This document shows positions 1 to 64,000 of a stretch of DNA of 64,000 nt, piece after piece. The stretch is taken from NCBI GenBank assembly GCA_903927005.1, contig CAIYLH010000059.1, positions 1-64,000 of the forward strand, given 5' to 3'. The stretch's first letter is position 1, and each line of letters opens with the position of its first letter. Source of the stretch: an uncultured Pseudomonadota bacterium (lineage in GTDB: Bacteria > Pseudomonadota > Gammaproteobacteria > Steroidobacterales > Steroidobacteraceae). Made by a program: the position numbers and the translations under genes. The notes under the pieces were generated by a model. The model did no database searches, was not told where the DNA came from, and was given only the letters and a program-made list of their open reading frames with translations.

Positions 1-1875
1 CGCATAGATCTTGCTGCGGCCGATGGTTTCTGCCGTTGCGGATACGCCGGCTCCTATCGACCGCCAGGTAAGGCCGGCATACAGTGCATTTTCGGGTACC
101 GCCGGCAGGTGGCTACCGGCCGGGACTGGCAGTGGTACGCAGGGCGTTACGGCGCACGCTGTGTACGTTGCCAGTGTCGCAGCATGTAGGTACGTATAGG
201 CGAGCGTGCCAGTCGTGCGCGCTGCAAGGTCGACTTCCAGGCTTGCTTCAGCGCCCTTGCGTTCGGTCGGTCCTATGTTCTCCATTACCGAGCGTCCACC
301 GGAATTCGCCTGAACTGCTAATTCATTTTCCGTGCGGATATAGAACGCGGCGACCGAGCCACGCATATGCTCGCCGCGCGCCTTCACGCCTACCTCATAA
401 TTTTCACTCTGCGCCGGGCGCAGGCTGGTGTTGAGACCCGGGTCGTTACCACTGGTGGAGCGGTAAGCGATGTCATTCAACGTCGGTGTCTCAAAGCCGC
501 GGCCATAGGACGCGTAGGCAGATAATCCTTCACGCACCTTGAACATGATCCCTGCAACGGGATTTGATCCGGCATAGCGCACGGTGGTTAACGGGCCGTC
601 GATCGCAAGATGGTTGCGTGACTCTACCCGCACTTCGCTGTGGCGCAGTCCCGCGATCGCACGTAGTCGAGCGGTGGCGTCCCATTCGAGTTGCAGGTAC
701 TGGTCGAACGCGCGCACCTGGTTGCCGTCGTTACGTCGCAACGCGCCGAAGATGCCAAGATCGGTGCCGACGAAGTTCAGGTAACCGCGGCGAGATTCAT
801 CGAGCGCGTCGTAGCTCGCGCCGAGGCTCCAACTCAGGGGCGTCCCGCCGGGCGTACGACGGTCGGTCAGTCGCATCTCGCCGCCACGGTAATCGCGACC
901 GAGGTCAATGATGCCGCCTGGATGGGTACTGCTCGCCAACTCGATCGATTTCAGAATTGACTGGAACTGGGTCGAGTGTCGATGGCCGGCATAGGCGGTC
1001 AGGGTGAGTTCGTCTGCGGCGCTCAATCGCGTCTGTAGCGTTGCGCCCACCTGCTCCTGCGCGAGGCTCTTGCGGGTGTTGTAGAGCAGAGAATTGCTGC
1101 CAGCCTGGACGGGATTGGCGGCAACCTGCGCGGCCGTTAGCCCCAGCGGGTCGTCAACCGGTGGCATGCCGATCGCGTTGGCGACCAGCGTCAGTCGCGT
1201 CTCCGGGCTCAGATCTACGTGCAGCTTCGCGTTCGCCGTGTTGCGCTCTGCGTGGCTGTGGTCGCGGTAGCCATCTGTGGCGAAGTGCGCAGCGTCGATC
1301 GTGTAGTTGAGCGTACCGTTGGTGCCGCCATCGCGCAGTACGTAGCGCTGCGTTCCGAGGCTGCCGCCTTCCAGGGTTGCTTCCGTCATTCCGCCTAGTG
1401 GCGCGTCGGCGGTCGTGATCGCGATGACGCCGCCCGCCGAGTTGCCGTAGAGCGCCGAGAACGGCCCGCGCAGGATCTCGATGCGATCGGCGCCACTCAG
1501 GTCGAAGTGTGAGTACTGGCCCTGTCCGTCTGGCATCGTGGCGGGAATGCCATCCGCATACAGGCGGATGCCGCGTGCGCCGAAGCTGGAGCGCGCGCCA
1601 AAGCCGCGGATCGACACCTGCAGGTCCTGTGCGTAGTTGCCGCGGTTCTGTATCGAAATTCCCGGCACCGGACCCAGGCTCTCCGACAGGTTGACCCCGA
1701 GGCCTGCACGTAGCGCGGCGCCGTCGACTCGACTGATGGAGGCGGGCACCTCCAGGCTAGCCTCGGCGGTGCGGGTCGCCAGCACGACCACGTCGGCGAG
1801 ATCCGCGCCGCTGGCGGGCGTTGCGCCGCTGGCGGCGCACGCAGAAAAAAGTATCAGGAGGGTCGATCGGCGCAT
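1..1875 (-). CDS. TonB-dependent outer-membrane receptor, C-terminus cut by window edge
   Basis: The frame is open from an ATG at 1875 to base 1 (625 codons) and the stop lies outside the window. A signal peptide of about 24 residues (MRRSTLLILFSACAAS) is followed by a TonB-box-like LADVVVLATR and a plug domain with the family motifs SIRGFGARS, DRIEILRGPFSALYGNSAGGVI. The rest fits a beta-barrel. Family members are about 650-750 residues, so roughly 50-100 residues are missing. It begins 70 bases after the ureG stop on the same strand and may be co-transcribed with the urease genes, which would suggest metal uptake (nickel is the inference). The barrel sequence alone does not give the ligand. 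Confidence 0.88.
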   Translation of the reverse strand, partial: MRRSTLLILFSACAASGATPASGADLADVVVLATRTAEASLEVPASISRVDGAALRAGLGVNLSESLGPVPGISIQNRGNYAQDLQVSIRGFGARSSFGARGIRLYADGIPATMPDGQGQYSHFDLSGADRIEILRGPFSALYGNSAGGVIAITTADAPLGGMTEATLEGGSLGTQRYVLRDGGTNGTLNYTIDAAHFATDGYRDHSHAERNTANAKLHVDLSPETRLTLVANAIGMPPVDDPLGLTAAQVAANPVQAGSNSLLYNTRKSLAQEQVGATLQTRLSAADELTLTAYAGHRHSTQFQSILKSIELASSTHPGGIIDLGRDYRGGEMRLTDRRTPGGTPLSWSLGASYDALDESRRGYLNFVGTDLGIFGALRRNDGNQVRAFDQYLQLEWDATARLRAIAGLRHSEVRVESRNHLAIDGPLTTVRYAGSNPVAGIMFKVREGLSAYASYGRGFETPTLNDIAYRSTSGNDPGLNTSLRPAQSENYEVGVKARGEHMRGSVAAFYIRTENELAVQANSGGRSVMENIGPTERKGAEASLEVDLAARTTGTLAYTYLHAATLATYTACAVTPCVPLPVPAGSHLPAVPENALYAGLTWRSIGAGVSATAETIGRSKIYA

Positions 1876-1945
1876 CGCGATGCCTTCAGGTCGAATAGCA
1901 AATCAGTTTACCATTCGGCCGCTAACGTGGCCTCCGACGAGCAGA

Positions 1946-2596
1946 TCAGCCTGTAAAGACACGGATGCGCTCGACGACTCGGCGAACGATCTCGTCCAGA
2001 CCCTGCCCCGTCTTTAGGTTTGTGAACACAAACGGCCGCTCCGGTCGCATCCGGCGCGCATCGTGGTCCATCACCTCGAGCGAGGCGCCAACCATCGGTG
2101 CAAGATCGATCTTGTTGATTACCAACAGATCCGAGCGCGTGATGCCAGGACCGCCTTTGCGAGGGATCTTGTCGCCCGCCGCGACGTCGATGACGTAAAT
2201 GGTGTAGTCCGACAGTTCCGGACTGAAGGTCGCGGCAAGGTTGTCGCCGCCACTTTCCACGAATACGACCTCGAGGTTGCCGAAGCGACGTACTAGTTGG
2301 TCGACAGCTTCGAGGTTGATCGAGGCGTCTTCGCGTATCGCCGTATGTGGGCAGCCGCCGGTCTCTACACCGATGATCCGCTCAGGCGCCAGCGCCTCGT
2401 TGCGGACCAGGAACTGGGCGTCCTCCTCGGTATAGATATCATTGGTAACCACTGCGATTTGGAAGCTGTCGCGCAGCGCCCGGCAGAGGCTGAGCGTCAG
2501 TGCTGTCTTGCCCGAGCCGACCGGCCCGCCGATGCCGACGCGAAGCGGACCGTGACGACTGTCAGGAGCGGAAGAGGCGAGTGTATTGGGTTTCAT
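1946..2596 (-). CDS. ureG: Urease accessory GTPase UreG
   Basis: 216 residues, the normal family length. It is a SIMIBI-class GTPase that drives nickel insertion into urease with UreD, UreF and UreE in the cytoplasm. The P-loop GPVGSGKT is at residues 24-31. The nickel-binding CPH motif is in [26 protein letters not shown] is conserved, and the guanine-specificity motif is NKID. The ATG start overlaps the 3' end of ureF by 35 bases, so translation is probably coupled. It is the last urease gene in the run and is followed after 70 bases by a TonB-dependent receptor. Confidence 0.97.
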
Positions 2597-3248
2597 GTTG
2601 CATCGATGCGAGGGTAAATCCGGGCAGGAGATTGCTGCAGTCGTCGGCTGAACGACTAATGGCGCGCAAAGCGATGGCGTTGAGGCAACCGCCCAACTCC
2701 AGCAGTAGCCGCTGACCTGACTTCTGGCCGAGCGGGACGGCCTTCAGGCTGGCGAGGACGGCACTTTCCAGCCACGCCCACAGATAGGCGATCACGGCGT
2801 CCTGTGCGCTCACGCCGCGATGAGCCGTGAGGGCCGTCCAGGCCGTCGGGTAGGACAGCAGCTCTTGTCGGTCGAGTTCCTCCAGCAGCGCAAGCGTTGC
2901 GGCTGGAACGCTGGTGTCGTCGCGCACGAGCTCCAGCATCGAGCGCCCCATCTGGCGAGTCTCGGCGTACAGCTCACGCGTCTCGCGGCTGGCGAGGAAT
3001 CGCTCGCTGAGGGCCCGGATGGTGATGTCGTCATCCTGCTGCCAGGCGTCCATCAGACGCGCTACCCACGTCGCATCCCATGCGCCAACGCCGGCTTCCA
3101 GCGTTGTGGCCAGCCAGGTGCCTGTCGAGGCTTCGTCGTGTACGTCGCCGACCTCGATCGCCCACTCAAGTCCTTGCGAATAGCTGAACGCACCGACCGG
3201 CAGCGTTGTACTGGCCAGCTGCAGCACGCGGGCAAGTGTGGAGGTCAC
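2562..3248 (-). CDS. ureF: Urease accessory protein UreF
   Basis: 228 residues. It recruits UreG to the UreD-urease complex and acts as a gatekeeper in metallocentre assembly. The family hallmark [18 protein letters not shown] is at the N-terminus and the C-terminal tail contains [15 protein letters not shown], typical of UreF. The start is GTG at 3248, sharing GTGA with the ureE stop, so the two genes are translationally coupled. No strong Shine-Dalgarno sequence is visible before it, consistent with coupling. The 3' end overlaps ureG. Confidence 0.95.
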
Positions 3249-3748
3249 GAGCGCCGGTACTCGTGGATGACCGGCGCGAGCCGCGCGCCGTCAGCAGCAT
3301 GTGCGTGGGAGTGGCCATAGGCGCCGCCCTCCGGTTCGAATGGCGCATCGACTTGACTGGAATCGAGCCCGAGGTTCGATAGCATTCTTGCCAACACCGC
3401 GTCGTACGCAATCCGCAACATCCCCTCGCGGATTTCGATTGCGACGTGGCGATTGCCGAGGTGATATGCGGCGCGCGCAAGCTGCGTGGCATCGCCGATG
3501 CGCGCCTCTAACAGCGGCTCGATGGCTGCGATCACTTCCACGATGGCGCCATCAGGCGCCTGCAGGCGGTCGCCTCCGCGCAGGCGCATTCCGCGCGGTA
3601 GCACCACGGCAGCCTCAGTGCCGCTTTCAAGTTGCGCCAACAGGCGACTGCGAGTGCGTTCCTCGTACGTCAGGCTTATGCGGTCAGACGCGGTGCCAGT
3701 GGCATTGGTGACCGGCTCCAGCCGCAGAGGTGTCGATTCCTGGGTCAT
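3245..3748 (-). CDS. ureE: Urease accessory nickel chaperone UreE
   Basis: 167 residues from ATG 3748. A longer in-frame reading from 3883 lies inside ureC and is rejected. UreE dimers bind nickel and deliver it to UreG. Seen here: an N-terminal domain with LPRGMRLRGGDRL, the metal-binding domain with AYHLGNRHVAIEI, and a short histidine-rich tail (GHSHAHA). The tail is modest compared with the Klebsiella type, suggesting a chaperone rather than a nickel store. The gene starts 13 bases after the ureC stop. Confidence 0.93.
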   Translation of the reverse strand: MTQESTPLRLEPVTNATGTASDRISLTYEERTRSRLLAQLESGTEAAVVLPRGMRLRGGDRLQAPDGAIVEVIAAIEPLLEARIGDATQLARAAYHLGNRHVAIEIREGMLRIAYDAVLARMLSNLGLDSSQVDAPFEPEGGAYGHSHAHAADGARLAPVIHEYRRS

Positions 3749-3761
3749 CGGCAGCTCGCAG

Positions 3762-5464
<1,703 letters not shown>

Positions 5465-5465
<1 letters not shown>

Positions 5466-5770
5466 CAGAGCGGTCCTTGGATGCGTCCGTTGAACCCAAA
5501 GACGCGTCGTGCGCCTGCATAAGCGACCAATCGGACGGTGCGCGTCTGACCCGGTTCGAAGCGCACGGCGGTGCCGGCAGCGATGTCCAGGCGGTAGCCG
5601 CGCGCCGCGGTCCGATCGAACTGCAGCGCGTCGTTCACCTCATGGAAATGGTAGTGAGAACCGACCTGGATGGGACGGTCACCACTATTGGCAACGGCAA
5701 GCGTCACGCTCGGGCGCCCGACGTTGATTTCTATCTCGCCCGGCAGGACGTCGATTTCCCCTGGCAGCAT
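5465..5770 (-). CDS. ureB: Urease beta subunit
   Basis: 101 residues, separate from gamma as in most proteobacteria. It is a structural subunit of the (alpha-beta-gamma)3 urease. Conserved segments are [22 protein letters not shown] and [18 protein letters not shown]. The N-terminus carries a doubled PGEID-PGEIE stretch, consistent with the usual MxPGEI start. It lies 8 bases after the ureA stop and abuts ureC. Confidence 0.97.
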
Positions 5771-5778
5771 GGGCGTTC

Positions 5779-6081
5779 CTAGATGATCGGCTGGTGGACG
5801 GTCACGAGTTTCGTGCCGTCGGGGAATGTGGCCTCGACCTGGATTTCAGAGATCATCTCGGCAATGCCTTCCATCACCTCGGCGCGCGTCAGCACCGTTT
5901 GCCCGAAACTCATGAGTTCCGCAACCGTGCGTCCGTCGCGCGCGCCTTCGAGAATTGCCGCGCTGATGAACGCGATCGACTCGGGGTAGTTGAGCTTCAG
6001 GCCGCGCGCGCGGCGGCGTTCCGCTACCAGCGCAGCGGTGAAGATCAGCAGCTTGTCCTTCTCACGCGGTGTCAGTTCCAT
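5779..6081 (-). CDS. ureA: Urease gamma subunit
   Basis: 100 residues, the standard length. Conserved [29 protein letters not shown] and the C-terminal [14 protein letters not shown] are all present. It packs against UreC and UreB in the cytoplasmic holoenzyme. It starts 12 bases after the ureD stop, so it is part of one tight urease transcription unit. Confidence 0.97.
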
Positions 6082-6093
6082 CGCCGTTCCCTG

Positions 6094-7005
6094 TTAGACA
6101 GACCAGATACGCGGCGGTGTCGCCACTTTTCCCAGATAGGCGGGCCGCAGCAGCGACCAGAGCCGAACGAACCATTCGAACGCTTCTTCCGTAGAGGGGC
6201 CGAGATAGCGCGCGAGCAATACCTCAGGCAACTGGGTGACGGCACCCTGGCCTGAGTGCTGCGGACGGACCGCCCTGCAGGCGTCCAGCAGTGAGCGATC
6301 GGCGAGGGCGCCCACAGCCCACAGGGTGCCAAAAACCGGTTGCTCGGCAAAGCCTGCGCGTGCCGTGAGCAGTGGCGAGCCACCAACGAGAGAGGCCCGC
6401 TCTTCCCAGCGTAGTCGCCCCGCACAGCGTAGCGTGGTCAGCATCTCCAGCTGCCCCGTGTCGAAGCGCTCGCCGGAGGCGGTGCGTCCAAGGCACCACA
6501 AGTCCCATCCGAGCATACGCGAGTCAATATCAAGATCCATCTCTAGTGTGGCGCGCGCGTGTGCGCCGTCGTAGACGATGGCTTCGCGGGGCAGGTACTC
6601 CAGCTGAGCACCACGTGCGGTATGCAATCGTGTAGTTAGGCTGGCCGTAGAGTGTGGCGCGCGATACCACTTGGTCGCGCCGGGCGTCGTAAGCAGCGCG
6701 TGGCAGTCTGGGCCGCAGTGCGCGTCGATCTGCAGGCAGTCGCCGCCGACGATGCCGGCGGGAGGATGCAGCACGATCGCGTGGCAGGGAGCGTCACCCT
6801 CAGGGTGCAGCGCACGCTGCACCAGTAGCGGACCGGTGTGCCGCTGGTGCGCAAGAACAGTGCGCTCGCCGCGGCGTTCGAAGCGCAGCGAGAGTTCCGC
6901 GAGCCAGCCAGCGTATCCGCTCGCGGTTGTCGAGGGATCAGTGCGTGGATCGATCGAGTTCGTCGATCTGTTCGTCGCGGGCGAGACAATACTCGAGCGT
7001 GTCAT
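6094..7005 (-). CDS. ureD: Urease accessory protein UreD (UreH)
   Basis: 303 residues from ATG 7005. A longer frame extends to 7134, but its extra N-terminus is serine/threonine-rich and unlike UreD. Recognisable family sequence begins only at about GWLAELSLRFERRG, and conserved LHPPAGIVGGD and TTPGATKWYR follow. UreD is the scaffold that binds apo-urease and carries nickel through a tunnel to the active site. The first 30 or so residues have no counterpart in typical UreD, and no ATG, GTG or TTG occurs nearer the conserved part. The 7005 start would overlap the upstream small ORF by 68 bases, so the start is uncertain but the identity is not. Confidence 0.9.
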   Translation of the reverse strand: MTRSSIVSPATNRSTNSIDPRTDPSTTASGYAGWLAELSLRFERRGERTVLAHQRHTGPLLVQRALHPEGDAPCHAIVLHPPAGIVGGDCLQIDAHCGPDCHALLTTPGATKWYRAPHSTASLTTRLHTARGAQLEYLPREAIVYDGAHARATLEMDLDIDSRMLGWDLWCLGRTASGERFDTGQLEMLTTLRCAGRLRWEERASLVGGSPLLTARAGFAEQPVFGTLWAVGALADRSLLDACRAVRPQHSGQGAVTQLPEVLLARYLGPSTEEAFEWFVRLWSLLRPAYLGKVATPPRIWSV

Positions 7006-7183
7006 TGAGGCGCTGCAACAGTTCGTGAAGAGGCTCGTGCTGCCGTCGTACCAGCGCCACCCAGAACTTGTTGGCGTCGGAAGCGACAGCGGCGCAGTCG
7101 ATCGTGTCGATCCGGCCGAGGTCGATTGTGCCACCCGAAGTGATGAATCGGTTCAATACCGGAAAGGGCGTCTGCTGTTGCAT
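6938..7183 (-). CDS. Small protein of unknown function leading the urease cluster
   Basis: 81 residues from ATG 7183, with a plausible Shine-Dalgarno GAAGAAG just upstream. The composition is protein-like: a hydrophobic core (FWVALV), a leucine-rich helical stretch (LHELLQRLNDTLEYCLAR) and an acidic tail (DEQIDELDRSTH), with no signal peptide or membrane segment. It overlaps the start region of ureD in another frame. I do not recognise the family. Its position suggests a small accessory factor or leader of the urease operon, but an unrelated small protein is possible. Confidence 0.5.
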   Translation of the reverse strand: MQQQTPFPVLNRFITSGGTIDLGRIDTIDCAAVASDANKFWVALVRRQHEPLHELLQRLNDTLEYCLARDEQIDELDRSTH

Positions 7184-7219
7184 GGAATATCTACTTCTTC
7201 GCGAATCGCATCTGCTGTT

Positions 7220-7242
7220 CTCGACGGAGCCGCTCCGTCGAG
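7220..7242. repeat. Perfect 11-bp inverted repeat (hairpin), intergenic
   Basis: The arms CTCGACGGAGC (7220-7230) and GCTCCGTCGAG (7232-7242) are perfectly complementary around one base. In RNA this would fold as about a 9-bp stem with a 5-base loop. It sits 13 bases after the stop of the DUF2946-like gene and 37 bases before the small urease-leading ORF, both on the minus strand. No T-tract follows. It could be a terminator, an attenuator or a regulator site separating copper from urease genes. Confidence 0.45.
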
Positions 7243-7254
7243 TCGTCTTGGGGA

Positions 7255-7647
7255 TCAGACTGACAGCGGTGGTGCGCGCGGCGATTTTTCGACGACGTCG
7301 AAGTAGGGTTGCCAGGAAGCAGGGTCGTCGTGGACCCAGGCCGGCGAGGCGGCCGGTAGAACGATCAGTCCGGCAATGGCCGGCACGGACGGTGGGAGTA
7401 CTGTGTCGAGACCCCCGGCACCGCTTGCAGCTGCGCGTGCCTCGGGCGTTGCCAGCGACGCGCCAGCGTGCCCGCGCACGGCCGCGCCGTCGATAAGGAC
7501 CGCGAGGGTCTGGGTAAGGCCGTCATCACCGAGTTCTGGGCCGTGGTGCCCTAGCACGAGTCCCGCAGGCATGAACGCGCGCAGCAGCAGCAGCGGCAGC
7601 AGCAGCGTTGCAAGGGACCGATGGCGGCGATGCGGGGCGCGGAACAT
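7255..7647 (-). CDS. DUF2946-like small exported/membrane protein
   Basis: 130 residues. An N-terminal hydrophobic segment (LATLLLPLLLLRAFMPAGLVLG) acts as signal or anchor. A second hydrophobic stretch (AIAGLIVLPAASP) and a proline-rich end (EKSPRAPPLSV) follow. The LRAFMPAG core and overall layout match DUF2946 proteins, which often sit with copper-resistance genes. It lies 69 bases downstream of the Csp1-like copper storage gene on the same strand, supporting a copper-related role. The usual cysteine and histidine motifs are weak here, so the assignment is tentative. Confidence 0.55.
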   Translation of the reverse strand: MFRAPHRRHRSLATLLLPLLLLRAFMPAGLVLGHHGPELGDDGLTQTLAVLIDGAAVRGHAGASLATPEARAAASGAGGLDTVLPPSVPAIAGLIVLPAASPAWVHDDPASWQPYFDVVEKSPRAPPLSV

Positions 7648-7716
7648 AGTCCGTTTTACGATTCCACTGCGGGCCCGCGCAATAGGGTCCTCAGTGTAGT
7701 AAACGCCGGGAAATGA

Positions 7717-8157
7717 CTAGATCGCGATCTTGCCGCATTCCTGCGCGCAGGCCGCACAGGCCTCCGCACAGGCCTTGCAGGGGGCATGGTCAACGTGCTT
7801 TCGGCACTCGTCCTCGCAAGCCTTGCAGACGTCGCGCGCGACGCTGGCATAGCGGGGCAGTAATGGCGAATTCTGCGCGGCAAGCACCGCGAGCGCGCTG
7901 CAGACCGCCTGTAGGCCGGTGACCGACCGCGCGCAGGCCGCCATCGCCTTGTCGCCTTCGGCGAGCAGGTCGAGGCAGTGAGCGTGGCAGATTTCGGCCG
8001 CGCGAACGCAGTGGATGGCCGAGTCGAGCAGTACTGAGCCACCCGCGTGGTGATGGTGCGCCATTGCGTGATCGTCCGGGCCCTCGGCGCTTGCCTGAGC
8101 GGCGATGGTGGCGAGGGCGATGCCCCCGGCGGCCAGCAGTAGTTCCCGGCGTTCCAT
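7717..8157 (-). CDS. Tat-exported four-helix copper storage protein (Csp1-like)
   Basis: 146 residues. The leader MERRELLLAAGGIALATIAA has the twin-arginine layout, so export of a folded protein is likely. A histidine-rich spacer (DHAMAHHHH) precedes a helical domain with 13 cysteines at residues 50, 57, 61, 75, 86, 111, 114, 118, 127, 130, 134, 137 and 141. Thirteen inward-facing cysteines is the count in the exported methanotroph protein Csp1, which fills a four-helix bundle with Cu(I). A GGAG site precedes the ATG. Role: periplasmic copper buffering or storage. Confidence 0.88.
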   Translation of the reverse strand: MERRELLLAAGGIALATIAAQASAEGPDDHAMAHHHHAGGSVLLDSAIHCVRAAEICHAHCLDLLAEGDKAMAACARSVTGLQAVCSALAVLAAQNSPLLPRYASVARDVCKACEDECRKHVDHAPCKACAEACAACAQECGKIAI

Positions 8158-8206
8158 GGCGTATTCTCCGGTCGTTTGACGTTGCGACTCAGCTAGGCGG
8201 GTCGAA

Positions 8207-9142
8207 TTATGTCACGCCGTTCCTGGTGTTGTCTGGGGTGCCGCGTAACGGCTTTTGCAGCGATTCGCGGGCTAGGGCCGCGAACGCCAGCGTTGCCGGT
8301 GATGCCCCGCTGCTGCGGTGGGCCACCGCCAGTTCCGCGACCCCTTCGTAGCCGTGGATAGGCCGGTAGACGACGTTTTCAAGGCCAATACAGGCTACCG
8401 AGCGCGGCACAGGCACTACGCCGTAACCCGCTGCTGCCATTGCGATTGCAGTGATGAAGTCGCGGACCCGATAGGCGAGCTTGGGCTCGAATCCGCCGCT
8501 GGAGGCCAGTGCGGCGAGGTGCTCGGCAAAGCCCGCACTCTCGTCGAACTGAGGAATGATGAATGGCTGGTCGGCGAGCGCACGCAGGTCGACCCGCTGG
8601 TGGGCGAGGGGGTGGTTGGCGGCGACCGCCAGCAGCATCGACTCACGGTGGATTACGGTTGCGCTGACGCCGTCCGGATAGGTTGCCCGCGGACGTACGA
8701 ACGCCACGTCCAGCGACCCGTCACGCAGTGCTGTCAGCTGCTTGGGTGTCTCCATGCCGGTCACCTGTACCTGGACGTCGGGGCGAGCCAGCCGGAACCG
8801 CTCAAGGGCGGAGGACAGCACGCCGCTCAGGGCTGCAGAAACGACGTAGCCGATTTCCAGCCGGCCCACCTCGCCGCGGCCGGCGCGGCGGGCGGCGGCC
8901 TCGGCCCGGTCGATTTGCTGCAGCGCAACACGCGCCTCCGCGAGCAGCGCCTGTCCCGCTTCGGTGAGTGTGACGGCGGCCCGGCGGCCGCGGTTCAGCA
9001 GGCGGGTGCCGAGGCGCCGCTCCAGATCCTGCAGTTGCCGGCTCAACGCGGACTGCGCGACGTCCAGGCGGTCGGCGGCATGACCGAAATGCAGGTCTTC
9101 CGCGAGGGTGACGAAGGTGCGGAGCTGGCGGGTTTCGATCAC
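8207..9142 (-). CDS. LysR-type regulator, probable activator of the divergent glutarate genes
   Basis: 311 residues from GTG 9142. A longer frame to ATG 9199 would add an AT-rich, unlike-protein leader that overlaps the divergent promoter. The N-terminal winged helix contains RQLRTFVTLAEDLHFGHAA and AQSALSRQLQDLERRLG, followed by a periplasmic-binding-protein-like effector domain. It is divergent from gcdH with 135 bases between, the same layout as GcdR-gcdH-gcdG in pseudomonads, so glutarate or a related acid is the likely inducer (inference). An imperfect dyad at 9180-9203 lies in the shared promoter. Confidence 0.88.
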   Translation of the reverse strand: MIETRQLRTFVTLAEDLHFGHAADRLDVAQSALSRQLQDLERRLGTRLLNRGRRAAVTLTEAGQALLAEARVALQQIDRAEAAARRAGRGEVGRLEIGYVVSAALSGVLSSALERFRLARPDVQVQVTGMETPKQLTALRDGSLDVAFVRPRATYPDGVSATVIHRESMLLAVAANHPLAHQRVDLRALADQPFIIPQFDESAGFAEHLAALASSGGFEPKLAYRVRDFITAIAMAAAGYGVVPVPRSVACIGLENVVYRPIHGYEGVAELAVAHRSSGASPATLAFAALARESLQKPLRGTPDNTRNGVT

Positions 9143-9179
9143 GACTGAGTTTGATCCTATATACAGATCATAAATATCA

Positions 9180-9203
9180 TTTAAGACATTGAAAGTCATT
9201 AAA
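9180..9203. promoter_or_regulatory. Candidate LysR operator dyad between lysR and gcdH
   Basis: The AT-rich divergent intergenic region contains TTTAAGAC (9180-9187) and GTCATTAAA (9195-9203), an imperfect inverted repeat broken by one extra base. A second AT-rich patch at 9157-9180 carries more partial symmetry. LysR proteins usually bind such dyads upstream of the divergent target. Spacing to the gcdH start (9278) would place it in the -35 or activator region if transcription begins about 30-50 bases before the gene. Confidence 0.35.
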
Positions 9204-9277
9204 GCGGTCTGGCCTAATCGGCCCTCAGATTCGCGCCGCTGGCGCGCCGGCGACCGTCAATCCAGAGGACTCGACCC

Positions 9278-10474
9278 ATGGCAGATCAAAAGAGCGGCCC
9301 GAATTTCAACTGGAGCGACCCGTTCCTGTTCGACGACCAGCTAAGTGACGAGGAGCGCCTGATCCGTGACAGTGCGCGCGACTTCGCGCAGACCGAGCTG
9401 CAGCCGCGCGTCACCGAGGCCTATCTGCAGGAGAAGACCGACACGTCGATCTTCCGCCAGTACGGCTCGCTGGGGCTGCTCGGCGTCACGCTGCCTGTCG
9501 AGTACGGCGGCGCGGGCGCGTCCTATGTCGCCTATGGTCTTGTGGCGCGGGAGATCGAGCGCGTGGACTCCGGCTACCGCTCGATGATGAGCGTGCAGTC
9601 GTCGCTGGTGATGTACCCGATTTACGCGTTCGGCAGCGAGGCGCAGCGGCGAAAGTACCTGCCGCGCCTCGCCTCTGGCGAGCACATCGGTTGCTTCGGA
9701 CTGACCGAGCCCGGCGCGGGCTCCGATCCAGGTGCCCTGCGCACGCGTGCCGAGAAGACTGCTAACGGCTATCGCCTGATCGGCTCAAAGATGTGGATCT
9801 CCAACAGTCCCGTGGCTGACGTGTTCGTCGTCTGGGCGAAGTCTGCTGCCCACGATGGCGCGATCCGCGGCTTCGTGCTCGAGAAGGGCATGAAGGGCCT
9901 GTCGGCGCCGAAGATCGAGGGCAAGCTGTCGCTGCGCGCCTCGATTACCGGTGAGATCGTGATGGACAACGTCGAGGTCTCCGAAGACGCGCTGCTGCCG
10001 AACGTGTCCGGCCTGCGCGGCCCGTTCGAGTGTTTGAATCGCGCTCGCTTCGGGATCGCCTGGGGCGTGATGGGGGCAGCCGAGGACTGCTGGCACCGCG
10101 CCCGCAACTATGGCCTGGAGCGTATCCAGTTCAACCGTCCGCTCGCCCAGACGCAGCTGTTCCAGAAGAAGCTCGCCGACATGCAGACTGAAATCGCCCT
10201 CGGCCTGCAGGCTGCGCTGCGAGTCGGCCGTCTGTTCGATGAGGGCAAGATGGCGCCTGAGATGATCTCGCTGATCAAGCGCAACAACTGCGGCAAGGCA
10301 CTGGACATCGCGCGTGTCGCGCGCGATATGCACGGCGGTAACGGCATCTCGAGTGAGTACCACGTGATGCGCCACGCGCAGAACCTGGAGACCGTTAACA
10401 CCTACGAGGGTACGCATGACGTTCACGCCCTGATCCTGGGGCGTGCGCAGACCGGCCTGCAGGCATTCTTCTAG
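9278..10474 (+). CDS. gcdH: Glutaryl-CoA dehydrogenase
   Basis: 398 residues. It oxidatively decarboxylates glutaryl-CoA to crotonyl-CoA using FAD, in lysine, tryptophan and glutarate degradation. The diagnostic [15 protein letters not shown] stretch supplies the arginine that recognises the glutaryl carboxylate. [13 protein letters not shown] and WISNSP are the acyl-CoA dehydrogenase signatures, and the catalytic base is Glu377 in [10 protein letters not shown]. It starts 10 bases before the neighbouring CoA-transferase start signal region ends and is clearly in one operon with it. Confidence 0.95.
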
Positions 10475-10483
10475 GAGCTGCGG

Positions 10484-11650
10484 ATGAATGCACCGCTTGC
10501 GGGTCTGCGCGTTGTCGAACTTGCCCGCATTCTTGCCGGCCCGTGGATCGGTCAGACGCTGGCCGATCTAGGCGCTGAGGTCATTAAAGTCGAGTCGCCC
10601 GACGGGGACGACACGCGCAAGTGGGGGCCGCCGTTTGTGACGGCGCCGGACGGTACGCCGATCGACTCGGCGTATTACCACTGCTGCAACCGTGGCAAGC
10701 GCTCGATCGTGGCGGATTTCCGCCTCGAGTCGGACCTCGAGGTAGTGCATCGGCTGATAGAGCGGGCCGATGTCGTGATCGAGAATTTCAAGACCGGCGG
10801 GCTGCAGAAATTTGGACTCGACTACGCGAGCCTGAGCGAGCGCCACCCGCGACTCGTCTATTGTTCCGTGACTGGCTTCGGTCAGGATGGTCCGTACTGC
10901 GAGCGGGCCGGCTACGATGCGATGATCCAGGCCATGAGTGGCATCATGGACCTTACCGGCGAGCCTGACGGCGCTCCGCAGAAGATCGGCGTGGCTTTCG
11001 CCGATATCTTTACCGGGGTCTACGGCGTCATCGCGGTGCAGGCGGCGCTGGCGCAGCGCGAGCGCACTGGTCGTGGCCAGCACGTCGACATGGCGCTGAT
11101 GGACGTGATGGTATCGGTGCTAGCAAACCAATCGCTGAACTACCTTGTCTCTGGCAACGTGCCGCGGCGGCTCGGTAACTGCCATCCGAACATCGTCCCG
11201 TATCAGACCTTCGCTGTGGCGGATGGGAACATCATGGTGGCCGTCGGGAATGATGCGCAGTATCGGCGCTTCTGCGAGGTGCTAGGGCGGCCTGATCTTG
11301 CGCTGGATGAGCGCTATGCTGCGAACGCGAATCGTGTCCGCCATCGAGAAACGCTGGTGCCTGAACTCGTCGCGCTGCTGGGCGCCTTGCCGCGCGATAC
11401 CCTGCTTGGCCGTCTGGAGGCTGTCGGTGTGCCGGCAGGTCCGATCAATACGGTGGCCGACGTGTTTGCGGACCCGCAGGTCCTGCATCGCGGCATGCGC
11501 GTTGATCTGCCGAGTGCCGATGTTGCCGGCGGCACGGTGCCGAGCGTGCGTACGCCGATTCGCTTTTCAGCGGCAGAGCTCGCGCTCGGCCGCCCTTCGC
11601 CACGCTTAGGCCAGCACACGGACGAGATTCGGCGCGAGCTGGGACTCTAG
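10484..11650 (+). CDS. Class III (CaiB/BaiF) CoA-transferase, probable glutarate CoA-transferase
   Basis: 388 residues. The N-terminal VVELARILAGPWIGQTLADLGAEVIKVE is the family III signature and the catalytic aspartate is Asp174 (FADIFTG). These enzymes move CoA between carboxylic acids. Placement 9 bases after gcdH matches bacterial gcdG and the human SUGCT pairing, so succinyl-CoA:glutarate CoA transfer is the likely reaction, feeding GcdH. AGGAG precedes the ATG. The specific acyl pair is inferred from context only. Confidence 0.9.
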   Translation: MNAPLAGLRVVELARILAGPWIGQTLADLGAEVIKVESPDGDDTRKWGPPFVTAPDGTPIDSAYYHCCNRGKRSIVADFRLESDLEVVHRLIERADVVIENFKTGGLQKFGLDYASLSERHPRLVYCSVTGFGQDGPYCERAGYDAMIQAMSGIMDLTGEPDGAPQKIGVAFADIFTGVYGVIAVQAALAQRERTGRGQHVDMALMDVMVSVLANQSLNYLVSGNVPRRLGNCHPNIVPYQTFAVADGNIMVAVGNDAQYRRFCEVLGRPDLALDERYAANANRVRHRETLVPELVALLGALPRDTLLGRLEAVGVPAGPINTVADVFADPQVLHRGMRVDLPSADVAGGTVPSVRTPIRFSAAELALGRPSPRLGQHTDEIRRELGL

Positions 11651-11696
11651 CTCAGGCGTTTACTCCTAGAACTTCTCTTTCCTGGACGACATTCCG

Positions 11697-13136
11697 ATGG
11701 CTGACGATACCAAGCTCAATCTGATCGGCGGCGAATGGGTCGCAGGGGTCGGCTCGCAGCCGAACGTGAATCCCTCTGATCTGGCCGATGTGGTTGGCGT
11801 TTACGCGCAGGGCGACTCTGGCGATGTAGACGCGGCAGTTCAGGCGGCCGAGCGCGCTTTGCCGGCATGGCGTTTCGGTGCGCTGCAGCAACGCTCCGAC
11901 CTGCTAGATCGGGTGGGGACGATGATTCTTGCCCGCCGTGAGGAGCTCGGCAGACTACTGTCGCGGGAGGAGGGCAAGACGCTCGCCGAGGGCATCGGCG
12001 AGGCCGCGCGCGCCGGCCAGATTTTCAAATTTTTCGCCGCTGAAGCGCTACGGATGCCGGGTGAGGCGCTCGAGTCCGTGCGTCCCGGCGTCGAGGTTGA
12101 GGTACGACGCGAGCCGGTGGGTGTCGTGGGGCTGATCACGCCATGGAACTTTCCGATCGCGATCCCCGCCTGGAAGATCGCGCCGGCACTCGCGTTCGGC
12201 AATACGGTCGTTATTAAGCCGGCGGATCTCACGCCCGGCTCCGTGCATGCGCTGGCGCAGATCCTTGCCGAATGTGGCTGCCCGGCGGGAGTGTTCAATC
12301 TCGTCATGGGACGCGGTCGCGTCGTTGGCGAGGCCCTGCTCGCGCATCCTGGCGTTTCGGCACTGTCGTTCACCGGCTCCGTTGACGTCGGTCGCGAGCT
12401 CATCGCGCGCGCTGCGGCACGGCAGTTGCGCGTGCAGGCGGAAATGGGCGGCAAGAACCCCATGGTCGTGATGAATGACGCGAACCTCGATGTGGTGCTG
12501 CCGGCCTGCGTCAACGCGGCGTTTTACTCAACCGGCCAACGCTGCACCGCGGCGTCACGTTTCATCGTTGAGCGCGGCATCCTGCCGGAGTTCAGCGCAA
12601 GGCTGGTTAAGGCTGCGAACGAACTGCGGGTCGGCCATGCGCTCGAGTCGCAGACGCAGATGGGACCGGTCGTGTCGCAGAGCCAGCTTGACGGGAATCA
12701 GCGCTATGTCGCGCTGGCGCGCGAAGAGGGAGCGACGGTGATCGGCGGCGAACTGGTGGAGTGCCCGACGCGTGGGCACTACATGCGCCCGGCGGTGTTC
12801 CTCGACGCCACCAACCAGATGCGGACCAGTCGTGAGGAGATCTTCGGGCCCTGCGCATCGGTTATCGCGGCGGATGACTTCGAGCAGGCGCTGGCGCTGG
12901 CCAATGACACGCCGTTTGGGCTCAGCGCTGGTATCTGCACGACGAGCTTGAAGCATTCCCGCGAGTTCACCCGCCGCGCGCGCGCGGGACTGGTGATGGT
13001 CAACCTCGCCACTGCGGGCGTCGATTATCACGTTCCGTTCGGCGGGACGCGCGGCTCGTCCTACGGGCCGCGTGAGCAGGGACGGTATGCGGTCGAGTTC
13101 TACACGACGGTCAAGACGGCCTATACGCTAGCCTGA
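11697..13136 (+). CDS. NAD(P)-dependent aldehyde dehydrogenase, 2,5-dioxovalerate dehydrogenase-like
   Basis: 479 residues. Catalytic Asn151 (PWNFPI), Glu249 (EMGGKN) and Cys283 (GQRCTAAS) are present. The C-terminal FGGTRGSSYGPREQG is typical of alpha-ketoglutarate semialdehyde (2,5-dioxovalerate) dehydrogenases rather than of succinate or glutarate semialdehyde dehydrogenases. It is the third gene of the gcdH operon, 46 bases after the CoA-transferase. In this context it may instead oxidise glutarate semialdehyde from lysine breakdown. Family certain, substrate open. Confidence 0.85.
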   Translation: MADDTKLNLIGGEWVAGVGSQPNVNPSDLADVVGVYAQGDSGDVDAAVQAAERALPAWRFGALQQRSDLLDRVGTMILARREELGRLLSREEGKTLAEGIGEAARAGQIFKFFAAEALRMPGEALESVRPGVEVEVRREPVGVVGLITPWNFPIAIPAWKIAPALAFGNTVVIKPADLTPGSVHALAQILAECGCPAGVFNLVMGRGRVVGEALLAHPGVSALSFTGSVDVGRELIARAAARQLRVQAEMGGKNPMVVMNDANLDVVLPACVNAAFYSTGQRCTAASRFIVERGILPEFSARLVKAANELRVGHALESQTQMGPVVSQSQLDGNQRYVALAREEGATVIGGELVECPTRGHYMRPAVFLDATNQMRTSREEIFGPCASVIAADDFEQALALANDTPFGLSAGICTTSLKHSREFTRRARAGLVMVNLATAGVDYHVPFGGTRGSSYGPREQGRYAVEFYTTVKTAYTLA

Positions 13137-13139
13137 GCG

Positions 13140-13550
13140 TCAACGGCCAAAGAGGTGGACGTCATCCACCTCGATGACCGGGACCTCCCAGGGATGGCGC
13201 GCAGCGATCTCGCCCAGCAGCGTAGCGAGCCGATCGCTGTCGCAGGTGGCCGCGACGTAGGTTTTTACCGTTGCGGTCACCGACACGGCACGTTCACCTG
13301 ATACACCCAGGGTTGGGCGGGCGTTGGCCTGCGGGGTGAAGGCCTCCAGCCCGAGGCCGATTTCGCACACGCCCCGGTATTGACCGAAATTGCCGAATTC
13401 AGTCGAGGACTCGATCAGGGTGAGGATCGGTGCGACGCCTTCGTCCGCGGCGAGCGCCGCGGCGTCACCGCCTGCGACCGCGCGGAGCGTTTCCGGGCGG
13501 ATAGGGCAGTGGATTGTGATGCGGCGCACCGGGCGCAGGGTTGGCGTCAT
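13140..13550 (-). CDS. Small protein with a CutA/NIF3-like C-terminal motif, function unknown
   Basis: 136 residues, no signal peptide. The sequence ends in AARHPWEVPVIEVDDVHLFG, which resembles the HPYEVPE segment of CutA1 and the NIF3 insertion domain, small trimeric ferredoxin-like folds that may bind metals or metabolites. The middle (TVKTYVAATCDSDRLATLLGEI) fits the same alpha-beta pattern. It converges with the aldehyde dehydrogenase gene with only 3 bases between. I infer only a fold relationship. Confidence 0.6.
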   Translation of the reverse strand: MTPTLRPVRRITIHCPIRPETLRAVAGGDAAALAADEGVAPILTLIESSTEFGNFGQYRGVCEIGLGLEAFTPQANARPTLGVSGERAVSVTATVKTYVAATCDSDRLATLLGEIAARHPWEVPVIEVDDVHLFGR

Positions 13551-13586
13551 CGGCGTCTACTCGGGAAAGATCTGCACGCCGGTCTT

Positions 13587-13618
13587 CCTGGCGCGCCTGC
13601 GGTAGCAGGGGCGCCAGG
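13587..13618 (-). terminator. Strong stem-loop between two minus-strand genes
   Basis: CCTGGCGC (13587-13594) pairs with GCGCCAGG (13611-13618). After one G-G mismatch, CCTG (13596-13599) pairs with CAGG (13606-13609) around a 6-base loop. It begins 7 bases after the stop of the gene ending at 13626. No T-run follows on the minus strand, so it may be a Rho-assisted terminator or an mRNA-stabilising hairpin. Confidence 0.4.
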
Positions 13619-13625
13619 GGGGCAA

Positions 13626-14045
13626 TCAGCGCTTCTGCCGCGTCTTGGCCTTTGGCGGGGCCTCAGGTGCCGGCGGGCGGGAGAAGTCGACGATGAAACG
13701 ATCGCCGTCAAACGTCGTGACTTTGCCGGTCAGGTCCGGCCGGACGCCGATAATCCGCGGTAGTGGGCCGCGTGCCGGCGTCACGATGACGAGGCGGATC
13801 GGCATTTCGCCTTCATGGGCGAGCTTCAGATGCGCGCTCAGCTGGACCTTGTGCCGCTCGGCGGACGGATCGGTCGAGATCGCGTCCTCGTAGCGCAACA
13901 CGCCCTTGAGGGGGTGGTCGAACTTGGTGGCGTTGCAGCTAAGAACTACGGCACCGTCGGTTGTGAGAGCCGATAGCACGGGCTGGCCGCGGGGAATTGT
14001 GGCGCGGTAGCGGGCGTAGGCGTCGGCGAGTCTGAGCGGTTCCAC
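13626..14045 (-). CDS. Conserved-looking hypothetical protein with basic tail
   Basis: 139 residues from GTG 14045, chosen because AAGGA lies 8 bases upstream. A longer ATG frame to 14108 lacks such a site and adds an unconvincing leader. There is no signal peptide. The centre is predicted mixed alpha-beta (VLSCNATKFDHPLKGVLRYED, MPIRLVIVTPARG) and the end is a proline/lysine-rich tail (PPAPEAPPKAKTRQKR) that could bind nucleic acid. I do not recognise the family. Confidence 0.55.
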   Translation of the reverse strand: MEPLRLADAYARYRATIPRGQPVLSALTTDGAVVLSCNATKFDHPLKGVLRYEDAISTDPSAERHKVQLSAHLKLAHEGEMPIRLVIVTPARGPLPRIIGVRPDLTGKVTTFDGDRFIVDFSRPPAPEAPPKAKTRQKR

Positions 14046-14265
14046 AGGGGCAATCCTTGGGCGGCAAGCCGGCGAATCGCGGGTGAGGCGCAGGCCGGCG
14101 TCGTGCACGGCTCGGTCGCCGGTACGTGGGGTGGAGCTGCCGTTGCAGCCAAACCAGGGGGTATCTGGGACCGCGAAGGGGCGGCCGGCGCCGCTACGAG
14201 TCGGCGGCGCTGGATCAGTCTAGCATGTCGTCCCGGACCAGCCGCAGCTGTCGGGACGACGCGGC

Positions 14266-14370
14266 TCAGCGCTTGTTGGACGCCTTGTCACGCTTGGCAG
14301 CGCGCTTCTCGTCGGGCGTCTTAGCCGCCTTCTTCTTCGTTTCCTTCTTCTTGTCCATTCCCTTGCTCAT
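14266..14370 (-). CDS. 34-residue lysine/arginine-rich mini-protein
   Basis: ATG 14370 to TGA 14266, beginning MSKGMDKKKETKKKAAK and ending KRDKASNKR. AAGGA lies 8 bases upstream. The start ATG overlaps the stop of the preceding mini-gene (ATGA), so the pair is translationally coupled. More than 40 percent of residues are Lys or Arg, with no hydrophobic core, so an RNA-binding or ribosome-associated disordered peptide is plausible. Similar short KKK proteins occur in many gammaproteobacterial genomes with no known role (recollection, not searched). Confidence 0.65.
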   Translation of the reverse strand: MSKGMDKKKETKKKAAKTPDEKRAAKRDKASNKR

Positions 14371-14513
14371 GGCGTTTCCTTGGGTTCGACTGGGGCTTCG
14401 CCTTCGCCTTCGCCTGCACGGGGCGCCTGGCGCTTGAGGAGCTTTTCGGCCTTCTCACGCTTCTTAGCGGCTTCCCGCTGTTTTTTCATGTGCTGATAGT
14501 TGGGCTTCGCCAT
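14367..14513 (-). CDS. 48-residue basic helical mini-protein
   Basis: ATG 14513 to TGA 14367, with GGAG 6-9 bases upstream. It begins MAKPNYQHMKKQREAAKKRE. A charged helix of alternating Lys/Arg and Glu is followed by an acidic tail (GEGEGEAPVEPKETP), part of which comes from a CTTCGC triplet-pair repeat in the DNA. It overlaps the next mini-gene by four bases. The MAKPNYQxxKxQRE start resembles short conserved proteins of unknown function. Probably real, function unknown. Confidence 0.65.
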   Translation of the reverse strand: MAKPNYQHMKKQREAAKKREKAEKLLKRQAPRAGEGEGEAPVEPKETP

Positions 14514-14685
14514 GGGACTCCAGTGACGGACGCGAACGTTAGGCCTTCTACGATACTACTTTGGCGTACTGCCCATTTGCCTCAATTCGTCGGCGAGGCC
14601 CAACTCGGGCGCTGATTACGGCCGCGTCAGCCCGCCTACTTCGGCTACATTGCCAGCGCAGGAACCGCTGTGGGAGGTCCCGACG

Positions 14686-15147
14686 TTGGCTGAATCGTTG
14701 ATTTGGGTGGATGCAGACGCCTGTCCAAAGGTGGTGCGAGAGATCCTCTGCCGTGCCGCGGAGCGCACGCGTGTGCAGGTCACCTTCGTGGCGAACCAGA
14801 CCATAGCGCTGCCGCGAGTCCCCGGCCTGAAGATGCTGACGGTCCCTGCCGGATTCGATGTCGCCGATCATGCGATCGCCGCGCGCGCAGGCGAGGGGGA
14901 CCTTGTGATCACCTCGGATATTCCGCTGGCGGCCGAAGTGATCGCCAAAGGCGCGCAGGCGCTCAGTCCACGCGGCGAGAAATTCTCTCCCGACACGATC
15001 CGCTCGCAGCTGATGATGCGTGACTTCATGGATACGATGCGCTCGAGCCTGCTTATCAGCGGTGGGCCGCCACCGCTGGGCCTGTCGGAACGAAACGCAT
15101 TCGCAGGGCATTTGGACCGTTGGTTGGCGCACCGCGCGTTGGCCTGA
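14686..15147 (+). CDS. yaiI: YaiI/YqxD family protein (DUF188, PIN-like)
   Basis: 153 residues from TTG 14686, which has GGAGG 8 bases upstream. An ATG at 14650 would add a leader not seen in the family. Family hallmarks are [15 protein letters not shown] near the start, [27 protein letters not shown], and the end ([18 protein letters not shown]). The fold is PIN-like with conserved acidic residues, and a metal-dependent nuclease role has been suggested for such folds but not shown. Confidence 0.88.
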
Positions 15148-15155
15148 GACAGGCC

Positions 15156-15178
15156 GGCCAGTTCCTGCATGACTGGCC
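15156..15178 (+). terminator. Stem-loop downstream of yaiI
   Basis: GGCCAGT (15156-15162) and ACTGGCC (15172-15178) form a perfect 7-bp stem with a 9-base loop, 9 bases after the yaiI stop. It is followed by AATCTTG, a weak T-tract. Weak intrinsic terminator candidate. Confidence 0.35.
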
Positions 15179-15342
15179 AATCTTGCTGAGCGGCGCGCCG
15201 CCAGCTTGTCGCTCAGTCGCGACAGTGTTTCGACTTTTACGGCATTGAAAACAGCGCCTCACGCGGCTACGGTGAGCCGTTCGCCTTTTGCTGGAATGAC
15301 TCCAGTAGAGCCAAGTGCCGCCCATCGGCAGGAGAGCCGTAC

Positions 15343-16260
15343 ATGGGCTACCTGATCCTTGTCTTTGCTTTGCTGCTGGCGCCTGCCATGTCTGCTCATG
15401 CTCGCGTCAGCGTGAGCGTCGGCATTAACCTCGGCTCCTTCCCGGAGCTGGTACCTGTACCTGGATATCCCGTCTATTACGATCCTCGCGTCGACGGCAA
15501 CTACTTCTTCTACGATGGGCTGTATTGGTTGTACGAAGGCGACGGCTGGTATTCCAGTGACTGGTACGACGGGCCGTGGCGGTTTGTGACCCCGATGTAC
15601 GTGCCGTTGTTTGTTCTGCGCATCCCGGTGCGCTACTACCGTCGACCGCCGGCGTACTTCCGCGGCTGGCGTGATGACGAGTCGCCGCGCTGGGGCGAGC
15701 ACTGGGGCCGCGGCTGGGCGGAGCGCCGGCACGGTTGGGATCACTGGGACCGCCGCAACATGCCGCGAGCAGCGCCGTTGCCGTTGTACCAGCGCGAGTA
15801 TGCGGGGGACCGCTACCCGCGAGCGCCCGATCAGCAGCGCTCGATCCGGTCCTCCCAGTACCCGTATCGGCCCCATGAGTCGAACACGCGGCAGCAGTGG
15901 CAACGGCAGGAGCGATCTGACCGACCGCCTGATGCCGGCTCGATCCGTTCGCGCGAGGGCGGCAGCGATCGTGGCGGGCCGCACGAGCAGGGCACTTCTC
16001 GTGGCGATGTGATCAGCCGGCCTGAATACCGATCCGACCGACCGCCGCCGGGCGCCAGACCTGAGTCGGCCGGGCAGGAACGGCGGCAACCGCCGCGGCA
16101 GGAACGAATGCCGCAGGAGCGACCCCCGCAGCAGATGCAGCAGGCGCCGCATGAGCAGCGCGCGGCACCGCCGCCGCGTGAGCCGCAGCAGGGCCGCAGG
16201 ACGCAGGATTTTCGTGACCGCGAGCCTCGCAGCGAGCCGCACGGTGGCGCTCCCCATTAG
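15343..16260 (+). CDS. Exported Tyr/Trp-rich then Arg/Gln/Pro-rich protein, unknown function
   Basis: 305 residues. A clean signal peptide (MGYLILVFALLLAPAMSAHA) precedes a compact tyrosine/tryptophan-rich region (residues about 22-110; DGNYFFYDGLYWLYEGDGWY and YXXXWY patterns). A long low-complexity tail of Arg, Gln, Pro, Glu and Ser follows, probably disordered. The front half resembles small periplasmic proteins with repeated aromatic motifs found in proteobacteria. A site GGAG is 9 bases before the ATG. The very basic tail suggests binding to a polyanion such as LPS or nucleic acid (inference). Confidence 0.7.
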   Translation: MGYLILVFALLLAPAMSAHARVSVSVGINLGSFPELVPVPGYPVYYDPRVDGNYFFYDGLYWLYEGDGWYSSDWYDGPWRFVTPMYVPLFVLRIPVRYYRRPPAYFRGWRDDESPRWGEHWGRGWAERRHGWDHWDRRNMPRAAPLPLYQREYAGDRYPRAPDQQRSIRSSQYPYRPHESNTRQQWQRQERSDRPPDAGSIRSREGGSDRGGPHEQGTSRGDVISRPEYRSDRPPPGARPESAGQERRQPPRQERMPQERPPQQMQQAPHEQRAAPPPREPQQGRRTQDFRDREPRSEPHGGAPH

Positions 16261-16353
16261 CCGCCGGCATCGTTGACTGGTAGGGTTTCCCGGGTGGGGT
16301 GCCGACGCGCACTCCACCCGGAATTCCTGGGCGACGAGTCGTGGAGGCAGTCA

Positions 16354-16728
16354 ATGTCCGAGCGGGCGTATCTGGTTGCGGAACAATCTGTGGAGATCGA
16401 GACGGGCGATGACGTCGGCGTGCGTTGGCGTACGCTCACCAGTGCCGATCGCACGCCTACTGGGCAACTGACGAGTGGCGTCTGCGAGATCGAGCCTGGC
16501 GGCAAACTCGATCTGCATCGGCACCCGCCGCTGGAGCTCTATCATTTTCTTGCCGGTAGCGGTGTCGTCACGCTGGGCGACGAGGAGCACAGGGTGGGGC
16601 CGGGCGATACGATTTCCATCCCCGGCAATTGTCCGCACGCCATCCGCAACGACGGGACGACGCTGCTGAAGCTCTTCTACGTGTTTCCGGTCGACTCGTT
16701 CTCAGAGGTCGTCTACACGAACCTCTGA
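16354..16728 (+). CDS. Small cupin-domain protein
   Basis: 124 residues from ATG 16354, with GGAGG 6 bases upstream. The longer frame from 16273 is rejected. A single cupin barrel holds the metal-binding motif 1 (GGKLDLHRHPPLELYHFLAG) and motif 2 (GDTISIPGNCPHAIRN). Two histidines, Glu and a later histidine form the usual metal site. Such one-domain cupins are dioxygenases, isomerases or sugar/auxin-type binders, and the substrate is not visible. It converges with the ureohydrolase gene. Confidence 0.8.
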   Translation: MSERAYLVAEQSVEIETGDDVGVRWRTLTSADRTPTGQLTSGVCEIEPGGKLDLHRHPPLELYHFLAGSGVVTLGDEEHRVGPGDTISIPGNCPHAIRNDGTTLLKLFYVFPVDSFSEVVYTNL

Positions 16729-16750
16729 GGGGTGTGTGCGGGCCGTTGCT

Positions 16751-17692
16751 TCAGCGTGCCTTGGTGCGGCCGCAGAGGTAGGTCCAGACGAATGCCGAGG
16801 CGGCGTTGCTGGTGAGTTCCGCATGGTCGTAAGGTGGGGCGACCTCGCATAGGTCCATGCCGACCCAGTTCAGGTCGTGCCACTCCTCCAGCAGCGTCAG
16901 CACCTGTGAACTCGTCATGCCGCCGGGCTCCGGCGTGCCGGTGCCGGGCGCGAACGCCGGATCCAGGCAGTCGATGTCCAGCGACAGGTAGATGGGCACG
17001 GGACCGGCAGCCGCAAAGCGATCACGCACGGTCTGCAGGACCTGCGACAGTTGGCCTGCGCTTTCGAGACCGCGCAGATCGCGTGAGGTATAGATCAGGC
17101 CGCCGCGATCGGCGACGTAGCGGGCGGTTTCCGGAGCCGCCGACGAGCGAATGCCGACCTGTACGGTCAGGGTCGGGTCGATCAGGCCTTCCACGATCGC
17201 CTCGTGTACCCAGGTGCCATGACCCGACGGTTCGCCAAAGTGGTCGGTCCAGGTGTCGCAGTGCGCGTCGAAGTGCACGATTGCGAGCGGCCGTCCGAAG
17301 TGCGCGCGGTAGGCGCGCAGCAGCGGCAGCGTGATGGAGTGGTCACCACCCAGCCACACCATGTGGTGGCGCGCGATCAGCGCGGCGACCTGCGGCGCGA
17401 GCGCCTCGCGCATGCCGGCGAGCGAAGTATTGGGCAGGGTCAGGTCGCCAGCGTCGGCGAGGATGTCGAGTGGCGTCACGCCCCACAGCGGATGCGTACC
17501 GTCGCACAGCATGTGGCTGGCGCGGCGGATCTGGTACGGCCCAAAGCGCGAGCCGGGACGGTTCGTGGTCGAGCCGTCCCAGGGAATGCCGGCGACCACG
17601 CACGGCGCGTCCGGACGGGCTGCCAGCGACGGCGCCTTCAGAAAGCCCGCGTGCGTCGTCGAGGTCTGGAACGCGAAAGTGTAGTCGCCCAT
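16751..17692 (-). CDS. Ureohydrolase (agmatinase/guanidino-acid hydrolase family)
   Basis: 313 residues. It hydrolyses a guanidino compound to an amine and urea with a di-manganese (or nickel) centre. Metal ligands are His118 (GGDHSI), Asp142, His144 and Asp146 (HFDAHCDTW), and Asp239 and Asp241 (SLDIDCLDPAFAPG). The loop after His-Gly (HGTWVHEAI) differs from the HGTPFRRA type common in agmatinase, so agmatine, guanidinobutyrate, guanidinopropionate or another guanidino acid are all possible. It is the last gene of the mttB-led run, 73 bases after the dipeptidase. The urea could be used by the urease in this window. Confidence 0.88.
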   Translation of the reverse strand: MGDYTFAFQTSTTHAGFLKAPSLAARPDAPCVVAGIPWDGSTTNRPGSRFGPYQIRRASHMLCDGTHPLWGVTPLDILADAGDLTLPNTSLAGMREALAPQVAALIARHHMVWLGGDHSITLPLLRAYRAHFGRPLAIVHFDAHCDTWTDHFGEPSGHGTWVHEAIVEGLIDPTLTVQVGIRSSAAPETARYVADRGGLIYTSRDLRGLESAGQLSQVLQTVRDRFAAAGPVPIYLSLDIDCLDPAFAPGTGTPEPGGMTSSQVLTLLEEWHDLNWVGMDLCEVAPPYDHAELTSNAASAFVWTYLCGRTKAR

Positions 17693-17765
17693 CGTGAGAT
17701 TTCCGCTTCAGGTCTGGATGCTGGCTTGCTAGCTCAAGCGTAGCAGATGGCGGTGAGGCGACGGA

Positions 17766-19079
17766 TCAGGGCGCCGCCGGCGGCAGCGTCGCGATCGACG
17801 CCGGCCGGGTTGTGCGCAACCGTGCCGCAACGCGTTCGGCTGCAGCCATGACGCGCAGCAGGTTTTCGCCAGCGACCTTCGCGATGTCGGTGTCCGTCCA
17901 GCCACGGCGCATGAGTTCCATGAGCAGCGCCGGGTAACGGTCAACACCTGACAGGCCAGTTGGCGTTTCATCGATGCCGTCGAAGTCTGAGCCGATACCG
18001 ACATGGTCGACGCCGGCGATCTTGCGGATGTGGTCAATGTGGTCCGCGACTTGCTCAAGCGTCGCCGGCGGTACCGGGTGCTTGGCGTCCCAGGCGGCGA
18101 GCGCGATCTTGGCGCGATCCGGTTGGCCGATGTAAAGCCCGCCGTAGGGTGGGCTGTTGTAGCGGGCCTGCTCGGCGGCGCGATCGGCATCCCACTCGTT
18201 GTGCGCCTGCGAGACGTAGCCGGGGTTGAAGTTGACCATCACCACGCCGTCGTTGGCGGCGAGCAGTCGCAGAATGTCGTCTGGGACGTCGCGCGGATGA
18301 TCGACCAGTGCACGGGCCGAGGAGTGCGAGTAGATCACCGGCGCTTCGCTGGCGGCGAGGGCAACTTTCATCGCCTCGGGCGAGACGTGGCTGAGGTCAA
18401 CGAGCATGCCGAGCCGATTCATCTCGCGGACGACTTCTACACCGAAGGGGCTCAGGCCATGGTGCTTCGGGTCGTCCGTCGCAGCGTCCGCCCAGGGGGT
18501 ATTGGCGGTGTGCGTCAGGGTCATGTAGCGGGCGCCCGCGTCATACATCTGGCGCAGCACGGCGAGCGAGGAATTGATCTGGTGCCCACCTTCGATGCCG
18601 ATCAGCGAGGCGACCTTGTGCGCCTTGTGGATGCGGCGGATGTCGGCTGCGGTGTAGGCCATTTCCATGTCGTTCGGGTAATGGGCCGTCAGCCGTTTGA
18701 CGATGTCCATTTCCTCGAGCGTCATCTGCACGGCTTCGAAGCCCTTGACGTCGACGGGGATCCACACGGACCAGAACTGGCCACCTACGCGGCCGGCGCG
18801 CAGCCGCGGGATGTCGGTCATCAGCGGCAGCGTGCCGCCGGGGCCGGCGATCTTGGACTGGTCGACCTGCAGGTCGACCGCGCTGACGTCGCTCTTGAAG
18901 CGGGCACGGAATTCCCACGGCAGGTCGTTGTGGCCATCGATCAGCGGCGTTGCGGCAAGCACGCGATCGACACGTGCCTGGTAGTCAGCGTCGTTGCCTG
19001 CTGCGATGCAGGCTGGCGTACCCGCCAGCAGAGCGAGTGCGGCGACGGATGCCAGGACGGGAAGGGAGGGGATGCGCAT
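17766..19079 (-). CDS. Exported membrane-dipeptidase family (M19) peptidase
   Basis: 437 residues from ATG 19079, which has GAGG 8 bases upstream. An extra ATG at 19109 is less likely. A signal peptide (MRIPSLPVLASVAALALLAG) is followed by the zinc-site residues His50 and Asp52 (DGHNDLP), Glu163 (GIEGGHQ), His231 (VDLSHVS) and His252 (YSHSSAR). Family enzymes hydrolyse dipeptides, including D-residue types, in the periplasm. The MFS gene is 47 bases upstream, suggesting periplasmic cleavage next to uptake of products. Confidence 0.9.
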   Translation of the reverse strand: MRIPSLPVLASVAALALLAGTPACIAAGNDADYQARVDRVLAATPLIDGHNDLPWEFRARFKSDVSAVDLQVDQSKIAGPGGTLPLMTDIPRLRAGRVGGQFWSVWIPVDVKGFEAVQMTLEEMDIVKRLTAHYPNDMEMAYTAADIRRIHKAHKVASLIGIEGGHQINSSLAVLRQMYDAGARYMTLTHTANTPWADAATDDPKHHGLSPFGVEVVREMNRLGMLVDLSHVSPEAMKVALAASEAPVIYSHSSARALVDHPRDVPDDILRLLAANDGVVMVNFNPGYVSQAHNEWDADRAAEQARYNSPPYGGLYIGQPDRAKIALAAWDAKHPVPPATLEQVADHIDHIRKIAGVDHVGIGSDFDGIDETPTGLSGVDRYPALLMELMRRGWTDTDIAKVAGENLLRVMAAAERVAARLRTTRPASIATLPPAAP

Positions 19080-19126
19080 ATGCGAAACCTCGTGCCGAAA
19101 GGATGACAAAAGATAGAGTCGGTCAA

Positions 19127-20413
19127 TCAGCCTGCCGCGCGCAGCCTGCGGTCAGGATCAATCAGCAACCATAGGCCGGCCGCGATCAGGGAAACAATAG
19201 TGCCCATGACGAAGGCGCCGTTCCAGGCACCTGCGTCGACCAACACGCCCATCACAAGGTTGGTGAGCACGCCGCCCAGGTTGCCGCCGGTATTGAGCAC
19301 CCCCGTGGCCGCGGCGGTGTCGGCGCGTGCGACGCGCATTGTTGCCGCCCAGTAGGCGCCCTCGTTGAACTCGATCGCACAAAACGCGATCGTGAGTGCT
19401 GCGACCGCGGCGTGTGGCGTGGAGACGTGAGTGGCGACGAGCAGCATCAGGCCCGCAAACGGCATCGTGATGAGAGGCACGAGCCTATAGCCCCAGCGTG
19501 CGCCCATCCGGGTCGCGAGCCGATCGGATATCTCGCCGCCTATGCCTGCGCCAACCGCAGCGCCCAGCCACGGAATGGCACCTGACCAGGCGCTGTCGAG
19601 GCCTTCGAGGTGGCGCACCTCGACCAGGTAGATGTATGACCAGGTGCTGAGCAGGTAGAACGCGACGTTCATGCATAGGTACGAAACTGCGAGCAACAGT
19701 ACATCGCGGTTGGTCGTGATGGTCAGCAGGCGGCGCAGGGTCAGTGGTGGTGCGGGCGTACGGTCCGTGCCGCTGAGCTCAGCGATTTCTTCCGGTGTGA
19801 CGGCGGGGTGCTCTTCGGGCGTATCCCGCCCGTACCAGCCCCACCAGAGGGTCAGCACGATTGCAGGTACAGCGAGCCAGAGCAGTGCGCCTTTCCAGCC
19901 GAAGCCTTGCATCAGGAACACGATCAGCGGCGCGGCAATCAGGCCGCCGAGATCCATGCCGGCAGACTGCATGCCGTTGGCGTAGGCCCAGCGCTTTTCC
20001 GGGAACCAGGACTGCACCACGGCCGCGAACATCGGGAAGACCGGTCCCTGCGATGCGCCGAGGATGAGTTGCGAGAGGAGCAGCAGAGCGAATAGGACCG
20101 CGCCGCCTGCTATCACCGGAGCCACTGGCGTGACTACCATCGCAATCAGCCCGAGGATGCCAACGGCGATGTAGGTCAGCCGCGGTCCCAGTCGTTGGCC
20201 CAGGGCTGCGCCCGGTAGTTGGGATAGCGCATACGCAGTCGCGAATGTGCCGGTCAACAGGCCGAACTGGGTGTGGTTGAGGTGCAGGTCCCCCATCATC
20301 GGCGCGGCGACGATGCTGAAGCTCGTGCGCTGCAGGTACGAGAGTGTCGCGAAGGAAAACAGGAATCCGAAGATCCACCAGCGGACCCGCACCGGATGGA
20401 TCGGCAACGGCAT
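19127..20413 (-). CDS. MFS transporter, anion:cation symporter-like
   Basis: 428 residues from ATG 20413. AAGGGG lies 6 bases upstream, while ATG 20419 is too close to it and the frame to 20551 is rejected. It has about 12 membrane segments, an N-terminal RVRWWIFGFLFSFATLSYLQR, the ACS-type GxxxGQRLGPR loop after TM2, and DRLATRMGARWGYR in the central loop. Transporters of this type import organic acids and amides. It sits 76 bases after the dimethylglycine-dehydrogenase-like gene and before the dipeptidase, so it probably imports the substrate or product of this pathway. Confidence 0.88.
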   Translation of the reverse strand: MPLPIHPVRVRWWIFGFLFSFATLSYLQRTSFSIVAAPMMGDLHLNHTQFGLLTGTFATAYALSQLPGAALGQRLGPRLTYIAVGILGLIAMVVTPVAPVIAGGAVLFALLLLSQLILGASQGPVFPMFAAVVQSWFPEKRWAYANGMQSAGMDLGGLIAAPLIVFLMQGFGWKGALLWLAVPAIVLTLWWGWYGRDTPEEHPAVTPEEIAELSGTDRTPAPPLTLRRLLTITTNRDVLLLAVSYLCMNVAFYLLSTWSYIYLVEVRHLEGLDSAWSGAIPWLGAAVGAGIGGEISDRLATRMGARWGYRLVPLITMPFAGLMLLVATHVSTPHAAVAALTIAFCAIEFNEGAYWAATMRVARADTAAATGVLNTGGNLGGVLTNLVMGVLVDAGAWNGAFVMGTIVSLIAAGLWLLIDPDRRLRAAG

Positions 20414-20489
20414 CGTCATCCCCTTCACGCGACGGGGCCGACGCGGTGCCCGATTATGGCACTGCGTCGGCGTGGCTGCGTAGCTGTGT

Positions 20490-22907
20490 CTACAGGCGCA
20501 GGCGTCGGCCCGTCGGATCGTAGGGGGGTTCGGACAGGATCCGTGCGGCACGCGGCTGGCCGATGATGTCCACTGTCAGCGGTTGTGGGTGGTCGGCGAC
20601 GGCGCGCTCCAGATAGGCGAGCGCCAGGCTCATGCCGACATGGTGGCCGTAGGCACCGGAGGTCACGTAGCCGATGCGGCGTCCGTCGGCGTGGATCGGC
20701 TCGTAGCCGCTTACGTCCGCTGTTGGCGAGTCGACGGCGAGCAGCACCAGCCGCTCGGACGGCCCCGTCTCGCGCTCGGCCAGGGCGGCGTCGCGACCGA
20801 TGAAGTCGCCCTTGTCGAAGGCGACGAAACGGTCGAGGCCGCTCTGTGCGGGCGTGTTCGAGGCGCTGAACTCGCACGACCAGATGCCGTAACCCTTCTC
20901 GAGTCGCAGGCTGTCCTGCGCGCGCATGCCGACGGGGCGCATGCCGAAGTCCGCGCCGGCCTCCAGCAGGGCGTGCCACAGGGCGCGTTGCTGCGGTGCG
21001 GGAACGTTGATCTCGTAACCGAGTTCGCCGGTCAGCGATAGACGCGCGACGACGGCGGTGGTCATGCCTACATCGATCTGCCGGCAGCCCAGGAAGGGCA
21101 GGGAGGCGTCCGACACGTCCTCGCGGGTGAGGCGTGCGAGGATGTCGCGCGATCGCGGGCCGGACAGCGAGAAGCCGAGCCAGCTCTCCGACAGGTTTTC
21201 CAGCGTGACGCCGGACGGTGGCAGGTGATCGCGGAACCAGCGCAGGTGCCATTCCTGCAGGTAGTAGGAACCGACTAACCAGAAGCGGTCGGCTGCCAGA
21301 CGCGTCACTGTCAGATCGCCCATCAGTTTGCCGTTGGGGCTGAGCATCGGCGCGAGCCGCAGGCGCCCTACCGGCGGCAGGGTGTTGGCGAGCAGCTGGT
21401 CCAGCCAGCTTTCGGCGCCAGGTCCGGTCACCTCGTAGCGGGCGTAGACGCCGGTATCGATCACGCCTGCGGCCTTGCGTGTTGCGGCCACTTCCTGCGC
21501 GATGAAGCGGTGTGCGGTGGAGCGGTGCAGCGTCGGCTCGTCGACGAACTCAGGCTCGCCCGGCGCGTAGAACTGCGGGCTCTCCATTCCATAGACTACC
21601 CCGAAGCGCGCGCCGGCGGCGGCTTGGGCGTCGTAGCTGGGCGTCGTCTTCAGTGGCCGTCCGGCCGGCAGCTCTTCGTTCGGGTACGCAATCACGAAGC
21701 GCCGCTTGTAGAACTGTGCGGTCATGTCGCGCAGGTACTTGTCGTTGGAGGCGAACGCGCCATAGCGGGCGACGTCCATGCCGAAGATGTCGGAGCCGGG
21801 GTCGTTCTGCGTGATCCAGTTGGACAGTACCAGGCCGATGGCCCCGCCCTGCGAGAAGCCCGACATGCAGCCGCAGGCGACCCAGTAGTTCGACAGGCCC
21901 GGCACTGGACCGACCAGTGGGTTGCCGTCGGGCGTAAACGTGAACGCACCGTTGACCCAGCGGCGGATGCCGGCGCGCTGGAGTGAGGGGAAACGGCTGA
22001 AGCCTATATTCAGTTCCGGGCTGATCCGGTCGATGTCCTCCGGGATCAGGTCCATGCCGTAGTCCCAGTCGGCGCCCTCCGTCTTCCAGTGGCGCGGGTC
22101 GCGCTCGTAGACGCCCAGCAACACGCCCTTGCGCTCCTGCTGCAGATACGTGAAGCCTTCGAGGTCGGTGACGCAGGGCATCTCGTTGGGGAGCGCCAGC
22201 AGTTCCGGCAGGTCCTCGGTGACCAGATAGTGATGCTGCATCGGCGTCAGTGGCAGGTTGATGCCCGCCATGTGTCCGACGCGGCGCGCCCACAGGCCGC
22301 CGGCGTTGACCACGTGTTCGGCCACGACCGGGCCGAGCTCAGTGTCTAGGCGCCAGTGGCCGTTGGGCAGCTGCGTTAGTGCCAGCACGCGGTTGCGCAG
22401 GATCACGTCGGCTCCGCGCTTCTTCGCCGAAATCGCGAACGCGTGCGTGGTGCCGTGCGGGTCAACGGCGCCTTCGAGCGGATCAAACATGCCGCCGAGC
22501 AGGCCGTTCGGGTCGACGATCGGGCAGTCAGCGACGATCTGCTCGGGGGTCGCCAGGTGGGCCTCGATCCCAAGGGTCTGGTAGACGGAGCACTCGCCCT
22601 GCAGCCACTCCCAGCGGGCAGGCGTGGTCGCGATGCTGTAGCCGCCAGGCATGTGCATGCCGACGTTCTGACCGCTCTCCGCCTCGATTTCCTTATACAG
22701 GCGGATCGTGTATGCCTGCAGTGCGGCGATATGCGGATCGTCGTTGATTGAATGAAATCCCGCGGCTGCATGCCAGGTAGAGCCGGCCGTGAGTTCTGTT
22801 CGTTCAATCAGCGCGATATCGGTCCAGCCCTGCTTGGCGAGATGGTAGAGCACGCTGGTGCCGACGATTCCGCCGCCGATCACGACGACTCGATAATGGC
22901 TCTTCAT
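20490..22907 (-). CDS. Dimethylglycine/sarcosine dehydrogenase-like flavoprotein with GcvT-type C-terminal domain
   Basis: 805 residues. The N-terminal DAO-family FAD domain has GGGIVG (11-16), and His46 in GSTWHAAG is the residue that binds FAD covalently in dimethylglycine dehydrogenase. The C-terminal half (about 430-805) is a GcvT/THF-binding fold (RYEVTGPGAESWLDQLL, GELGYEINVP, DSLRLEKGY, YDPTGRRL). The expected reaction is oxidative N-demethylation with the one-carbon unit passed to tetrahydrofolate. It follows the mttB-like gene by 6 bases, so the two should act in sequence. Dimethylglycine is the best guess from context. Confidence 0.92.
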   Translation of the reverse strand: MKSHYRVVVIGGGIVGTSVLYHLAKQGWTDIALIERTELTAGSTWHAAAGFHSINDDPHIAALQAYTIRLYKEIEAESGQNVGMHMPGGYSIATTPARWEWLQGECSVYQTLGIEAHLATPEQIVADCPIVDPNGLLGGMFDPLEGAVDPHGTTHAFAISAKKRGADVILRNRVLALTQLPNGHWRLDTELGPVVAEHVVNAGGLWARRVGHMAGINLPLTPMQHHYLVTEDLPELLALPNEMPCVTDLEGFTYLQQERKGVLLGVYERDPRHWKTEGADWDYGMDLIPEDIDRISPELNIGFSRFPSLQRAGIRRWVNGAFTFTPDGNPLVGPVPGLSNYWVACGCMSGFSQGGAIGLVLSNWITQNDPGSDIFGMDVARYGAFASNDKYLRDMTAQFYKRRFVIAYPNEELPAGRPLKTTPSYDAQAAAGARFGVVYGMESPQFYAPGEPEFVDEPTLHRSTAHRFIAQEVAATRKAAGVIDTGVYARYEVTGPGAESWLDQLLANTLPPVGRLRLAPMLSPNGKLMGDLTVTRLAADRFWLVGSYYLQEWHLRWFRDHLPPSGVTLENLSESWLGFSLSGPRSRDILARLTREDVSDASLPFLGCRQIDVGMTTAVVARLSLTGELGYEINVPAPQQRALWHALLEAGADFGMRPVGMRAQDSLRLEKGYGIWSCEFSASNTPAQSGLDRFVAFDKGDFIGRDAALAERETGPSERLVLLAVDSPTADVSGYEPIHADGRRIGYVTSGAYGHHVGMSLALAYLERAVADHPQPLTVDIIGQPRAARILSEPPYDPTGRRLRL

Positions 22908-22913
22908 GGTCCG

Positions 22914-24467
22914 TTATTCCTCTTCGATCGCATCGGTGAGCGTGGCGCGTCGCCGTGCCATGTAGTCCAGCAGTGCCTCGTCGCGGGCCGGATCCAGTCC
23001 CGGATCCTCGTACTCTGCCAGCATCTTTTTCCACACCTTGTTGGCGCGCTGCTCTGCCGACAGGCTGCCCTCGATCGCCCACTGCTCGTAGGACGAGTAA
23101 TCGGCGATTTTGGACTGATAGAACGCGTCTTCGAAATTGGCCTGCGTATGGGCACAACCGAGGAAATGCCCGCCGGGGCCTACTTCACGAATGGCATCCA
23201 GCGCCTGGCCGCGCTCGCTGATGTCCATGCCGGACGCCAACGCCTGCATCATCGCAAGCTGGTCGGCATCCATCACGAACTTCTCGTAGCCGGACACGAG
23301 CCCGCCTTCGAGCCAACCCGCGGCGTGAGTGACAAGGTTGACGCCCGCGAGCAGCGTAGGCAGCAGCGTGTTGGCGCTTTCGTAGCCGGCCTGTGCGTCG
23401 GCGATCTTCGAGGAGCACAGGGAACCGCCGCTGCGGCAGGGCACGCCGAGGCGCCGTGCCAGCTGCGCGGTCGCGAAGATCATCTGGGTGGCTTCAGGCG
23501 TACCGAACGTCGGCGCGCCGGTGCGCATCGAAATGGCTCCCACGAATGAGCCCATGATGACGGGCGAGCCCGGTCTCACTAACTGTGTGAGTGCCATGCC
23601 CGCGAGGGTCTCGGCGAGGATCTCGGACATGCACCCGGCGGTGGTCACCGGGCCCATCGCGCCTGCGAGCACGGCGGGGACAATGATCGTTCCTTGGTTG
23701 GCGCCGGCGAACACGCGCAGCGCTCCCAACATGCGGCCGTCAAAGGTCAGCGGTGAGTTGGAATTGATGTTGCCGAGGACCACCGCGTTCTGCTCAAGAA
23801 AATCCGCGCCGAATAGCAGGCGCGCCATGTCTACCGCGTCGGCAGCGTGTCCCGGAGTCTCAGGTGTCGCCTCGCAGCCCTGGTCGCTGTAGCGAAAAAA
23901 CGCGTACTGCACGTCGAGGTGCCGCTTGCCGGCCGGGATGTCCATCGGCTCGACGGTGCTGCCGCCGGAGAAGTGGATCGCGGGGGCCATGTGGGCGAGC
24001 TTGATGAAGTTGTGCAGGTCCTCCAGGGTCCCGTAGCGCCGACCACGATCGAGGTCCGTCACGAAGGGCGGTCCGCCGACTGGCGAGAATACCGTCGCGT
24101 CGCCGCCGAAGCGGACGGTTCGCTCGGGATTGCGGGCGTGGAGCATGAATTCCCGCGGCGCGGTGCGCAGCAGCGAACGGGCAAGTCCGCGCGGAATGCG
24201 GACGCGCTCACCGATGACGTCGGCACCTGCCTCCCGCCACAGTCGCAGGGACTCAGGGTCGCGCCGAAACTCGATGCCGATCTCCTCGAGAATCGTCTCG
24301 GCGTTTGCCTCGATGATCTCTACCGCCTCGGAGCTGAGCAGTTCCACGGTCGGCAGCTTGCGGCGGATATAGGGGAGCTTGACGGCTTTGCGCTGCTCGC
24401 GCGCGGCACGGCGGGTTTCGCGCGAGACCGCACGGTGCGGGCGTCCGGGTGCGGATGGATCGCTCAA
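22914..24467 (-). CDS. MttB/MtgB superfamily methyltransferase (non-pyrrolysine)
   Basis: 517 residues, close to MttB length. Start is TTG 24467, the only initiator near the front, with GGGAG 8 bases upstream. Trimethylamine-methyltransferase-like sequence includes LEEIGIEFRRDP, GGSTVEPMDIP, INSNSPLTFDGRML, ETLAGMALTQLVRPGSP and GGHFLGCAHTQ. There is no in-frame TAG, so no pyrrolysine. That matches the MtgB subgroup, which demethylates glycine betaine and related quaternary amines via a corrinoid protein. No corrinoid protein is encoded nearby, so the methyl acceptor is unknown. It heads a five-gene run with the DMGDH-like gene. Confidence 0.9.
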   Translation of the reverse strand: MSDPSAPGRPHRAVSRETRRAAREQRKAVKLPYIRRKLPTVELLSSEAVEIIEANAETILEEIGIEFRRDPESLRLWREAGADVIGERVRIPRGLARSLLRTAPREFMLHARNPERTVRFGGDATVFSPVGGPPFVTDLDRGRRYGTLEDLHNFIKLAHMAPAIHFSGGSTVEPMDIPAGKRHLDVQYAFFRYSDQGCEATPETPGHAADAVDMARLLFGADFLEQNAVVLGNINSNSPLTFDGRMLGALRVFAGANQGTIIVPAVLAGAMGPVTTAGCMSEILAETLAGMALTQLVRPGSPVIMGSFVGAISMRTGAPTFGTPEATQMIFATAQLARRLGVPCRSGGSLCSSKIADAQAGYESANTLLPTLLAGVNLVTHAAGWLEGGLVSGYEKFVMDADQLAMMQALASGMDISERGQALDAIREVGPGGHFLGCAHTQANFEDAFYQSKIADYSSYEQWAIEGSLSAEQRANKVWKKMLAEYEDPGLDPARDEALLDYMARRRATLTDAIEEE

Positions 24468-24538
24468 GACTTTTCTCCCGCCCGCCGAGGGTCGGCACGC
24501 GGACGCGCGACGACGGTCGCCCTAGCGGGCGGTAAGGT

Positions 24539-24568
24539 TTTATAGCACGCAACTTTTATTTATAACAA
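24539..24568 (-). promoter_or_regulatory. Candidate promoter for the mttB-led operon
   Basis: On the minus strand TTGTTA (24568-24563) and TATAAA (24544-24539) are separated by 18 bases in an AT-rich pocket of an otherwise GC-rich region. The predicted transcript would start about 65 bases before the mttB-like start codon. The segment lies between two divergent operons and next to a BetI-like regulator gene, so it is a natural operator site. Prediction by eye only. Confidence 0.4.
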
Positions 24569-24602
24569 GTGTCATTTAATGCAATATCCGCCCTTCGCCG
24601 GC

Positions 24603-24608
24603 TATAAT
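24603..24608 (+). promoter_or_regulatory. Candidate -10 box for tetR/sox transcription
   Basis: A perfect TATAAT at 24603-24608 lies 50 bases before the TetR start codon. Upstream at -35 distance the sequence is weak (TGCAAT at 24580-24585, 17-base spacing), which fits a regulated promoter. It sits close to the divergent promoter for the mttB-like gene. Confidence 0.35.
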
Positions 24609-24657
24609 TGTCGCTACCGGATGCTGGCCGAGTCGGCTCGGTCACGCGAGGATCGAG

Positions 24658-25254
24658 ATGCCTAAAATTGTCGATCACGCGCGCCGCCGCGAGGAGATCG
24701 CCGCGTTGACTGTCCGGGTTATACGGACGGAAGGCTCGGCGAGCGCCACGATCCGTCGCATCGCGACGGAAGGGGGCTTCAGCATTGGCGTGCTGGGTCA
24801 CTACTTCAAGGACAAGGACGATCTTGTCGCGTTCGCGTTCCAGTGGATGGCGACACAGTCGTTCAAGGAGCTCGATGTGGCGGTCGCCGCTGCCGAACCT
24901 GGCTTGGCCCGCCTCCGTGCCGCAATGGGTTTCATGGTGCCGGCACCGGGCGAGCCGAGCTTCATTGCGGTCTGGCTAAGTCTTTGGGACGGTGCCCTAA
25001 AGAACCCCGCCCTTGCCCGGGTGCATCGTGCCTACTACGCGCGCTGGCGGCGCCATCTGCGGCGCTACGTTCGGGAAGCAGTCGTTCAGGGCGAAATCGC
25101 CCCGCTTGAGTCGAGCGACAACGCGGTCGATCTGCTGAGTGCCGTCATCGACGGGCTATGGATCGGTGTGACTTTTGAGCCTGGCCGTTACCCGTTGCGC
25201 CGCCGGCGAGAACTGGTCTCGCGGGCTCTGCGCGACGTGCTTGGCGCCGATTGA
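24658..25254 (+). CDS. TetR family regulator, BetI-like
   Basis: 198 residues. The N-terminal helix-turn-helix (RREEIAALTVRVIRTEG, ATIRRIATEGGFSIGVLGHYF) and the length match BetI and related choline/betaine repressors. AGGATCGAG precedes the ATG. It is divergent from the mttB-like gene and upstream of soxBDAG, so it may repress both runs until a methylated amine binds. It could respond to another ligand; the context, not the ligand pocket, supports betaine-type control. Confidence 0.87.
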   Translation: MPKIVDHARRREEIAALTVRVIRTEGSASATIRRIATEGGFSIGVLGHYFKDKDDLVAFAFQWMATQSFKELDVAVAAAEPGLARLRAAMGFMVPAPGEPSFIAVWLSLWDGALKNPALARVHRAYYARWRRHLRRYVREAVVQGEIAPLESSDNAVDLLSAVIDGLWIGVTFEPGRYPLRRRRELVSRALRDVLGAD

Positions 25255-25410
25255 ATTCGCGCAGGTCTGATTGCGTGATGTCGTGATTTCGCGGCCTTTG
25301 GCTGCGGTGTATGCTCCCCCACCTTCTCAATCGCAGCCGCCTTGGGGCCTGACGCGTGAACCTGTGATCCAATCTCACCGTAATCGACACCTGCCAGGGA
25401 CCACCACGCT

Positions 25411-26685
25411 ATGACAGGGCCCACTCCCCACTATTCGGCGCTCGCGCTGTTGCGCGCGCGGCTCGCAGGAGGCGGCTTCTGGCGCCCCCTGTGGACAGGC
25501 CGGCTCCTCAAGCAAGCCTACGACGTCGTCGTGGTCGGCGCCGGTGGCCACGGCCTGGCGACTGCCTTCCATCTCGCCCGTGACCATGGCCTGAAGGTGG
25601 CGGTGCTGGAGAAACGCCTGGTCGGCTACGGCAACGTAGGTCGTAACACGACGATCGTCCGTTCCAACTATCTGCTGCCTGAAAACCATTACTTCTACGA
25701 AGACTCGCTGCGTCGCTGGGAGACGCTGTCGAAAGACCTCAATTACAACGTGATGTATAGCCCGCGCGGCGTCGTGGACTTGGCGCTGTCGGATGGCGAC
25801 ATGATCGGCGCGGCGCGGCGCGGCAATGCAATGCGGCTCGCCGGCATCGACTGCGAAATGATGGATCGCGCGGCGCTCGATCGCTTCTGTCCGGAGCTGG
25901 TAGCAAGCCGTGATCGGCGCTTTCCGATCTTTGGCGCGCTGGTTCAGCATCGTGGCGGCACGGTTCGCCATGATGCGGTCGCCTGGGGCTACGCTCGCGC
26001 GGCGACGGCGCTTGGGGTCGACATTATCGAGGATTGCGAGGTTACGGGGTTGCGCACCGCGGCGGGCGTCGCTACTGGTGTTGAAACCGTAAAGGGCTAC
26101 GTGCAGGCGAACCGAGTGCTGTTTGCCACTGCAGGCCACACTGGCATGATCGGCACGATGCTTGGCGTGACGCTGCCGATCGAGACCCACCTGCTGCAGG
26201 CGATGGTTACCGAGCCGATCAAGCCGATGCTGAATACGGTATTGGTGTACGTGCATCCAGGCCATGGTGAGACCTATCTGCTGCAGTCCGACAAGGGGGG
26301 CCTCGTGATGGGAGGCTATCTTGACGGCTTCCCCTCCTACACCCGTGAAGGGCAGTGGTCGCGCATGGAGGATGTCGTGCAGGGCGCGATTGCCATGTTG
26401 CCGCAGGCGGCCGGCGTCAAGATTGTGCGTCAATGGGCGGGCATCAACGACATGACGATGGACGGCAGTCCGATCATCGACCGTCTGCGCTACGACAACG
26501 TCTTTCTGAACGCAGGCTGGTGCTACGGGGGATTCAAGACCATCCCAGCATCCGGAGCTGCGTGCGCGAAGCTTGTGGCGAGTGGTACTGCTCCTGACTT
26601 GATCAAGGCCTACAGACTGTCGCGCTTCGAGACCGGGCATATGCTCGACGAGCGTGGTGGCGGCCCGTTCCCGGTGCGCCTATGA
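25411..26685 (+). CDS. soxB: Sarcosine oxidase beta subunit
   Basis: 424 residues. It is part of the alpha-beta-gamma-delta sarcosine oxidase that demethylates sarcosine to glycine, giving H2O2 and formaldehyde or 5,10-methylene-THF. FAD-binding VVGAGGHGLA is at residues 41-50. His187 in TVRHDAVAW is the likely site of the covalent FMN, by analogy with His173 of the Corynebacterium protein. The core ends with AGWCYGGFKTIPASG, diagnostic for the family. The stop overlaps the soxD start (ATGA). Confidence 0.95.
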   Translation: MTGPTPHYSALALLRARLAGGGFWRPLWTGRLLKQAYDVVVVGAGGHGLATAFHLARDHGLKVAVLEKRLVGYGNVGRNTTIVRSNYLLPENHYFYEDSLRRWETLSKDLNYNVMYSPRGVVDLALSDGDMIGAARRGNAMRLAGIDCEMMDRAALDRFCPELVASRDRRFPIFGALVQHRGGTVRHDAVAWGYARAATALGVDIIEDCEVTGLRTAAGVATGVETVKGYVQANRVLFATAGHTGMIGTMLGVTLPIETHLLQAMVTEPIKPMLNTVLVYVHPGHGETYLLQSDKGGLVMGGYLDGFPSYTREGQWSRMEDVVQGAIAMLPQAAGVKIVRQWAGINDMTMDGSPIIDRLRYDNVFLNAGWCYGGFKTIPASGAACAKLVASGTAPDLIKAYRLSRFETGHMLDERGGGPFPVRL

Positions 26686-26924
26686 CCCGCCTGACTTGTC
26701 CGTTCTGTGGTCCCCGCGAGCTGCGGGAGTTCGAGTTTCATAAGACGTTGCCGGAACCGGGCAGTACGCCGTATGCGCGCGTCTACGAGCGCGTGAACCG
26801 TCTCGACGATAGCCTCGAGCACTGGCAGCACGTACAAGGCTGCCGCGGCTGGTTGCTGGTACGGCGCAATCCTTCCAGCGGCGCCGTGCTTGAGACGGTC
26901 ATTCTCGGCGGAGGTGCCCAGTGA
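26682..26924 (+). CDS. soxD: Sarcosine oxidase delta subunit
   Basis: 80 residues, slightly short for SoxD (about 90-100). CPFCGPRE at residues 6-13 and the later HWQHVQGCRGWLLVRRN supply the zinc-binding cysteines and histidine expected for the delta subunit. It is coupled by ATGA to soxB and by GTGA to soxA. The region between the two metal-binding halves is more divergent than usual, but operon position makes the call firm. Confidence 0.9.
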   Translation: MTRLTCPFCGPRELREFEFHKTLPEPGSTPYARVYERVNRLDDSLEHWQHVQGCRGWLLVRRNPSSGAVLETVILGGGAQ

Positions 26925-29857
26925 ACGGCACGCAACGTCGCGGCACGCGGCTTACGGACACCTCGCTGCGCTTTACCTTCGACGGCCGCGAGTACTGCGG
27001 GCAGGTCGGTGATACCGCCGCCTCTGCGCTGCTGGCGAGTGGTGTGCGCGCGATGGGGCGGAGCGTCAAGTACCGCCGGCTGCGCGGCGTGCTGGCGGCG
27101 GGGCCGGAGGAGCCGAATGCGTTGTTCACGGTGGGTACGAGTCCGGCCGTCATCCCGAACGTCTACGCGCCGCAGCTGGAGCTGCGCGATGGCATGGTCC
27201 TCAAGAGCCAGAATCGCTGGCCATCGCTGAAGTACGACGTCGCCTCGCTGCTGCAGGTCGGTAGTGGCTTCTTCGGCGCCGGCTTCTACTACAAGACGTT
27301 CATCTGGCCGTCCTGGCACCGTTGGGAGGCGACGATTCGTGCGCTCGCAGGCCTCGGCGAGGCGCCGGGTACGTGCGAGCTGCCACCCCCGGCTGTTGAG
27401 CACTTCAGTTGCGATGTGCTGGTCGCCGGCGCTGGCGCCGCTGGACTTGCGGCAGCCCGCGCGGCCGCGCGGGCCGGGGCCCGGGTCGTACTGTGCGAGC
27501 GTGAGCCGGTCTGCGGCGGCGAACTTGAATTTGAGTTCGCCACGATCGAAGGCCGCCCGGCACTCGCGTGGGTGGATGCGACGCTCGTGGAGCTTGCCTC
27601 TCTCGGTGTGCGGGTACTGACTGACACGACGCTGGTCGGTGGCACTGGCGGAGAGTACGTCGCTCATCACGAGCCAGGTGGTGTCCCGGGCGCCAACAGC
27701 GTCTACAAGATCCGCCCAGTCGCATTCGTGATCGCGATGGGTGCGGTCGAGAGGCCGATCGCGTTTATCAATAACGATTTGCCTGGTGTCATGCTGCTCG
27801 GCGCTGCCGAGCGCTTCCTCGCGCGGTACGGTGTGATGGTCGGTAGCAACCTCGTGCTGTTCGCCAACCACGATCGTGTCTACGCTGCGGCTACCAGGCT
27901 TGCATCCGCGGGGATGCGCGTGTGCGCGGTCGTGGACATTCGCGACTCCGGCGCGCTCGGCGCTGAGGCCACTGCACAGCGGGCGACGCTCGCCCAGGGC
28001 GGCACCGAGTGCCTGCTCGGGTATGCAGTCATTTCCGCAGCGGGGGGTAGTCACGTCCGGCGCGCGATCGTCGCGCCGTTGGCGTCACCGTCGGCGACGC
28101 GAGTGATTGCCTGCGATGTGGTACTCGTCAGTGGTGGTTGGGGCCCGTCCGCGCATGCCGGCCTGCAGGAAGGTGGCACCACGCGTTACGAAGAGGGCCT
28201 GGCGGCGTTTGTGGCGATGGATCAGCCCGAGGGGCGTGAGAACGCTGGAGCTGCCAACGGCTTGCTCGAGCTTCCGCGGGTGCTCATCGATGGTGCCGGT
28301 GCCGGCACTCGTGGCGCTCGCCGCGCAGGTGCTGATGGTGATCCGGGCGCGACCCCTATCGCCAGCGGTGATCCAGCCCCGCGGCTCGTGCCGTTCTGGC
28401 GCTCGCCGGCAGATCGTGCTGGCGAAAAGCGGCAGTTCATCGATTACCAGAACGACGTCAACGTCGCCGATTTGCGCGCGACGCTGGAGGAAGGCTTCGT
28501 CGACATCGAGCACGTCAAGCGCTACACGGCGCTGGGCTTCGGGACCGACCAGGGACGCATCGGTGGCCTGCTCGGAGCGGCGATCCTCGCTGAGCTGCGT
28601 GGTGAACCGCTAAAGGATGTGGGTACGAGCCGACTGCGCCCGCCGTACCATTCGGTGACGATGAGCTCACTGGCCGGGCTGCGGGTTGGAGCTCGGCTGC
28701 GTCCGATGCGCCGTACACCGCTGCATGACTGGCATCTCGCCAATGGCGGCGTGCTCGAGCCGATGGATTTGTGGATGCGGACGCGCTACTACCGGCAGAA
28801 CGGCCCGGCTGTATTCGAGGCAGGCATCGCCGAGGCCCAACGGGTACGGACCAGTGGCGGGATCGTCGACGGCTCGACGCTCGGCAAGATCGAGGTCGCA
28901 GGTCCCAACGCGGCTGTCTTTCTCGATTCGCTGTACCTGAACAAGGCGAGCACCATCAAGGTCGGCCGATCGAAGTACATGGTTAACTTGCGCGAGGACG
29001 GCATGGTCCTTGACGACGGCATTGTACTGCGTCTTGCCGACGACCGATTCATCGCGACGACCAGTTCGGGTCACGGCGGCCACATGCTGTCGCACTTCGA
29101 GCACTACCGCGACACTGAATGGAGTGGTCGCGGCGTTACGGTTACTGACGTCACCGAGAGCTGGGGCGTGATCGTGGTTGCCGGCCCGCAGAGTCGTACG
29201 GTGCTGCATAGCGTGCTGGGCGCCGCGTGGCAACCCGTGCTCGATACGCTCACGCACATGGCCTTCGCGCGTGGGGCGTTCGGTGGGCAGGATCTCACGG
29301 TGCTGCGTGCCAGCTTCTCCGGTGAGCTCGCCTTCGAGCTTCACTGTCGTCCTTCGATAACCGTTGCGCTATGGGAAGCATTGATTGCGGCGGGCTTCAA
29401 GCCATATGGTCTGGAGGCTCTCGATATCCTGCGCGTAGAAAAGGGCTATCTGGTCAGCTCCGAGCTAAACGGCGAGACGACGCCATTCGACCTGTGCATG
29501 GATGGCCTGGTGAAGCTCGGCAATCCCTGTGTCGGCCGTGACCTGCTTGACCGTCCGGCATTCCATGAGTCAGACCGTCCGCGGCTGGTCGGAGTGCGTG
29601 CGCTCGACGGCAAGGCGATTTTCTACGGCGGCGCCCAGCTGACCACCGCCGAGCAGCCGAACCGACCCTGCGGGTACGTGACCTCCAGTGTCTACAGTCC
29701 GACACTCGGAGAATGGGTTGGGCTCGCGCTGGTAAGCCGCAAGCAACCCGAGGGCGCGGTGCTCGACTGTCGCGACCCGGTGCGCATCGGTGACTGCAGG
29801 GTGCGGCTTACTTCGATGGTCCACTACGATCCTACCGGCGAGCGGATGAAGTCATGA
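26921..29857 (+). CDS. soxA: Sarcosine oxidase alpha subunit
   Basis: 978 residues, start GTG 26921 with GGAGG upstream. Domain order: an N-terminal 2Fe-2S-like fold (SLRFTFDGREYCGQVGDTAASALLASGV, RSVKYRRLRG), an NAD-binding Rossmann domain with VAGAGAAGLAAARAAA near residue 170, then a C-terminal GcvT/THF-binding part (ATTSSGHGGHML, LSGE-type FSGELAFEL, LRVEKGYLVSS, YDPTGERM). The THF domain captures the one-carbon unit as 5,10-methylene-THF. It ends in an ATGA overlap with soxG. Confidence 0.95.
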   Translation: MNGTQRRGTRLTDTSLRFTFDGREYCGQVGDTAASALLASGVRAMGRSVKYRRLRGVLAAGPEEPNALFTVGTSPAVIPNVYAPQLELRDGMVLKSQNRWPSLKYDVASLLQVGSGFFGAGFYYKTFIWPSWHRWEATIRALAGLGEAPGTCELPPPAVEHFSCDVLVAGAGAAGLAAARAAARAGARVVLCEREPVCGGELEFEFATIEGRPALAWVDATLVELASLGVRVLTDTTLVGGTGGEYVAHHEPGGVPGANSVYKIRPVAFVIAMGAVERPIAFINNDLPGVMLLGAAERFLARYGVMVGSNLVLFANHDRVYAAATRLASAGMRVCAVVDIRDSGALGAEATAQRATLAQGGTECLLGYAVISAAGGSHVRRAIVAPLASPSATRVIACDVVLVSGGWGPSAHAGLQEGGTTRYEEGLAAFVAMDQPEGRENAGAANGLLELPRVLIDGAGAGTRGARRAGADGDPGATPIASGDPAPRLVPFWRSPADRAGEKRQFIDYQNDVNVADLRATLEEGFVDIEHVKRYTALGFGTDQGRIGGLLGAAILAELRGEPLKDVGTSRLRPPYHSVTMSSLAGLRVGARLRPMRRTPLHDWHLANGGVLEPMDLWMRTRYYRQNGPAVFEAGIAEAQRVRTSGGIVDGSTLGKIEVAGPNAAVFLDSLYLNKASTIKVGRSKYMVNLREDGMVLDDGIVLRLADDRFIATTSSGHGGHMLSHFEHYRDTEWSGRGVTVTDVTESWGVIVVAGPQSRTVLHSVLGAAWQPVLDTLTHMAFARGAFGGQDLTVLRASFSGELAFELHCRPSITVALWEALIAAGFKPYGLEALDILRVEKGYLVSSELNGETTPFDLCMDGLVKLGNPCVGRDLLDRPAFHESDRPRLVGVRALDGKAIFYGGAQLTTAEQPNRPCGYVTSSVYSPTLGEWVGLALVSRKQPEGAVLDCRDPVRIGDCRVRLTSMVHYDPTGERMKS

Positions 29858-30354
29858 TGGCCGTCACACAGATTAGCGGCAACGGTATCGAACTTGTCGA
29901 GCGCCCGATTGGGCGTGTTCTTGAGTTCGTTGCGTTTCATTTTCCGCCCGAAGGCGCCTTCGTGGTCGGCTGGCCGGCGGCGCCCGGCGCGGTACGTCAT
30001 GACACGCTGGGTGGTCCCGGCCTACTGCACTTCGCGCCGGCGCGCTGGCTCGCCCCGTCGCCGTGTGCGGAGATCGCCGCCCTTGTTGCCGCGGCGGAGG
30101 AAGCCGCGGGTACGTGTGTGGACGTCACCGGCAAGTGGCGCGAGTTCGCGCTTGGCGGGCCCCGTGCCGGGCGCGTACTCGCGAGTGCCGTGAATGTCGA
30201 GGCGGTACTTGAGGGCCGGGAGTGCGCAGCCATCACGATGTTCGACTGTCCGTGCATCCTGGTGCGGGTAACGGATGGCTACCGTATATGGGTACGCAGC
30301 AGTTTTGCTACCGATTTCATCGCGGCGGTTCAGAGCCTGCGCCTACCCGCCTGA
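29854..30354 (+). CDS. soxG: Sarcosine oxidase gamma subunit
   Basis: 166 residues, a typical divergent SoxG. Recognisable family pattern is VDVTGKWREFALGGPRA, and the C-terminal MFDCPCILVRVTDGYRIWVRSSFATDFIAAV. It completes the heterotetramer. It starts within the soxA stop (ATGATGA) and is followed after 129 bases by a LysR gene on the same strand. Confidence 0.9.
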   Translation: MMAVTQISGNGIELVERPIGRVLEFVAFHFPPEGAFVVGWPAAPGAVRHDTLGGPGLLHFAPARWLAPSPCAEIAALVAAAEEAAGTCVDVTGKWREFALGGPRAGRVLASAVNVEAVLEGRECAAITMFDCPCILVRVTDGYRIWVRSSFATDFIAAVQSLRLPA

Positions 30355-30483
30355 GCGCCACCTTGCCTCCGTAAATGAGGTTGGGATGGCCGCGAGGGGC
30401 GGCGAGGGCCGTCACTCGCGGCGTTGCCAGCGTCACCAAGCCATTTGCCTGATAATGGTCTCCCAGACCCGTTGCGAGAGTTC

Positions 30484-31371
30484 ATGCGCGTTCCCCGCCA
30501 GGCCCTGCTAGATGCCCTGCGTGCCTTCAGCGTCGCGGCCCGTCAGCTGAGCTTTAAGGCCGCAGCAGATGCGCTGTTCATCACGCCGTCCGCAGTCAGT
30601 CACCGCATCCGCGACCTTGAGAAGCACCTCGGTCAGCAGGTGTTCGTCCGCAAAACGCGCGCGATTGAGTTGACTGAAGCGGGGCGGGCGCTGATTGATG
30701 AGATCGATCCATTGCTGGTATCGCTGGATGCCGCGCTCGACCGCGCGGCTAAGCGGACTCGGCGCAGGGTGCTACGGATCGCCGCGCCGCCATTCCTCGC
30801 GACGGACTTGCTGATTCCCAGCCTCGCGAGTTTTTGCGGCATGCAGCCGAAGATCGACCTGGACATCAACAGCGGCACGGCGCGCCCGAGCGCTCATACG
30901 CCGCAGGCAGACGTCTCGATCGTGATTGCCTCGGCCCCGCCGCCAGATGTTGTTGCCACGAAGTTGCTGAGTCCGCGGTTCGTTGCCGCTACGTCAATGG
31001 CGAACTCCTTGGTGGCGCGCGAACTCGGCTCCCGCGTCTTTGAAAAGCAGCGGCGCATTGTCTACCGGCACCGTTCCGACCTTTGGACGCAGTGGTTCAC
31101 CACAACCGGGTTCCCGGTAACGCGGGCCGGGACGGTGATTCAGGTCGATACCCTGCCAGCGGCGATCAGCGCTGCGGAGCGCGGTCTGGGTATCTCGCTG
31201 GTGCCCACTTTCGTTTGCGAGCGCCGTCTGCGGCCCGGTCGACTGGTCCGTATCGCCGATACCGAGGTCGACTCCGGTGACACCTACTATCTGGTCTATC
31301 GGCCAGAAGATCGGGCCAGGCCCGAGGTGCGGGCGTTTTTGAGCTGGGCGCTAGCGGAGCTGCGGCGCTGA
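30484..31371 (+). CDS. LysR-type regulator, GcvA-like
   Basis: 295 residues from ATG 30484 (a 20-residue longer frame is rejected). Helix-turn-helix motif SFKAAADALFITPSAVSHRIRDLEKHLG has the GcvA-type spacing. The effector domain carries the GcvA-family end (ERGLGISLVPTFVCERRLRPGRLV). GcvA-type proteins control glycine cleavage, fitting glycine as end product of the upstream sox genes. It sits 129 bases after soxG and could be co-transcribed. Direct target unknown. Confidence 0.85.
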   Translation: MRVPRQALLDALRAFSVAARQLSFKAAADALFITPSAVSHRIRDLEKHLGQQVFVRKTRAIELTEAGRALIDEIDPLLVSLDAALDRAAKRTRRRVLRIAAPPFLATDLLIPSLASFCGMQPKIDLDINSGTARPSAHTPQADVSIVIASAPPPDVVATKLLSPRFVAATSMANSLVARELGSRVFEKQRRIVYRHRSDLWTQWFTTTGFPVTRAGTVIQVDTLPAAISAAERGLGISLVPTFVCERRLRPGRLVRIADTEVDSGDTYYLVYRPEDRARPEVRAFLSWALAELRR

Positions 31372-31384
31372 TCTGCCAGCTTGT

Positions 31385-32185
31385 TCAGGCCGGTCTGGTG
31401 GCCTTCAGGTGTCCAGGGCGGAGCTCGCCGCGCTCTACTACGAGCACGAGCTGGCGCCAGTTCCTGACGAAGTGGTCGGCCTTGTCAGCGCCGAGCCGTT
31501 CCACCAGCAGTGGGTACATCGGTCCCGCCAGCGAGTCGAGTTCGCGGCGCGCGAGCTCGAGATACCATTTGTTGCGGTCAAACACTTCGATGTCGGTAAA
31601 GCCCGCCGCTTGTAGCGCGGCGATGCTCTCCTCCATCGAGGCCATGTTATAGACAATGCCCTCGAGGCGGAAATATTCCGCCATTTCCGGCGAGTAGTCG
31701 CCGGAGCCGCCGCGCAGCCAGTCGCTGGCGATGAAGCGGCCGCCTGGCCGCAGGATCCGAAATACATCGCTGAACAAGGCTCGTTTGTCGGGAATCTGGA
31801 CGATCGAGTCCTTTGAAAAAACGACGTCGAAAGAGGCGTCGGCAACGGGAAGCGGGCCCGGAGCGACGCACAGGCTCGTGATTTGCGCCGACAGGCCAGC
31901 GCGCGCAATCCGTTCGTCCAGCTGCCGCAACATGGTCGGGTCAACGTCCACCCCAACCACCGACGCGGCGCCATGTTCCTGTACGAGCAGCTGGTCGACG
32001 GCGCCGAGCGCGGCGCCGACGTCCAGAACCCGACAGCCACGGATGTCGCTGCCGGCCAGAAGACGGCGGATTTCCTCGGCCCCGCCGGGCGACAGGAATC
32101 CGTCGCCCCACAGTAGTTGCAGCAGTGCCTGCAGCGCGTCGTCGTATTCGCCGACGACGCTGGCCTGATCTGCGGTTGACTCCAC
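31385..32185 (-). CDS. SAM-dependent methyltransferase, phosphoethanolamine N-methyltransferase-like
   Basis: 266 residues, start GTG 32185 with GGGAGA upstream. SAM motif I is VLDVGAALGA (53-62), with Asp80 ending strand 2. The stretch VFSKDSIVQIPDKRALFSDVFRILRPGG matches the YSRDTILHIQDK region of phosphoethanolamine methyltransferases, and WGDGFLSPGG matches their N-terminal GFxSxGG. It could methylate phosphoethanolamine, a glycine-type amine, or a thiol/other small molecule. It is odd that a methyl donor enzyme sits next to demethylation genes. Converges with the LysR gene. Confidence 0.82.
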   Translation of the reverse strand: MESTADQASVVGEYDDALQALLQLLWGDGFLSPGGAEEIRRLLAGSDIRGCRVLDVGAALGAVDQLLVQEHGAASVVGVDVDPTMLRQLDERIARAGLSAQITSLCVAPGPLPVADASFDVVFSKDSIVQIPDKRALFSDVFRILRPGGRFIASDWLRGGSGDYSPEMAEYFRLEGIVYNMASMEESIAALQAAGFTDIEVFDRNKWYLELARRELDSLAGPMYPLLVERLGADKADHFVRNWRQLVLVVERGELRPGHLKATRPA

Positions 32186-32210
32186 TGCGCCGTCTCCCGC
32201 GCTCGGGTTG

Positions 32211-32720
32211 TTACTGGATGTTGCCCAGATAATCGTTCTTGCCGACCTCGATGCCGTTCTGGCGAAGAATCGAGTACACGGCCATGACGTGAAAATAGAA
32301 GTTTGGCAGCACGAACTTCGTCACGTAACTGTGGCCCGTGAACTTCATTGTGATCGATGGAAATTGCAGCACGATTTCGCGTGTTTCGGCGCCAACGAAC
32401 TGCTCTTTCTTGATGCCGTCGATGAAGGCGAGTGTCTTCTGGATACGCGTTTGCAGCTCCGGCAAGGTCGACTCCACGTCGTCGTACTTGGGAAGCTCGA
32501 TCCCCGCGAGTCGTCCCGCTGCACCCTTAGCGGTATCGCAGGCGATCTGCACCTGCCGCTTCAGCGGGAACATGTCGATGATCATCCGGGCGTCCGCGAC
32601 CACCTTGCCGTCGAGCTTGTGGGCTTCGGCGTAGGTCGCGGCCTTATCGAGCAGTGTGCCGAGATTGGTGAGGCCAAGCGTGAGTGCAGGAATCGAATAG
32701 TCGTACAGGGACGTCGTCAT
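32211..32720 (-). CDS. DUF1993 family protein
   Basis: 169 residues, no signal peptide. DUF1993 signature: SLYDYSIPALTLGLTNLGTLLDKAA at the front, DMFPLKRQVQIACD in the middle, and the helical end FPNFYFHVMAVYSILRQNGIEVGKNDYLG. The fold is a four-helix bundle of the DinB-like superfamily and its function is unknown. It is 25 bases upstream of the methyltransferase start on the same strand and probably forms a two-gene unit with it. Confidence 0.88.
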   Translation of the reverse strand: MTTSLYDYSIPALTLGLTNLGTLLDKAATYAEAHKLDGKVVADARMIIDMFPLKRQVQIACDTAKGAAGRLAGIELPKYDDVESTLPELQTRIQKTLAFIDGIKKEQFVGAETREIVLQFPSITMKFTGHSYVTKFVLPNFYFHVMAVYSILRQNGIEVGKNDYLGNIQ

Positions 32721-32893
32721 GGTGGCTCCAAGGGCTATTGTTCGGGGCGTTTAGTGTAGGCCGAGTCGGCGGCTCCGGCACAGGCCGATCGGTGCCGGGT
32801 CGCGCTTTATGGGGTGGGCGCTCGCGTATAGTGTCGCCGCCCGGGCAAGCCCCGGCCTGTATTGCCCATCAGGTCCGAGGAGACCAACCAGAC

Positions 32894-34147
32894 ATGTTGA
32901 CGTGGAACGACGCTGAGGTCCGTGCGGCCTTCCCGGCCCTGGCGCTGCGGGATGATGGGCTGCCGCGGCTCTACGCTGACGCCCCCGGGGGGACTCAGGT
33001 TGCCGGCCAATGTCTGGATCGCATGCGCCAGGCGATGGTGGAGCAGTGCGCTAATGAGGGCGGGCTGTTCCTGACGACTCAGCGCACCAGCGACTGGATG
33101 TTGGTTGCGCACCAGGCAGCGGCAGACTTCCTCAACTGTGATCAGGATGAAGTCATATTCGGCCTGAACACGACTTCGCTGCTGTTCCATTTCTCTCACA
33201 TGCTGTCGCGTGACTGGCAGCCCGGTGATGAGATCGTCCTGTCGCGGATGGATCATGATGCCAACGTCGGCCCGTGGATCATTGCGGCGGAGGAGCGCGG
33301 TGTCACTGTCCGTTGGCTGGATGTCGATCCGCAGACATTTCAGTATCGCTACGACACTCTCGATACGCTGATCGGGCCACGCACCCGTCTGGTTGCGTGC
33401 AATCACGCCAGCAACTTCCTCGGCACGATCAGCGATGTGGGGCGCATCGTCGCCGCGGGACGGGCAGTCGGCGCCGTGACGGTTGTCGATGCCGTCCAGT
33501 CAGCCCCGCATTTTCCTATCGATGTGCGCGCGATCGACTGCGATATCCTCGTCAGTTCGCCATACAAGTACTTCGGGCCGCATGCGGGGCTGTTGTACGT
33601 GCGTCAAGACCTCGATCGTCGGCTCAAGCCGCTAAAGATTCGCCCGGCGTCCGATACCATGCCTTACCGGCATGCCCCCGGTACGCCATCTTTTGAGGCG
33701 CAGCTCGGCACCTACGGTGCGTTTGAGCACCTCGGCTGGCTCGGTGATCGTTTTGGCGCTCCGACCGGTGATAGTTTGCGAGCGCGGATGGTGGCGGGAT
33801 TCGCGGCGGCGACCGCGCATGAGACGAAACTCGCGCTGTGCTTCATGGAGGGGCTGGCAGCAATCCCCGAAATCCGGCTCTACGGGATCAGCGATCCCAC
33901 CCAGGTGCACCTGCGCGTGCCCACATTCAGCATGACAGTCGCTGGCCATAGCGTGGAGGCTGTCACCAGAGTGTTCGCGGCGCAGAACATATATGTCTGG
34001 GACGGCTCGTTCTACGCGTACGAATTGGCAGGGCTACTGGGATTGCGCGAACAGGGCGTCGTGCGGATCGGCTTCGCCCACTACAACACGCTCGATGAAG
34101 TCGAGACCATACTCGAGGTTCTGCGCGGCGTCGTGCGGACGCCCTGA
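32894..34147 (+). CDS. Cysteine-desulfurase-like class V aminotransferase family enzyme
   Basis: 417 residues from ATG 32894; the frame from 32684 overlaps the neighbour's promoter and is rejected. The fold is type I PLP. PLP lysine Lys225 (SPYKYFGPH) and Asp199 (VDAVQSAPH) are clear. The C-terminal loop that holds the catalytic cysteine in NifS/SufS reads YVWDGSFYAYEL instead, so sulfur transfer from cysteine is unlikely. It belongs to the cysteine-desulfurase-like group of unknown reaction. Surrounding amine-catabolism genes suggest an amino-acid or amine substrate. Confidence 0.85.
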   Translation: MLTWNDAEVRAAFPALALRDDGLPRLYADAPGGTQVAGQCLDRMRQAMVEQCANEGGLFLTTQRTSDWMLVAHQAAADFLNCDQDEVIFGLNTTSLLFHFSHMLSRDWQPGDEIVLSRMDHDANVGPWIIAAEERGVTVRWLDVDPQTFQYRYDTLDTLIGPRTRLVACNHASNFLGTISDVGRIVAAGRAVGAVTVVDAVQSAPHFPIDVRAIDCDILVSSPYKYFGPHAGLLYVRQDLDRRLKPLKIRPASDTMPYRHAPGTPSFEAQLGTYGAFEHLGWLGDRFGAPTGDSLRARMVAGFAAATAHETKLALCFMEGLAAIPEIRLYGISDPTQVHLRVPTFSMTVAGHSVEAVTRVFAAQNIYVWDGSFYAYELAGLLGLREQGVVRIGFAHYNTLDEVETILEVLRGVVRTP

Positions 34148-34178
34148 TTTGGCGTTGGCGGTGCGCTGCGCCTAAGCG

Positions 34179-35303
34179 TCAGCGCAGCCGGCTGGGGTCC
34201 AGGTCGCCCTCGGCAAAGCCGGTGTCCATGAGGTAGCCAGGCGCTGGCTGCCCGAGGATGCGGGTGGCGGCGAAATGACCAAGCGCTGCGGCTGTCTGAA
34301 TGCCATAGCCGCCGATGGCGGCATGCCAGTAGAAGCCAGTTGTGGTGGGCTCGAAGCCCGACACCGGATCCCGGTCGGACGAGAAAGTCCGCAGACCCGC
34401 CCATGCGCGCACGACGCGTTGGATCGGAAACTCGATGACTTGCTCGATGCGATCTACCGCCACAGCGACATCCAGGTCGTCGGGCTGCGCATCGCAGGCG
34501 GCGCTAGGTTCTTCCTCGGCCAGCGAGCCGAGCAACCGGCCGGCGTCCGGCTTGAAGTAAAAACGCTCGGCGGCGTCAATGATCATCGGCCAGCTAGCGA
34601 CGTTGGTGCCGGCGGGCGGGTCAAAATTGAACGCGGTGCGGCGATTCGGGGTCAGGCCGAGCGGTGCGATCGCGGCACAAGCCGCGATCTCGTCCGCCCA
34701 GGCTCCGGATGCGTTGACGACGATCGTCGCTTTGAACTCAAGGGATGTGCTGCGCGCGCGCCAGAGCGCGCCTTGCCGCTCCAGCGCCAGCAGTTCCTCG
34801 CCGGTCGCGACTTTGGCGCCATGGCCGCGTGCGCCGCGCAGGAAGCCCTGCAGGATCGCGTTGACGTCCATGTCCATCGCGCTATTGTCGAGCGCGGCCC
34901 AGTCAAAGATACCTGGTCGTAGAACTGGGACGCGTGCCCGTAATTCGTCGGCGGAGAGTCGGATCAGTGGGCTTCCCGTGGCATCGGCCAGCGACTGCAG
35001 TTTCTCCAGCGCCTCGCGCTGTGCATCGGTCCCTACCATCATGAATCCGCGCGGGGTCAGCAATGCATCGGCTGCGAAGCCCGCCGGTGGCGAGGTCATG
35101 AAGTGACTTGTGGCTGCCGTTAGGCGCCTGATCGTGAGACTGCCGTACTGTGGCGAGAAGAGCGCCGCAGAGCGCCCGGTGCTGTGGTATCCGACGTGTG
35201 CCTCCCGTTCCAGCAGCAGCACCCGTGCGTGTGGCGCAAGGTAGTACGCCACCGAGGCGCCCGCCATGCCGCCGCCGATCACGCAGACGTCGAATTCTTC
35301 CAT
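34179..35303 (-). CDS. DAO-family FAD-dependent oxidoreductase
   Basis: 374 residues from ATG 35303; the frame to 35519 adds a junk-like leader. FAD-binding FDVCVIGGGMAGASVAYYLAP starts at residue 4. RTFSSDRDPVSGFEP, and WHAAIGGYGIQTAAALG at the C-terminus, follow the D-amino-acid dehydrogenase/glycine oxidase pattern. Likely oxidises a primary or secondary amino acid. It converges with the PLP enzyme and is divergent from an SGNH-like gene. The substrate is not visible. Confidence 0.87.
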   Translation of the reverse strand: MEEFDVCVIGGGMAGASVAYYLAPHARVLLLEREAHVGYHSTGRSAALFSPQYGSLTIRRLTAATSHFMTSPPAGFAADALLTPRGFMMVGTDAQREALEKLQSLADATGSPLIRLSADELRARVPVLRPGIFDWAALDNSAMDMDVNAILQGFLRGARGHGAKVATGEELLALERQGALWRARSTSLEFKATIVVNASGAWADEIAACAAIAPLGLTPNRRTAFNFDPPAGTNVASWPMIIDAAERFYFKPDAGRLLGSLAEEEPSAACDAQPDDLDVAVAVDRIEQVIEFPIQRVVRAWAGLRTFSSDRDPVSGFEPTTTGFYWHAAIGGYGIQTAAALGHFAATRILGQPAPGYLMDTGFAEGDLDPSRLR

Positions 35304-35467
35304 GCCCAGATCCAGTCGTAATGTTCCATGGCGGACATTAGCCGCCCGCGCTGATCGGCGCCACCGGGTTGTGTGTCTAGAGCGTTTCGCCAAACATGCT
35401 AGCCTCGGCTGGCGCCCATGCCCGACAACGGTTATGAGTCGCGAAATGACAGCTTTTGCGAGGCACG

Positions 35468-36445
35468 ATGAGCCGTTTCCACGACCCCACGAAGTCGCCT
35501 GATCGAGCCGATTGCTCACCCGCGAGGCCGCTTAGCCTGCTGCTAGCGGCACTGGGTGGGCTACTGCTGCCACTGGTTGCGCCTGCGACGACGGTGTTGT
35601 TCGTAGGTAATAGCTTTTTCTACGGCGAGGGCTCCATCGTCAAGAGTTACCTGCCCGCGACGGTCGCGGACCTGAACGGAACCGGGATGAGTGGGGTGCC
35701 CGCGCTGTTCAAGCGCTTCACGCAAGCGGCGGGCCTCGACTTCCAGGTGAGCATGGAGGCCGTTCCTGGGGTCGGGCTCGATCACCACTTCAACGAAAAA
35801 AGGCTATTACTCGACCGTTCCTGGGACGAGATCGTGCTCAGCGGTTACAGCACGCTCGATCGGGACCATCCCGGGGACTCATCAATGCTCGCCGACTATG
35901 CCGGTCGGCTCGCCAAGCTGTTCCATTGTCGCAACCCCGGCGTCGTCGTCCACCTGAACGCGACGTGGTCGCGTGCCGACCAGACCTACCTTGCGAATGG
36001 GCACTGGTACGGACGGCCCGTGTCTGAGATGGCGCTCGACGTACGGGCGGGGAATAACGTGGCGCTGCACGCGTCACCGTACCTGCACGATGTAATCCCG
36101 GTAGGCGAGGCGTGGAATCGTGCGTTCGCATCCGGAGTGGCAGATGCCAATCCCTATGATGGTATAGCATCCGGTCAGCTGAACCTCTGGGCGCAGGATC
36201 AGTACCATGCGAGCACTGAGGGCTACTATCTGGAGGCGCTGGTGATCTTTGGCTTGATCACGAACCAAGACCCTTTAACGCTCGGCCCAGGCGAAAAAGC
36301 CGCCGCAGATCTCGGGCTGTCGTCGGCCGTTGCGGTCGCGTTGCAGCGGGTCGCTCACGACGAAATCAAGGCGCAGGCGCCGCCTGCGCCCGCCACGAAG
36401 AACGCGCTCCGCGTAGGTGGCGAGTGCCAGCCCGTGGCGCGTTGA
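35468..36445 (+). CDS. Exported SGNH-hydrolase-like protein
   Basis: 325 residues from ATG 35468 with GAGG 5 bases upstream (a TTG four codons earlier is weaker). An N-terminal hydrophobic stretch (LSLLLAALGGLLLPLVAPA) acts as signal peptide or anchor. The block-I motif FVGNSFFY puts the candidate nucleophile at Ser49. The closing QYHASTEGYYLEAL gives a histidine consistent with an SGNH catalytic site. Family members hydrolyse esters on polysaccharides or lipids, but several are only structural. Substrate unknown. Confidence 0.65.
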   Translation: MSRFHDPTKSPDRADCSPARPLSLLLAALGGLLLPLVAPATTVLFVGNSFFYGEGSIVKSYLPATVADLNGTGMSGVPALFKRFTQAAGLDFQVSMEAVPGVGLDHHFNEKRLLLDRSWDEIVLSGYSTLDRDHPGDSSMLADYAGRLAKLFHCRNPGVVVHLNATWSRADQTYLANGHWYGRPVSEMALDVRAGNNVALHASPYLHDVIPVGEAWNRAFASGVADANPYDGIASGQLNLWAQDQYHASTEGYYLEALVIFGLITNQDPLTLGPGEKAAADLGLSSAVAVALQRVAHDEIKAQAPPAPATKNALRVGGECQPVAR

Positions 36446-36689
36446 CGCGGAGAGAAGTTTTGTCCGGAGTAGAGCGGCGGCTGGACGGAAGCGCTAGAAA
36501 TCGTCCTGCGGAGGGCGGTAGATGCCAGTAGCGAAGCAGCGACTTTTCCGATCTGCTGGGTTGTGCCCGGCCGCGTGGAGCCGCTACGAGACGGTTTCTC
36601 GATAGCTGCCTGGGGGGACTGCGGCGTCTTGGCGCTGTCCCCGCGACGATGAATAGCAGCCCGAACGACGTCACTGGGGAGTTCCATCG
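36446..36689 (+). other. Intergenic region with hairpin potential upstream of amidohydrolase
   Basis: The 244 bases hold no convincing gene. GGGGAC (36614-36619) and GTCCCC (36637-36642) could form a 6-bp stem with a 17-base loop about 50 bases before the amidohydrolase start. No clear promoter consensus is seen. GGGGAG at 36677-36682 is the ribosome-binding site of the next gene. Confidence 0.35.
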
Positions 36690-38420
36690 ATGCGTATCTT
36701 CTGCAGACTGAGCTGTTTGTGCCTGTTGGCCGCGTTGGCCACGAGCGTGGGCGCCGCGGTGCCCACGGTGCGTGCCGACCTGCTGTTCGTGAATGGCAAT
36801 GTCCGCACGCTCGACCCCGCCCGCCCCCAGGCGAGCGCGGTCGCGGTTGCTGCCGGGCGGATACTGCGCGTCGGGACTGACGCAGAGGTGCGGGTGATGG
36901 CCGGCAGCGACGCGCGGATCGTCGACCTGCACGGACACACGCTGCTGCCGGGTCTTGGTGATACGCATGTTCACCCTGCGATCGGCGAGTACTTCAACCG
37001 GCGCCTGTGCAATGTCGCTGGCTACACGCTCGAGGAAAACTTCACCCGGCTCGCCCGCTGCGCGGCGACGGCACCCGCCGGCGACTGGGTAGTGGCCTAC
37101 GGCTGGTACTTCACTGACAATCCGCATTTGAGCGAAGTGAGCCTCGCGCAGCTCGACGCTGCGGTGCCAGAGCGAAAGCTGCTGCTTATCGCGCGCGACT
37201 CGCACACCGTGTGGGTCAATTCAAAGACGCTCGCCGCTTACGGCATCACGGCTGACACCGCAGATCCTGACGGCGGCAGTATTGGGCGTGATCCAGTCAC
37301 CAAGGCGCCCAATGGCGTATTGCGTGATGCTGCCGCGTGGCGCGTATTGCTCGACGTGCAGCATCACTCTGCCTATTCGGTATCGACGGCAGAACTGTTT
37401 CTAACGGCAATTCCGTATCTCAATTCGCTCGGCATAACTTCGCTGTTCGAAGCGCTCGGTGACGATGACATCGAGGCGGCGTACCAGGCGCTGGATCGCG
37501 CCGGGCAGCTGTCCATGCATGTTTCTATAGGTTTCGCCGTTGCGCCCGACACCTACCGAAAAATGATTCCTAAGATAGCCGGCAAGCGTGCCCACCAGAC
37601 GCCACACGTGACGGTGAACTTCGTCAAGGTGATAGCCGACGGCAATGGCGAAGACAACCTCGCCAACATCCTGCCGGGTAAGGGCCGGCCGCCCATGGCA
37701 ACGCACGGCTATTACACCCAGCCCCAGATGAACGAGCTGGTGCGCCTTGCCGAAGCCAATGGACTGAGCGTATACGTGCACGTTATAGGCGATGGTACTG
37801 CGCGCCAAGTCATAGATGCGGTTGCCGAAGCGCGCAGGCACGGCCCTTGTCCGCGCTGCCGCCACACGCTGACACACCTGCAGTGGATCGATCCGGCAGA
37901 TATGGTTCGAATGAAAGAGTTGCACATGATCGCAAACCTACAGGAAGGCTGGCTTGCGCCGCGTGCGATCGGTGGTCCCGCTGGTTACGATTATCTCAAG
38001 GACACGGCCAGTGGGCCGATGGGGCCGACTTTGGCGGCGGCGATGTATCCGTTCCGCAGCCTTCATGAGGCGGGAGTTCCCATAGCCGCTGGCAGCGACT
38101 GGTTTTACACCGACGAGAATCCATGGAACGACATGGAGGTAGGCGCAACGTCGCGCGACCCGGGTGATGCGGCCTCGACGCCGATGGTTCCCGCCCAGAC
38201 GCTTGATGTTGCGACGCTGCTCGCCGCGCGGACTCGGGTCGCGGCCTACCAGCTGTTCCTGGAGCAGAGCACCGGCACGATCGCGGTGGGCAAGCGGGCG
38301 GATCTTGTGGTCGTTGACCGCGATGTGCTCGCGGTGCCGCCTTCTACATTGCACGAGACACGGGTGCTGATGACGGTGTTCAATGGTCGGGTGGTCCACG
38401 AGCTTCCGGCGGCCCACTAG
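36690..38420 (+). CDS. Exported amidohydrolase, YtcJ-like
   Basis: 576 residues with signal peptide (MRIFCRLSCLCLLAALATSV). Metal-dependent amidohydrolase barrel with HxH at His93 and His95 (LGDTHVHP). The family-3 region DSHTVWVNSKTLAAYGI and the C-terminal IAAGSDWFYTDENPW supply the metal aspartate. YtcJ-type enzymes act on formamide-like or N-acyl substrates. RBS GGGGAG is clear. It starts a plus-strand pair with the ThDP enzyme gene 36 bases downstream and resembles the amidohydrolase at 40206-41996. Confidence 0.87.
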   Translation: MRIFCRLSCLCLLAALATSVGAAVPTVRADLLFVNGNVRTLDPARPQASAVAVAAGRILRVGTDAEVRVMAGSDARIVDLHGHTLLPGLGDTHVHPAIGEYFNRRLCNVAGYTLEENFTRLARCAATAPAGDWVVAYGWYFTDNPHLSEVSLAQLDAAVPERKLLLIARDSHTVWVNSKTLAAYGITADTADPDGGSIGRDPVTKAPNGVLRDAAAWRVLLDVQHHSAYSVSTAELFLTAIPYLNSLGITSLFEALGDDDIEAAYQALDRAGQLSMHVSIGFAVAPDTYRKMIPKIAGKRAHQTPHVTVNFVKVIADGNGEDNLANILPGKGRPPMATHGYYTQPQMNELVRLAEANGLSVYVHVIGDGTARQVIDAVAEARRHGPCPRCRHTLTHLQWIDPADMVRMKELHMIANLQEGWLAPRAIGGPAGYDYLKDTASGPMGPTLAAAMYPFRSLHEAGVPIAAGSDWFYTDENPWNDMEVGATSRDPGDAASTPMVPAQTLDVATLLAARTRVAAYQLFLEQSTGTIAVGKRADLVVVDRDVLAVPPSTLHETRVLMTVFNGRVVHELPAAH

Positions 38421-38456
38421 TCGCGACTAGTGGGCTCCCCGGACGGAGGAGGATCG

Positions 38457-40190
38457 ATGACTCTCACCGGCGCTGAAATCGTCCGCAAGACGCTCGAGTC
38501 GCTCGGTGTCCGCTACACCTTCGGCATTCCCGGTGTGCACAACACCGAGATCTACGATCAGCTCGCGATGTCGACGACGATCACGCCGGTGCTGGTTGCG
38601 CACGAAGGTGGTGCAGCCTTCATGGCCGACGCGGTGAGCCGCCTCGGCGAGAGCGTGGGGACGCTGGTGGTGGTGCCCGCCGCTGGACTCACTCACGCAG
38701 CTAGCGGCATCGGCGAGGCGTTTCTGGACGGCATCCCCCTGTTGGTCATCTCCGGCGGGGTGCGCCGGGATACGGGTCGCCGCTACCAGCTGCATGATAT
38801 TGATCAGCACGCGTTGTTGCGGCCAATTACCAAGGGCACCTGGCTCGCTCGTAGCCACGCGGAAATCGCACCGGCTATCCAGGCGGCGTATGCGCTCGCG
38901 ACGAGCGGCGAGCCGGGGCCGGTCTACGTCGAGGTGCCCGTCGATCTGCAGCTGTTTCGCGGCGATGCTGGCAATTTGCCCGTGCCACTCGCCACGCCTG
39001 CTCCCCAAGCGACAGCTATTGATTTGACGCGAGCCGCGGCGCTGCTTGCCGCTGCTCGTGCGCCGGGAATTTTCTGCGGCTGGGGTGCCGTGGGCGCAGG
39101 TGTTCAGCTGCAGGCGATTGCAGAGCGCCTCGGCGCACCGGTGGCGACCACGCTGCAGGGTCTGTCTAGCTTTCCGGCAGACCACCCCCTGCACGCGTCC
39201 TTTGCGCTGGGCCCGTCAGCAACACCTGCAGGGGTTCATGCCTTTGCTGAGTGTGACTGCCTGCTCGCGGTAGGAACACGCTTCGCGGAGATTCCGACCG
39301 GCAGCTACGGCGCGCGTGTTCCGGAGAACTTGGTACACATCGACATTAATCCAGCCGTCATGGGGGCGAACTACCCGGTTGCCGTTGCGCTCGTTGGCGA
39401 CGCGGCCCAGACGCTTGCAGGCTTGCTCGAGGCGCTGGGTTCAACGCCCGCGTCCGTGCATGAGCGGACGCGACGTGTGGCCCAGTCGATCGCGGCGGAT
39501 AAGGCGGCGTATCTGGACGAGTGGCGGCGCCATGATTCGGCAGGACGAGTGAATCCAGGCGCGTTCTTTACGGCGTTGCGAGCGGCGCTGCCACGTTCGG
39601 CGATTATCGTGGCCGACGATGGTAATCACACGTTCTTGACTGCTGAGCTGATGCCTATCCTGGAGCCCCGCACATTCCTGTCGCCGACTGACTTCAATTG
39701 CATGGGTTATTGCGTGCCCGCGACGATTGGCGCGAAGCTCGCGGCACCTGCCTGCACGGTGGTCGGTATCGTTGGCGATGGTGCATTGCGGATGACCGGG
39801 CTGGAGTCGCTGACGGCAGTGGGCCGCGGGCTCGGCATCGTCTGGTTCGTGTTCAACGATGGGGAGCTGGCGCAGATCGCGCAGGCACAGCAGATTCCGT
39901 TGAATAGAAAGACCTGCTCGGTGCTGGCGCCGCTGGGTGTGGCTGCGCTTGCGTCCGCGGTCGGGGCACAGCACGTCGCTATTGAGAATGACGCCGACGT
40001 CGTCGCCGGCATTGCCGCCGCGCTGGCCATTGCGGCGACCGACCGACCGGTATTTGTGGACGTGCGCATCGACTATTCGAAGCGCACGCGTTTCACCGAT
40101 GGCACCGTGCGCACGACCCTCGCGACGTTTGACGTCGCGACCAAAGCCCGCTTTCTTGGGAGGGCGCTCTGGCGGCGTTTGCGCGGCTGA
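38457..40190 (+). CDS. Thiamine diphosphate-dependent enzyme, acetolactate synthase/benzoylformate decarboxylase-like
   Basis: 577 residues from ATG 38457 with a strong GGAGGAGG. Three-domain ThDP enzyme. The ThDP-activating Glu50 is in VLVAHEGGAAFMADA. The C-terminal GDGALRMTGLESL and FVFNDGELAQI give the diphosphate/Mg motif (GDGx24-27N). It could be an acetolactate-synthase-type ligase or a 2-oxo-acid decarboxylase, and no small subunit is nearby. Flanked by two amidohydrolases, so it may process a 2-oxo acid from an imported amide. Confidence 0.85.
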   Translation: MTLTGAEIVRKTLESLGVRYTFGIPGVHNTEIYDQLAMSTTITPVLVAHEGGAAFMADAVSRLGESVGTLVVVPAAGLTHAASGIGEAFLDGIPLLVISGGVRRDTGRRYQLHDIDQHALLRPITKGTWLARSHAEIAPAIQAAYALATSGEPGPVYVEVPVDLQLFRGDAGNLPVPLATPAPQATAIDLTRAAALLAAARAPGIFCGWGAVGAGVQLQAIAERLGAPVATTLQGLSSFPADHPLHASFALGPSATPAGVHAFAECDCLLAVGTRFAEIPTGSYGARVPENLVHIDINPAVMGANYPVAVALVGDAAQTLAGLLEALGSTPASVHERTRRVAQSIAADKAAYLDEWRRHDSAGRVNPGAFFTALRAALPRSAIIVADDGNHTFLTAELMPILEPRTFLSPTDFNCMGYCVPATIGAKLAAPACTVVGIVGDGALRMTGLESLTAVGRGLGIVWFVFNDGELAQIAQAQQIPLNRKTCSVLAPLGVAALASAVGAQHVAIENDADVVAGIAAALAIAATDRPVFVDVRIDYSKRTRFTDGTVRTTLATFDVATKARFLGRALWRRLRG

Positions 40191-40205
40191 GCGCCCGGTA
40201 GCGCT

Positions 40206-41996
40206 TCAGTCGGCCGAGTAAACTGTCCGCCCGCCGACGACCGTCTCCAGCACGCGGACGTTGGCTATGTCCTCGGCAGGGATCTGGGTCGGGTCGCGGT
40301 CGAGCACGATAAGGTCGGCGAACTTGCCAGGCTCCAGAGACCCGGTTTCCTGATCCTGGTGAAGGGCACGCGCGGCCACGATGGTCGCTGCGCGCAATGC
40401 CTGTAGCCGCGAGAGGCCAGGGTCGATGCCGAGTCTGCCGGTGTAGCCCGACTCCGGGGTATTGGTACGCGTGACCGCGACTTTTAGTGCGAACCATTCG
40501 TTCAGCGTATCGACCGGCCAGTCGCTGCCGAATGCCACGGGCGCGCCGGCGGCCTGCAGCAAGCCTGCCGGCTCGACGATCGAAGCGCGGTCGGGCCCGA
40601 AGTAGTCGCGCAACTGCTCGACGGTATCCGGTGCGGGCTTCTCCCACTGGAAAGAAAGCACTGGGAACGTGGCCAGGGTCTTGTAGCGCGGGAAGTCTGC
40701 GCGCGCGACGCTCTCGTCGTGGGCGATTGCTGGCCGGATGTCCTTGTGAGGCACGGCCTTGCGCATCGCGGCGATGCCGTCGAGGCCGGCGCGCACCGCG
40801 AGGTCGCCATCGGCGTGCATGTGCGGGTCGATACCGGCGCGGGCGAGGCGCGTGAGGATATCCGCCAGCACCGGGGCTGCGTGATAGACGGCCGGTCCAT
40901 TGTCGGTTCCCGGCTGCCAGTGCGGCATCGCGGCGGTGCCGGTGTTGACCCAGTACGGCTCGATCATCGCGCCGGTGAACGCGGGACCAGAAATTACGCC
41001 GTCCAGATAGAGCTTGGCGTTGCGCACCGTCATGTGCGGGGTCGTTTCGAGCGGGGCGCGGTCGAAGCGGTGGCGTGCGTCCACGACGCGCGCCACCGCA
41101 GCGGCGGGGTTCGCGTCGTCAGTCGTGTCGATGTGCATCGCGAAATGCAGACGCGCAGTAAACTCCCCGCCGCGATCGAGCACCGCGAATGCATCCAGTG
41201 TCGCCAACTGTGCATCGGCATCCAGTGCGGAAGTCACGCCCTGCTTGGCCAACGCCGCGAGCGCCGCACGGGCAGCGGCGATGTTCTGGGCGGGGCTGGG
41301 TGTTGGTAGCAGCGGCTCGAATGGCACGAATGCCGCGTCCTCCAGCAGGCCGTTAGGCTCGCCGCTCGCATCACGGTCGAATTTTCCGCCGGCAGGGTCA
41401 GGCGTTGCGTGGGTGATGCCCGCGAGTGCGAGCGCCCGGCCGTTGGCGAGCACGGTATGGCCGAACGAGTCATGCACCAGGATCGGGCGCTTGGTGCGCA
41501 GGCCGTCGATTGTGGAGTGGCTGATGGCGACGCCCGCCGGCAGCATGCCCTGCTGGAACCAGCTGACGACCTCCATCCAGCTGTCCGGCTCGCGGTCTTG
41601 CTCGGCGTCCAGGCAGGCCTGAATGCGGGCCTGGAACTGTGGCACCGTGAGGCGCTCGTAGTTCAGGTTGCACCTGAGCAGGCGTGCACCCCCCTCCAGG
41701 GGGTGCATGTGGGCGTCGATCAGGCCGGGCATCGCGAACCGTCCATGCAGGTCTACGATCCGCGTTGTCGGGCCAATGAGGGGCTCTACCTTGACTGAGG
41801 AGCCCGCATAGATGATGCGGCCGGCGCGGATAGCGACCGCCTCGTGTACATGGTCGGCCTTGTCAGCCGTATAGATACGACCGTTGCGGTAAACCGTGTC
41901 CGCGGTGCCGCCGGCGTTCGGCGCGGCGTGTGCGAGGCGGGCTTGGCCCAGCAGTAGCAGGAGGGGGATCAGGGCCAGGGGCAGCAGATGGCGCAT
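40206..41996 (-). CDS. Exported amidohydrolase, YtcJ-like (second copy)
   Basis: 596 residues. Signal peptide MRHLLPLALIPLLLLLGQARLAHA, HxH at His96 and His98 (GLIDAHMHPL), HADGDLAVRAGLDG and IAHDES in the barrel, and FGSDWPVDTLNEW near the C-terminus. Same family as the 36690-38420 product but clearly divergent. RBS GAGGA. It converges with the ThDP enzyme gene with 15 bases between. Function: hydrolysis of an amide or cyclic amide in the periplasm; substrate unknown. Confidence 0.87.
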   Translation of the reverse strand: MRHLLPLALIPLLLLLGQARLAHAAPNAGGTADTVYRNGRIYTADKADHVHEAVAIRAGRIIYAGSSVKVEPLIGPTTRIVDLHGRFAMPGLIDAHMHPLEGGARLLRCNLNYERLTVPQFQARIQACLDAEQDREPDSWMEVVSWFQQGMLPAGVAISHSTIDGLRTKRPILVHDSFGHTVLANGRALALAGITHATPDPAGGKFDRDASGEPNGLLEDAAFVPFEPLLPTPSPAQNIAAARAALAALAKQGVTSALDADAQLATLDAFAVLDRGGEFTARLHFAMHIDTTDDANPAAAVARVVDARHRFDRAPLETTPHMTVRNAKLYLDGVISGPAFTGAMIEPYWVNTGTAAMPHWQPGTDNGPAVYHAAPVLADILTRLARAGIDPHMHADGDLAVRAGLDGIAAMRKAVPHKDIRPAIAHDESVARADFPRYKTLATFPVLSFQWEKPAPDTVEQLRDYFGPDRASIVEPAGLLQAAGAPVAFGSDWPVDTLNEWFALKVAVTRTNTPESGYTGRLGIDPGLSRLQALRAATIVAARALHQDQETGSLEPGKFADLIVLDRDPTQIPAEDIANVRVLETVVGGRTVYSAD

Positions 41997-42248
41997 GTGA
42001 ATTCCTCAGCAGCAGAGCAATCGTCCAAAGCGGTGCCTGCGCATAATGTCAGGCGCGCGGCCGGATGGGCAGCATTTACAGCGCTCTTCGCTCCTGGCCG
42101 GCCTTGACGGCGTGTGCGGCCGGGGGAGCGCGTGACGCGGCGAGTCGTGCCGGTTCCTGAGGGCCGGCCTTATACTGGTGGGGGTCATGGTGCACGTTTG
42201 GGGGGAGGGAACTCCCTGGGGGGCTCCTTGAGGTCAATCAGGCCAGGA
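41997..42248. other. Divergent intergenic region
   Basis: 252 bases between divergent genes. A TATACT box (42171-42176) is a weak candidate -10 for the plus-strand gene, with a poor -35. G-rich runs follow (GGGGGGAGGGAACTCCCT, 42200-42217), including the small palindrome AGGGAACTCCCT. No small gene is supported. Confidence 0.3.
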
Positions 42249-43214
42249 ATGGTCGCCCGCTGGCTGTTACGCGACGCGCCTGCGCTCGTGCTGGCGGCTG
42301 CCGTGTTCGCGACGTGGGCCGAGGAGCCCGAGCAGGCCCTGCCGAAGGTTTCTCCGGGCAACGTCGGGGAGATCGTCGTTGAGGCCCCTGAGCCGCGCTA
42401 CGTGGCGCCGACGCTGCGTGACCGCATTGGCCGGATTTGGGCACCGGTGCTGATCAATGATCAGGGTCCGTTTCGGCTCGTGCTCGATACCGGTGCCACC
42501 AGTTCGGCCGTCTCGGCCAAGGTTGCCGCGACACTGGGGCTCCCGCCCGAAGCGAATTCGTCGGTTAATTTGCGCGGTGTGACCGGCACGCGTGTGGTGC
42601 CTACGATCAAGGTCGACAGCATCGTCGTGGGCGACCTGGAATTGCACTCCAAGCGCGTACCGATCATCTACGACGCACTGGGCGGCGCCGACGGCATCCT
42701 CGGCACCGAAGGCCTGCAGGACAAGCGTCTTTTCATCGACTTTCGCCATGACAAGATCCGGATCTCGCGCTCGCATGCTGATCCGCCGCAGCCAGGTTTC
42801 CTGACCGTGCCGGTACAGATCGTCGGCGGGTTGCTGCTGGTTGCGGACGTCAAGATCGGCGCCGTGCATGCCAAGGCGATCATCGATACGGGCGGCCAGG
42901 GGACGCTTGCTAACGAGGCATTTCGCGATGCGTTGGTCCGTCACCTGAAGTCGGCGGACATCGCCGCCGACGAGGTGACAGGCGCGACGATGGACGTGCA
43001 GCGTGGCGATCGGGTCATCACGCCGCCGATCGAGCTTGGGGGGGTCACCATCCGCGGCGCGCACTTCACCGCGGGCGACTTGTACATCTTTCAGCACTGG
43101 AAGATGACCAAGGAACCTGCCGTGTTGATCGGTATGGACGTGCTCGGTCGGCTCGACACGCTGATCATCGACTACAAGCGGCGTGAGTTGCAGGTGAAGC
43201 TGCGCGATGACTGA
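42249..43214 (+). CDS. Retropepsin-like aspartyl protease with two DTG motifs
   Basis: 321 residues from ATG 42249, with a signal-like hydrophobic start (APALVLAAAVFATWA). Two catalytic-type motifs occur in one chain: Asp80 (LVLDTGATSSAVS) and Asp213 (AIIDTGGQGTLAN). Each is followed by the hydrophobic-Gly flap-type segment (DGILG, IGMDVLG). Retropepsins normally carry one motif and dimerise, so this looks like a tandem copy forming one bilobal active site. Expected in the periplasm. Substrate unknown. Confidence 0.8.
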   Translation: MVARWLLRDAPALVLAAAVFATWAEEPEQALPKVSPGNVGEIVVEAPEPRYVAPTLRDRIGRIWAPVLINDQGPFRLVLDTGATSSAVSAKVAATLGLPPEANSSVNLRGVTGTRVVPTIKVDSIVVGDLELHSKRVPIIYDALGGADGILGTEGLQDKRLFIDFRHDKIRISRSHADPPQPGFLTVPVQIVGGLLLVADVKIGAVHAKAIIDTGGQGTLANEAFRDALVRHLKSADIAADEVTGATMDVQRGDRVITPPIELGGVTIRGAHFTAGDLYIFQHWKMTKEPAVLIGMDVLGRLDTLIIDYKRRELQVKLRDD

Positions 43215-43302
43215 AACCGGGGCGTTATAGCACGCGTTCACCGCTCGCTAGGCGTTGAGCGCCGGCCTCAGCGGCAGCTAGCAGTCGCGGCCTGCAGCTC
43301 CA

Positions 43303-44409
43303 CTATCCGCGCGGATCTGCTACGCGCGCTCGGCTGCGTTCCTGGTCGATCAGTGTGCGCTTGCGATCCAGGCCCCAGCGGTAGCCGCCCAGACCGCCGT
43401 CGCCACGCAGTACGCGGTGGCAGGGGATGAGCACGGCGATCCGGTTCGCGCCGCAGGCAGACGCCGCCGCGCGAACGGCCTTCGGTGTGCCGATGGCCTG
43501 CGCAAGTTCCGTGTAGCTGATGACTTCGCCCGGCGCGAGTCCCAGCAGGAAGCGCCAGACGCGCACCTGAAACGCCGTGCCGCGCAGGTCCAGGGGAATG
43601 TCCGGCCGTGGTATGTGGCCGTGGAGGTGCGCGGCAAGTGCCTGCATCCACGCGTCGAGTGCTGCGGCACCGTGCTGCGGCGACGGCTCCAGCGTCGCGG
43701 CAGGAAATTCCGCGCCTAGCTTGGCGAGGAGCGTGGCGGTGGATTCGCCGAATTCCGCGAAACACACGCCTTTGCTGGTTGCTGCCATCATCAATGGCCC
43801 GAGGCTCGTTTGGCGGCAGGCATAGCTAATGGTTTCGTGTGCCCCGCCGGCGCGGTAGGCCGAGGGACTCATGCCGAGGTTCCGGGCCGCCTCGCCGTAG
43901 ACGCGACTGCCAGATGAGTAGCCGGCCGAGGCGATCGCCGCGAGTACGGAATCGCCGCTGCGCAGCTCCTGGCGCAGGTGTGCCAGCCGTAGTCCGTCCT
44001 GGTAACTGCGTGGGCTGACGCCGAAGTGGGCTTTGAAGACGCGTTGGAAGTGCGTCGGGGAAAGCGACGCCAGCGCCGCGAGTCGCGCTAACGGCAAAGG
44101 CTCCGCTGCGTTTGCCGCGATGTGCCTGGCGACGGCTTCCAGCCGCACCGCCAACGGGTCGCGTGAATCCAGAGGCTTGCAGCGCTTGCAGGCGCGGAAC
44201 CCTGCCGCTGTCGCTGCGGCGGTCGAGTCGAAGAGCTCCACGCCGGAGCGTCGCGCCGGGCGCGCGGCGCACGACGGCCGGCAGAAGACGCGGGTCGACA
44301 GCGTGCCGTAGTAAAAGACGCCATCGCAGCTCGCGTCGCGCGTCCTGATCGCCTGCCAGCGCTGTGCGTCGGTAGTCATCGGCTGCCGGAGGGTGCGGAA
44401 GAGCGACAT
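43303..44409 (-). CDS. ada: Bifunctional Ada: methylphosphotriester activator and O6-methylguanine-DNA methyltransferase
   Basis: 368 residues from ATG 44409 (GGGGA upstream; ATG 44379 also possible). N-terminal zinc site Cys43, Cys47, Cys74, Cys77 with the E. coli spacing, where Cys43 accepts methyl from phosphotriesters. An AraC-type HTH follows (LARLAALASLSPTHFQRVFKAHFGVSP). The C-terminal MGMT domain has the active Cys330 in IPCHRV. Ada senses and repairs alkylated DNA and activates its regulon. It is a plausible companion in a cell that handles methylated compounds, but such genes are common. Confidence 0.95.
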   Translation of the reverse strand: MSLFRTLRQPMTTDAQRWQAIRTRDASCDGVFYYGTLSTRVFCRPSCAARPARRSGVELFDSTAAATAAGFRACKRCKPLDSRDPLAVRLEAVARHIAANAAEPLPLARLAALASLSPTHFQRVFKAHFGVSPRSYQDGLRLAHLRQELRSGDSVLAAIASAGYSSGSRVYGEAARNLGMSPSAYRAGGAHETISYACRQTSLGPLMMAATSKGVCFAEFGESTATLLAKLGAEFPAATLEPSPQHGAAALDAWMQALAAHLHGHIPRPDIPLDLRGTAFQVRVWRFLLGLAPGEVISYTELAQAIGTPKAVRAAASACGANRIAVLIPCHRVLRGDGGLGGYRWGLDRKRTLIDQERSRARVADPRG

Positions 44410-44588
44410 TGTAGTCCCCGGTGGAAGGGCGAGGGGATGCACATTACGGCGATAACCGGGTTTGCCGCGCTCCGGTTCTTGCGGATATCCCCGCTGCCGG
44501 GGGGCGACCGGGGTGTGGCTCGTGCCTGCGACGTGCACCCTGCCGTCGGCTGCATTACAGTGGCCAAATCGCTTTCACGAGGGGATGC

Positions 44589-45800
44589 ATGATGACGCTG
44601 TCACGCCGGGATTTTGTGTCGGGCATCGCGCTGGGTGCGCTGGGAACGGCGGGCGCGTCAGCCGCGTCGGCAACCGAAGCCCTTCCCAAGCAACTCATGC
44701 AGGCGAAGTCCAAGCCGATCATCGTCTCGGCCGGTAACGGCTACGAGCACCTGGAGGGCGCGTACCAGTTCCTGAAGGGCGGCGGCGACACGCTGGAAGC
44801 GGCCATCAAGGTCGTCAGCGGCCCCGAGGACGACCCTGAAGACGACAGCGTAGGCTACGGCGGGCTGCCGAACGAGGAGGGTGTCGTCGAGCTCGATGCC
44901 TCCTGCATGCACGGCCCGACCCGTCGGGCCGGCAGCGCGGGCGGCGTGCGCAACATTCGCAGCATGGCCCAGCTCGCGCGCGAGATCATGCTGCATTCGG
45001 GTCATGTAATGCTGGTCGGCGAAGGCGCCGAGCGCTTCGCGGTCGCCCGCGGCCTGAAGCGCCAGGATCTGCTGACCGACGAGTCACGCAAGGTCTGGTT
45101 GCTGTGGAAGGAGTCTCACGCCGACTGGTGGGGGCCTGGCGTTGCCGATCCGCGCTGGCGCGAACGCTTCCATGACCGCCTGAAGTCAGACGAGGGCGCG
45201 GCGTACTACCAACGCCTGCAGGCGGTCGCCCAGGACCTCGGAATCGATCCTGCGGTACGCCAGGCGGCGATCCACAAGGTGATGTTCCCGCCGACTGGCA
45301 CGATTCACTGTTCGGCGCTTGCCGCGAACGGCGACATGTCCGGTTGCACGACCACCAGTGGCCTTGCCTGGAAGATTCCGGGCCGCCTCGGGGACTCGCC
45401 GATCATAGGTGCCGGCTGCTACACCGATCAGGATGTAGGTTCCGCCGGCGCTACCGGCAGTGGCGAGGAGAACATCCGCGTCGCCGGTGCCCACACCATT
45501 ATCGAGAACATGCGCCGGGGCATGACGCCGTTTGAGGCGGGCATGGATGCGTTGAAGCGCATCGTGCGCAACTACAACGGTGACAAGGGTCGCCTGTTGT
45601 ATGTCGACATGACCTATTACATCCTGCGCAAGGATGGTGCCTACGCGGGCGTCTCGCTGTGGACCGGCTACGAGCCGGGCAAGCCGCATACGATTGCGGT
45701 GCACGACGGCACGCGGCGCCTCGAGAAGACCGTCAGCCTGTTCGAGGGCGCGTCGCAGGAGTGGCCGCCGATCGTCGCGCCGTCGAAGGTGGACCTGTGA
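44589..45800 (+). CDS. Tat-exported glycosylasparaginase (Ntn hydrolase, beta-aspartyl peptidase family)
   Basis: 403 residues from ATG 44589. Twin-arginine leader LSRRDFVSGIALGALGTAG. The autoproteolytic nucleophile is Thr238 in TGTIHCSAL, followed by the family GRLGDSPIIGAGCYTD and GSGEENIR segments. Cleavage before Thr238 should give alpha and beta chains. The enzyme removes aspartate from Asn-linked glycans or beta-aspartyl peptides. Gly in place of Asp before the nucleophile is also found in isoaspartyl-peptidase relatives. The stop overlaps the next gene (GTGA). Confidence 0.88.
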   Translation: MMTLSRRDFVSGIALGALGTAGASAASATEALPKQLMQAKSKPIIVSAGNGYEHLEGAYQFLKGGGDTLEAAIKVVSGPEDDPEDDSVGYGGLPNEEGVVELDASCMHGPTRRAGSAGGVRNIRSMAQLAREIMLHSGHVMLVGEGAERFAVARGLKRQDLLTDESRKVWLLWKESHADWWGPGVADPRWRERFHDRLKSDEGAAYYQRLQAVAQDLGIDPAVRQAAIHKVMFPPTGTIHCSALAANGDMSGCTTTSGLAWKIPGRLGDSPIIGAGCYTDQDVGSAGATGSGEENIRVAGAHTIIENMRRGMTPFEAGMDALKRIVRNYNGDKGRLLYVDMTYYILRKDGAYAGVSLWTGYEPGKPHTIAVHDGTRRLEKTVSLFEGASQEWPPIVAPSKVDL

Positions 45801-47128
45801 GAGCTCGGCGCTTGATGGGCTGGGCGCTGCTTGCCGCGTGCATGGCCACCACCGCCGTTGTGGCCGAGGGGGCTCCTGCCGTCGAACGGTCGACGGTCGT
45901 GCTTGCTGCGGCGCTGATAGACGGAGTCGCCGCGAAGGCCAGGACGGGCGTTGCGGTCGTCGTCCGTGGCGGACGCATTGTGGCGATTCGCGATCGGGGA
46001 TCGCCCGACCTGCCGCGTGACGCGCAGGTGCTAGATCTTGGCGATGCGACGCTGCTGCCGGGGCTGATCGATACCCATACGCACATCTTCCTGCAGGGCG
46101 AAGTGCCGGCGGAGGGGGGCTACGACGCGCAGCTGCTCAAGCACCCGCTGGCGTTTAGGGTCGCTCGCGCGACCGTCGCGGTCCGCCGTGCGCTCGAGCA
46201 GGGCTTCACGACGATTCGTGATGTCGAGACCGAGGGTGCCGGCTACGGCGACGTCGGTATCAAGCAGGCGATCGAGGCGGGCATCATTCCCGGTCCTCAT
46301 ATGCTGGTGTCAACCGTGTCGATCTCCACGACCGGGGGCTATCCGCTGGAGGACTATGCGCCAGAGGTTTCAGTGCCTAAGGGCGCGCAGCTGATTGATG
46401 GTCCTGTCGAGGCACGCAAGGCCGCGCGCGAGCAACTCGATCACGGTGCGGATTGGATCAAGGTCTACATGACCCATCGCTCGTGGCTCGATGCTGCGGG
46501 TAATCTTGTTTCGCAGCCGACGCTGACGGTCGAGGAGCTGCGCGCGATCGTCGACGAGACCCACGGCTGGGGCCGCAAAGTTGCCTGCCACGCTTATAAC
46601 GGCATCGGGCTGCAGCGGGCCCTTGATGGTGGCTGCGATACGCTTGAGCACGGACTCGAGCTTAGCGATGCGCAGATCCAGCAGATGCTGCGGCAGGGGA
46701 CGTGGTACGTGCCCACGGTGGCGGTGTATTTCAAGGACTGGGACCCCGCCGACACGGCCAGCGGCCAGCGTGATCGCAAGCGCACGGCGACACACGAAGT
46801 TTCCTTCCGCAAAGCGCTCAAGGCCGGCGTCAAGATTGCCTTCGGCACCGACGTCGGCGGATTTCCCTGGAGTGAGTCGATCGCGCAGGAGTTCGCGTAC
46901 TACGTCGAGTACGGCATGACGCCGATGCAGGCCATCCAGACTGCAACGACGCGGGCCGCCGAGCTGCTGGGCAAGGCTGGCCAGATTGGGAGCATCGCTG
47001 AAGGCGCCGGTGCGGACCTGATGGCGGTCCGTGGTGATCCTCTGAAGGATATTCACCAGCTGGAGACGCCGGTGTTCGTGATGAAGGATGGGCGGGTGTT
47101 TCGCAACGACACGGGAGCTGCGCGTTGA
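45797..47128 (+). CDS. Exported imidazolonepropionase-like amidohydrolase
   Basis: 443 residues from GTG 45797, sharing GTGA with the asparaginase stop (ATG 45815 is an alternative). Signal peptide RARRLMGWALLAACMATT. Metal residues His94 and His96 (GLIDTHTHIF), the carboxylated-lysine region ADWIKVYMTHRS, CHAYN, LEHGLEL and the aspartate in FGTDVGG make a complete binuclear or mononuclear site. Related enzymes act on N-acyl or X-Pro dipeptides. Coupled upstream and downstream, so it should process the same imported compound class. Confidence 0.86.
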   Translation: MRARRLMGWALLAACMATTAVVAEGAPAVERSTVVLAAALIDGVAAKARTGVAVVVRGGRIVAIRDRGSPDLPRDAQVLDLGDATLLPGLIDTHTHIFLQGEVPAEGGYDAQLLKHPLAFRVARATVAVRRALEQGFTTIRDVETEGAGYGDVGIKQAIEAGIIPGPHMLVSTVSISTTGGYPLEDYAPEVSVPKGAQLIDGPVEARKAAREQLDHGADWIKVYMTHRSWLDAAGNLVSQPTLTVEELRAIVDETHGWGRKVACHAYNGIGLQRALDGGCDTLEHGLELSDAQIQQMLRQGTWYVPTVAVYFKDWDPADTASGQRDRKRTATHEVSFRKALKAGVKIAFGTDVGGFPWSESIAQEFAYYVEYGMTPMQAIQTATTRAAELLGKAGQIGSIAEGAGADLMAVRGDPLKDIHQLETPVFVMKDGRVFRNDTGAAR

Positions 47129-48492
47129 ACGCCGCGGTGCCGTCCACAAAGTCGATGGGGAAGCTGGCGTTGACGAGCCTCGCCGGGGCCAGCATCGAAT
47201 GGTTTGACTTCTATCTGTATGGTGCCGCGGCGGCGTTGGTGTTTCCGACCCTGTACTTCCCGAAAACGATGCCGGCGGCGATCGCGCTGTTGGCCTCATT
47301 CAGTACCGTTGCGGTTGGCTTCCTTGCTCGCCCGGTTGGAGCGATTCTCTTCGGGCACTTCGGCGATCGGGCGGGCCGCAAGGCGGCGCTTACGGCGGCG
47401 TTGGTGTTGATGGGGGTGTCCTCGGCCCTGGTCGGTTGCCTGCCGTCCTATGCGTCCATCGGGGTCGCGGCGCCGACCTTGTTGGTCGTACTGCGCTTTA
47501 TGCAGGGATTGGCAATTGGCGGCCAGTGGGGCGGGGCGATGCTGCTGGTCGTGGAGAGTGCGCCGCCGGAGAAGCGTGGCTTCTACGGCAGTTTCGCGCA
47601 GGTCGGCGCGCCGGCAGGCGTGGTGCTCGCGAACCTCGCATTCCTCGTCGTGGGTGCCACGATGAGCCACGAGGCGTTCCTGACGTGGGGCTGGCGGATT
47701 CCGTTCCTGCTCAGCCTGGGCCTCGTTGCGCTGGCCTGGTATGTGCATCGGCGCGTCGAAGAGACTGAGGCCTTCCGGCAGATGAAGGCCGAACGCGAGG
47801 ACTCGATACAGCGGGCGGCCAGCGGCACGGCGCAGCGCGAGGGCGTCGAGGCGCCCAGTGGCCGCTCGCCGATCATCGATGCGTTCGTCACGCACCCCAA
47901 GCAGATCTTCCTTGCTGCGGGGGCCTTCATTGCCGTGCAGGTTTCGTTCTATATCGCCATCACGTTCGTGATGGCGTATGGCACCAGTAAGGAGATTGGG
48001 CTTGGGCTGCCGCAGTCGACGCTGCTCACGGCGGTCATGATTTCCAGTGGCGTAATGGCGCCGACACTGATTTGGTTTGGCAAGCTTTCGGATCAGTTCG
48101 GCCGCCGCCGGGTATTCGTGACGGGCGCCGTGCTCACCGGGCTGTGGGCATTTGCTTTCTTCCCGTTGATAGAAACCCGCTCGCCAGTGCTGATCACGCT
48201 TGCGATCATGACGGCGGTGACGCTGAACGGGCTGATGTATGGCCCGCAAGCGGCGCTATTCGGCGAGATGTTCCGTACCCGGGTGCGCTATTCCGGTGCG
48301 TCGCTTGGCTACCAGATTGGTTCCATGTTCGGCGGCGGGCTCGCGCCGGTGGCAGCGATGGAGATCCTGCGGCGTACCCACAGCACCTTCGGCATTTCGC
48401 TCTACATGGCAGGGGCGAGCATTGTGACTATCGTCTCAATGATGCTGCTCGGTGACAAGCGCGTGGGCGATCTCAGCGAGGCGGGTCGCTAG
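47125..48492 (+). CDS. MHS-family MFS transporter
   Basis: 455 residues from TTG 47125 (GGGAG 8 bases upstream, TTGA overlap with the previous stop); ATG 47155 is a shorter alternative without RBS. Family features: ASIEWFDFYLYGAAA at the start, FGHFGDRAGRKAAL between TM2 and TM3, RFMQGLAIGGQWGG, and FGKLSDQFGRRR. MHS members import metabolites such as proline, betaine, shikimate or dicarboxylates with protons. It ends the asparaginase-amidohydrolase operon and probably takes up their product. It overlaps the convergent MFS gene by 4 bases. Confidence 0.9.
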   Translation: MNAAVPSTKSMGKLALTSLAGASIEWFDFYLYGAAAALVFPTLYFPKTMPAAIALLASFSTVAVGFLARPVGAILFGHFGDRAGRKAALTAALVLMGVSSALVGCLPSYASIGVAAPTLLVVLRFMQGLAIGGQWGGAMLLVVESAPPEKRGFYGSFAQVGAPAGVVLANLAFLVVGATMSHEAFLTWGWRIPFLLSLGLVALAWYVHRRVEETEAFRQMKAEREDSIQRAASGTAQREGVEAPSGRSPIIDAFVTHPKQIFLAAGAFIAVQVSFYIAITFVMAYGTSKEIGLGLPQSTLLTAVMISSGVMAPTLIWFGKLSDQFGRRRVFVTGAVLTGLWAFAFFPLIETRSPVLITLAIMTAVTLNGLMYGPQAALFGEMFRTRVRYSGASLGYQIGSMFGGGLAPVAAMEILRRTHSTFGISLYMAGASIVTIVSMMLLGDKRVGDLSEAGR

Positions 48493-49715
48493 CGGGATTC
48501 CACCCACTGAATTGGCTGTACGCGGCGTACGACGAGGCCGAAGGCGAAAGCACCGAGTAGCGTGACCCCCGCTGCGATCGCGAACGCGGTGCCAAAGTGA
48601 CCGGTACGATCTACGACGACGCCGGTGACGAGCGGCGCGGTGACACCTGCCATGTTGGCGACCAGGTTCTGCACCCCCATCCACTGCCCGGCGGCGCGCG
48701 GCCCTGCGAGTGTTTGCGAGATTGCACCTAGCGGCGCGCTCTGCATGCCGAAGAACAGCCCCGCTACGAGCAGTAGCGCGATCGCGAGGCTGGGGCCTGC
48801 GACGATGCAGGCCGCCATCGTCGCCGCGACGCCGCAATGACCGGCGATGATGGTCGTCTTGAAGACGCGATCGGGATGCGCCCCGCTGCGGACGAGGCGG
48901 TCGCAGACCCAGCCGACAGTGGGGGCGACGACGGCCTGTACGCCATACACCAGCGCGCCCACGGTGGCCATGTGCGGGAGGCTCAGGCCGTGGACGCGCA
49001 CCAGCCACATCGGTAGCCAGCTGAGCATGAAGTAGTAGGCATAGTTGCCACTGAAGTGCCCAAGGCTGGTGCCCCACAAAGAACGCTCGCGCAGCAGCAT
49101 CGGGTAGCCGATTGGAGCGTCTGTCCCGAGGGTACTGCTGACTTCTCCATGCGCCGTTGCCGCGCGCCATGGAATCAGCCAGAGCAGTGAAGCGAGGCCG
49201 AAGACAATGAATGCCCATCGCCAGCCGTAGCTGGCGATGAACAGTCCGCCGATCAGCGTGCCGGCCGTAGGACCGAGCGATTGGCCTACCGCGACCATGC
49301 CGTTAGCGCGGCCACGGGCGCCCACCGGCACGTGCTGCGCGAGAATGGTGGCGTTACAGGGATAGGCAACGCTCTCGCCGAGTCCGAGCAGGATGCGTAG
49401 CGCGAGAATCGTCGTGAACGAGGTCGCCAGTCCCGTCAGCGTCGTCGCCAGTGCCCACAAGGCGAGGCCGCCGCCAAGTACGAGTCGTAGGTCATAACGC
49501 TGCGCCATCCAGCCGGCGATCGGCTGCATCGGGGCGTAAGACCAGAAGAACGCCGAGAACAACAGGCCAAGCTGGGTGTTGGACAGGGCCAGCTCGCTCT
49601 GCATGACAGAGCTTGCGGTCGCGAGGTTGCCCCGGTCAAAGTAGTTAATAAAGATCGCCGCGGCCAGCAGTAGGACGATGCGGCGCGGGTAGACGGCGGC
49701 GGGGGTGCTCGGCAT
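48489..49715 (-). CDS. MFS transporter, ACS/NNP-like
   Basis: 408 residues with about 12 membrane segments. Start sequence VLLLAAAIFINYFDRGNLATA is typical of anion:cation symporters (NYFDR motif). GWMAQRYDLR is the TM2-TM3 loop and RANGMVAVGQSLGPTAG follows. It is the last gene of a minus-strand run with a TonB receptor and a PQQ dehydrogenase, so it may move their acid product across the inner membrane. Confidence 0.87.
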   Translation of the reverse strand: MPSTPAAVYPRRIVLLLAAAIFINYFDRGNLATASSVMQSELALSNTQLGLLFSAFFWSYAPMQPIAGWMAQRYDLRLVLGGGLALWALATTLTGLATSFTTILALRILLGLGESVAYPCNATILAQHVPVGARGRANGMVAVGQSLGPTAGTLIGGLFIASYGWRWAFIVFGLASLLWLIPWRAATAHGEVSSTLGTDAPIGYPMLLRERSLWGTSLGHFSGNYAYYFMLSWLPMWLVRVHGLSLPHMATVGALVYGVQAVVAPTVGWVCDRLVRSGAHPDRVFKTTIIAGHCGVAATMAACIVAGPSLAIALLLVAGLFFGMQSAPLGAISQTLAGPRAAGQWMGVQNLVANMAGVTAPLVTGVVVDRTGHFGTAFAIAAGVTLLGAFAFGLVVRRVQPIQWVESR

Positions 49716-49755
49716 GAGGGCGGGCGCGCCTGGGCCGGGCAGCGGCCTGGTTGGT

Positions 49756-50232
49756 CTAGTGTGCCGCAGCTGTTGCCGGCGCGATCGTCGGTAGCGGGGC
49801 AGCGGCGTTAATATCGATCACTATCTTCCAGGCGCCGTCTATGCGCCGCCATACCTCGACGTAGCCGCCGCGCTCCATAAGCGGTCCGCCCTTGCCGTCG
49901 TCGATCGTGTAGGTGCCGGAGACGTAGGCCACGTCGCCCGCGCCGACGTTCTGGATCGAGAGGATATGTGCCTTGGCCCCGCTCTTGATCATCGCCTCGA
50001 TGGCAGCCGCGATCGCGGCAGTGCCCTTCGCAGTCTCGCTGCCAGACATCATCAGCTCAGCGTCGGCGGCGTACAGGGCCGTCACCGCAGCGCCATCGCC
50101 CTTGTTGAAATTGACCTCCCACGAATGCTTCAGTGCAGGCGGCACGCCGGGACTGGTCGAGGTGGGCGCGCAGGATGCGATCAGTAGCCAGACAAGCAAG
50201 GTGCAGAGGATCCGGAGGTATGGCCGTGTCAT
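49756..50232 (-). CDS. SnoaL/DUF4440-like lipoprotein
   Basis: 158 residues. Lipobox LIASC predicts lipidation at Cys21. The NTF2-like cone fold is indicated by WEVNFNKGDGAAVTALYAADAELMMSG and VEVWRRIDGAWKIVIDIN. Homologues bind or isomerise small hydrophobic compounds, though many are uncharacterised. AAGGA lies upstream of the ATG. Located 18 bases after the PQQ dehydrogenase gene, so likely the periplasmic accessory of that operon. Confidence 0.8.
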   Translation of the reverse strand: MTRPYLRILCTLLVWLLIASCAPTSTSPGVPPALKHSWEVNFNKGDGAAVTALYAADAELMMSGSETAKGTAAIAAAIEAMIKSGAKAHILSIQNVGAGDVAYVSGTYTIDDGKGGPLMERGGYVEVWRRIDGAWKIVIDINAAAPLPTIAPATAAAH

Positions 50233-50250
50233 GGGAGGTCCTTAGGTCTC

Positions 50251-52434
50251 TTAGTGGGCAGCGGCATGCTCAGCATCGTACGCTTGCCATGCCTGCTCGA
50301 TCAGGTAGCCGTGCAATGCGTCAACTTGATTAGGCTTGAGTACGTCGTCCCAGCGGGCCATGCCCTTGGCGCGGTAGGCGCCGTTGAGCACGATCTCGTT
50401 GAAGATGTGGTGTGTCTCAGGTGCGAGGCGGCGTAGATCAGGCAGCAGGCCGCGCCCCATCGCGTGGCAGCGGGCGCAGAAGCGGCTGTAAAGAACCTCG
50501 CCCTCGGCAACCTGCTGCGCCGTGGCCGAGCGGGCGGGCGGCTGGGCGAATGGCGAATCCGCAACCACGGAAGGCTTCGGTACCGGGCCGCCACCTAGCT
50601 TGAAGGCGACGATACGGCCGGCGTTGCCGTACTTGTAGGCGGCAGTGATGGTGGGAAACGGCGCGTAAAGGACGCCGCCGCCGTAGCCGGCCATGATGGC
50701 GACGTACTGTTCGCCGTTCACCTTATAGGTCATCGGTGCTGCCATCATCGAGGTGCCGACGTCGATTGTCTTGAGCAGCTTGCCGGAGTCTGCCGCGTAG
50801 ACAGACAGAGTACCGGCCGCGTCACCGCGGAAGACGAGGTTGCCAGCGCTCGCCATGACGCCGCCGTCCCAGGGGGTGGCGGTCTGCTGCTCCCACACTA
50901 TCTTGCCGCTGACGGGATCGACTGCGCGCAGCACCCCGCGTGAGCGCAATGGCCCAGGGGCCGCGGTGCCCAGTGAGGCGAGCGGCGGCAGTTTGCCAAA
51001 AAGCGCGGCGAGGCCTGTCGGGTCGTAGTCCTCAGTGGCGAAGAACGCGAGGTTGAAGTTACCCTCGATCAGGCCTGCGCGCAGGTTCTGCGTGTTTACG
51101 TAGACCATGGGCATGTCGATGACAGGAATGTAAGTCAGGCCTGTCTTGCGGCTGAAAGCCATCGGCTGCCAATTGTGTGCGCCGGTGGCACCCGGGAACA
51201 CGACCTTCGGTGAGTGCGTCCAGTCGGCGCCCGCGGCAGGGATCGGCCGATGTGTCTTTGGGTCGATGCCGCCCGTCCAGTTGACGGCAGCGTACGGTGC
51301 AGCCGAGAGGAACTCGCCCGTGGCGCGATCAAGCACGTAGAGAAAGCCATTCTTGCTCGCTTGCAGCAGCACGCGCCGCAGCTGGCCACCGATCGGCAGC
51401 TCCGTGAGCACGAGCTTCGCGGTCGTGTCGTAGTCCCAGCCTTCGCCGGGAATCTCCTGGTAGTACCAGGCGAGGGTGCCGCTATCGGCGTGCACTGCGA
51501 TGATCGAGGCGGCGTACAGTTCGTCGTGATCTCCCTTGCTGGTGTCGACGACGTCGTAGGGGGAGGTGTTGCCGGTGCCGAAGTAGACGAGCTTCAGCTC
51601 CGGGTCGTACGACAGGCCGTCCCAGACCGATCCGCCCGCGCCGAATTCCCAGCGGTAGTTCTTGTCCCAGGTCTTTAGCGCGGCCTCTAGGTGCGGCTGG
51701 TCCTGAGGGCCGAGGCGCGGGTCACGCGGCACCGTGTAGAAGCGCCAGCGGAATTCTCCGCTGCGCAGGTCAAAAGCCGAGACCGAGCCACGTGCGCCGG
51801 CAAAGTCGCCACCGCCATTACCGATCACGACCATCTCGCCGGCAAGCACCGGTGCGCCGGTAATGAAGTAGTGGAAGTCGCCAGGGCCACGGCCCGGGAG
51901 TGTGTCTACTTTCCAGATGCGCTGTCCGGTTCTGGCGTCGATTGCATGCAGATAGCCGTCCAGCGAGGCTACGTACACGCGGCCGCTCCGTACTACCACA
52001 CCGCGGTTGACCGCGTCGCAGCAGGCGTAGCGGCCCCACTGGCCGTCAACGCCCGGATCATAGTTCCACAGCTCGCGTCCGGTCGCCGCGTCGAGCGCGT
52101 AGACCCGTCCCCAGTTGCCGGAGGTGTACATGACGCCGTCGACCACGACTGGCGTCGCCTCCAGGCCACGCTTGGTGCCTAGCGCGTGCTCCCATGCGAA
52201 GCCAAGCCGCTGCACGGTAGCGTCGTTGATGTCCTGCAAGGGGGAGTAGTAACTGCCGCCTGTGTCACGGCCAGGTGAGAGCCACTGTTCCGGCTCGCGA
52301 TCGGACGCGACGAGTCTAGCCTCGTCTACCTCGCCGAAATGGGTAGCGCCTGCGCCGGGTGACGGCGCCGTGCCCTTCGAGCAGCTTGCGAGCAGCAGCA
52401 CGGCGGCCGATAGCAGGATCTGCCTGGGAGTCAT
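50251..52434 (-). CDS. PQQ-dependent quinohemoprotein alcohol dehydrogenase
   Basis: 727 residues from ATG 52434 with GAGGAT upstream. The N-terminus is a lipoprotein-type leader (LLLASC, Cys18). An eight-bladed propeller domain holds the vicinal disulfide Cys138-Cys139 (GRYACCDAVNRG) and W-docking repeats (GRVYALDAATGRELW). The C-terminal cytochrome c domain has Cys653-Cys656-His657 (FCARCH) and a Met ligand in AKGMARW. The segment matching the usual GDN active-site motif reads KGDHDELYAAS, a divergence worth noting. It oxidises alcohols or aldehydes in the periplasm. Confidence 0.92.
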   Translation of the reverse strand: MTPRQILLSAAVLLLASCSKGTAPSPGAGATHFGEVDEARLVASDREPEQWLSPGRDTGGSYYSPLQDINDATVQRLGFAWEHALGTKRGLEATPVVVDGVMYTSGNWGRVYALDAATGRELWNYDPGVDGQWGRYACCDAVNRGVVVRSGRVYVASLDGYLHAIDARTGQRIWKVDTLPGRGPGDFHYFITGAPVLAGEMVVIGNGGGDFAGARGSVSAFDLRSGEFRWRFYTVPRDPRLGPQDQPHLEAALKTWDKNYRWEFGAGGSVWDGLSYDPELKLVYFGTGNTSPYDVVDTSKGDHDELYAASIIAVHADSGTLAWYYQEIPGEGWDYDTTAKLVLTELPIGGQLRRVLLQASKNGFLYVLDRATGEFLSAAPYAAVNWTGGIDPKTHRPIPAAGADWTHSPKVVFPGATGAHNWQPMAFSRKTGLTYIPVIDMPMVYVNTQNLRAGLIEGNFNLAFFATEDYDPTGLAALFGKLPPLASLGTAAPGPLRSRGVLRAVDPVSGKIVWEQQTATPWDGGVMASAGNLVFRGDAAGTLSVYAADSGKLLKTIDVGTSMMAAPMTYKVNGEQYVAIMAGYGGGVLYAPFPTITAAYKYGNAGRIVAFKLGGGPVPKPSVVADSPFAQPPARSATAQQVAEGEVLYSRFCARCHAMGRGLLPDLRRLAPETHHIFNEIVLNGAYRAKGMARWDDVLKPNQVDALHGYLIEQAWQAYDAEHAAAH

Positions 52435-52527
52435 CGGAAATCCTCGGCGGCGAGAAAGGGCGGTGCGCGCTGCAGTGGCCCGGAGCAAGCAGTTGCCCGG
52501 CGGTCAACGACCGCCGGGCAGGCCAGC

Positions 52528-54768
52528 TCAGAATGATTTTCGTACGTCGATGCCGATGGTGCGTGGCTGGTTGGTGACGATGCGCGGGCGGCCTGGCATC
52601 TCGACCGCGATCGAGCGGTTATCGGCGAGATTTGCGTGTTCGTTGGTCAGGTTCTTTGCTACCAGCGAGACATCCCAGCTTTCGAACGTCACGCTGATCT
52701 TGCCGTCGACGATTGAGTACGGTGCGCGCACGCGCGGGTTGAACGGGTCGTTGTTTGCGCTCTTGCTGCTGCCCATGTAGGCGTAGCCGATGTTGTACAG
52801 CGCCGAGTACTTCGCGTTCAGCGAGTGCGTGTACGTCAGTGAAAGGTTGCCAGTCCAGTCCGGCACCTGATAGACGCGATCGCCGACCTGCTGCGGCGAC
52901 ACGGCGCCCCCGGAACTGGCCTGAGTGATGACCGCCTTCTGGAAGCCGATTCCCCCTGAAACATCGAGGCCACGTACTGGACGGGCATGCACCTCAAGTT
53001 CCGCACCCTGACTCTTCGCTGCGCCGACGTTGGCGCGGAACTGGAAGCCGCAGGGCAGCAGGATCTGCTGCTGCAGATCCTTCCAGTCGATGAAGAACAC
53101 GGCTCCATCCACGGTGAGCCGGTTGTCGAGCCATGAGGTCTTCGAGCCGACCTCATAGTTCCACAGGCTGTCTGCTTTGTAGCGGTGCGCCTGGGTCTGC
53201 GTGACGCCGATGGCCTCAAGGTTGACGTCGCAGCCCAGCGCGGTGGGCACCGAGGGGGTGATGCCGCCCGGGCGGAAGCCCTTCGCCGCAGTCGCATAGA
53301 CCATGGCGTTCGGGGTCACCTTGTAGTCGACCTGTACCTTAGGGTTGACACCAACGTTGGTCAGCGTGGTCGGCGGGTCGATCAGGTCGACACCTGCGGC
53401 TGCCCCCGCCTCAATACCCGAGCTGGTGGTCTTGATTTCGTACCAGCGCGCGCCGGCAGTGATTTTGAGCTTGTCGGTCGCCTGGTACGAGACTTCACCA
53501 AACAGCGCGGGTTCGCGGATCGTCGAGGGATAGTTCTGATAGAAGAACAGATCGGAGCCGTAGCCGGAAATCGCGTTGAGACCAGCGACATAATTTGGCG
53601 GGTAGTAGCCCGGGTTGAACTGTCCGTTGGACTCGGACAGGTAGGCGCCGACGACGAACTGTACCGGGCCCTTGAGTGCCGACGCGAAACGCAGTTCCTG
53701 CACAAAGCGATGCAGAGGCTTGATCTCGGTGATCTGTGAGGCCACCGGCGGGTCCAGACCGAACAGGAACGACACGACGTCCGACTGGTCTTCGCGCTCG
53801 ACGATCAGGCGGTCGAAGTAGGACGTTGACGATACAAGCTCGCCGAAGCCGGTGTCGTACTTGATGTTCAGTGCATACAGCGTCCAGCGATCGCTGCCGC
53901 CTTCAGCAATGTCAAACAGGCGTGTCTGCATGAAATTGTTTGGCGTCAGGTTGGTGGCCGTGCCGTCCGCCAGAGCGAAGCCGTTGTAGGCGCTTTCCTG
54001 ATGTAGCAGGCGGCCGGTCACCGATAGTGCGTCGGTCGGCTTCCACAGCAGCGATAGGTCTCCGCCGCTGGTTTCGTTGCGGCCGATGTTGTGCAGCGTC
54101 GTGTAGTCCGAGCCGCCCGGTACTGTCGGCCATCGACGCGAGAAGTAGCCCGCCTCACGGTCGTAGAAGCCATTCGCGCGCAGCGCGAGCTTGTTCTGGA
54201 TGATGGGCAGGTTGATCGTGGCCTCACCAATCCAGTTTGGGTCATTCGTGCCGCTGGTGGTGGAGGCGCCCGTATGCAGCGACGCGGAGAACGAGGTGAG
54301 GTCGGGCTGCTTGCTGATCATGCGCACCGTGCCGCCCATCGAGCGGGCGCCATACAAAGTACCTTGTGGGCCGCGTAAGACCTCGATGCGCTCGACGTCG
54401 AGAATGTGCGGATTGAGAGAATCCGGCAGCGGCGTTTCGTCGAGATAGAAGCCGGTAGTATTGTCGCCGCTGACGCCGCGAATGGAGATCGTACGCGAGT
54501 TCGCCGAGCCGTCGCCGGTGGCGCCGAAGCCGAGGTTTGGCACGCTCGTCGCATAGTCAAAGAACCCCTTGATGGCGCGCGTATCCAGATCGGCCGCACT
54601 GAACGCCGTGATCGATAGCGGTACGTTCTGCAGGCTTTCGCTACGCTTCTGCGCTGTCACGACGACCTCTTGTAGTTCGCCGGACGAGTCCACGGCAGCT
54701 ATCGCTGCTGTTGGGCACAGGACGACTAAGGACATTAGCGCGGCCTGGGCACACGGCGTGTTCTTCAT
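52528..54768 (-). CDS. TonB-dependent receptor
   Basis: 746 residues from ATG 54768 (the frame to 54882 is rejected). Signal peptide up to PTAAIAA, TonB box-like ELQEVVVTAQKRSESLQNVP, plug motif RIEVLRGPQGTLYGARSMGGTVR, and a C-terminal TPRTIGIDVRKSF-type strand ending in aromatic Phe. The barrel is of the large sphingomonad/gammaproteobacterial type that takes up sugars, aromatic or plant-derived compounds. It leads the operon with a PQQ dehydrogenase 93 bases downstream, suggesting import of its substrate. Confidence 0.93.
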   Translation of the reverse strand: MKNTPCAQAALMSLVVLCPTAAIAAVDSSGELQEVVVTAQKRSESLQNVPLSITAFSAADLDTRAIKGFFDYATSVPNLGFGATGDGSANSRTISIRGVSGDNTTGFYLDETPLPDSLNPHILDVERIEVLRGPQGTLYGARSMGGTVRMISKQPDLTSFSASLHTGASTTSGTNDPNWIGEATINLPIIQNKLALRANGFYDREAGYFSRRWPTVPGGSDYTTLHNIGRNETSGGDLSLLWKPTDALSVTGRLLHQESAYNGFALADGTATNLTPNNFMQTRLFDIAEGGSDRWTLYALNIKYDTGFGELVSSTSYFDRLIVEREDQSDVVSFLFGLDPPVASQITEIKPLHRFVQELRFASALKGPVQFVVGAYLSESNGQFNPGYYPPNYVAGLNAISGYGSDLFFYQNYPSTIREPALFGEVSYQATDKLKITAGARWYEIKTTSSGIEAGAAAGVDLIDPPTTLTNVGVNPKVQVDYKVTPNAMVYATAAKGFRPGGITPSVPTALGCDVNLEAIGVTQTQAHRYKADSLWNYEVGSKTSWLDNRLTVDGAVFFIDWKDLQQQILLPCGFQFRANVGAAKSQGAELEVHARPVRGLDVSGGIGFQKAVITQASSGGAVSPQQVGDRVYQVPDWTGNLSLTYTHSLNAKYSALYNIGYAYMGSSKSANNDPFNPRVRAPYSIVDGKISVTFESWDVSLVAKNLTNEHANLADNRSIAVEMPGRPRIVTNQPRTIGIDVRKSF

Positions 54769-54975
54769 AGAAAGAGTTCCAAGAGGGCGTGGACGGGTGA
54801 ATGGCTGGTAATTAGGCACGACCCCGGGCGGGGCTGTCAAAGCCGGCTCTGCCGTGGGATGCCCCAATAGCTTTTTGATCATTTAGACCGCGGCAATGCC
54901 ATCGGTGGCCCTATAAACTGTAAGGGCCGGAGCTACTTGCTGGCTTGCGGTCAATCGACGCCAGGAGCGCAATTC

Positions 54976-55842
54976 ATGCAGATCCGTACCGCGGCAATCA
55001 TTCTGGGCGCGTGTCTTGGGCTGGTGCTGCCGCGCCTTGCTGATGCGTCGCCTGTTACCCATTCCTGGCAAGCTTTGCCTGCCACGCCGGCTTTGCCGGT
55101 ACCCGTCCGCAGCGGCCTTGCGGTGGTGCGTGATGTGAGTCTGTACTACGCCCAGTTCGGCGCCGGCCGGCCGGTCGTCCTGTTGCACGGGGGGCTCGGC
55201 AATTCGGAGTACTGGGGGCACCTGGTGCCCGCCCTGGTTGCCGCGCACTTCTCGGTGACGGTTATTGACAGTCGAGGGCATGGCCGCAGCTCACGGTCGG
55301 TTGAACCATTTGGGTACGGCGGCATGGCTGACGATGTGCTCGCGGTACTCGATCAGCTCGGGTTGCAACAGGTCGACCTCGTTGGCTGGAGCGACGGCGG
55401 CATCATCGGCCTCGATATCTCCATGCGGCACCCCGAACGCCTGCGGCGCATGGTGCTTTATGGCGCCAATAGCGATCCCGGCGGCGTCTATCCGAATGTT
55501 GAGAAGAAGCCGGTGTTCGCAGCCTACATAGAGCGGGCTGCCCGCGACTATGAACGCCTGTCGCCGACGCCACGTGAGTTCGATTCGTTTGTGGCGCAGA
55601 TCCAGGTGATGTGGGCCGCGGAACCTCGCTACACGCGCGCGCAGCTGGCGCAGATCTCGACGCCAACGCTGGTCTGCGACGGGCTGCATGAGGAAGCGAT
55701 CCGCGGCTCACACACGCGCTACCTCGCGCGGACGATTCCTGGTGCCAAGCTACTGCTGCTTCCAGGGGCGAGTCACTTTGGCATGCTGCAGACGCCGGCG
55801 GCATTCAACCGCGCGGTGCTTGGCTTCCTCGACGTGCCTTGA
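54976..55842 (+). CDS. Exported alpha/beta-hydrolase
   Basis: 288 residues from ATG 54976 with AGGAGC upstream. Signal peptide (AAIILGACLGLVLPRLADA). Oxyanion HGGLGNSEYW, nucleophile elbow GWSDGG (Ser), and catalytic His in GASHFG. Esterase or lactonase-type fold acting in the periplasm. Divergent from the TonB receptor gene, so it may share its regulation. The substrate is unknown. Confidence 0.85.
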   Translation: MQIRTAAIILGACLGLVLPRLADASPVTHSWQALPATPALPVPVRSGLAVVRDVSLYYAQFGAGRPVVLLHGGLGNSEYWGHLVPALVAAHFSVTVIDSRGHGRSSRSVEPFGYGGMADDVLAVLDQLGLQQVDLVGWSDGGIIGLDISMRHPERLRRMVLYGANSDPGGVYPNVEKKPVFAAYIERAARDYERLSPTPREFDSFVAQIQVMWAAEPRYTRAQLAQISTPTLVCDGLHEEAIRGSHTRYLARTIPGAKLLLLPGASHFGMLQTPAAFNRAVLGFLDVP

Positions 55843-55856
55843 CCCAGCCGATGGGG

Positions 55857-56609
55857 CTAGTCGGCGACTGGCTCCGCAACTTCGCGCTGCGCGCGTAGGA
55901 AGCCACGCTTGCCGCCTGCGAAGAAATCCAGGAACCGGCGCGCTTCGTCAGAGGCGTAGGTACCGCTGGCTAACGCCGCTGCGGCGAGTTCCCGCGGGTT
56001 ACCCGCAGAACGGCATACCTCACGGTAGGCGCGCTTGATCTCACTAACCACCGCCGTCTTGAAGCCGCGGCGGCGCAGTCCAACGACGTTCAGGCCAATC
56101 AGCTCGTCGCGCTCGGTCGCCATCGTGAACGGCGGGATGTCGCGTGTGATTCGGGCGAGCCCGCCCACCATCGCGCTCTCGCCGATCCGGCAGAACTGGT
56201 GCATTGCGGCGGAGCCGCCAACGAATGCCCGTTCGCCGATAGAGACGTGGCCGGCCAGCAGCACCGAGTTGGCCAGGATGACCCGATCGCCAAGGCGGCC
56301 GTCGTGGGCGACATGGCTGCCAGCCATCAGGTAGCAGTCGGCGCCGAGCTCGGTGGCGCCGTCGGCCTTGGTGGCACGGTTGATCGTGACGTGCTCGCGC
56401 AGTACGGTGCGTGCGCCCACTAGGACGAAGCTCGCGATGGTCGTATCGAAGCCCAGGTCCTGCGGGTCGCCGCCAATTACCGCGAACGGATGCACGACGA
56501 CGCCGTCGCCGAGAGTGCAGTGCCGCGTGACGATTGCGTGGGCGTGAATCACGCAGTCGACCCCCAGCGTGGCGCCGTCCTCGATGATTGCGGTCGGATG
56601 GATGCTCAT
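55857..56609 (-). CDS. LpxA-like UDP-N-acetylglucosamine O-acyltransferase
   Basis: 250 residues. Left-handed beta-helix built from hexapeptide repeats (TAIIEDGATLGVDCVIHAHA). Family features: REHVTINRAT, the catalytic His102 in SHVAHDG, HQFCRIGESAMVGG and GLNVVGLRRRGF. The GNPA/GNHA segment is replaced by ATERDELIG. LpxA normally lies between fabZ and lpxB, but here it stands alone between a hydrolase and a flavoprotein gene. It may be a second acyltransferase for a different sugar or acyl chain, so the symbol is withheld. Confidence 0.85.
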   Translation of the reverse strand: MSIHPTAIIEDGATLGVDCVIHAHAIVTRHCTLGDGVVVHPFAVIGGDPQDLGFDTTIASFVLVGARTVLREHVTINRATKADGATELGADCYLMAGSHVAHDGRLGDRVILANSVLLAGHVSIGERAFVGGSAAMHQFCRIGESAMVGGLARITRDIPPFTMATERDELIGLNVVGLRRRGFKTAVVSEIKRAYREVCRSAGNPRELAAAALASGTYASDEARRFLDFFAGGKRGFLRAQREVAEPVAD

Positions 56610-56739
56610 GGCGGGTCGTGTCCGTGGTTCGTAGCAGGCGTCATCGTAGCGCGCCGGGCCGATAACGGCACCTGCGGGACTTTCCCGGTCTCCTGTGCCG
56701 GCTTGGGCTACGATGCGCCGGGACTACGTGGAGCGCGCG

Positions 56740-57915
56740 ATGAAGCAGGCAGGCCAGGACATCGTGATCGTCGGCGGCGGCGTGATGGGCTCGGCGCTCG
56801 CTTACTGGCTGACCCATCTGCAGCCAGGGCTCGCCGTCACGGTGGTGGAGCGCGACCCGATGTACCGGGAAGCCTCGTCGGCCTTGTCAGCGGCGTCGAT
56901 CCGCCAGCAGTTCACCACTGCGGTCAACATCCGAATTTCTCAGTGGAGTCTCGAATTCCTGCGTCGCAGTGCTGAGGCTCTGGCGGTCGATGACGACCGC
57001 CCTGACGTGGGTTTCCACGAGGGCGGCTACCTCTATCTGGCAGGTGCTGCGGCCGCGCCGGTGCTGCGGGAGGCGAACCGAATCCAGCTTGAGCATGGCG
57101 CCGACGTGGCGCTGCTGGACCCAGCTGCGCTCGTTGCGCGCTTTCCGTGGCTGGAGGTTGGCGACATCGAGCTGGGCTCATTGGGGCTCAGCGGCGAGGG
57201 CTGGTTCGACGGCTACAGGCTGCTGACGTCGTTCGCCCGCAAGGCACGCAGCCAGGGCGTGCGCTACCTGCGCGGTGAGGTGGTCGGGATGGAGCGGGTG
57301 GGCAATCGCGTCACGGCGGTGCTGCTGGCCGATGGCGCCCGTCTGCCTTGTGACGTGGCGGTCAACGCCGCGGGACCCTGGGCGCGGCGGGTCGCCGGCT
57401 TCGCGGGCATAGACCTGCCGGTCCGGGCGCGTCGCCGGACCGTGTTCGTGATCTCCTGTCCGACGCCGCTGCCGCGGTTCCCGTTGCTTATCGACACCAG
57501 CGGACTGTGGATCCGGCCGGAAGGGTCGTGTTTCATTGGCGGCGTCGTGCCTGCCGATGACGCGGATGACTTGCCGCTGGAGCCGGATATCGGACCCTTC
57601 GAAACCGAGTTCTGGCCGGCGCTGGCAGCACGGGTACCGGCGTTCGAGGAGGCGAGGCTCGAGCGCGCGTGGGCCGGCTACTACGAGATGAGTACGTTTG
57701 ATCACAACGCGATCGTAGGTCCGCACCCTGAGGTTTCGAACCTGCACTTCATGAATGGCTTTTCGGGTCACGGCATCCAGCAAGCCGCTGCCGTGGGGCG
57801 GGCACTGGCCGAGCGCATCACGCTGGGGCGTTACGTGTCCGTGGATCTGACGCCGCTGATGTTCGAGCGGGTGCTCGAAGGGCGGCCGTTGCTCGAGTTG
57901 AACGTTATCGGCTAG
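56740..57915 (+). CDS. DAO-family FAD oxidoreductase (sarcosine oxidase/FOXRED1-like)
   Basis: 391 residues from ATG 56740, with GGAG 8 bases upstream; longer frames are rejected. FAD motif DIVIVGGGVMGSALAYWL at residue 6, LSAASIRQQFTTAVNIRIS, and the C-terminal NGFSGHGIQQAAAVGRALAE. The pattern is closest to sarcosine-oxidase-beta-like and FOXRED1-type proteins. Likely oxidises an N-substituted amino acid. It is convergent with the inositol-phosphatase gene. Confidence 0.87.
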   Translation: MKQAGQDIVIVGGGVMGSALAYWLTHLQPGLAVTVVERDPMYREASSALSAASIRQQFTTAVNIRISQWSLEFLRRSAEALAVDDDRPDVGFHEGGYLYLAGAAAAPVLREANRIQLEHGADVALLDPAALVARFPWLEVGDIELGSLGLSGEGWFDGYRLLTSFARKARSQGVRYLRGEVVGMERVGNRVTAVLLADGARLPCDVAVNAAGPWARRVAGFAGIDLPVRARRRTVFVISCPTPLPRFPLLIDTSGLWIRPEGSCFIGGVVPADDADDLPLEPDIGPFETEFWPALAARVPAFEEARLERAWAGYYEMSTFDHNAIVGPHPEVSNLHFMNGFSGHGIQQAAAVGRALAERITLGRYVSVDLTPLMFERVLEGRPLLELNVIG

Positions 57916-57930
57916 TCGGACGCAGCCGGT

Positions 57931-58773
57931 TTAAGTCGCGGCCGCCTTGCGTGGAGCGAGCTGCCGGCACATCGCTCGACGCAGTGTGCTGCTGCTGGCG
58001 GCAACGAAAGTGGACGCCTGTAGCAGGTTGTCCTCGCTTCCAGAGAAGTCGCTGACCGAGCCACCGGCTTCGCGTACGCAGACGACCAGCGCCGCGATGT
58101 CCCAGGCGCTCATCCTGGGGTCGACCGCCGCATCGAGTTCCCCTCGGCACAGCAGCGCGTACTGGACGCAGTCACCGACCAGACGGACGCGGCCGATGCT
58201 GCCGATCAGCTTGGAGATCTGCCAGGGGCCTGGCGGTCGGAACAGGTCGGTCTGCTTGTAACTGGTCAGTCCGGTGTTCGCCTTCGCGTATGGCCGCGGC
58301 GGCGCGACATGTACCTGCCGTGGGCGACCGCTGTCGGGCTGCAACCAGCAGCCGTGGCCAACCGCCGCGTAGGTCGTTTCGCCCATCGCCGGCAGGTGGA
58401 TGCAGCCGAACACGGGCTTGCCGTCGATTAGCAGCGATAGCATCGATCCATAGGTGCCGAGGCCGAGTACATAGGAGGCGGTGCCGTCGATCGGATCGAT
58501 CAGCCACGAGCGGCCGCGTTGCGCGACGCTGCCACCGTATTCCTCACCGAGTATTGAGTCGTCGGGCCAGGCGGCCCCGAGACTCTTGCGCAGCAGGCGC
58601 TCAGCCGCACGATCGGCCGTGGTGACCTCACTGCCGTCGAGCTTGTGCTGGATCGCTATGCGGCGCTGACGCCTGATCGTCAGCTCGCCTGCCGCCTTCA
58701 CAGCAGGCATGACGACGGACAGCAGCTGACGGAACTGCGTGCTGGACAGGGAGGGCGATTTGCGGGCTTTCAT
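57931..58773 (-). CDS. Inositol monophosphatase family enzyme (HisN/SuhB-like)
   Basis: 280 residues. Lithium-sensitive phosphatase fold. Metal ligands sit in GEEYGG and IDPIDGTASYVLG, with the third motif in WDIAALVVCVREAGG. Substrates in this family are inositol phosphate, histidinol phosphate, fructose bisphosphate or PAP. TASYVLG differs from the usual TxNF(V/A)HG, so histidinol-phosphatase-type activity is as likely as inositol. Confidence 0.87.
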   Translation of the reverse strand: MKARKSPSLSSTQFRQLLSVVMPAVKAAGELTIRRQRRIAIQHKLDGSEVTTADRAAERLLRKSLGAAWPDDSILGEEYGGSVAQRGRSWLIDPIDGTASYVLGLGTYGSMLSLLIDGKPVFGCIHLPAMGETTYAAVGHGCWLQPDSGRPRQVHVAPPRPYAKANTGLTSYKQTDLFRPPGPWQISKLIGSIGRVRLVGDCVQYALLCRGELDAAVDPRMSAWDIAALVVCVREAGGSVSDFSGSEDNLLQASTFVAASSSTLRRAMCRQLAPRKAAAT

Positions 58774-58835
58774 GGCGTAAATCTACCACTGCTGATGCGT
58801 GCCCGGCGTGAGAGAACGTCGGCTGGCCGGCATGG

Positions 58836-59537
58836 TCAGGCCAGGTCGAAGAAAAGCACCTCGGCGCCTTGCGTGGTCTTGAGCTCCAACGGGGCGTGCT
58901 CCTCTGCGATTGCCACGCCATCGCCCGCTTGCAGTGGACGGCCCTGCAGGGTGGCTGCCCCCTGTACCACGTGCAGCCAGCCGTAGCGTCCCGGTGGCAC
59001 GGCCACTCGCAGCATGGCGTCGGGACTTAGCGTCGAGGCGTAGAGACGGACGTCCTGATGGAGGGTCAGGGCGCCGTCGCTGCCCTGACGATCAGCGACG
59101 AGCCGCAGCTGGTTTGAACGCTCCACCGCGCTGAATGCCTTCTGCTCGTAACCCGGCTCGAGGCCGGCTCGCTCCGGCAGGATCCAGATCTGTAGGAAGT
59201 GCACCGGTTCGGTCTTGCTGGCGTTGTACTCGCTGTGGCGGATGCCGGTGCCGGCGGTCATGCGCTGTACCTCGCCAGGCCTGATCACGGAGCCCGTACC
59301 TATGCTGTCCTTGTGCTCGAGGCCGCCTGCGACGACGTAGGAGATGATCTCCATGTCGCGGTGAGGGTGCGTGCCGAAGCCTGACCCAGCTGCCACCCGG
59401 TCGTCGTTAATAACCCGCAGTGTCCGAAACCCCATGTGGTTGGGGTCGTGGTATTCGCCGAATGAGAAGCTGTGCCAGCTATTCAGCCAGCCGGCATCGG
59501 TGTGACCACGCTCGGCGGCTTTGCGTATGAAGATCAT
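58836..59537 (-). CDS. Pirin-family bicupin (YhhW-like)
   Basis: 233 residues. Two cupin barrels. The metal site is in FGTHPHRDMEIISYV with Glu in the next segment (QRMTAGTGIRHSEYNAS). Pirins of this type act as quercetin 2,3-dioxygenases or redox sensors. AGGAG is 5 bases before the ATG. Another pirin gene lies 1.1 kb away past an MBL-fold gene. Confidence 0.92.
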   Translation of the reverse strand: MIFIRKAAERGHTDAGWLNSWHSFSFGEYHDPNHMGFRTLRVINDDRVAAGSGFGTHPHRDMEIISYVVAGGLEHKDSIGTGSVIRPGEVQRMTAGTGIRHSEYNASKTEPVHFLQIWILPERAGLEPGYEQKAFSAVERSNQLRLVADRQGSDGALTLHQDVRLYASTLSPDAMLRVAVPPGRYGWLHVVQGAATLQGRPLQAGDGVAIAEEHAPLELKTTQGAEVLFFDLA

Positions 59538-59681
59538 GGCAGGCTCCTGATCGAGGCATCGAATTGGGGTGTTAAGGATACCGGGGGTTTGAGTCAGTAG
59601 GTGCGAACCTCAGGTTCTCCTGTCCGGACGAGCCGCACGGGCGGCGTGCTAGCATCCGACGGCCGTACACGGAGGTACCTC

Positions 59682-60623
59682 ATGCGATTTCTGAAATTTA
59701 TCGTTGCCGCCTTGTTGGTCGCCGCAATGCCGCTGCGCGCTGCCGAAACCGATTACGACAAGGTCGAGATCAAGGTCGCCAAGGTCGCCGGTAGCGTCTA
59801 TCTGCTGCAAGGCACAGGCGGCAACATGGCCGCCTCCATCGGTGTCGACGGTATCGTGCTCGTCGATGATGAGTTCGCGCCGCTCGCACCGAAGATCGCC
59901 GCCGCGCTGAAGTCGCTTGGCATCACCGATAAACCGGTCAGCTACGTGATCAACACGCATTTTCACTTCGATCACGCCGGCGGCAACCTGCCGCTGGCGA
60001 ACGCAGGCTCGACGATCATCGCCCACGACAATGTCCGCGCGAGGCTCGCCAGCGGCAGCGACATGGGTACTGGTGGTGCGGTCCATCTCACCATGCCGGC
60101 CGCGTCTCCCGGCGCGCTTCCGATCATCACGTTCGACCACGACGTCTCGGTGCACCTGAATGGCGAGGATGTGCGGGCGTTGCATTTTCCCGCGGGCCAC
60201 ACTGATGGCGACTCCGTTATCTTCTTCCCCAAAGCGAACGTCGTGCACATGGGTGACGATTACGTGCGCTATGGGTTCCCCTTCATAGACATCGAGGCTG
60301 GTGGTAGCTTGCAGGGCATGATCAAGGCCTGTGAAGGGGTGATCGAGCAGGTCCCGGCGGACGCTAAAATCATCCCCGGTCACGGCGAGCTGTCGACGAT
60401 CGCGGATCTGCGTGAGTACGTGCAGATGCTCAAGGATACGCGCGACGTCGTTGCACGAGCACTGAAGGTGGGCAAGACCCTGCAGCAGATGCAGAAGGGC
60501 CAGTTGCTCGCACGCTGGAACGAGCGTTACTCGGGCTCCTTTATCTCCACCGACACGTACCTGGAGACAGCCGTTTACTCGCTGCAACACCACGGCCACA
60601 CAGCGTTCATCCAGCACAACTGA
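59682..60623 (+). CDS. Exported metallo-beta-lactamase-fold hydrolase
   Basis: 313 residues from ATG 59682, GGAGG 6 bases upstream. Signal peptide MRFLKFIVAALLVAAMPLRA. Metal site HFHFDH (His93, His95, Asp97, His98), then HTDGD and IPGHGE give the remaining ligands. The layout matches exported MBL-fold cyclases and hydrolases rather than proven beta-lactamases. It sits between two pirin genes on the opposite strand. Confidence 0.88.
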   Translation: MRFLKFIVAALLVAAMPLRAAETDYDKVEIKVAKVAGSVYLLQGTGGNMAASIGVDGIVLVDDEFAPLAPKIAAALKSLGITDKPVSYVINTHFHFDHAGGNLPLANAGSTIIAHDNVRARLASGSDMGTGGAVHLTMPAASPGALPIITFDHDVSVHLNGEDVRALHFPAGHTDGDSVIFFPKANVVHMGDDYVRYGFPFIDIEAGGSLQGMIKACEGVIEQVPADAKIIPGHGELSTIADLREYVQMLKDTRDVVARALKVGKTLQQMQKGQLLARWNERYSGSFISTDTYLETAVYSLQHHGHTAFIQHN

Positions 60624-60632
60624 GAGCGAGGC

Positions 60633-61514
60633 TCAGGCGGGGGGGCGATGCTTCGGTAGCGGGATGAACGTGTTGTCGTCTGCGACGCTGGTCATGCGAC
60701 CTGCCGCCCAGCTGTCAGCCGCCTCCAGCAGCCTCTGCTTGCGGCTCGAGACGAAGTTCCACCACAAGTGGCGAGGTCCGTCTAGCGGGTCGCCACCAAT
60801 GACGATAAGCCTGGTTGCCCGGGTCGCGTCGATGCGCGCCGGTTGCTCGGCGTCGAGTATGGCCAGTACCCGCTGCGGCACACCGCGGCCGTCGACTGAG
60901 ACGTCTGCATCGATCGGGTAGATGGCGATCTCGCCGGCGAGCGGTGGCAGATTCAGCGAGGCGCCGGCAGCGAGCGCAAGATCCAGATATAGCGTTGGGG
61001 ACGCGACCTGGACCGGCGACTGCAGGCCGAAGGCGCTGCCTACCAGGACGCGACCCGTGTAGCCATCGCCGCCGATCTGCGGCAGCTCGGCCGCAGGCGT
61101 GTGCGAGAAGGCAGGTGCGGTTTCTTCGAGCGCCAACGGTAGTGCGGCCCACAACTGCAGTCCGTGCAGTAGGTATGAGCGACCCACCAGATCCGCGGGG
61201 CGGCGTTCCGAGTGCACGATGCCGCGGCCGGCGGTCATCCAGTTGATCGCGCCCGGCTCTATGCATTGCTCATAGCCGAGACTATCGCGGTGCATGAACG
61301 CGCCGTCGTAAAGGTAGGTGACGGTGGCCAGGCCGATGTGCGGATGCGGGCGCACGTCGAGGTCCATGGCGGGCGTGACCTGTAGCGGACCGAAGTGGTC
61401 GAAGAAGACGAACGGTCCTATCGACTGGCGTGCCAGTGCCGGCAGCAGTCGGCGTATGACCAACCCGCCGCCTAGATCCTTGTCATGGCCGCCGATTTCG
61501 GTGATGACGGGCAT
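60633..61514 (-). CDS. Pirin-family bicupin (second)
   Basis: 293 residues. Starts with IGGHDKDLGGGLVIRRLLPALAR, then VRPHPHIGLATVTYLYDG and MTAGRGIVHSERRP, the canonical pirin metal site (two His, His, Glu). The C-terminal cupin ends HLWWNFVSSRKQRL. Function: metal-dependent, quercetinase-like or regulatory. AGGA precedes the ATG. Confidence 0.93.
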   Translation of the reverse strand: MPVITEIGGHDKDLGGGLVIRRLLPALARQSIGPFVFFDHFGPLQVTPAMDLDVRPHPHIGLATVTYLYDGAFMHRDSLGYEQCIEPGAINWMTAGRGIVHSERRPADLVGRSYLLHGLQLWAALPLALEETAPAFSHTPAAELPQIGGDGYTGRVLVGSAFGLQSPVQVASPTLYLDLALAAGASLNLPPLAGEIAIYPIDADVSVDGRGVPQRVLAILDAEQPARIDATRATRLIVIGGDPLDGPRHLWWNFVSSRKQRLLEAADSWAAGRMTSVADDNTFIPLPKHRPPA

Positions 61515-61523
61515 GTGTGGGTC

Positions 61524-62003
61524 CTAAAGGCCAAGTTCAGACAGGCCTAGATGATCGGCCGGTCGTACGCCCGGCGAGGGCCAGTAGAACTTGCGCTCAG
61601 CCTCCGCGATCGGCAGATCGTTGATTGAGGCGAGTCGGCGACGCATGTAGCCCCACTCGTCGAACTCCCAGTTCTCGTTGCCGTAGGAGCGGAACCAGCT
61701 GCCTGAATCATCTCGCCATTCGTAGGCGAAGCGCACGGCGATGCGGTTGTCGGTGAACGCCCACAGTTCCTTGATCAGTCGATAGTCGATTTCGCGTGAC
61801 CACTTGCGCGTAAGAAATGCGGCGATCGCCGCTCTGCCCTGCAGGAACTCTGCCCGGTTGCGCCAGACGCTGTCCTCGCTGTACGCCAGCGCGACCTTGT
61901 CCGGATCGCGGCGGTTCCACGCATCTTCTGCCGCTCGCACCTTGGCGCTGGCGGTCTCGCGGTTGAACGGAGGGACGGGCGGGCGCGGGGTGGGGGAGGT
62001 CAT
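61524..62003 (-). CDS. DUF1348 NTF2-like protein
   Basis: 159 residues. Conserved [55 protein letters not shown] and [15 protein letters not shown] are diagnostic of DUF1348, a SnoaL/NTF2-like family of unknown reaction. No signal peptide. It lies upstream of the pirin gene on the same strand, with 9 bases between, so they likely form a pair. Confidence 0.92.
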
Positions 62004-62161
62004 TTACGGCTCCGGCGAAATTGAATGCTGCGCCGAGCATGCCATAGGAGGATGCCGGTCAGTACAATGTCCGGGCAGGGGGAGTTGGCGGCAGGTTGGA
62101 TGACCGCTTTTGCCTTCTGCAGGTCAGGAAGAAAAAGTAAGAACCACAAGGGGATGGAACA

Positions 62162-62563
62162 ATGAGCCTTTCGACAGAGTTCAAGGAATTCGCGATGCGC
62201 GGCAACGTCGTCGACCTCGCGGTCGGTGTCGTTATCGGTGGCGCCTTCGGCAAGATCGTCTCGTCGCTGGTGGAGGCGATCATCATGCCGGTGATTGGCG
62301 TTATCACCTCCGGCAACGATTTCTCAAAGCTGGCCGTGCAGATCGGCACGAACGGCAAGGGTGAGGCGGTGCTGTTGCGCTACGGCGCGTTCGCGCAGTC
62401 GATAGTCGACTTCATGATCATCGCTTTTGTGATCTTTGTGGTGATCCGCGCGATCAATCGCCTGAAGCAGCCGGCGCCTGCAGCGGCCCCGGTGGTGGCG
62501 CCGTCACCGCCGGCGCAGGAAGTGCTGTTGAGCGAAATTCGGGACCTGTTAGCCCGGAAATGA
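62162..62563 (+). CDS. mscL: Large-conductance mechanosensitive channel MscL
   Basis: 133 residues. [33 protein letters not shown] gives the N-terminal helix and pore-lining TM1. TM2 is [26 protein letters not shown]. The alanine/proline-rich cytoplasmic linker ends in the helix [12 protein letters not shown]. It releases solutes on osmotic downshift. GGGGAT precedes the ATG. Confidence 0.97.
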
Positions 62564-62610
62564 CCGTCAGGGACTGCGGGCAGGTAACTGCCTGCAGTCC
62601 GGTCTCGCGG

Positions 62611-62790
62611 TCAGGCGTGGATAGCGACCGGTACGTTCCGGATGAGCGCTTCCATCTGCAGGTTGCGGCGAATCCAGACCTCGCCGTCGTGCTTCTTCGC
62701 GATTTCCAGCGCGACGTGAAATTCACGGACGGCCCCGGCGATTGATTCGGTCGCGGGGACGAAAACCTCATACAGATCTTGGTTGACCAT
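62611..62790 (-). CDS. Small soluble protein of unknown function (59 residues)
   Basis: Open frame from ATG 62790 to TGA 62611, beginning MVNQDLYEVFVPATES. It reads like a folded helical protein (VREFHVALEIAKKHDGEVWIRRN) and has a candidate AGGGG about 10 bases upstream. No signal peptide or membrane segment. It is convergent with mscL. I do not recognise a family; probably real but unconfirmed. Confidence 0.5.
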   Translation of the reverse strand: MVNQDLYEVFVPATESIAGAVREFHVALEIAKKHDGEVWIRRNLQMEALIRNVPVAIHA

Positions 62791-63148
62791 AGTGCTAGCG
62801 CCCCTGGCGATTGGCGCAATCCCGATGATCGCTGCCTTCGCGCTTTTGTGTATTTTGGCAAGTTTAGGGACTTGGGCCCTGATGGCAGTGAGAACTGGGT
62901 CACAGTTTGGGCGTGCTTTGTCGGCATTTGGCGACGAAAGCGGCCATAGAGCTAGTGAACAGCGCTTTTGGCGCAGCGCACAAATCCCGCACGGGCATCT
63001 GCGGCGCTTTCCAGCGGGCGTCTGCCGGCCGGATATATCTTGTTAAAAATCAGCGCTGTGCCCTTCTGGAGGGCCTTGCCGGGGGAGTCGTCGCGGGCGC
63101 GTAGGCGCGGTATCCTGCGCGACTTCTCCACTCACTGGCAGGCCTTTC
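62791..63148. other. 358-base intergenic region, no clear gene
   Basis: Between the small minus-strand gene and the homocysteine methyltransferase start. A plus-strand frame (62825-63046) has a hydrophobic start but no ribosome-binding site and a shuffled C-terminus, so it is not called. GGCCTTGCCGGGGGAG at 63073-63088 is G-rich. No riboswitch-like architecture or clear promoter was recognised by eye. Confidence 0.5.
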
Positions 63149-64000
63149 ATGCAGCGCATCACTTTGCTCGACGGCGGTACTGGTCGCGAGCTCAAGCGCA
63201 TCGGCGCTCCGTTTCGCCAGCCGGAGTGGTCGGCGCTCGCACTGATCGAGGCCCCGCAGTTCGTGACCCGCGTGCATGAGGCCTACGTCGAGGCCGGCGC
63301 GGATGTGATCACCACCAATAGTTACGCCGTAGTGCCGTTCCATCTCGGCGCCGGGCGGCACGCGGCCGACGGCCTGCGACTCGCCGCGCTGTCCGGCACT
63401 CTCGCGCATGACGTTGCCGCGAAGTCACCACGGCCGGTTCTCGTCGCAGGCTCCCTGCCGCCCGTCTGCGGCTCCTACCGCGCTGACCTGTTCGATGCCG
63501 CCATCGCCCGGCCGCTGCTGCAGACGATTGTGGACGGCTTGCGGCCTAGCGTTGATCACTGGCAGGGCGAGACTCTCAGTGCGATCGAGGAGGCTGACCT
63601 GATCCGCGCCGTGGTGGGCCAGGACGGCAAGCCGCTGTGGCTGTCATTCACGCTCGCCGATGGGCATCTTGCGGCCGAAGCGCCGCGGCTGCGTTCGGGC
63701 GAGTCGGTCGAGGACGCCGTACGCGCGGCGGTGCGACTCGGTGCCGCGGCGGTGCTGTTCAACTGCAGCCAACCCGAAGTGATGGGGGCCGCCGTGACAA
63801 TCGCCCGTGATCTGCTCGCAACGCTCGCGCCAAACTTGCAGATCGGCGTCTACGCGAACGCATTCCCGCCGCAGCGGGCCGACGCTGATGCGAACGCCGA
63901 TCTGCTCGAGATCCGGGCCGACCTGACGCCCGCTGGCTACCTTGGCTGGGCGCGCGACTGGGTCGCGCGGGGCGCCAGCATCATCGGTGGATGCTGCGGA
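63149..64000 (+). CDS. Homocysteine S-methyltransferase family protein, 3' end cut by window edge
   Basis: 284 codons are visible from ATG 63149, open at the edge. Pfam S-methyl_trans-type barrel: LLDGGTGRELKRIG at the start and EAGADVITTNSYA. The zinc-binding cysteines are Cys206 (FNCSQPE) and Cys282-Cys283 (IIGGCCG). Family members move methyl from S-methylmethionine, betaine or methyl-THF to homocysteine. The substrate is not visible; a betaine-type donor would tie in with the methylamine island but this is unproven. Confidence 0.92.
   Translation, partial: MQRITLLDGGTGRELKRIGAPFRQPEWSALALIEAPQFVTRVHEAYVEAGADVITTNSYAVVPFHLGAGRHAADGLRLAALSGTLAHDVAAKSPRPVLVAGSLPPVCGSYRADLFDAAIARPLLQTIVDGLRPSVDHWQGETLSAIEEADLIRAVVGQDGKPLWLSFTLADGHLAAEAPRLRSGESVEDAVRAAVRLGAAAVLFNCSQPEVMGAAVTIARDLLATLAPNLQIGVYANAFPPQRADADANADLLEIRADLTPAGYLGWARDWVARGASIIGGCCG

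Follow-up and report, generated by a model that had tools for sequence, protein, structure and literature searches.

A paired MttB homologue and dimethylglycine dehydrogenase-like flavoprotein as a putative quaternary amine demethylation cassette that probably depends on a remote shared corrinoid protein

Introduction

The MtgBCD(E) system of the proteobacterium Ruegeria pomeroyi, published in 2025, comprises separate MtgB-, MtgC-, MtgD-, MtgE-, MetF2-, RamA- and DUF1638-type genes, with several pfam06253 genes per one MtgC (PMC12478193). The accessible part of that report mentions up to seven MttB homologues and describes later demethylation genes near mtgBCD, and MttB-flavoprotein cassettes are not described in it. 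In the system of MtqC, MtqA and RamQ from the anaerobic acetogen Eubacterium limosum, the MttB-family enzymes MtpB, MtcB and MtyB are substrate-specialised and likewise use one corrinoid protein; methyl-THF enters the Wood-Ljungdahl pathway, and no flavoprotein partner is mentioned in the part of the report consulted (PMC8604678).

Here, we analyzed a 64,000-nucleotide stretch (C59:1-64000, hereinafter referred to as the window) of a Steroidobacteraceae genome, in which a gene for an MttB homologue adjoins a gene for a flavoprotein resembling dimethylglycine dehydrogenase (DMGDH). As in Ruegeria, the source genome (G000) holds separate genes of the types listed above and several pfam06253 genes, ten against up to seven, for one MtgC. 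Unlike the E. limosum system as covered in that part of its report, the window has a flavoprotein partner. No publication was recognized as describing an MttB plus DMGDH-type cassette in targeted literature searches, which were judged largely from search listings. The pair is uncharacterized, and the genome has several such MttB-flavoprotein cassettes, which a single corrinoid hub apparently serves.

Organization of the gene pair

Both genes were confirmed at the coordinates listed in Table 1, with mttB upstream of the flavoprotein gene on the same strand, and the SD-like motif was situated within the last MttB codons, ahead of the flavoprotein ATG. An earlier note on this DNA had described an MttB homologue 6 bases from a flavoprotein with a THF domain, which was borne out by the coordinates and by the matches to Pfam MTTB and GCV_T.

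Table 1. Coordinates of features in the window.
Feature	Position	Strand	Basis or remark
Arginase/agmatinase-family ureohydrolase	16751..17692	-	profile match; neighbor in L028 only among 31 orthologue loci
M19 membrane dipeptidase	17766..19109	-	profile match; neighbor in L028 only among 31 orthologue loci
MFS transporter, start uncertain	19127..20551	-	MFS relatives adjoin MttB orthologues in L028, L029, L040, L043, L051, L057
DMGDH-like flavoprotein with folate domain, 805 aa	20490..22907	-	DAO, FAO_M, GCV_T, GCV_T_C
6-bp gap mttB/flavoprotein	22908..22913	-	SD-like GAGGAA overlapping mttB 3' end
MttB-superfamily methyltransferase, non-pyrrolysine, 517 aa, TTG start	22914..24467	-	Pfam MTTB, 718 bits
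Operator-like inverted repeat TKACANNTGTYAT	24562..24574	.	between mttB and tetR
BetI-type TetR repressor, divergent from mttB	24658..25254	+	TetR_C_6 83.8 bits; BetI models under cut-off
soxB-like sarcosine oxidase beta	25411..26685	+	TIGR01373 523.6 bits, cut-off 529.45
soxD-like delta subunit, 80 aa	26682..26924	+	TIGR01374 43.1 bits, cut-off 116.5
soxA-like alpha subunit	26921..29857	+	TIGR01372 945 bits, cut-off 1164
soxG-like gamma subunit	29854..30354	+	TIGR01375 32 bits, cut-off 144
LysR regulator, GcvA-like	30424..31371	+	PRK11139 198 bits, cut-off 288

The match of the MttB homologue to Pfam MTTB (PF06253) was full-length (residues 14-509 on profile positions 3-498 of 500; cut-off 25 bits). 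Its nearest solved relative was PDB 4yyc, a putative trimethylamine methyltransferase (656 bits, nearly full-length), followed by MtgB (2qne, 410 bits) and MttB (7xcl, 120 bits). Leu350 was aligned with the pyrrolysine position of MttB, and the reading frame contained no in-frame stop, so that no amber/pyrrolysine codon was present. These alignments place the protein in the MttB superfamily, in its non-pyrrolysine branch.

In the flavoprotein, DAO, FAO_M, GCV_T and GCV_T_C each scored above the Pfam cut-off. The STWHAA motif, whose role we take to be FAD attachment, was also present. Human DMGDH (5l46) was the nearest among solved structures and aligned nearly end to end (516 bits). The flavoprotein thus resembles DMGDH (PDB 5l46, 4pab) in domain layout, alignment and motif, and differs in being bacterial and paired with MttB.

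The pairing of MttB with such flavoproteins exceeded chance, because among the matches listed from 60 family genomes, 56 flavoprotein places reached 45% identity or more to that of the window, and 23 of these had a same-strand MttB within 300 bp, against 0 of 40 less similar places used as control, some places being fragments of one gene. The places were matches at E 1e-150 or better, with at most 16 candidates scored per genome; 122 MttB places were used after the 10 weakest (<90 bits) had been dropped, none of which lay on a contig with a listed flavoprotein. At 24 of 31 window-type MttB loci, an adjacent flavoprotein of the window type was absent. Across 33 loci, MttB distances correlated with flavoprotein distances (r 0.96), a value that owes most to speciation and to the split between two deep clades. 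One locus (L157) was placed differently in the MttB and flavoprotein trees.

Adjacent MttB-flavoprotein pairs occurred in the source genome on C59 (the window), C12, C113 and C80. The C80 pair, outside the flavoprotein list, was weaker: its flavoprotein was less closely related (33% identical) and was separated from the MttB by 106 bp.

The sox-like genes had the gene set and order of heterotetrameric sarcosine oxidase, yet all four subunits fell under their NCBIfam cut-offs, soxB by only 6 bits. The operator-like repeat was present in six of six loci, namely the window and five related loci with a divergent TetR. A second exact copy was found nowhere in the genome, in which a reversed control sequence also matched once, and the motif was absent, with up to one mismatch allowed, from 11 other loci of the source genome including C47. 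A motif search for an operator common to the window and mtgC found none.

The corrinoid hub and co-occurrence in relatives

The B12-binding profile PF02310 gave no match at the search threshold within C59:1-64000, in agreement with the earlier note, and five matches in the whole genome (C47, C59:82480, two on C5, and C97). A single MtgC-like protein, encoded on C47, had the two B12-binding domains together with a DIHDIG motif; its best NCBI model was MtgC_2 (210.8 bits, cut-off 370). Downstream of mtgC lay ORFs matching DUF1638 (103.7 bits), Virulence_fact, MTHFR C-terminal, MTHFR (119.7 bits), MtgD (Pterin_bind; PRK07535 351 bits, cut-off 259) and RACo/RamA (305 bits), with DUF1638, MTHFR and RACo each above cut-off. 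The gene set of the MtgBCD system (MtgC, MtgD, RamA, DUF1638 and MetF2 types) is hence present and grouped on one contig. A distant corrinoid protein had been one option of the earlier note, which suggested a genome search for an MtgC-like protein and a RamA-type activase; both were found, on C47. That note had also named an mttC-like gene co-regulated elsewhere as a finding that would count against its proposal: such a gene exists on C47, and its co-regulation found no support, the repeat of the window being matched exactly nowhere else in the genome.

C47 also held an MttB gene, two full-length DMGDH-like ORFs, sox genes, of which soxA, soxB and soxG scored above family cut-offs unlike those of the window, and choline dehydrogenase and betaine-aldehyde dehydrogenase genes, both above cut-offs.

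Of the remaining PF02310 matches, C59:82480 was rejected as MetH, being a fused acyl-CoA mutase (MM_CoA_mutase, MeaB and B12-binding) without a pterin-binding match. Rejected as methyl carriers were C97 and C5:56295, both MerR-type regulators, and C5:129796, a small B12-binding subunit adjoining an ORF that looked mutase-like on visual inspection. MetH was not found in the source genome, a further point in common with the Ruegeria system.

The genomes sampled from the family (n = 60) and the class (n = 143, two of them from the family) linked MttB to the corrinoid machinery. In the family, MttB was detected in 26 genomes, a RACo/RamA-type activase in 26 and both in 25 (Fisher p 1.3e-14, kinship not corrected for); G039 (78% complete) had MttB and MtgC without a RACo match, and G028 had RACo without MttB. 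In the class, all six MttB-bearing genomes were among the eight bearing RACo. Window-type MttB was nearly full-length in 17 family genomes, of which 16 had MtgC at 80% identity or more in one piece and the other (G038) had it in pieces, a set that omits G005 (a 238-residue, 68% match) and G027. In the latter genome (82% complete), window-type MttB was represented by a fragment of 137 residues at the edge of a contig, and its nearest free-standing corrinoid protein was 36% identical to MtgC. In the retrieved DNA, mtgC was located at 0 of 31 window-type MttB loci versus 14 of 49 C47-type loci, many loci ending at contig ends.

The window and C47 MttB proteins were 60% identical overall (309/513) and 67% identical (39/58) in the region matching the loop of MttB that holds the corrinoid protein. 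Because of this loop similarity, the MtgC-type hub in the same genome, the co-occurrence of MttB with RACo and MtgC, and precedents, in the consulted parts of two reports, for one corrinoid protein serving several MttB homologues (PMC12478193, PMC8604678), we regard the pair, with a probability of roughly 0.87, as a cassette that would demethylate an N-methylated quaternary amine by corrinoid chemistry, drawing on a shared corrinoid protein encoded elsewhere in the genome. MtgC on C47 is probably common to the ten MttB homologues of the genome.

Most likely, the two neighboring genes remove methyl groups successively from a nitrogen compound. The MttB homologue would take one methyl from the quaternary amine and load it onto Co(I) of the C47-encoded MtgC, from which MtgD would hand it to THF; the resulting methyl-THF would be oxidized by the MTHFR-type enzyme, and RamA, perhaps with DUF1638, would return the corrinoid to Co(I). 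The 805-aa flavoprotein would then oxidize the demethylated amine using FAD, its folate domain trapping the carbon as methylene-THF, and the divergent soxBDAG-like enzyme may take off another methyl. The local TetR and the operator-like site would induce the cassette in response to its particular substrate.

Substrate and alternative readings

Window-type MttB formed an orthologous group separate from the C47 type, with 35 group-specific positions at a 90% threshold. Docking predicted that betaine contacts Y94, N199, R309 and H345 in MtgB, according to the consulted part of the source report (PMC6855144). Three of these residues were kept in the window protein (N235, R345, H381), and the equivalent of Tyr94 was Gly131, which was Gly in 31/31 window orthologues versus Tyr in 50/50 C47-type MttB, so that the full set of four was not retained. 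PDB 4yyc groups with the C47 type (785 bits to C47 MttB) and carries the pocket Tyr, which the window protein lacks. In contrast to MtgBCD(E) as covered by the accessible part of its report, the window MttB falls into an orthologous group of its own, has an altered pocket and is accompanied by its own regulator.

We lean toward a quaternary amine other than glycine betaine, such as the betaine of proline, lysine or another amino acid; the second enzyme would then be specific for the dimethyl compound formed from it. The altered pocket and the operator-like site of the cassette are consistent with this, as is an MFS carrier that recurs just upstream of MttB orthologues without an adjacent flavoprotein (L043, L051, L057). 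Other cassettes point the same way: that on C113 had a gene resembling carnitine 3-dehydrogenase (590.9 bits, cut-off 592) nearby, and that on C12 adjoined genes for FolD and for an aromatic amino acid lyase. However, the neighbors name no single compound; among those inspected at the 31 orthologue loci as a substrate clue, only the MFS carrier recurred, the M19 peptidase and the ureohydrolase being shared with the close relative L028 alone, and the pocket residues are a docking prediction for a different enzyme.

A second glycine betaine pathway, in which MttB would yield dimethylglycine, the flavoprotein sarcosine and soxBDAG glycine, appears less likely. The enzyme order would suit it, BetI-type TetR and GcvA-like LysR genes are nearby, human DMGDH is the nearest solved structure of the flavoprotein, three of four predicted contacts are kept, and in G020 a flavoprotein orthologue (67%) was situated directly after ORFs matching soxB, soxA and soxG. 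Nevertheless, glycine betaine is doubtful as the substrate of the window MttB because the predicted contact Tyr of MtgB is Gly in all 31 orthologues, and the group-specific positions, the sub-threshold sox subunits of the window (soxB barely so) and the equipment already on C47 (MttB, DMGDH-like ORFs, sox, and choline and betaine-aldehyde dehydrogenases) also speak against this pathway.

The earlier note had further raised a corrinoid-free route, with the methyl passing directly from the MttB homologue to THF in the folate domain of its neighbor; suggested by the tight gene coupling and the lack of a corrinoid gene in the window, it is highly improbable in view of the corrinoid hub in the same genome, the co-occurrence of MttB with RACo and with MtgC (17/17 genomes with near full-length window-type MttB, MtgC being in pieces in one), and the separate occurrence of flavoprotein and MttB. 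The flavoprotein is an unlikely methyl acceptor, because it is present behind sox genes in G020, where neither MttB nor a RACo match was detected, and because a TMADH/histamine dehydrogenase-type enzyme replaces it downstream of MttB, on the same strand, at 3/31 loci; the copy examined (L050) had only Oxidored_FMN and Pyr_redox_2 matches, without a folate domain match. In DMGDH, the GCV_T domain captures the carbon released by oxidative demethylation, which would account for this domain in the flavoprotein.

Implications

Under the remote-corrinoid reading, an mttB gene without an adjoining corrinoid gene does not point to new chemistry; most likely, its corrinoid protein is a shared hub elsewhere. 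For identification of the substrate, the replacement of Tyr by Gly, the TetR together with its operator-like site, and the MFS carrier are concrete starting points. Tentatively, the pair may represent an uncharacterized MttB subfamily for a quaternary amine that has no known demethylase in the superfamily, and one of several independent cassettes on a single corrinoid hub that perhaps also serves methionine synthesis. If this is true, substrate range would widen through added cassettes, not through new corrinoid proteins. As a working rule, every MttB-flavoprotein pair may flag one quaternary amine usable by a gammaproteobacterium of this kind for C1 units, nitrogen and energy.

Putative corrinoid-dependent methyl transfer genes in the genome

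A PF02310 profile search of the whole genome (3.99 Mb in 139 contigs, 97% complete) identified five B12-binding places. One of them, on contig C47, encoded an MtgC-type corrinoid protein with cap and B12-binding domains (DIHDIG present). A RamA-type activase was also encoded on this contig. The remaining four places were rejected as candidates: two encoded MerR-type regulators, one an acyl-CoA mutase fusion and one a small B12 subunit. MetH was not found in B12-binding, pterin-binding and domain searches of the genome. A protein encoded on contig C131 scored 474 bits against the betaine-homocysteine methyltransferase model (cut-off 338); proteins of this type are named MtgE in Ruegeria (PMC12478193, excerpt). 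According to the same excerpt, mtgC and mtgD of Ruegeria pomeroyi are required for methionine as well as betaine use. The gene layout around mtgC was the same as that reported there, but our genome harbored ten MttB homologues (pfam06253), compared with up to seven noted in the excerpt. Besides the MtgC hub, contig C47 (L014, L015) encoded sarcosine oxidase and two full-length DMGDH-like flavoproteins and carried betA and betB, which makes it a second choline/betaine locus of this genome.

Features of the window, contig C47 and compared loci
Feature	Location	Strand	Basis
MttB homologue	window, 22914-24467	minus	profile/sequence match
DMGDH-like flavoprotein	window, 20490-22907	minus	profile match
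MFS, M19 peptidase, ureohydrolase genes	window, after the pair		profile match
BetI-type TetR	window, divergent from mttB		profile match
Inverted repeat	window, 24562-24574		
soxB-, soxD-, soxA-, soxG-like genes, then LysR	window, beyond TetR, in that order		profile match
Three amidohydrolases (two Amidohydro_3 type) flanking TPP enzyme gene	window, 36690-41996 and 45659-47128		
Homocysteine S-methyltransferase-like gene	window, 63149-64000, running past the end		under curated cut-off
MtgC-type protein	C47, 19218-19907		PF02310
DUF1638, Virulence_fact, MTHFR C-terminal, MTHFR ORFs	C47, 3' of mtgC	as mtgC	profile match
MtgD	C47, 3' of mtgC	as mtgC	Pterin_bind
RACo/RamA protein	C47, 3' of mtgC	as mtgC	profile match
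MttB homologue	C47, near mtgC	opposite to mtgC	
Choline and betaine-aldehyde dehydrogenase genes	C47, beyond MttB		both over cut-offs
Flavoprotein-MttB pair, FolD and AraC regulator upstream, second distant MttB	L016 (C12), 201-10154		
MttB-flavoprotein pair near carnitine 3-dehydrogenase-like fusion	L018 (C113), 2230-13024		fusion just under cut-off
Distant MttB homologue between two DMGDH-like flavoproteins	L023 (C80), 1575-8205	same strand	
APH-aminotransferase class III fusion	L055 (one relative), 11551-13842, 3' of MttB		

MttB, RACo and MtgC co-occurred, as judged from raw counts that include kinship among genomes. MttB and RACo were each found in 26 of 60 family genomes and together in 25; G039 (78% complete) had MttB without RACo, and G028 the reverse. 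Among 143 genomes of the class, all six with MttB, two of them from the window's own family, fell within the eight with RACo. An unbroken MtgC at at least 80% identity was found in 16 of the 17 family genomes with near full-length window-type MttB (at least 67% identity), and the 17th (G038) contained MtgC pieces at contig ends plus a broken 54% copy. Two partial MttB matches were excluded from the 17, including G027 (82% complete; 137 residues at 79%), which lacked a close MtgC and had a free-standing relative at 36% only.

In the MttB-MttC complex, the neighbouring MttB subunit grips the corrinoid protein chiefly through its dimerisation loop, residues 396-452 (PMC9842639, excerpt). By alignment, the equivalent stretch of window MttB spans about 413-470, where 39 of 58 residues were identical to C47 MttB (309/513 over the whole protein). 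This similarity is no more than compatible with a common corrinoid partner.

The MttB-flavoprotein pair

The 6-bp spacing of the window pair reported in the earlier note agreed with the coordinates, and the MttB reading frame contained no stop codon. The nearest solved structures were 4yyc and, second, glycine betaine methyltransferase MtgB; the closest named relatives (80-92% identity) came from gammaproteobacterial or proteobacterial MAGs, including one Steroidobacteraceae and one Nevskiaceae.

The 60 genomes contained 56 flavoprotein places at least 45% identical to that of the window, and 23 of these lay within 300 bp of a same-strand MttB; 0 of 40 below 45% did so (matches at E 1e-150 or better). 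Three pairs in this list belonged to our genome (the window contig C59, C12 and C113); a fourth, on C80, lay outside it, its downstream flavoprotein being 33% identical to that of the window. Partner distances correlated (r 0.96 over 33 loci), mostly owing to two deep clades, with a visible mismatch at L157. The C113 locus also carried BetI-type TetR, acyl-CoA dehydrogenase and MFS genes. A hutH-like aromatic amino acid lyase (under cut-off) was present at the C12 locus, which could encode a histidine-betaine type pathway.

Docking predicted four betaine-contacting residues in MtgB (PMC6855144, excerpt), of which window MttB retains three (N235, R345, H381). The fourth, Tyr94, is replaced by Gly131, with Gly in 31/31 orthologues; Tyr was kept in 50/50 C47-type sequences. 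All window sox subunits scored under family cut-offs (soxB by 6 bits), and soxA, soxB and soxG of C47 scored over them. The TetR/mttB promoter contained an operator-like inverted repeat, TKACANNTGTYAT, also found in five related loci with divergent TetR; no second exact match occurred across the genome, in which a reversed control pattern matched once. The Tyr94 replacement, the sub-cut-off sox subunits and the promoter repeat lead us to lean toward a substrate other than glycine betaine.

The flavoprotein adjoined MttB in 7 of 31 window-type loci among named records. In the fetched DNA, where several loci were cut by contig ends, mtgC was present at 0/31 window-type and 14/49 C47-type loci. 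At L044, L050 and L052, a TMADH/histamine-dehydrogenase-type flavoenzyme lay 3' of MttB on the same strand, and profile and structure searches of the L050 copy detected no folate domain. In addition, G020 (95% complete), with no match for MttB or RACo, carried a 67% flavoprotein orthologue directly 3' of soxB-, soxA- and soxG-matching ORFs. These replacements and the MttB-less orthologue indicate that the two genes are separable, and the flavoprotein would therefore most naturally be read as working on the demethylated amine, not as the methyl acceptor. Of the two routes considered in the earlier note, a distant corrinoid protein is supported by the MtgC-type protein on C47, while corrinoid-free methyl transfer from MttB to the THF of its partner is very improbable. 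The window pair is uncharacterised as to substrate and ordinary in mechanism.
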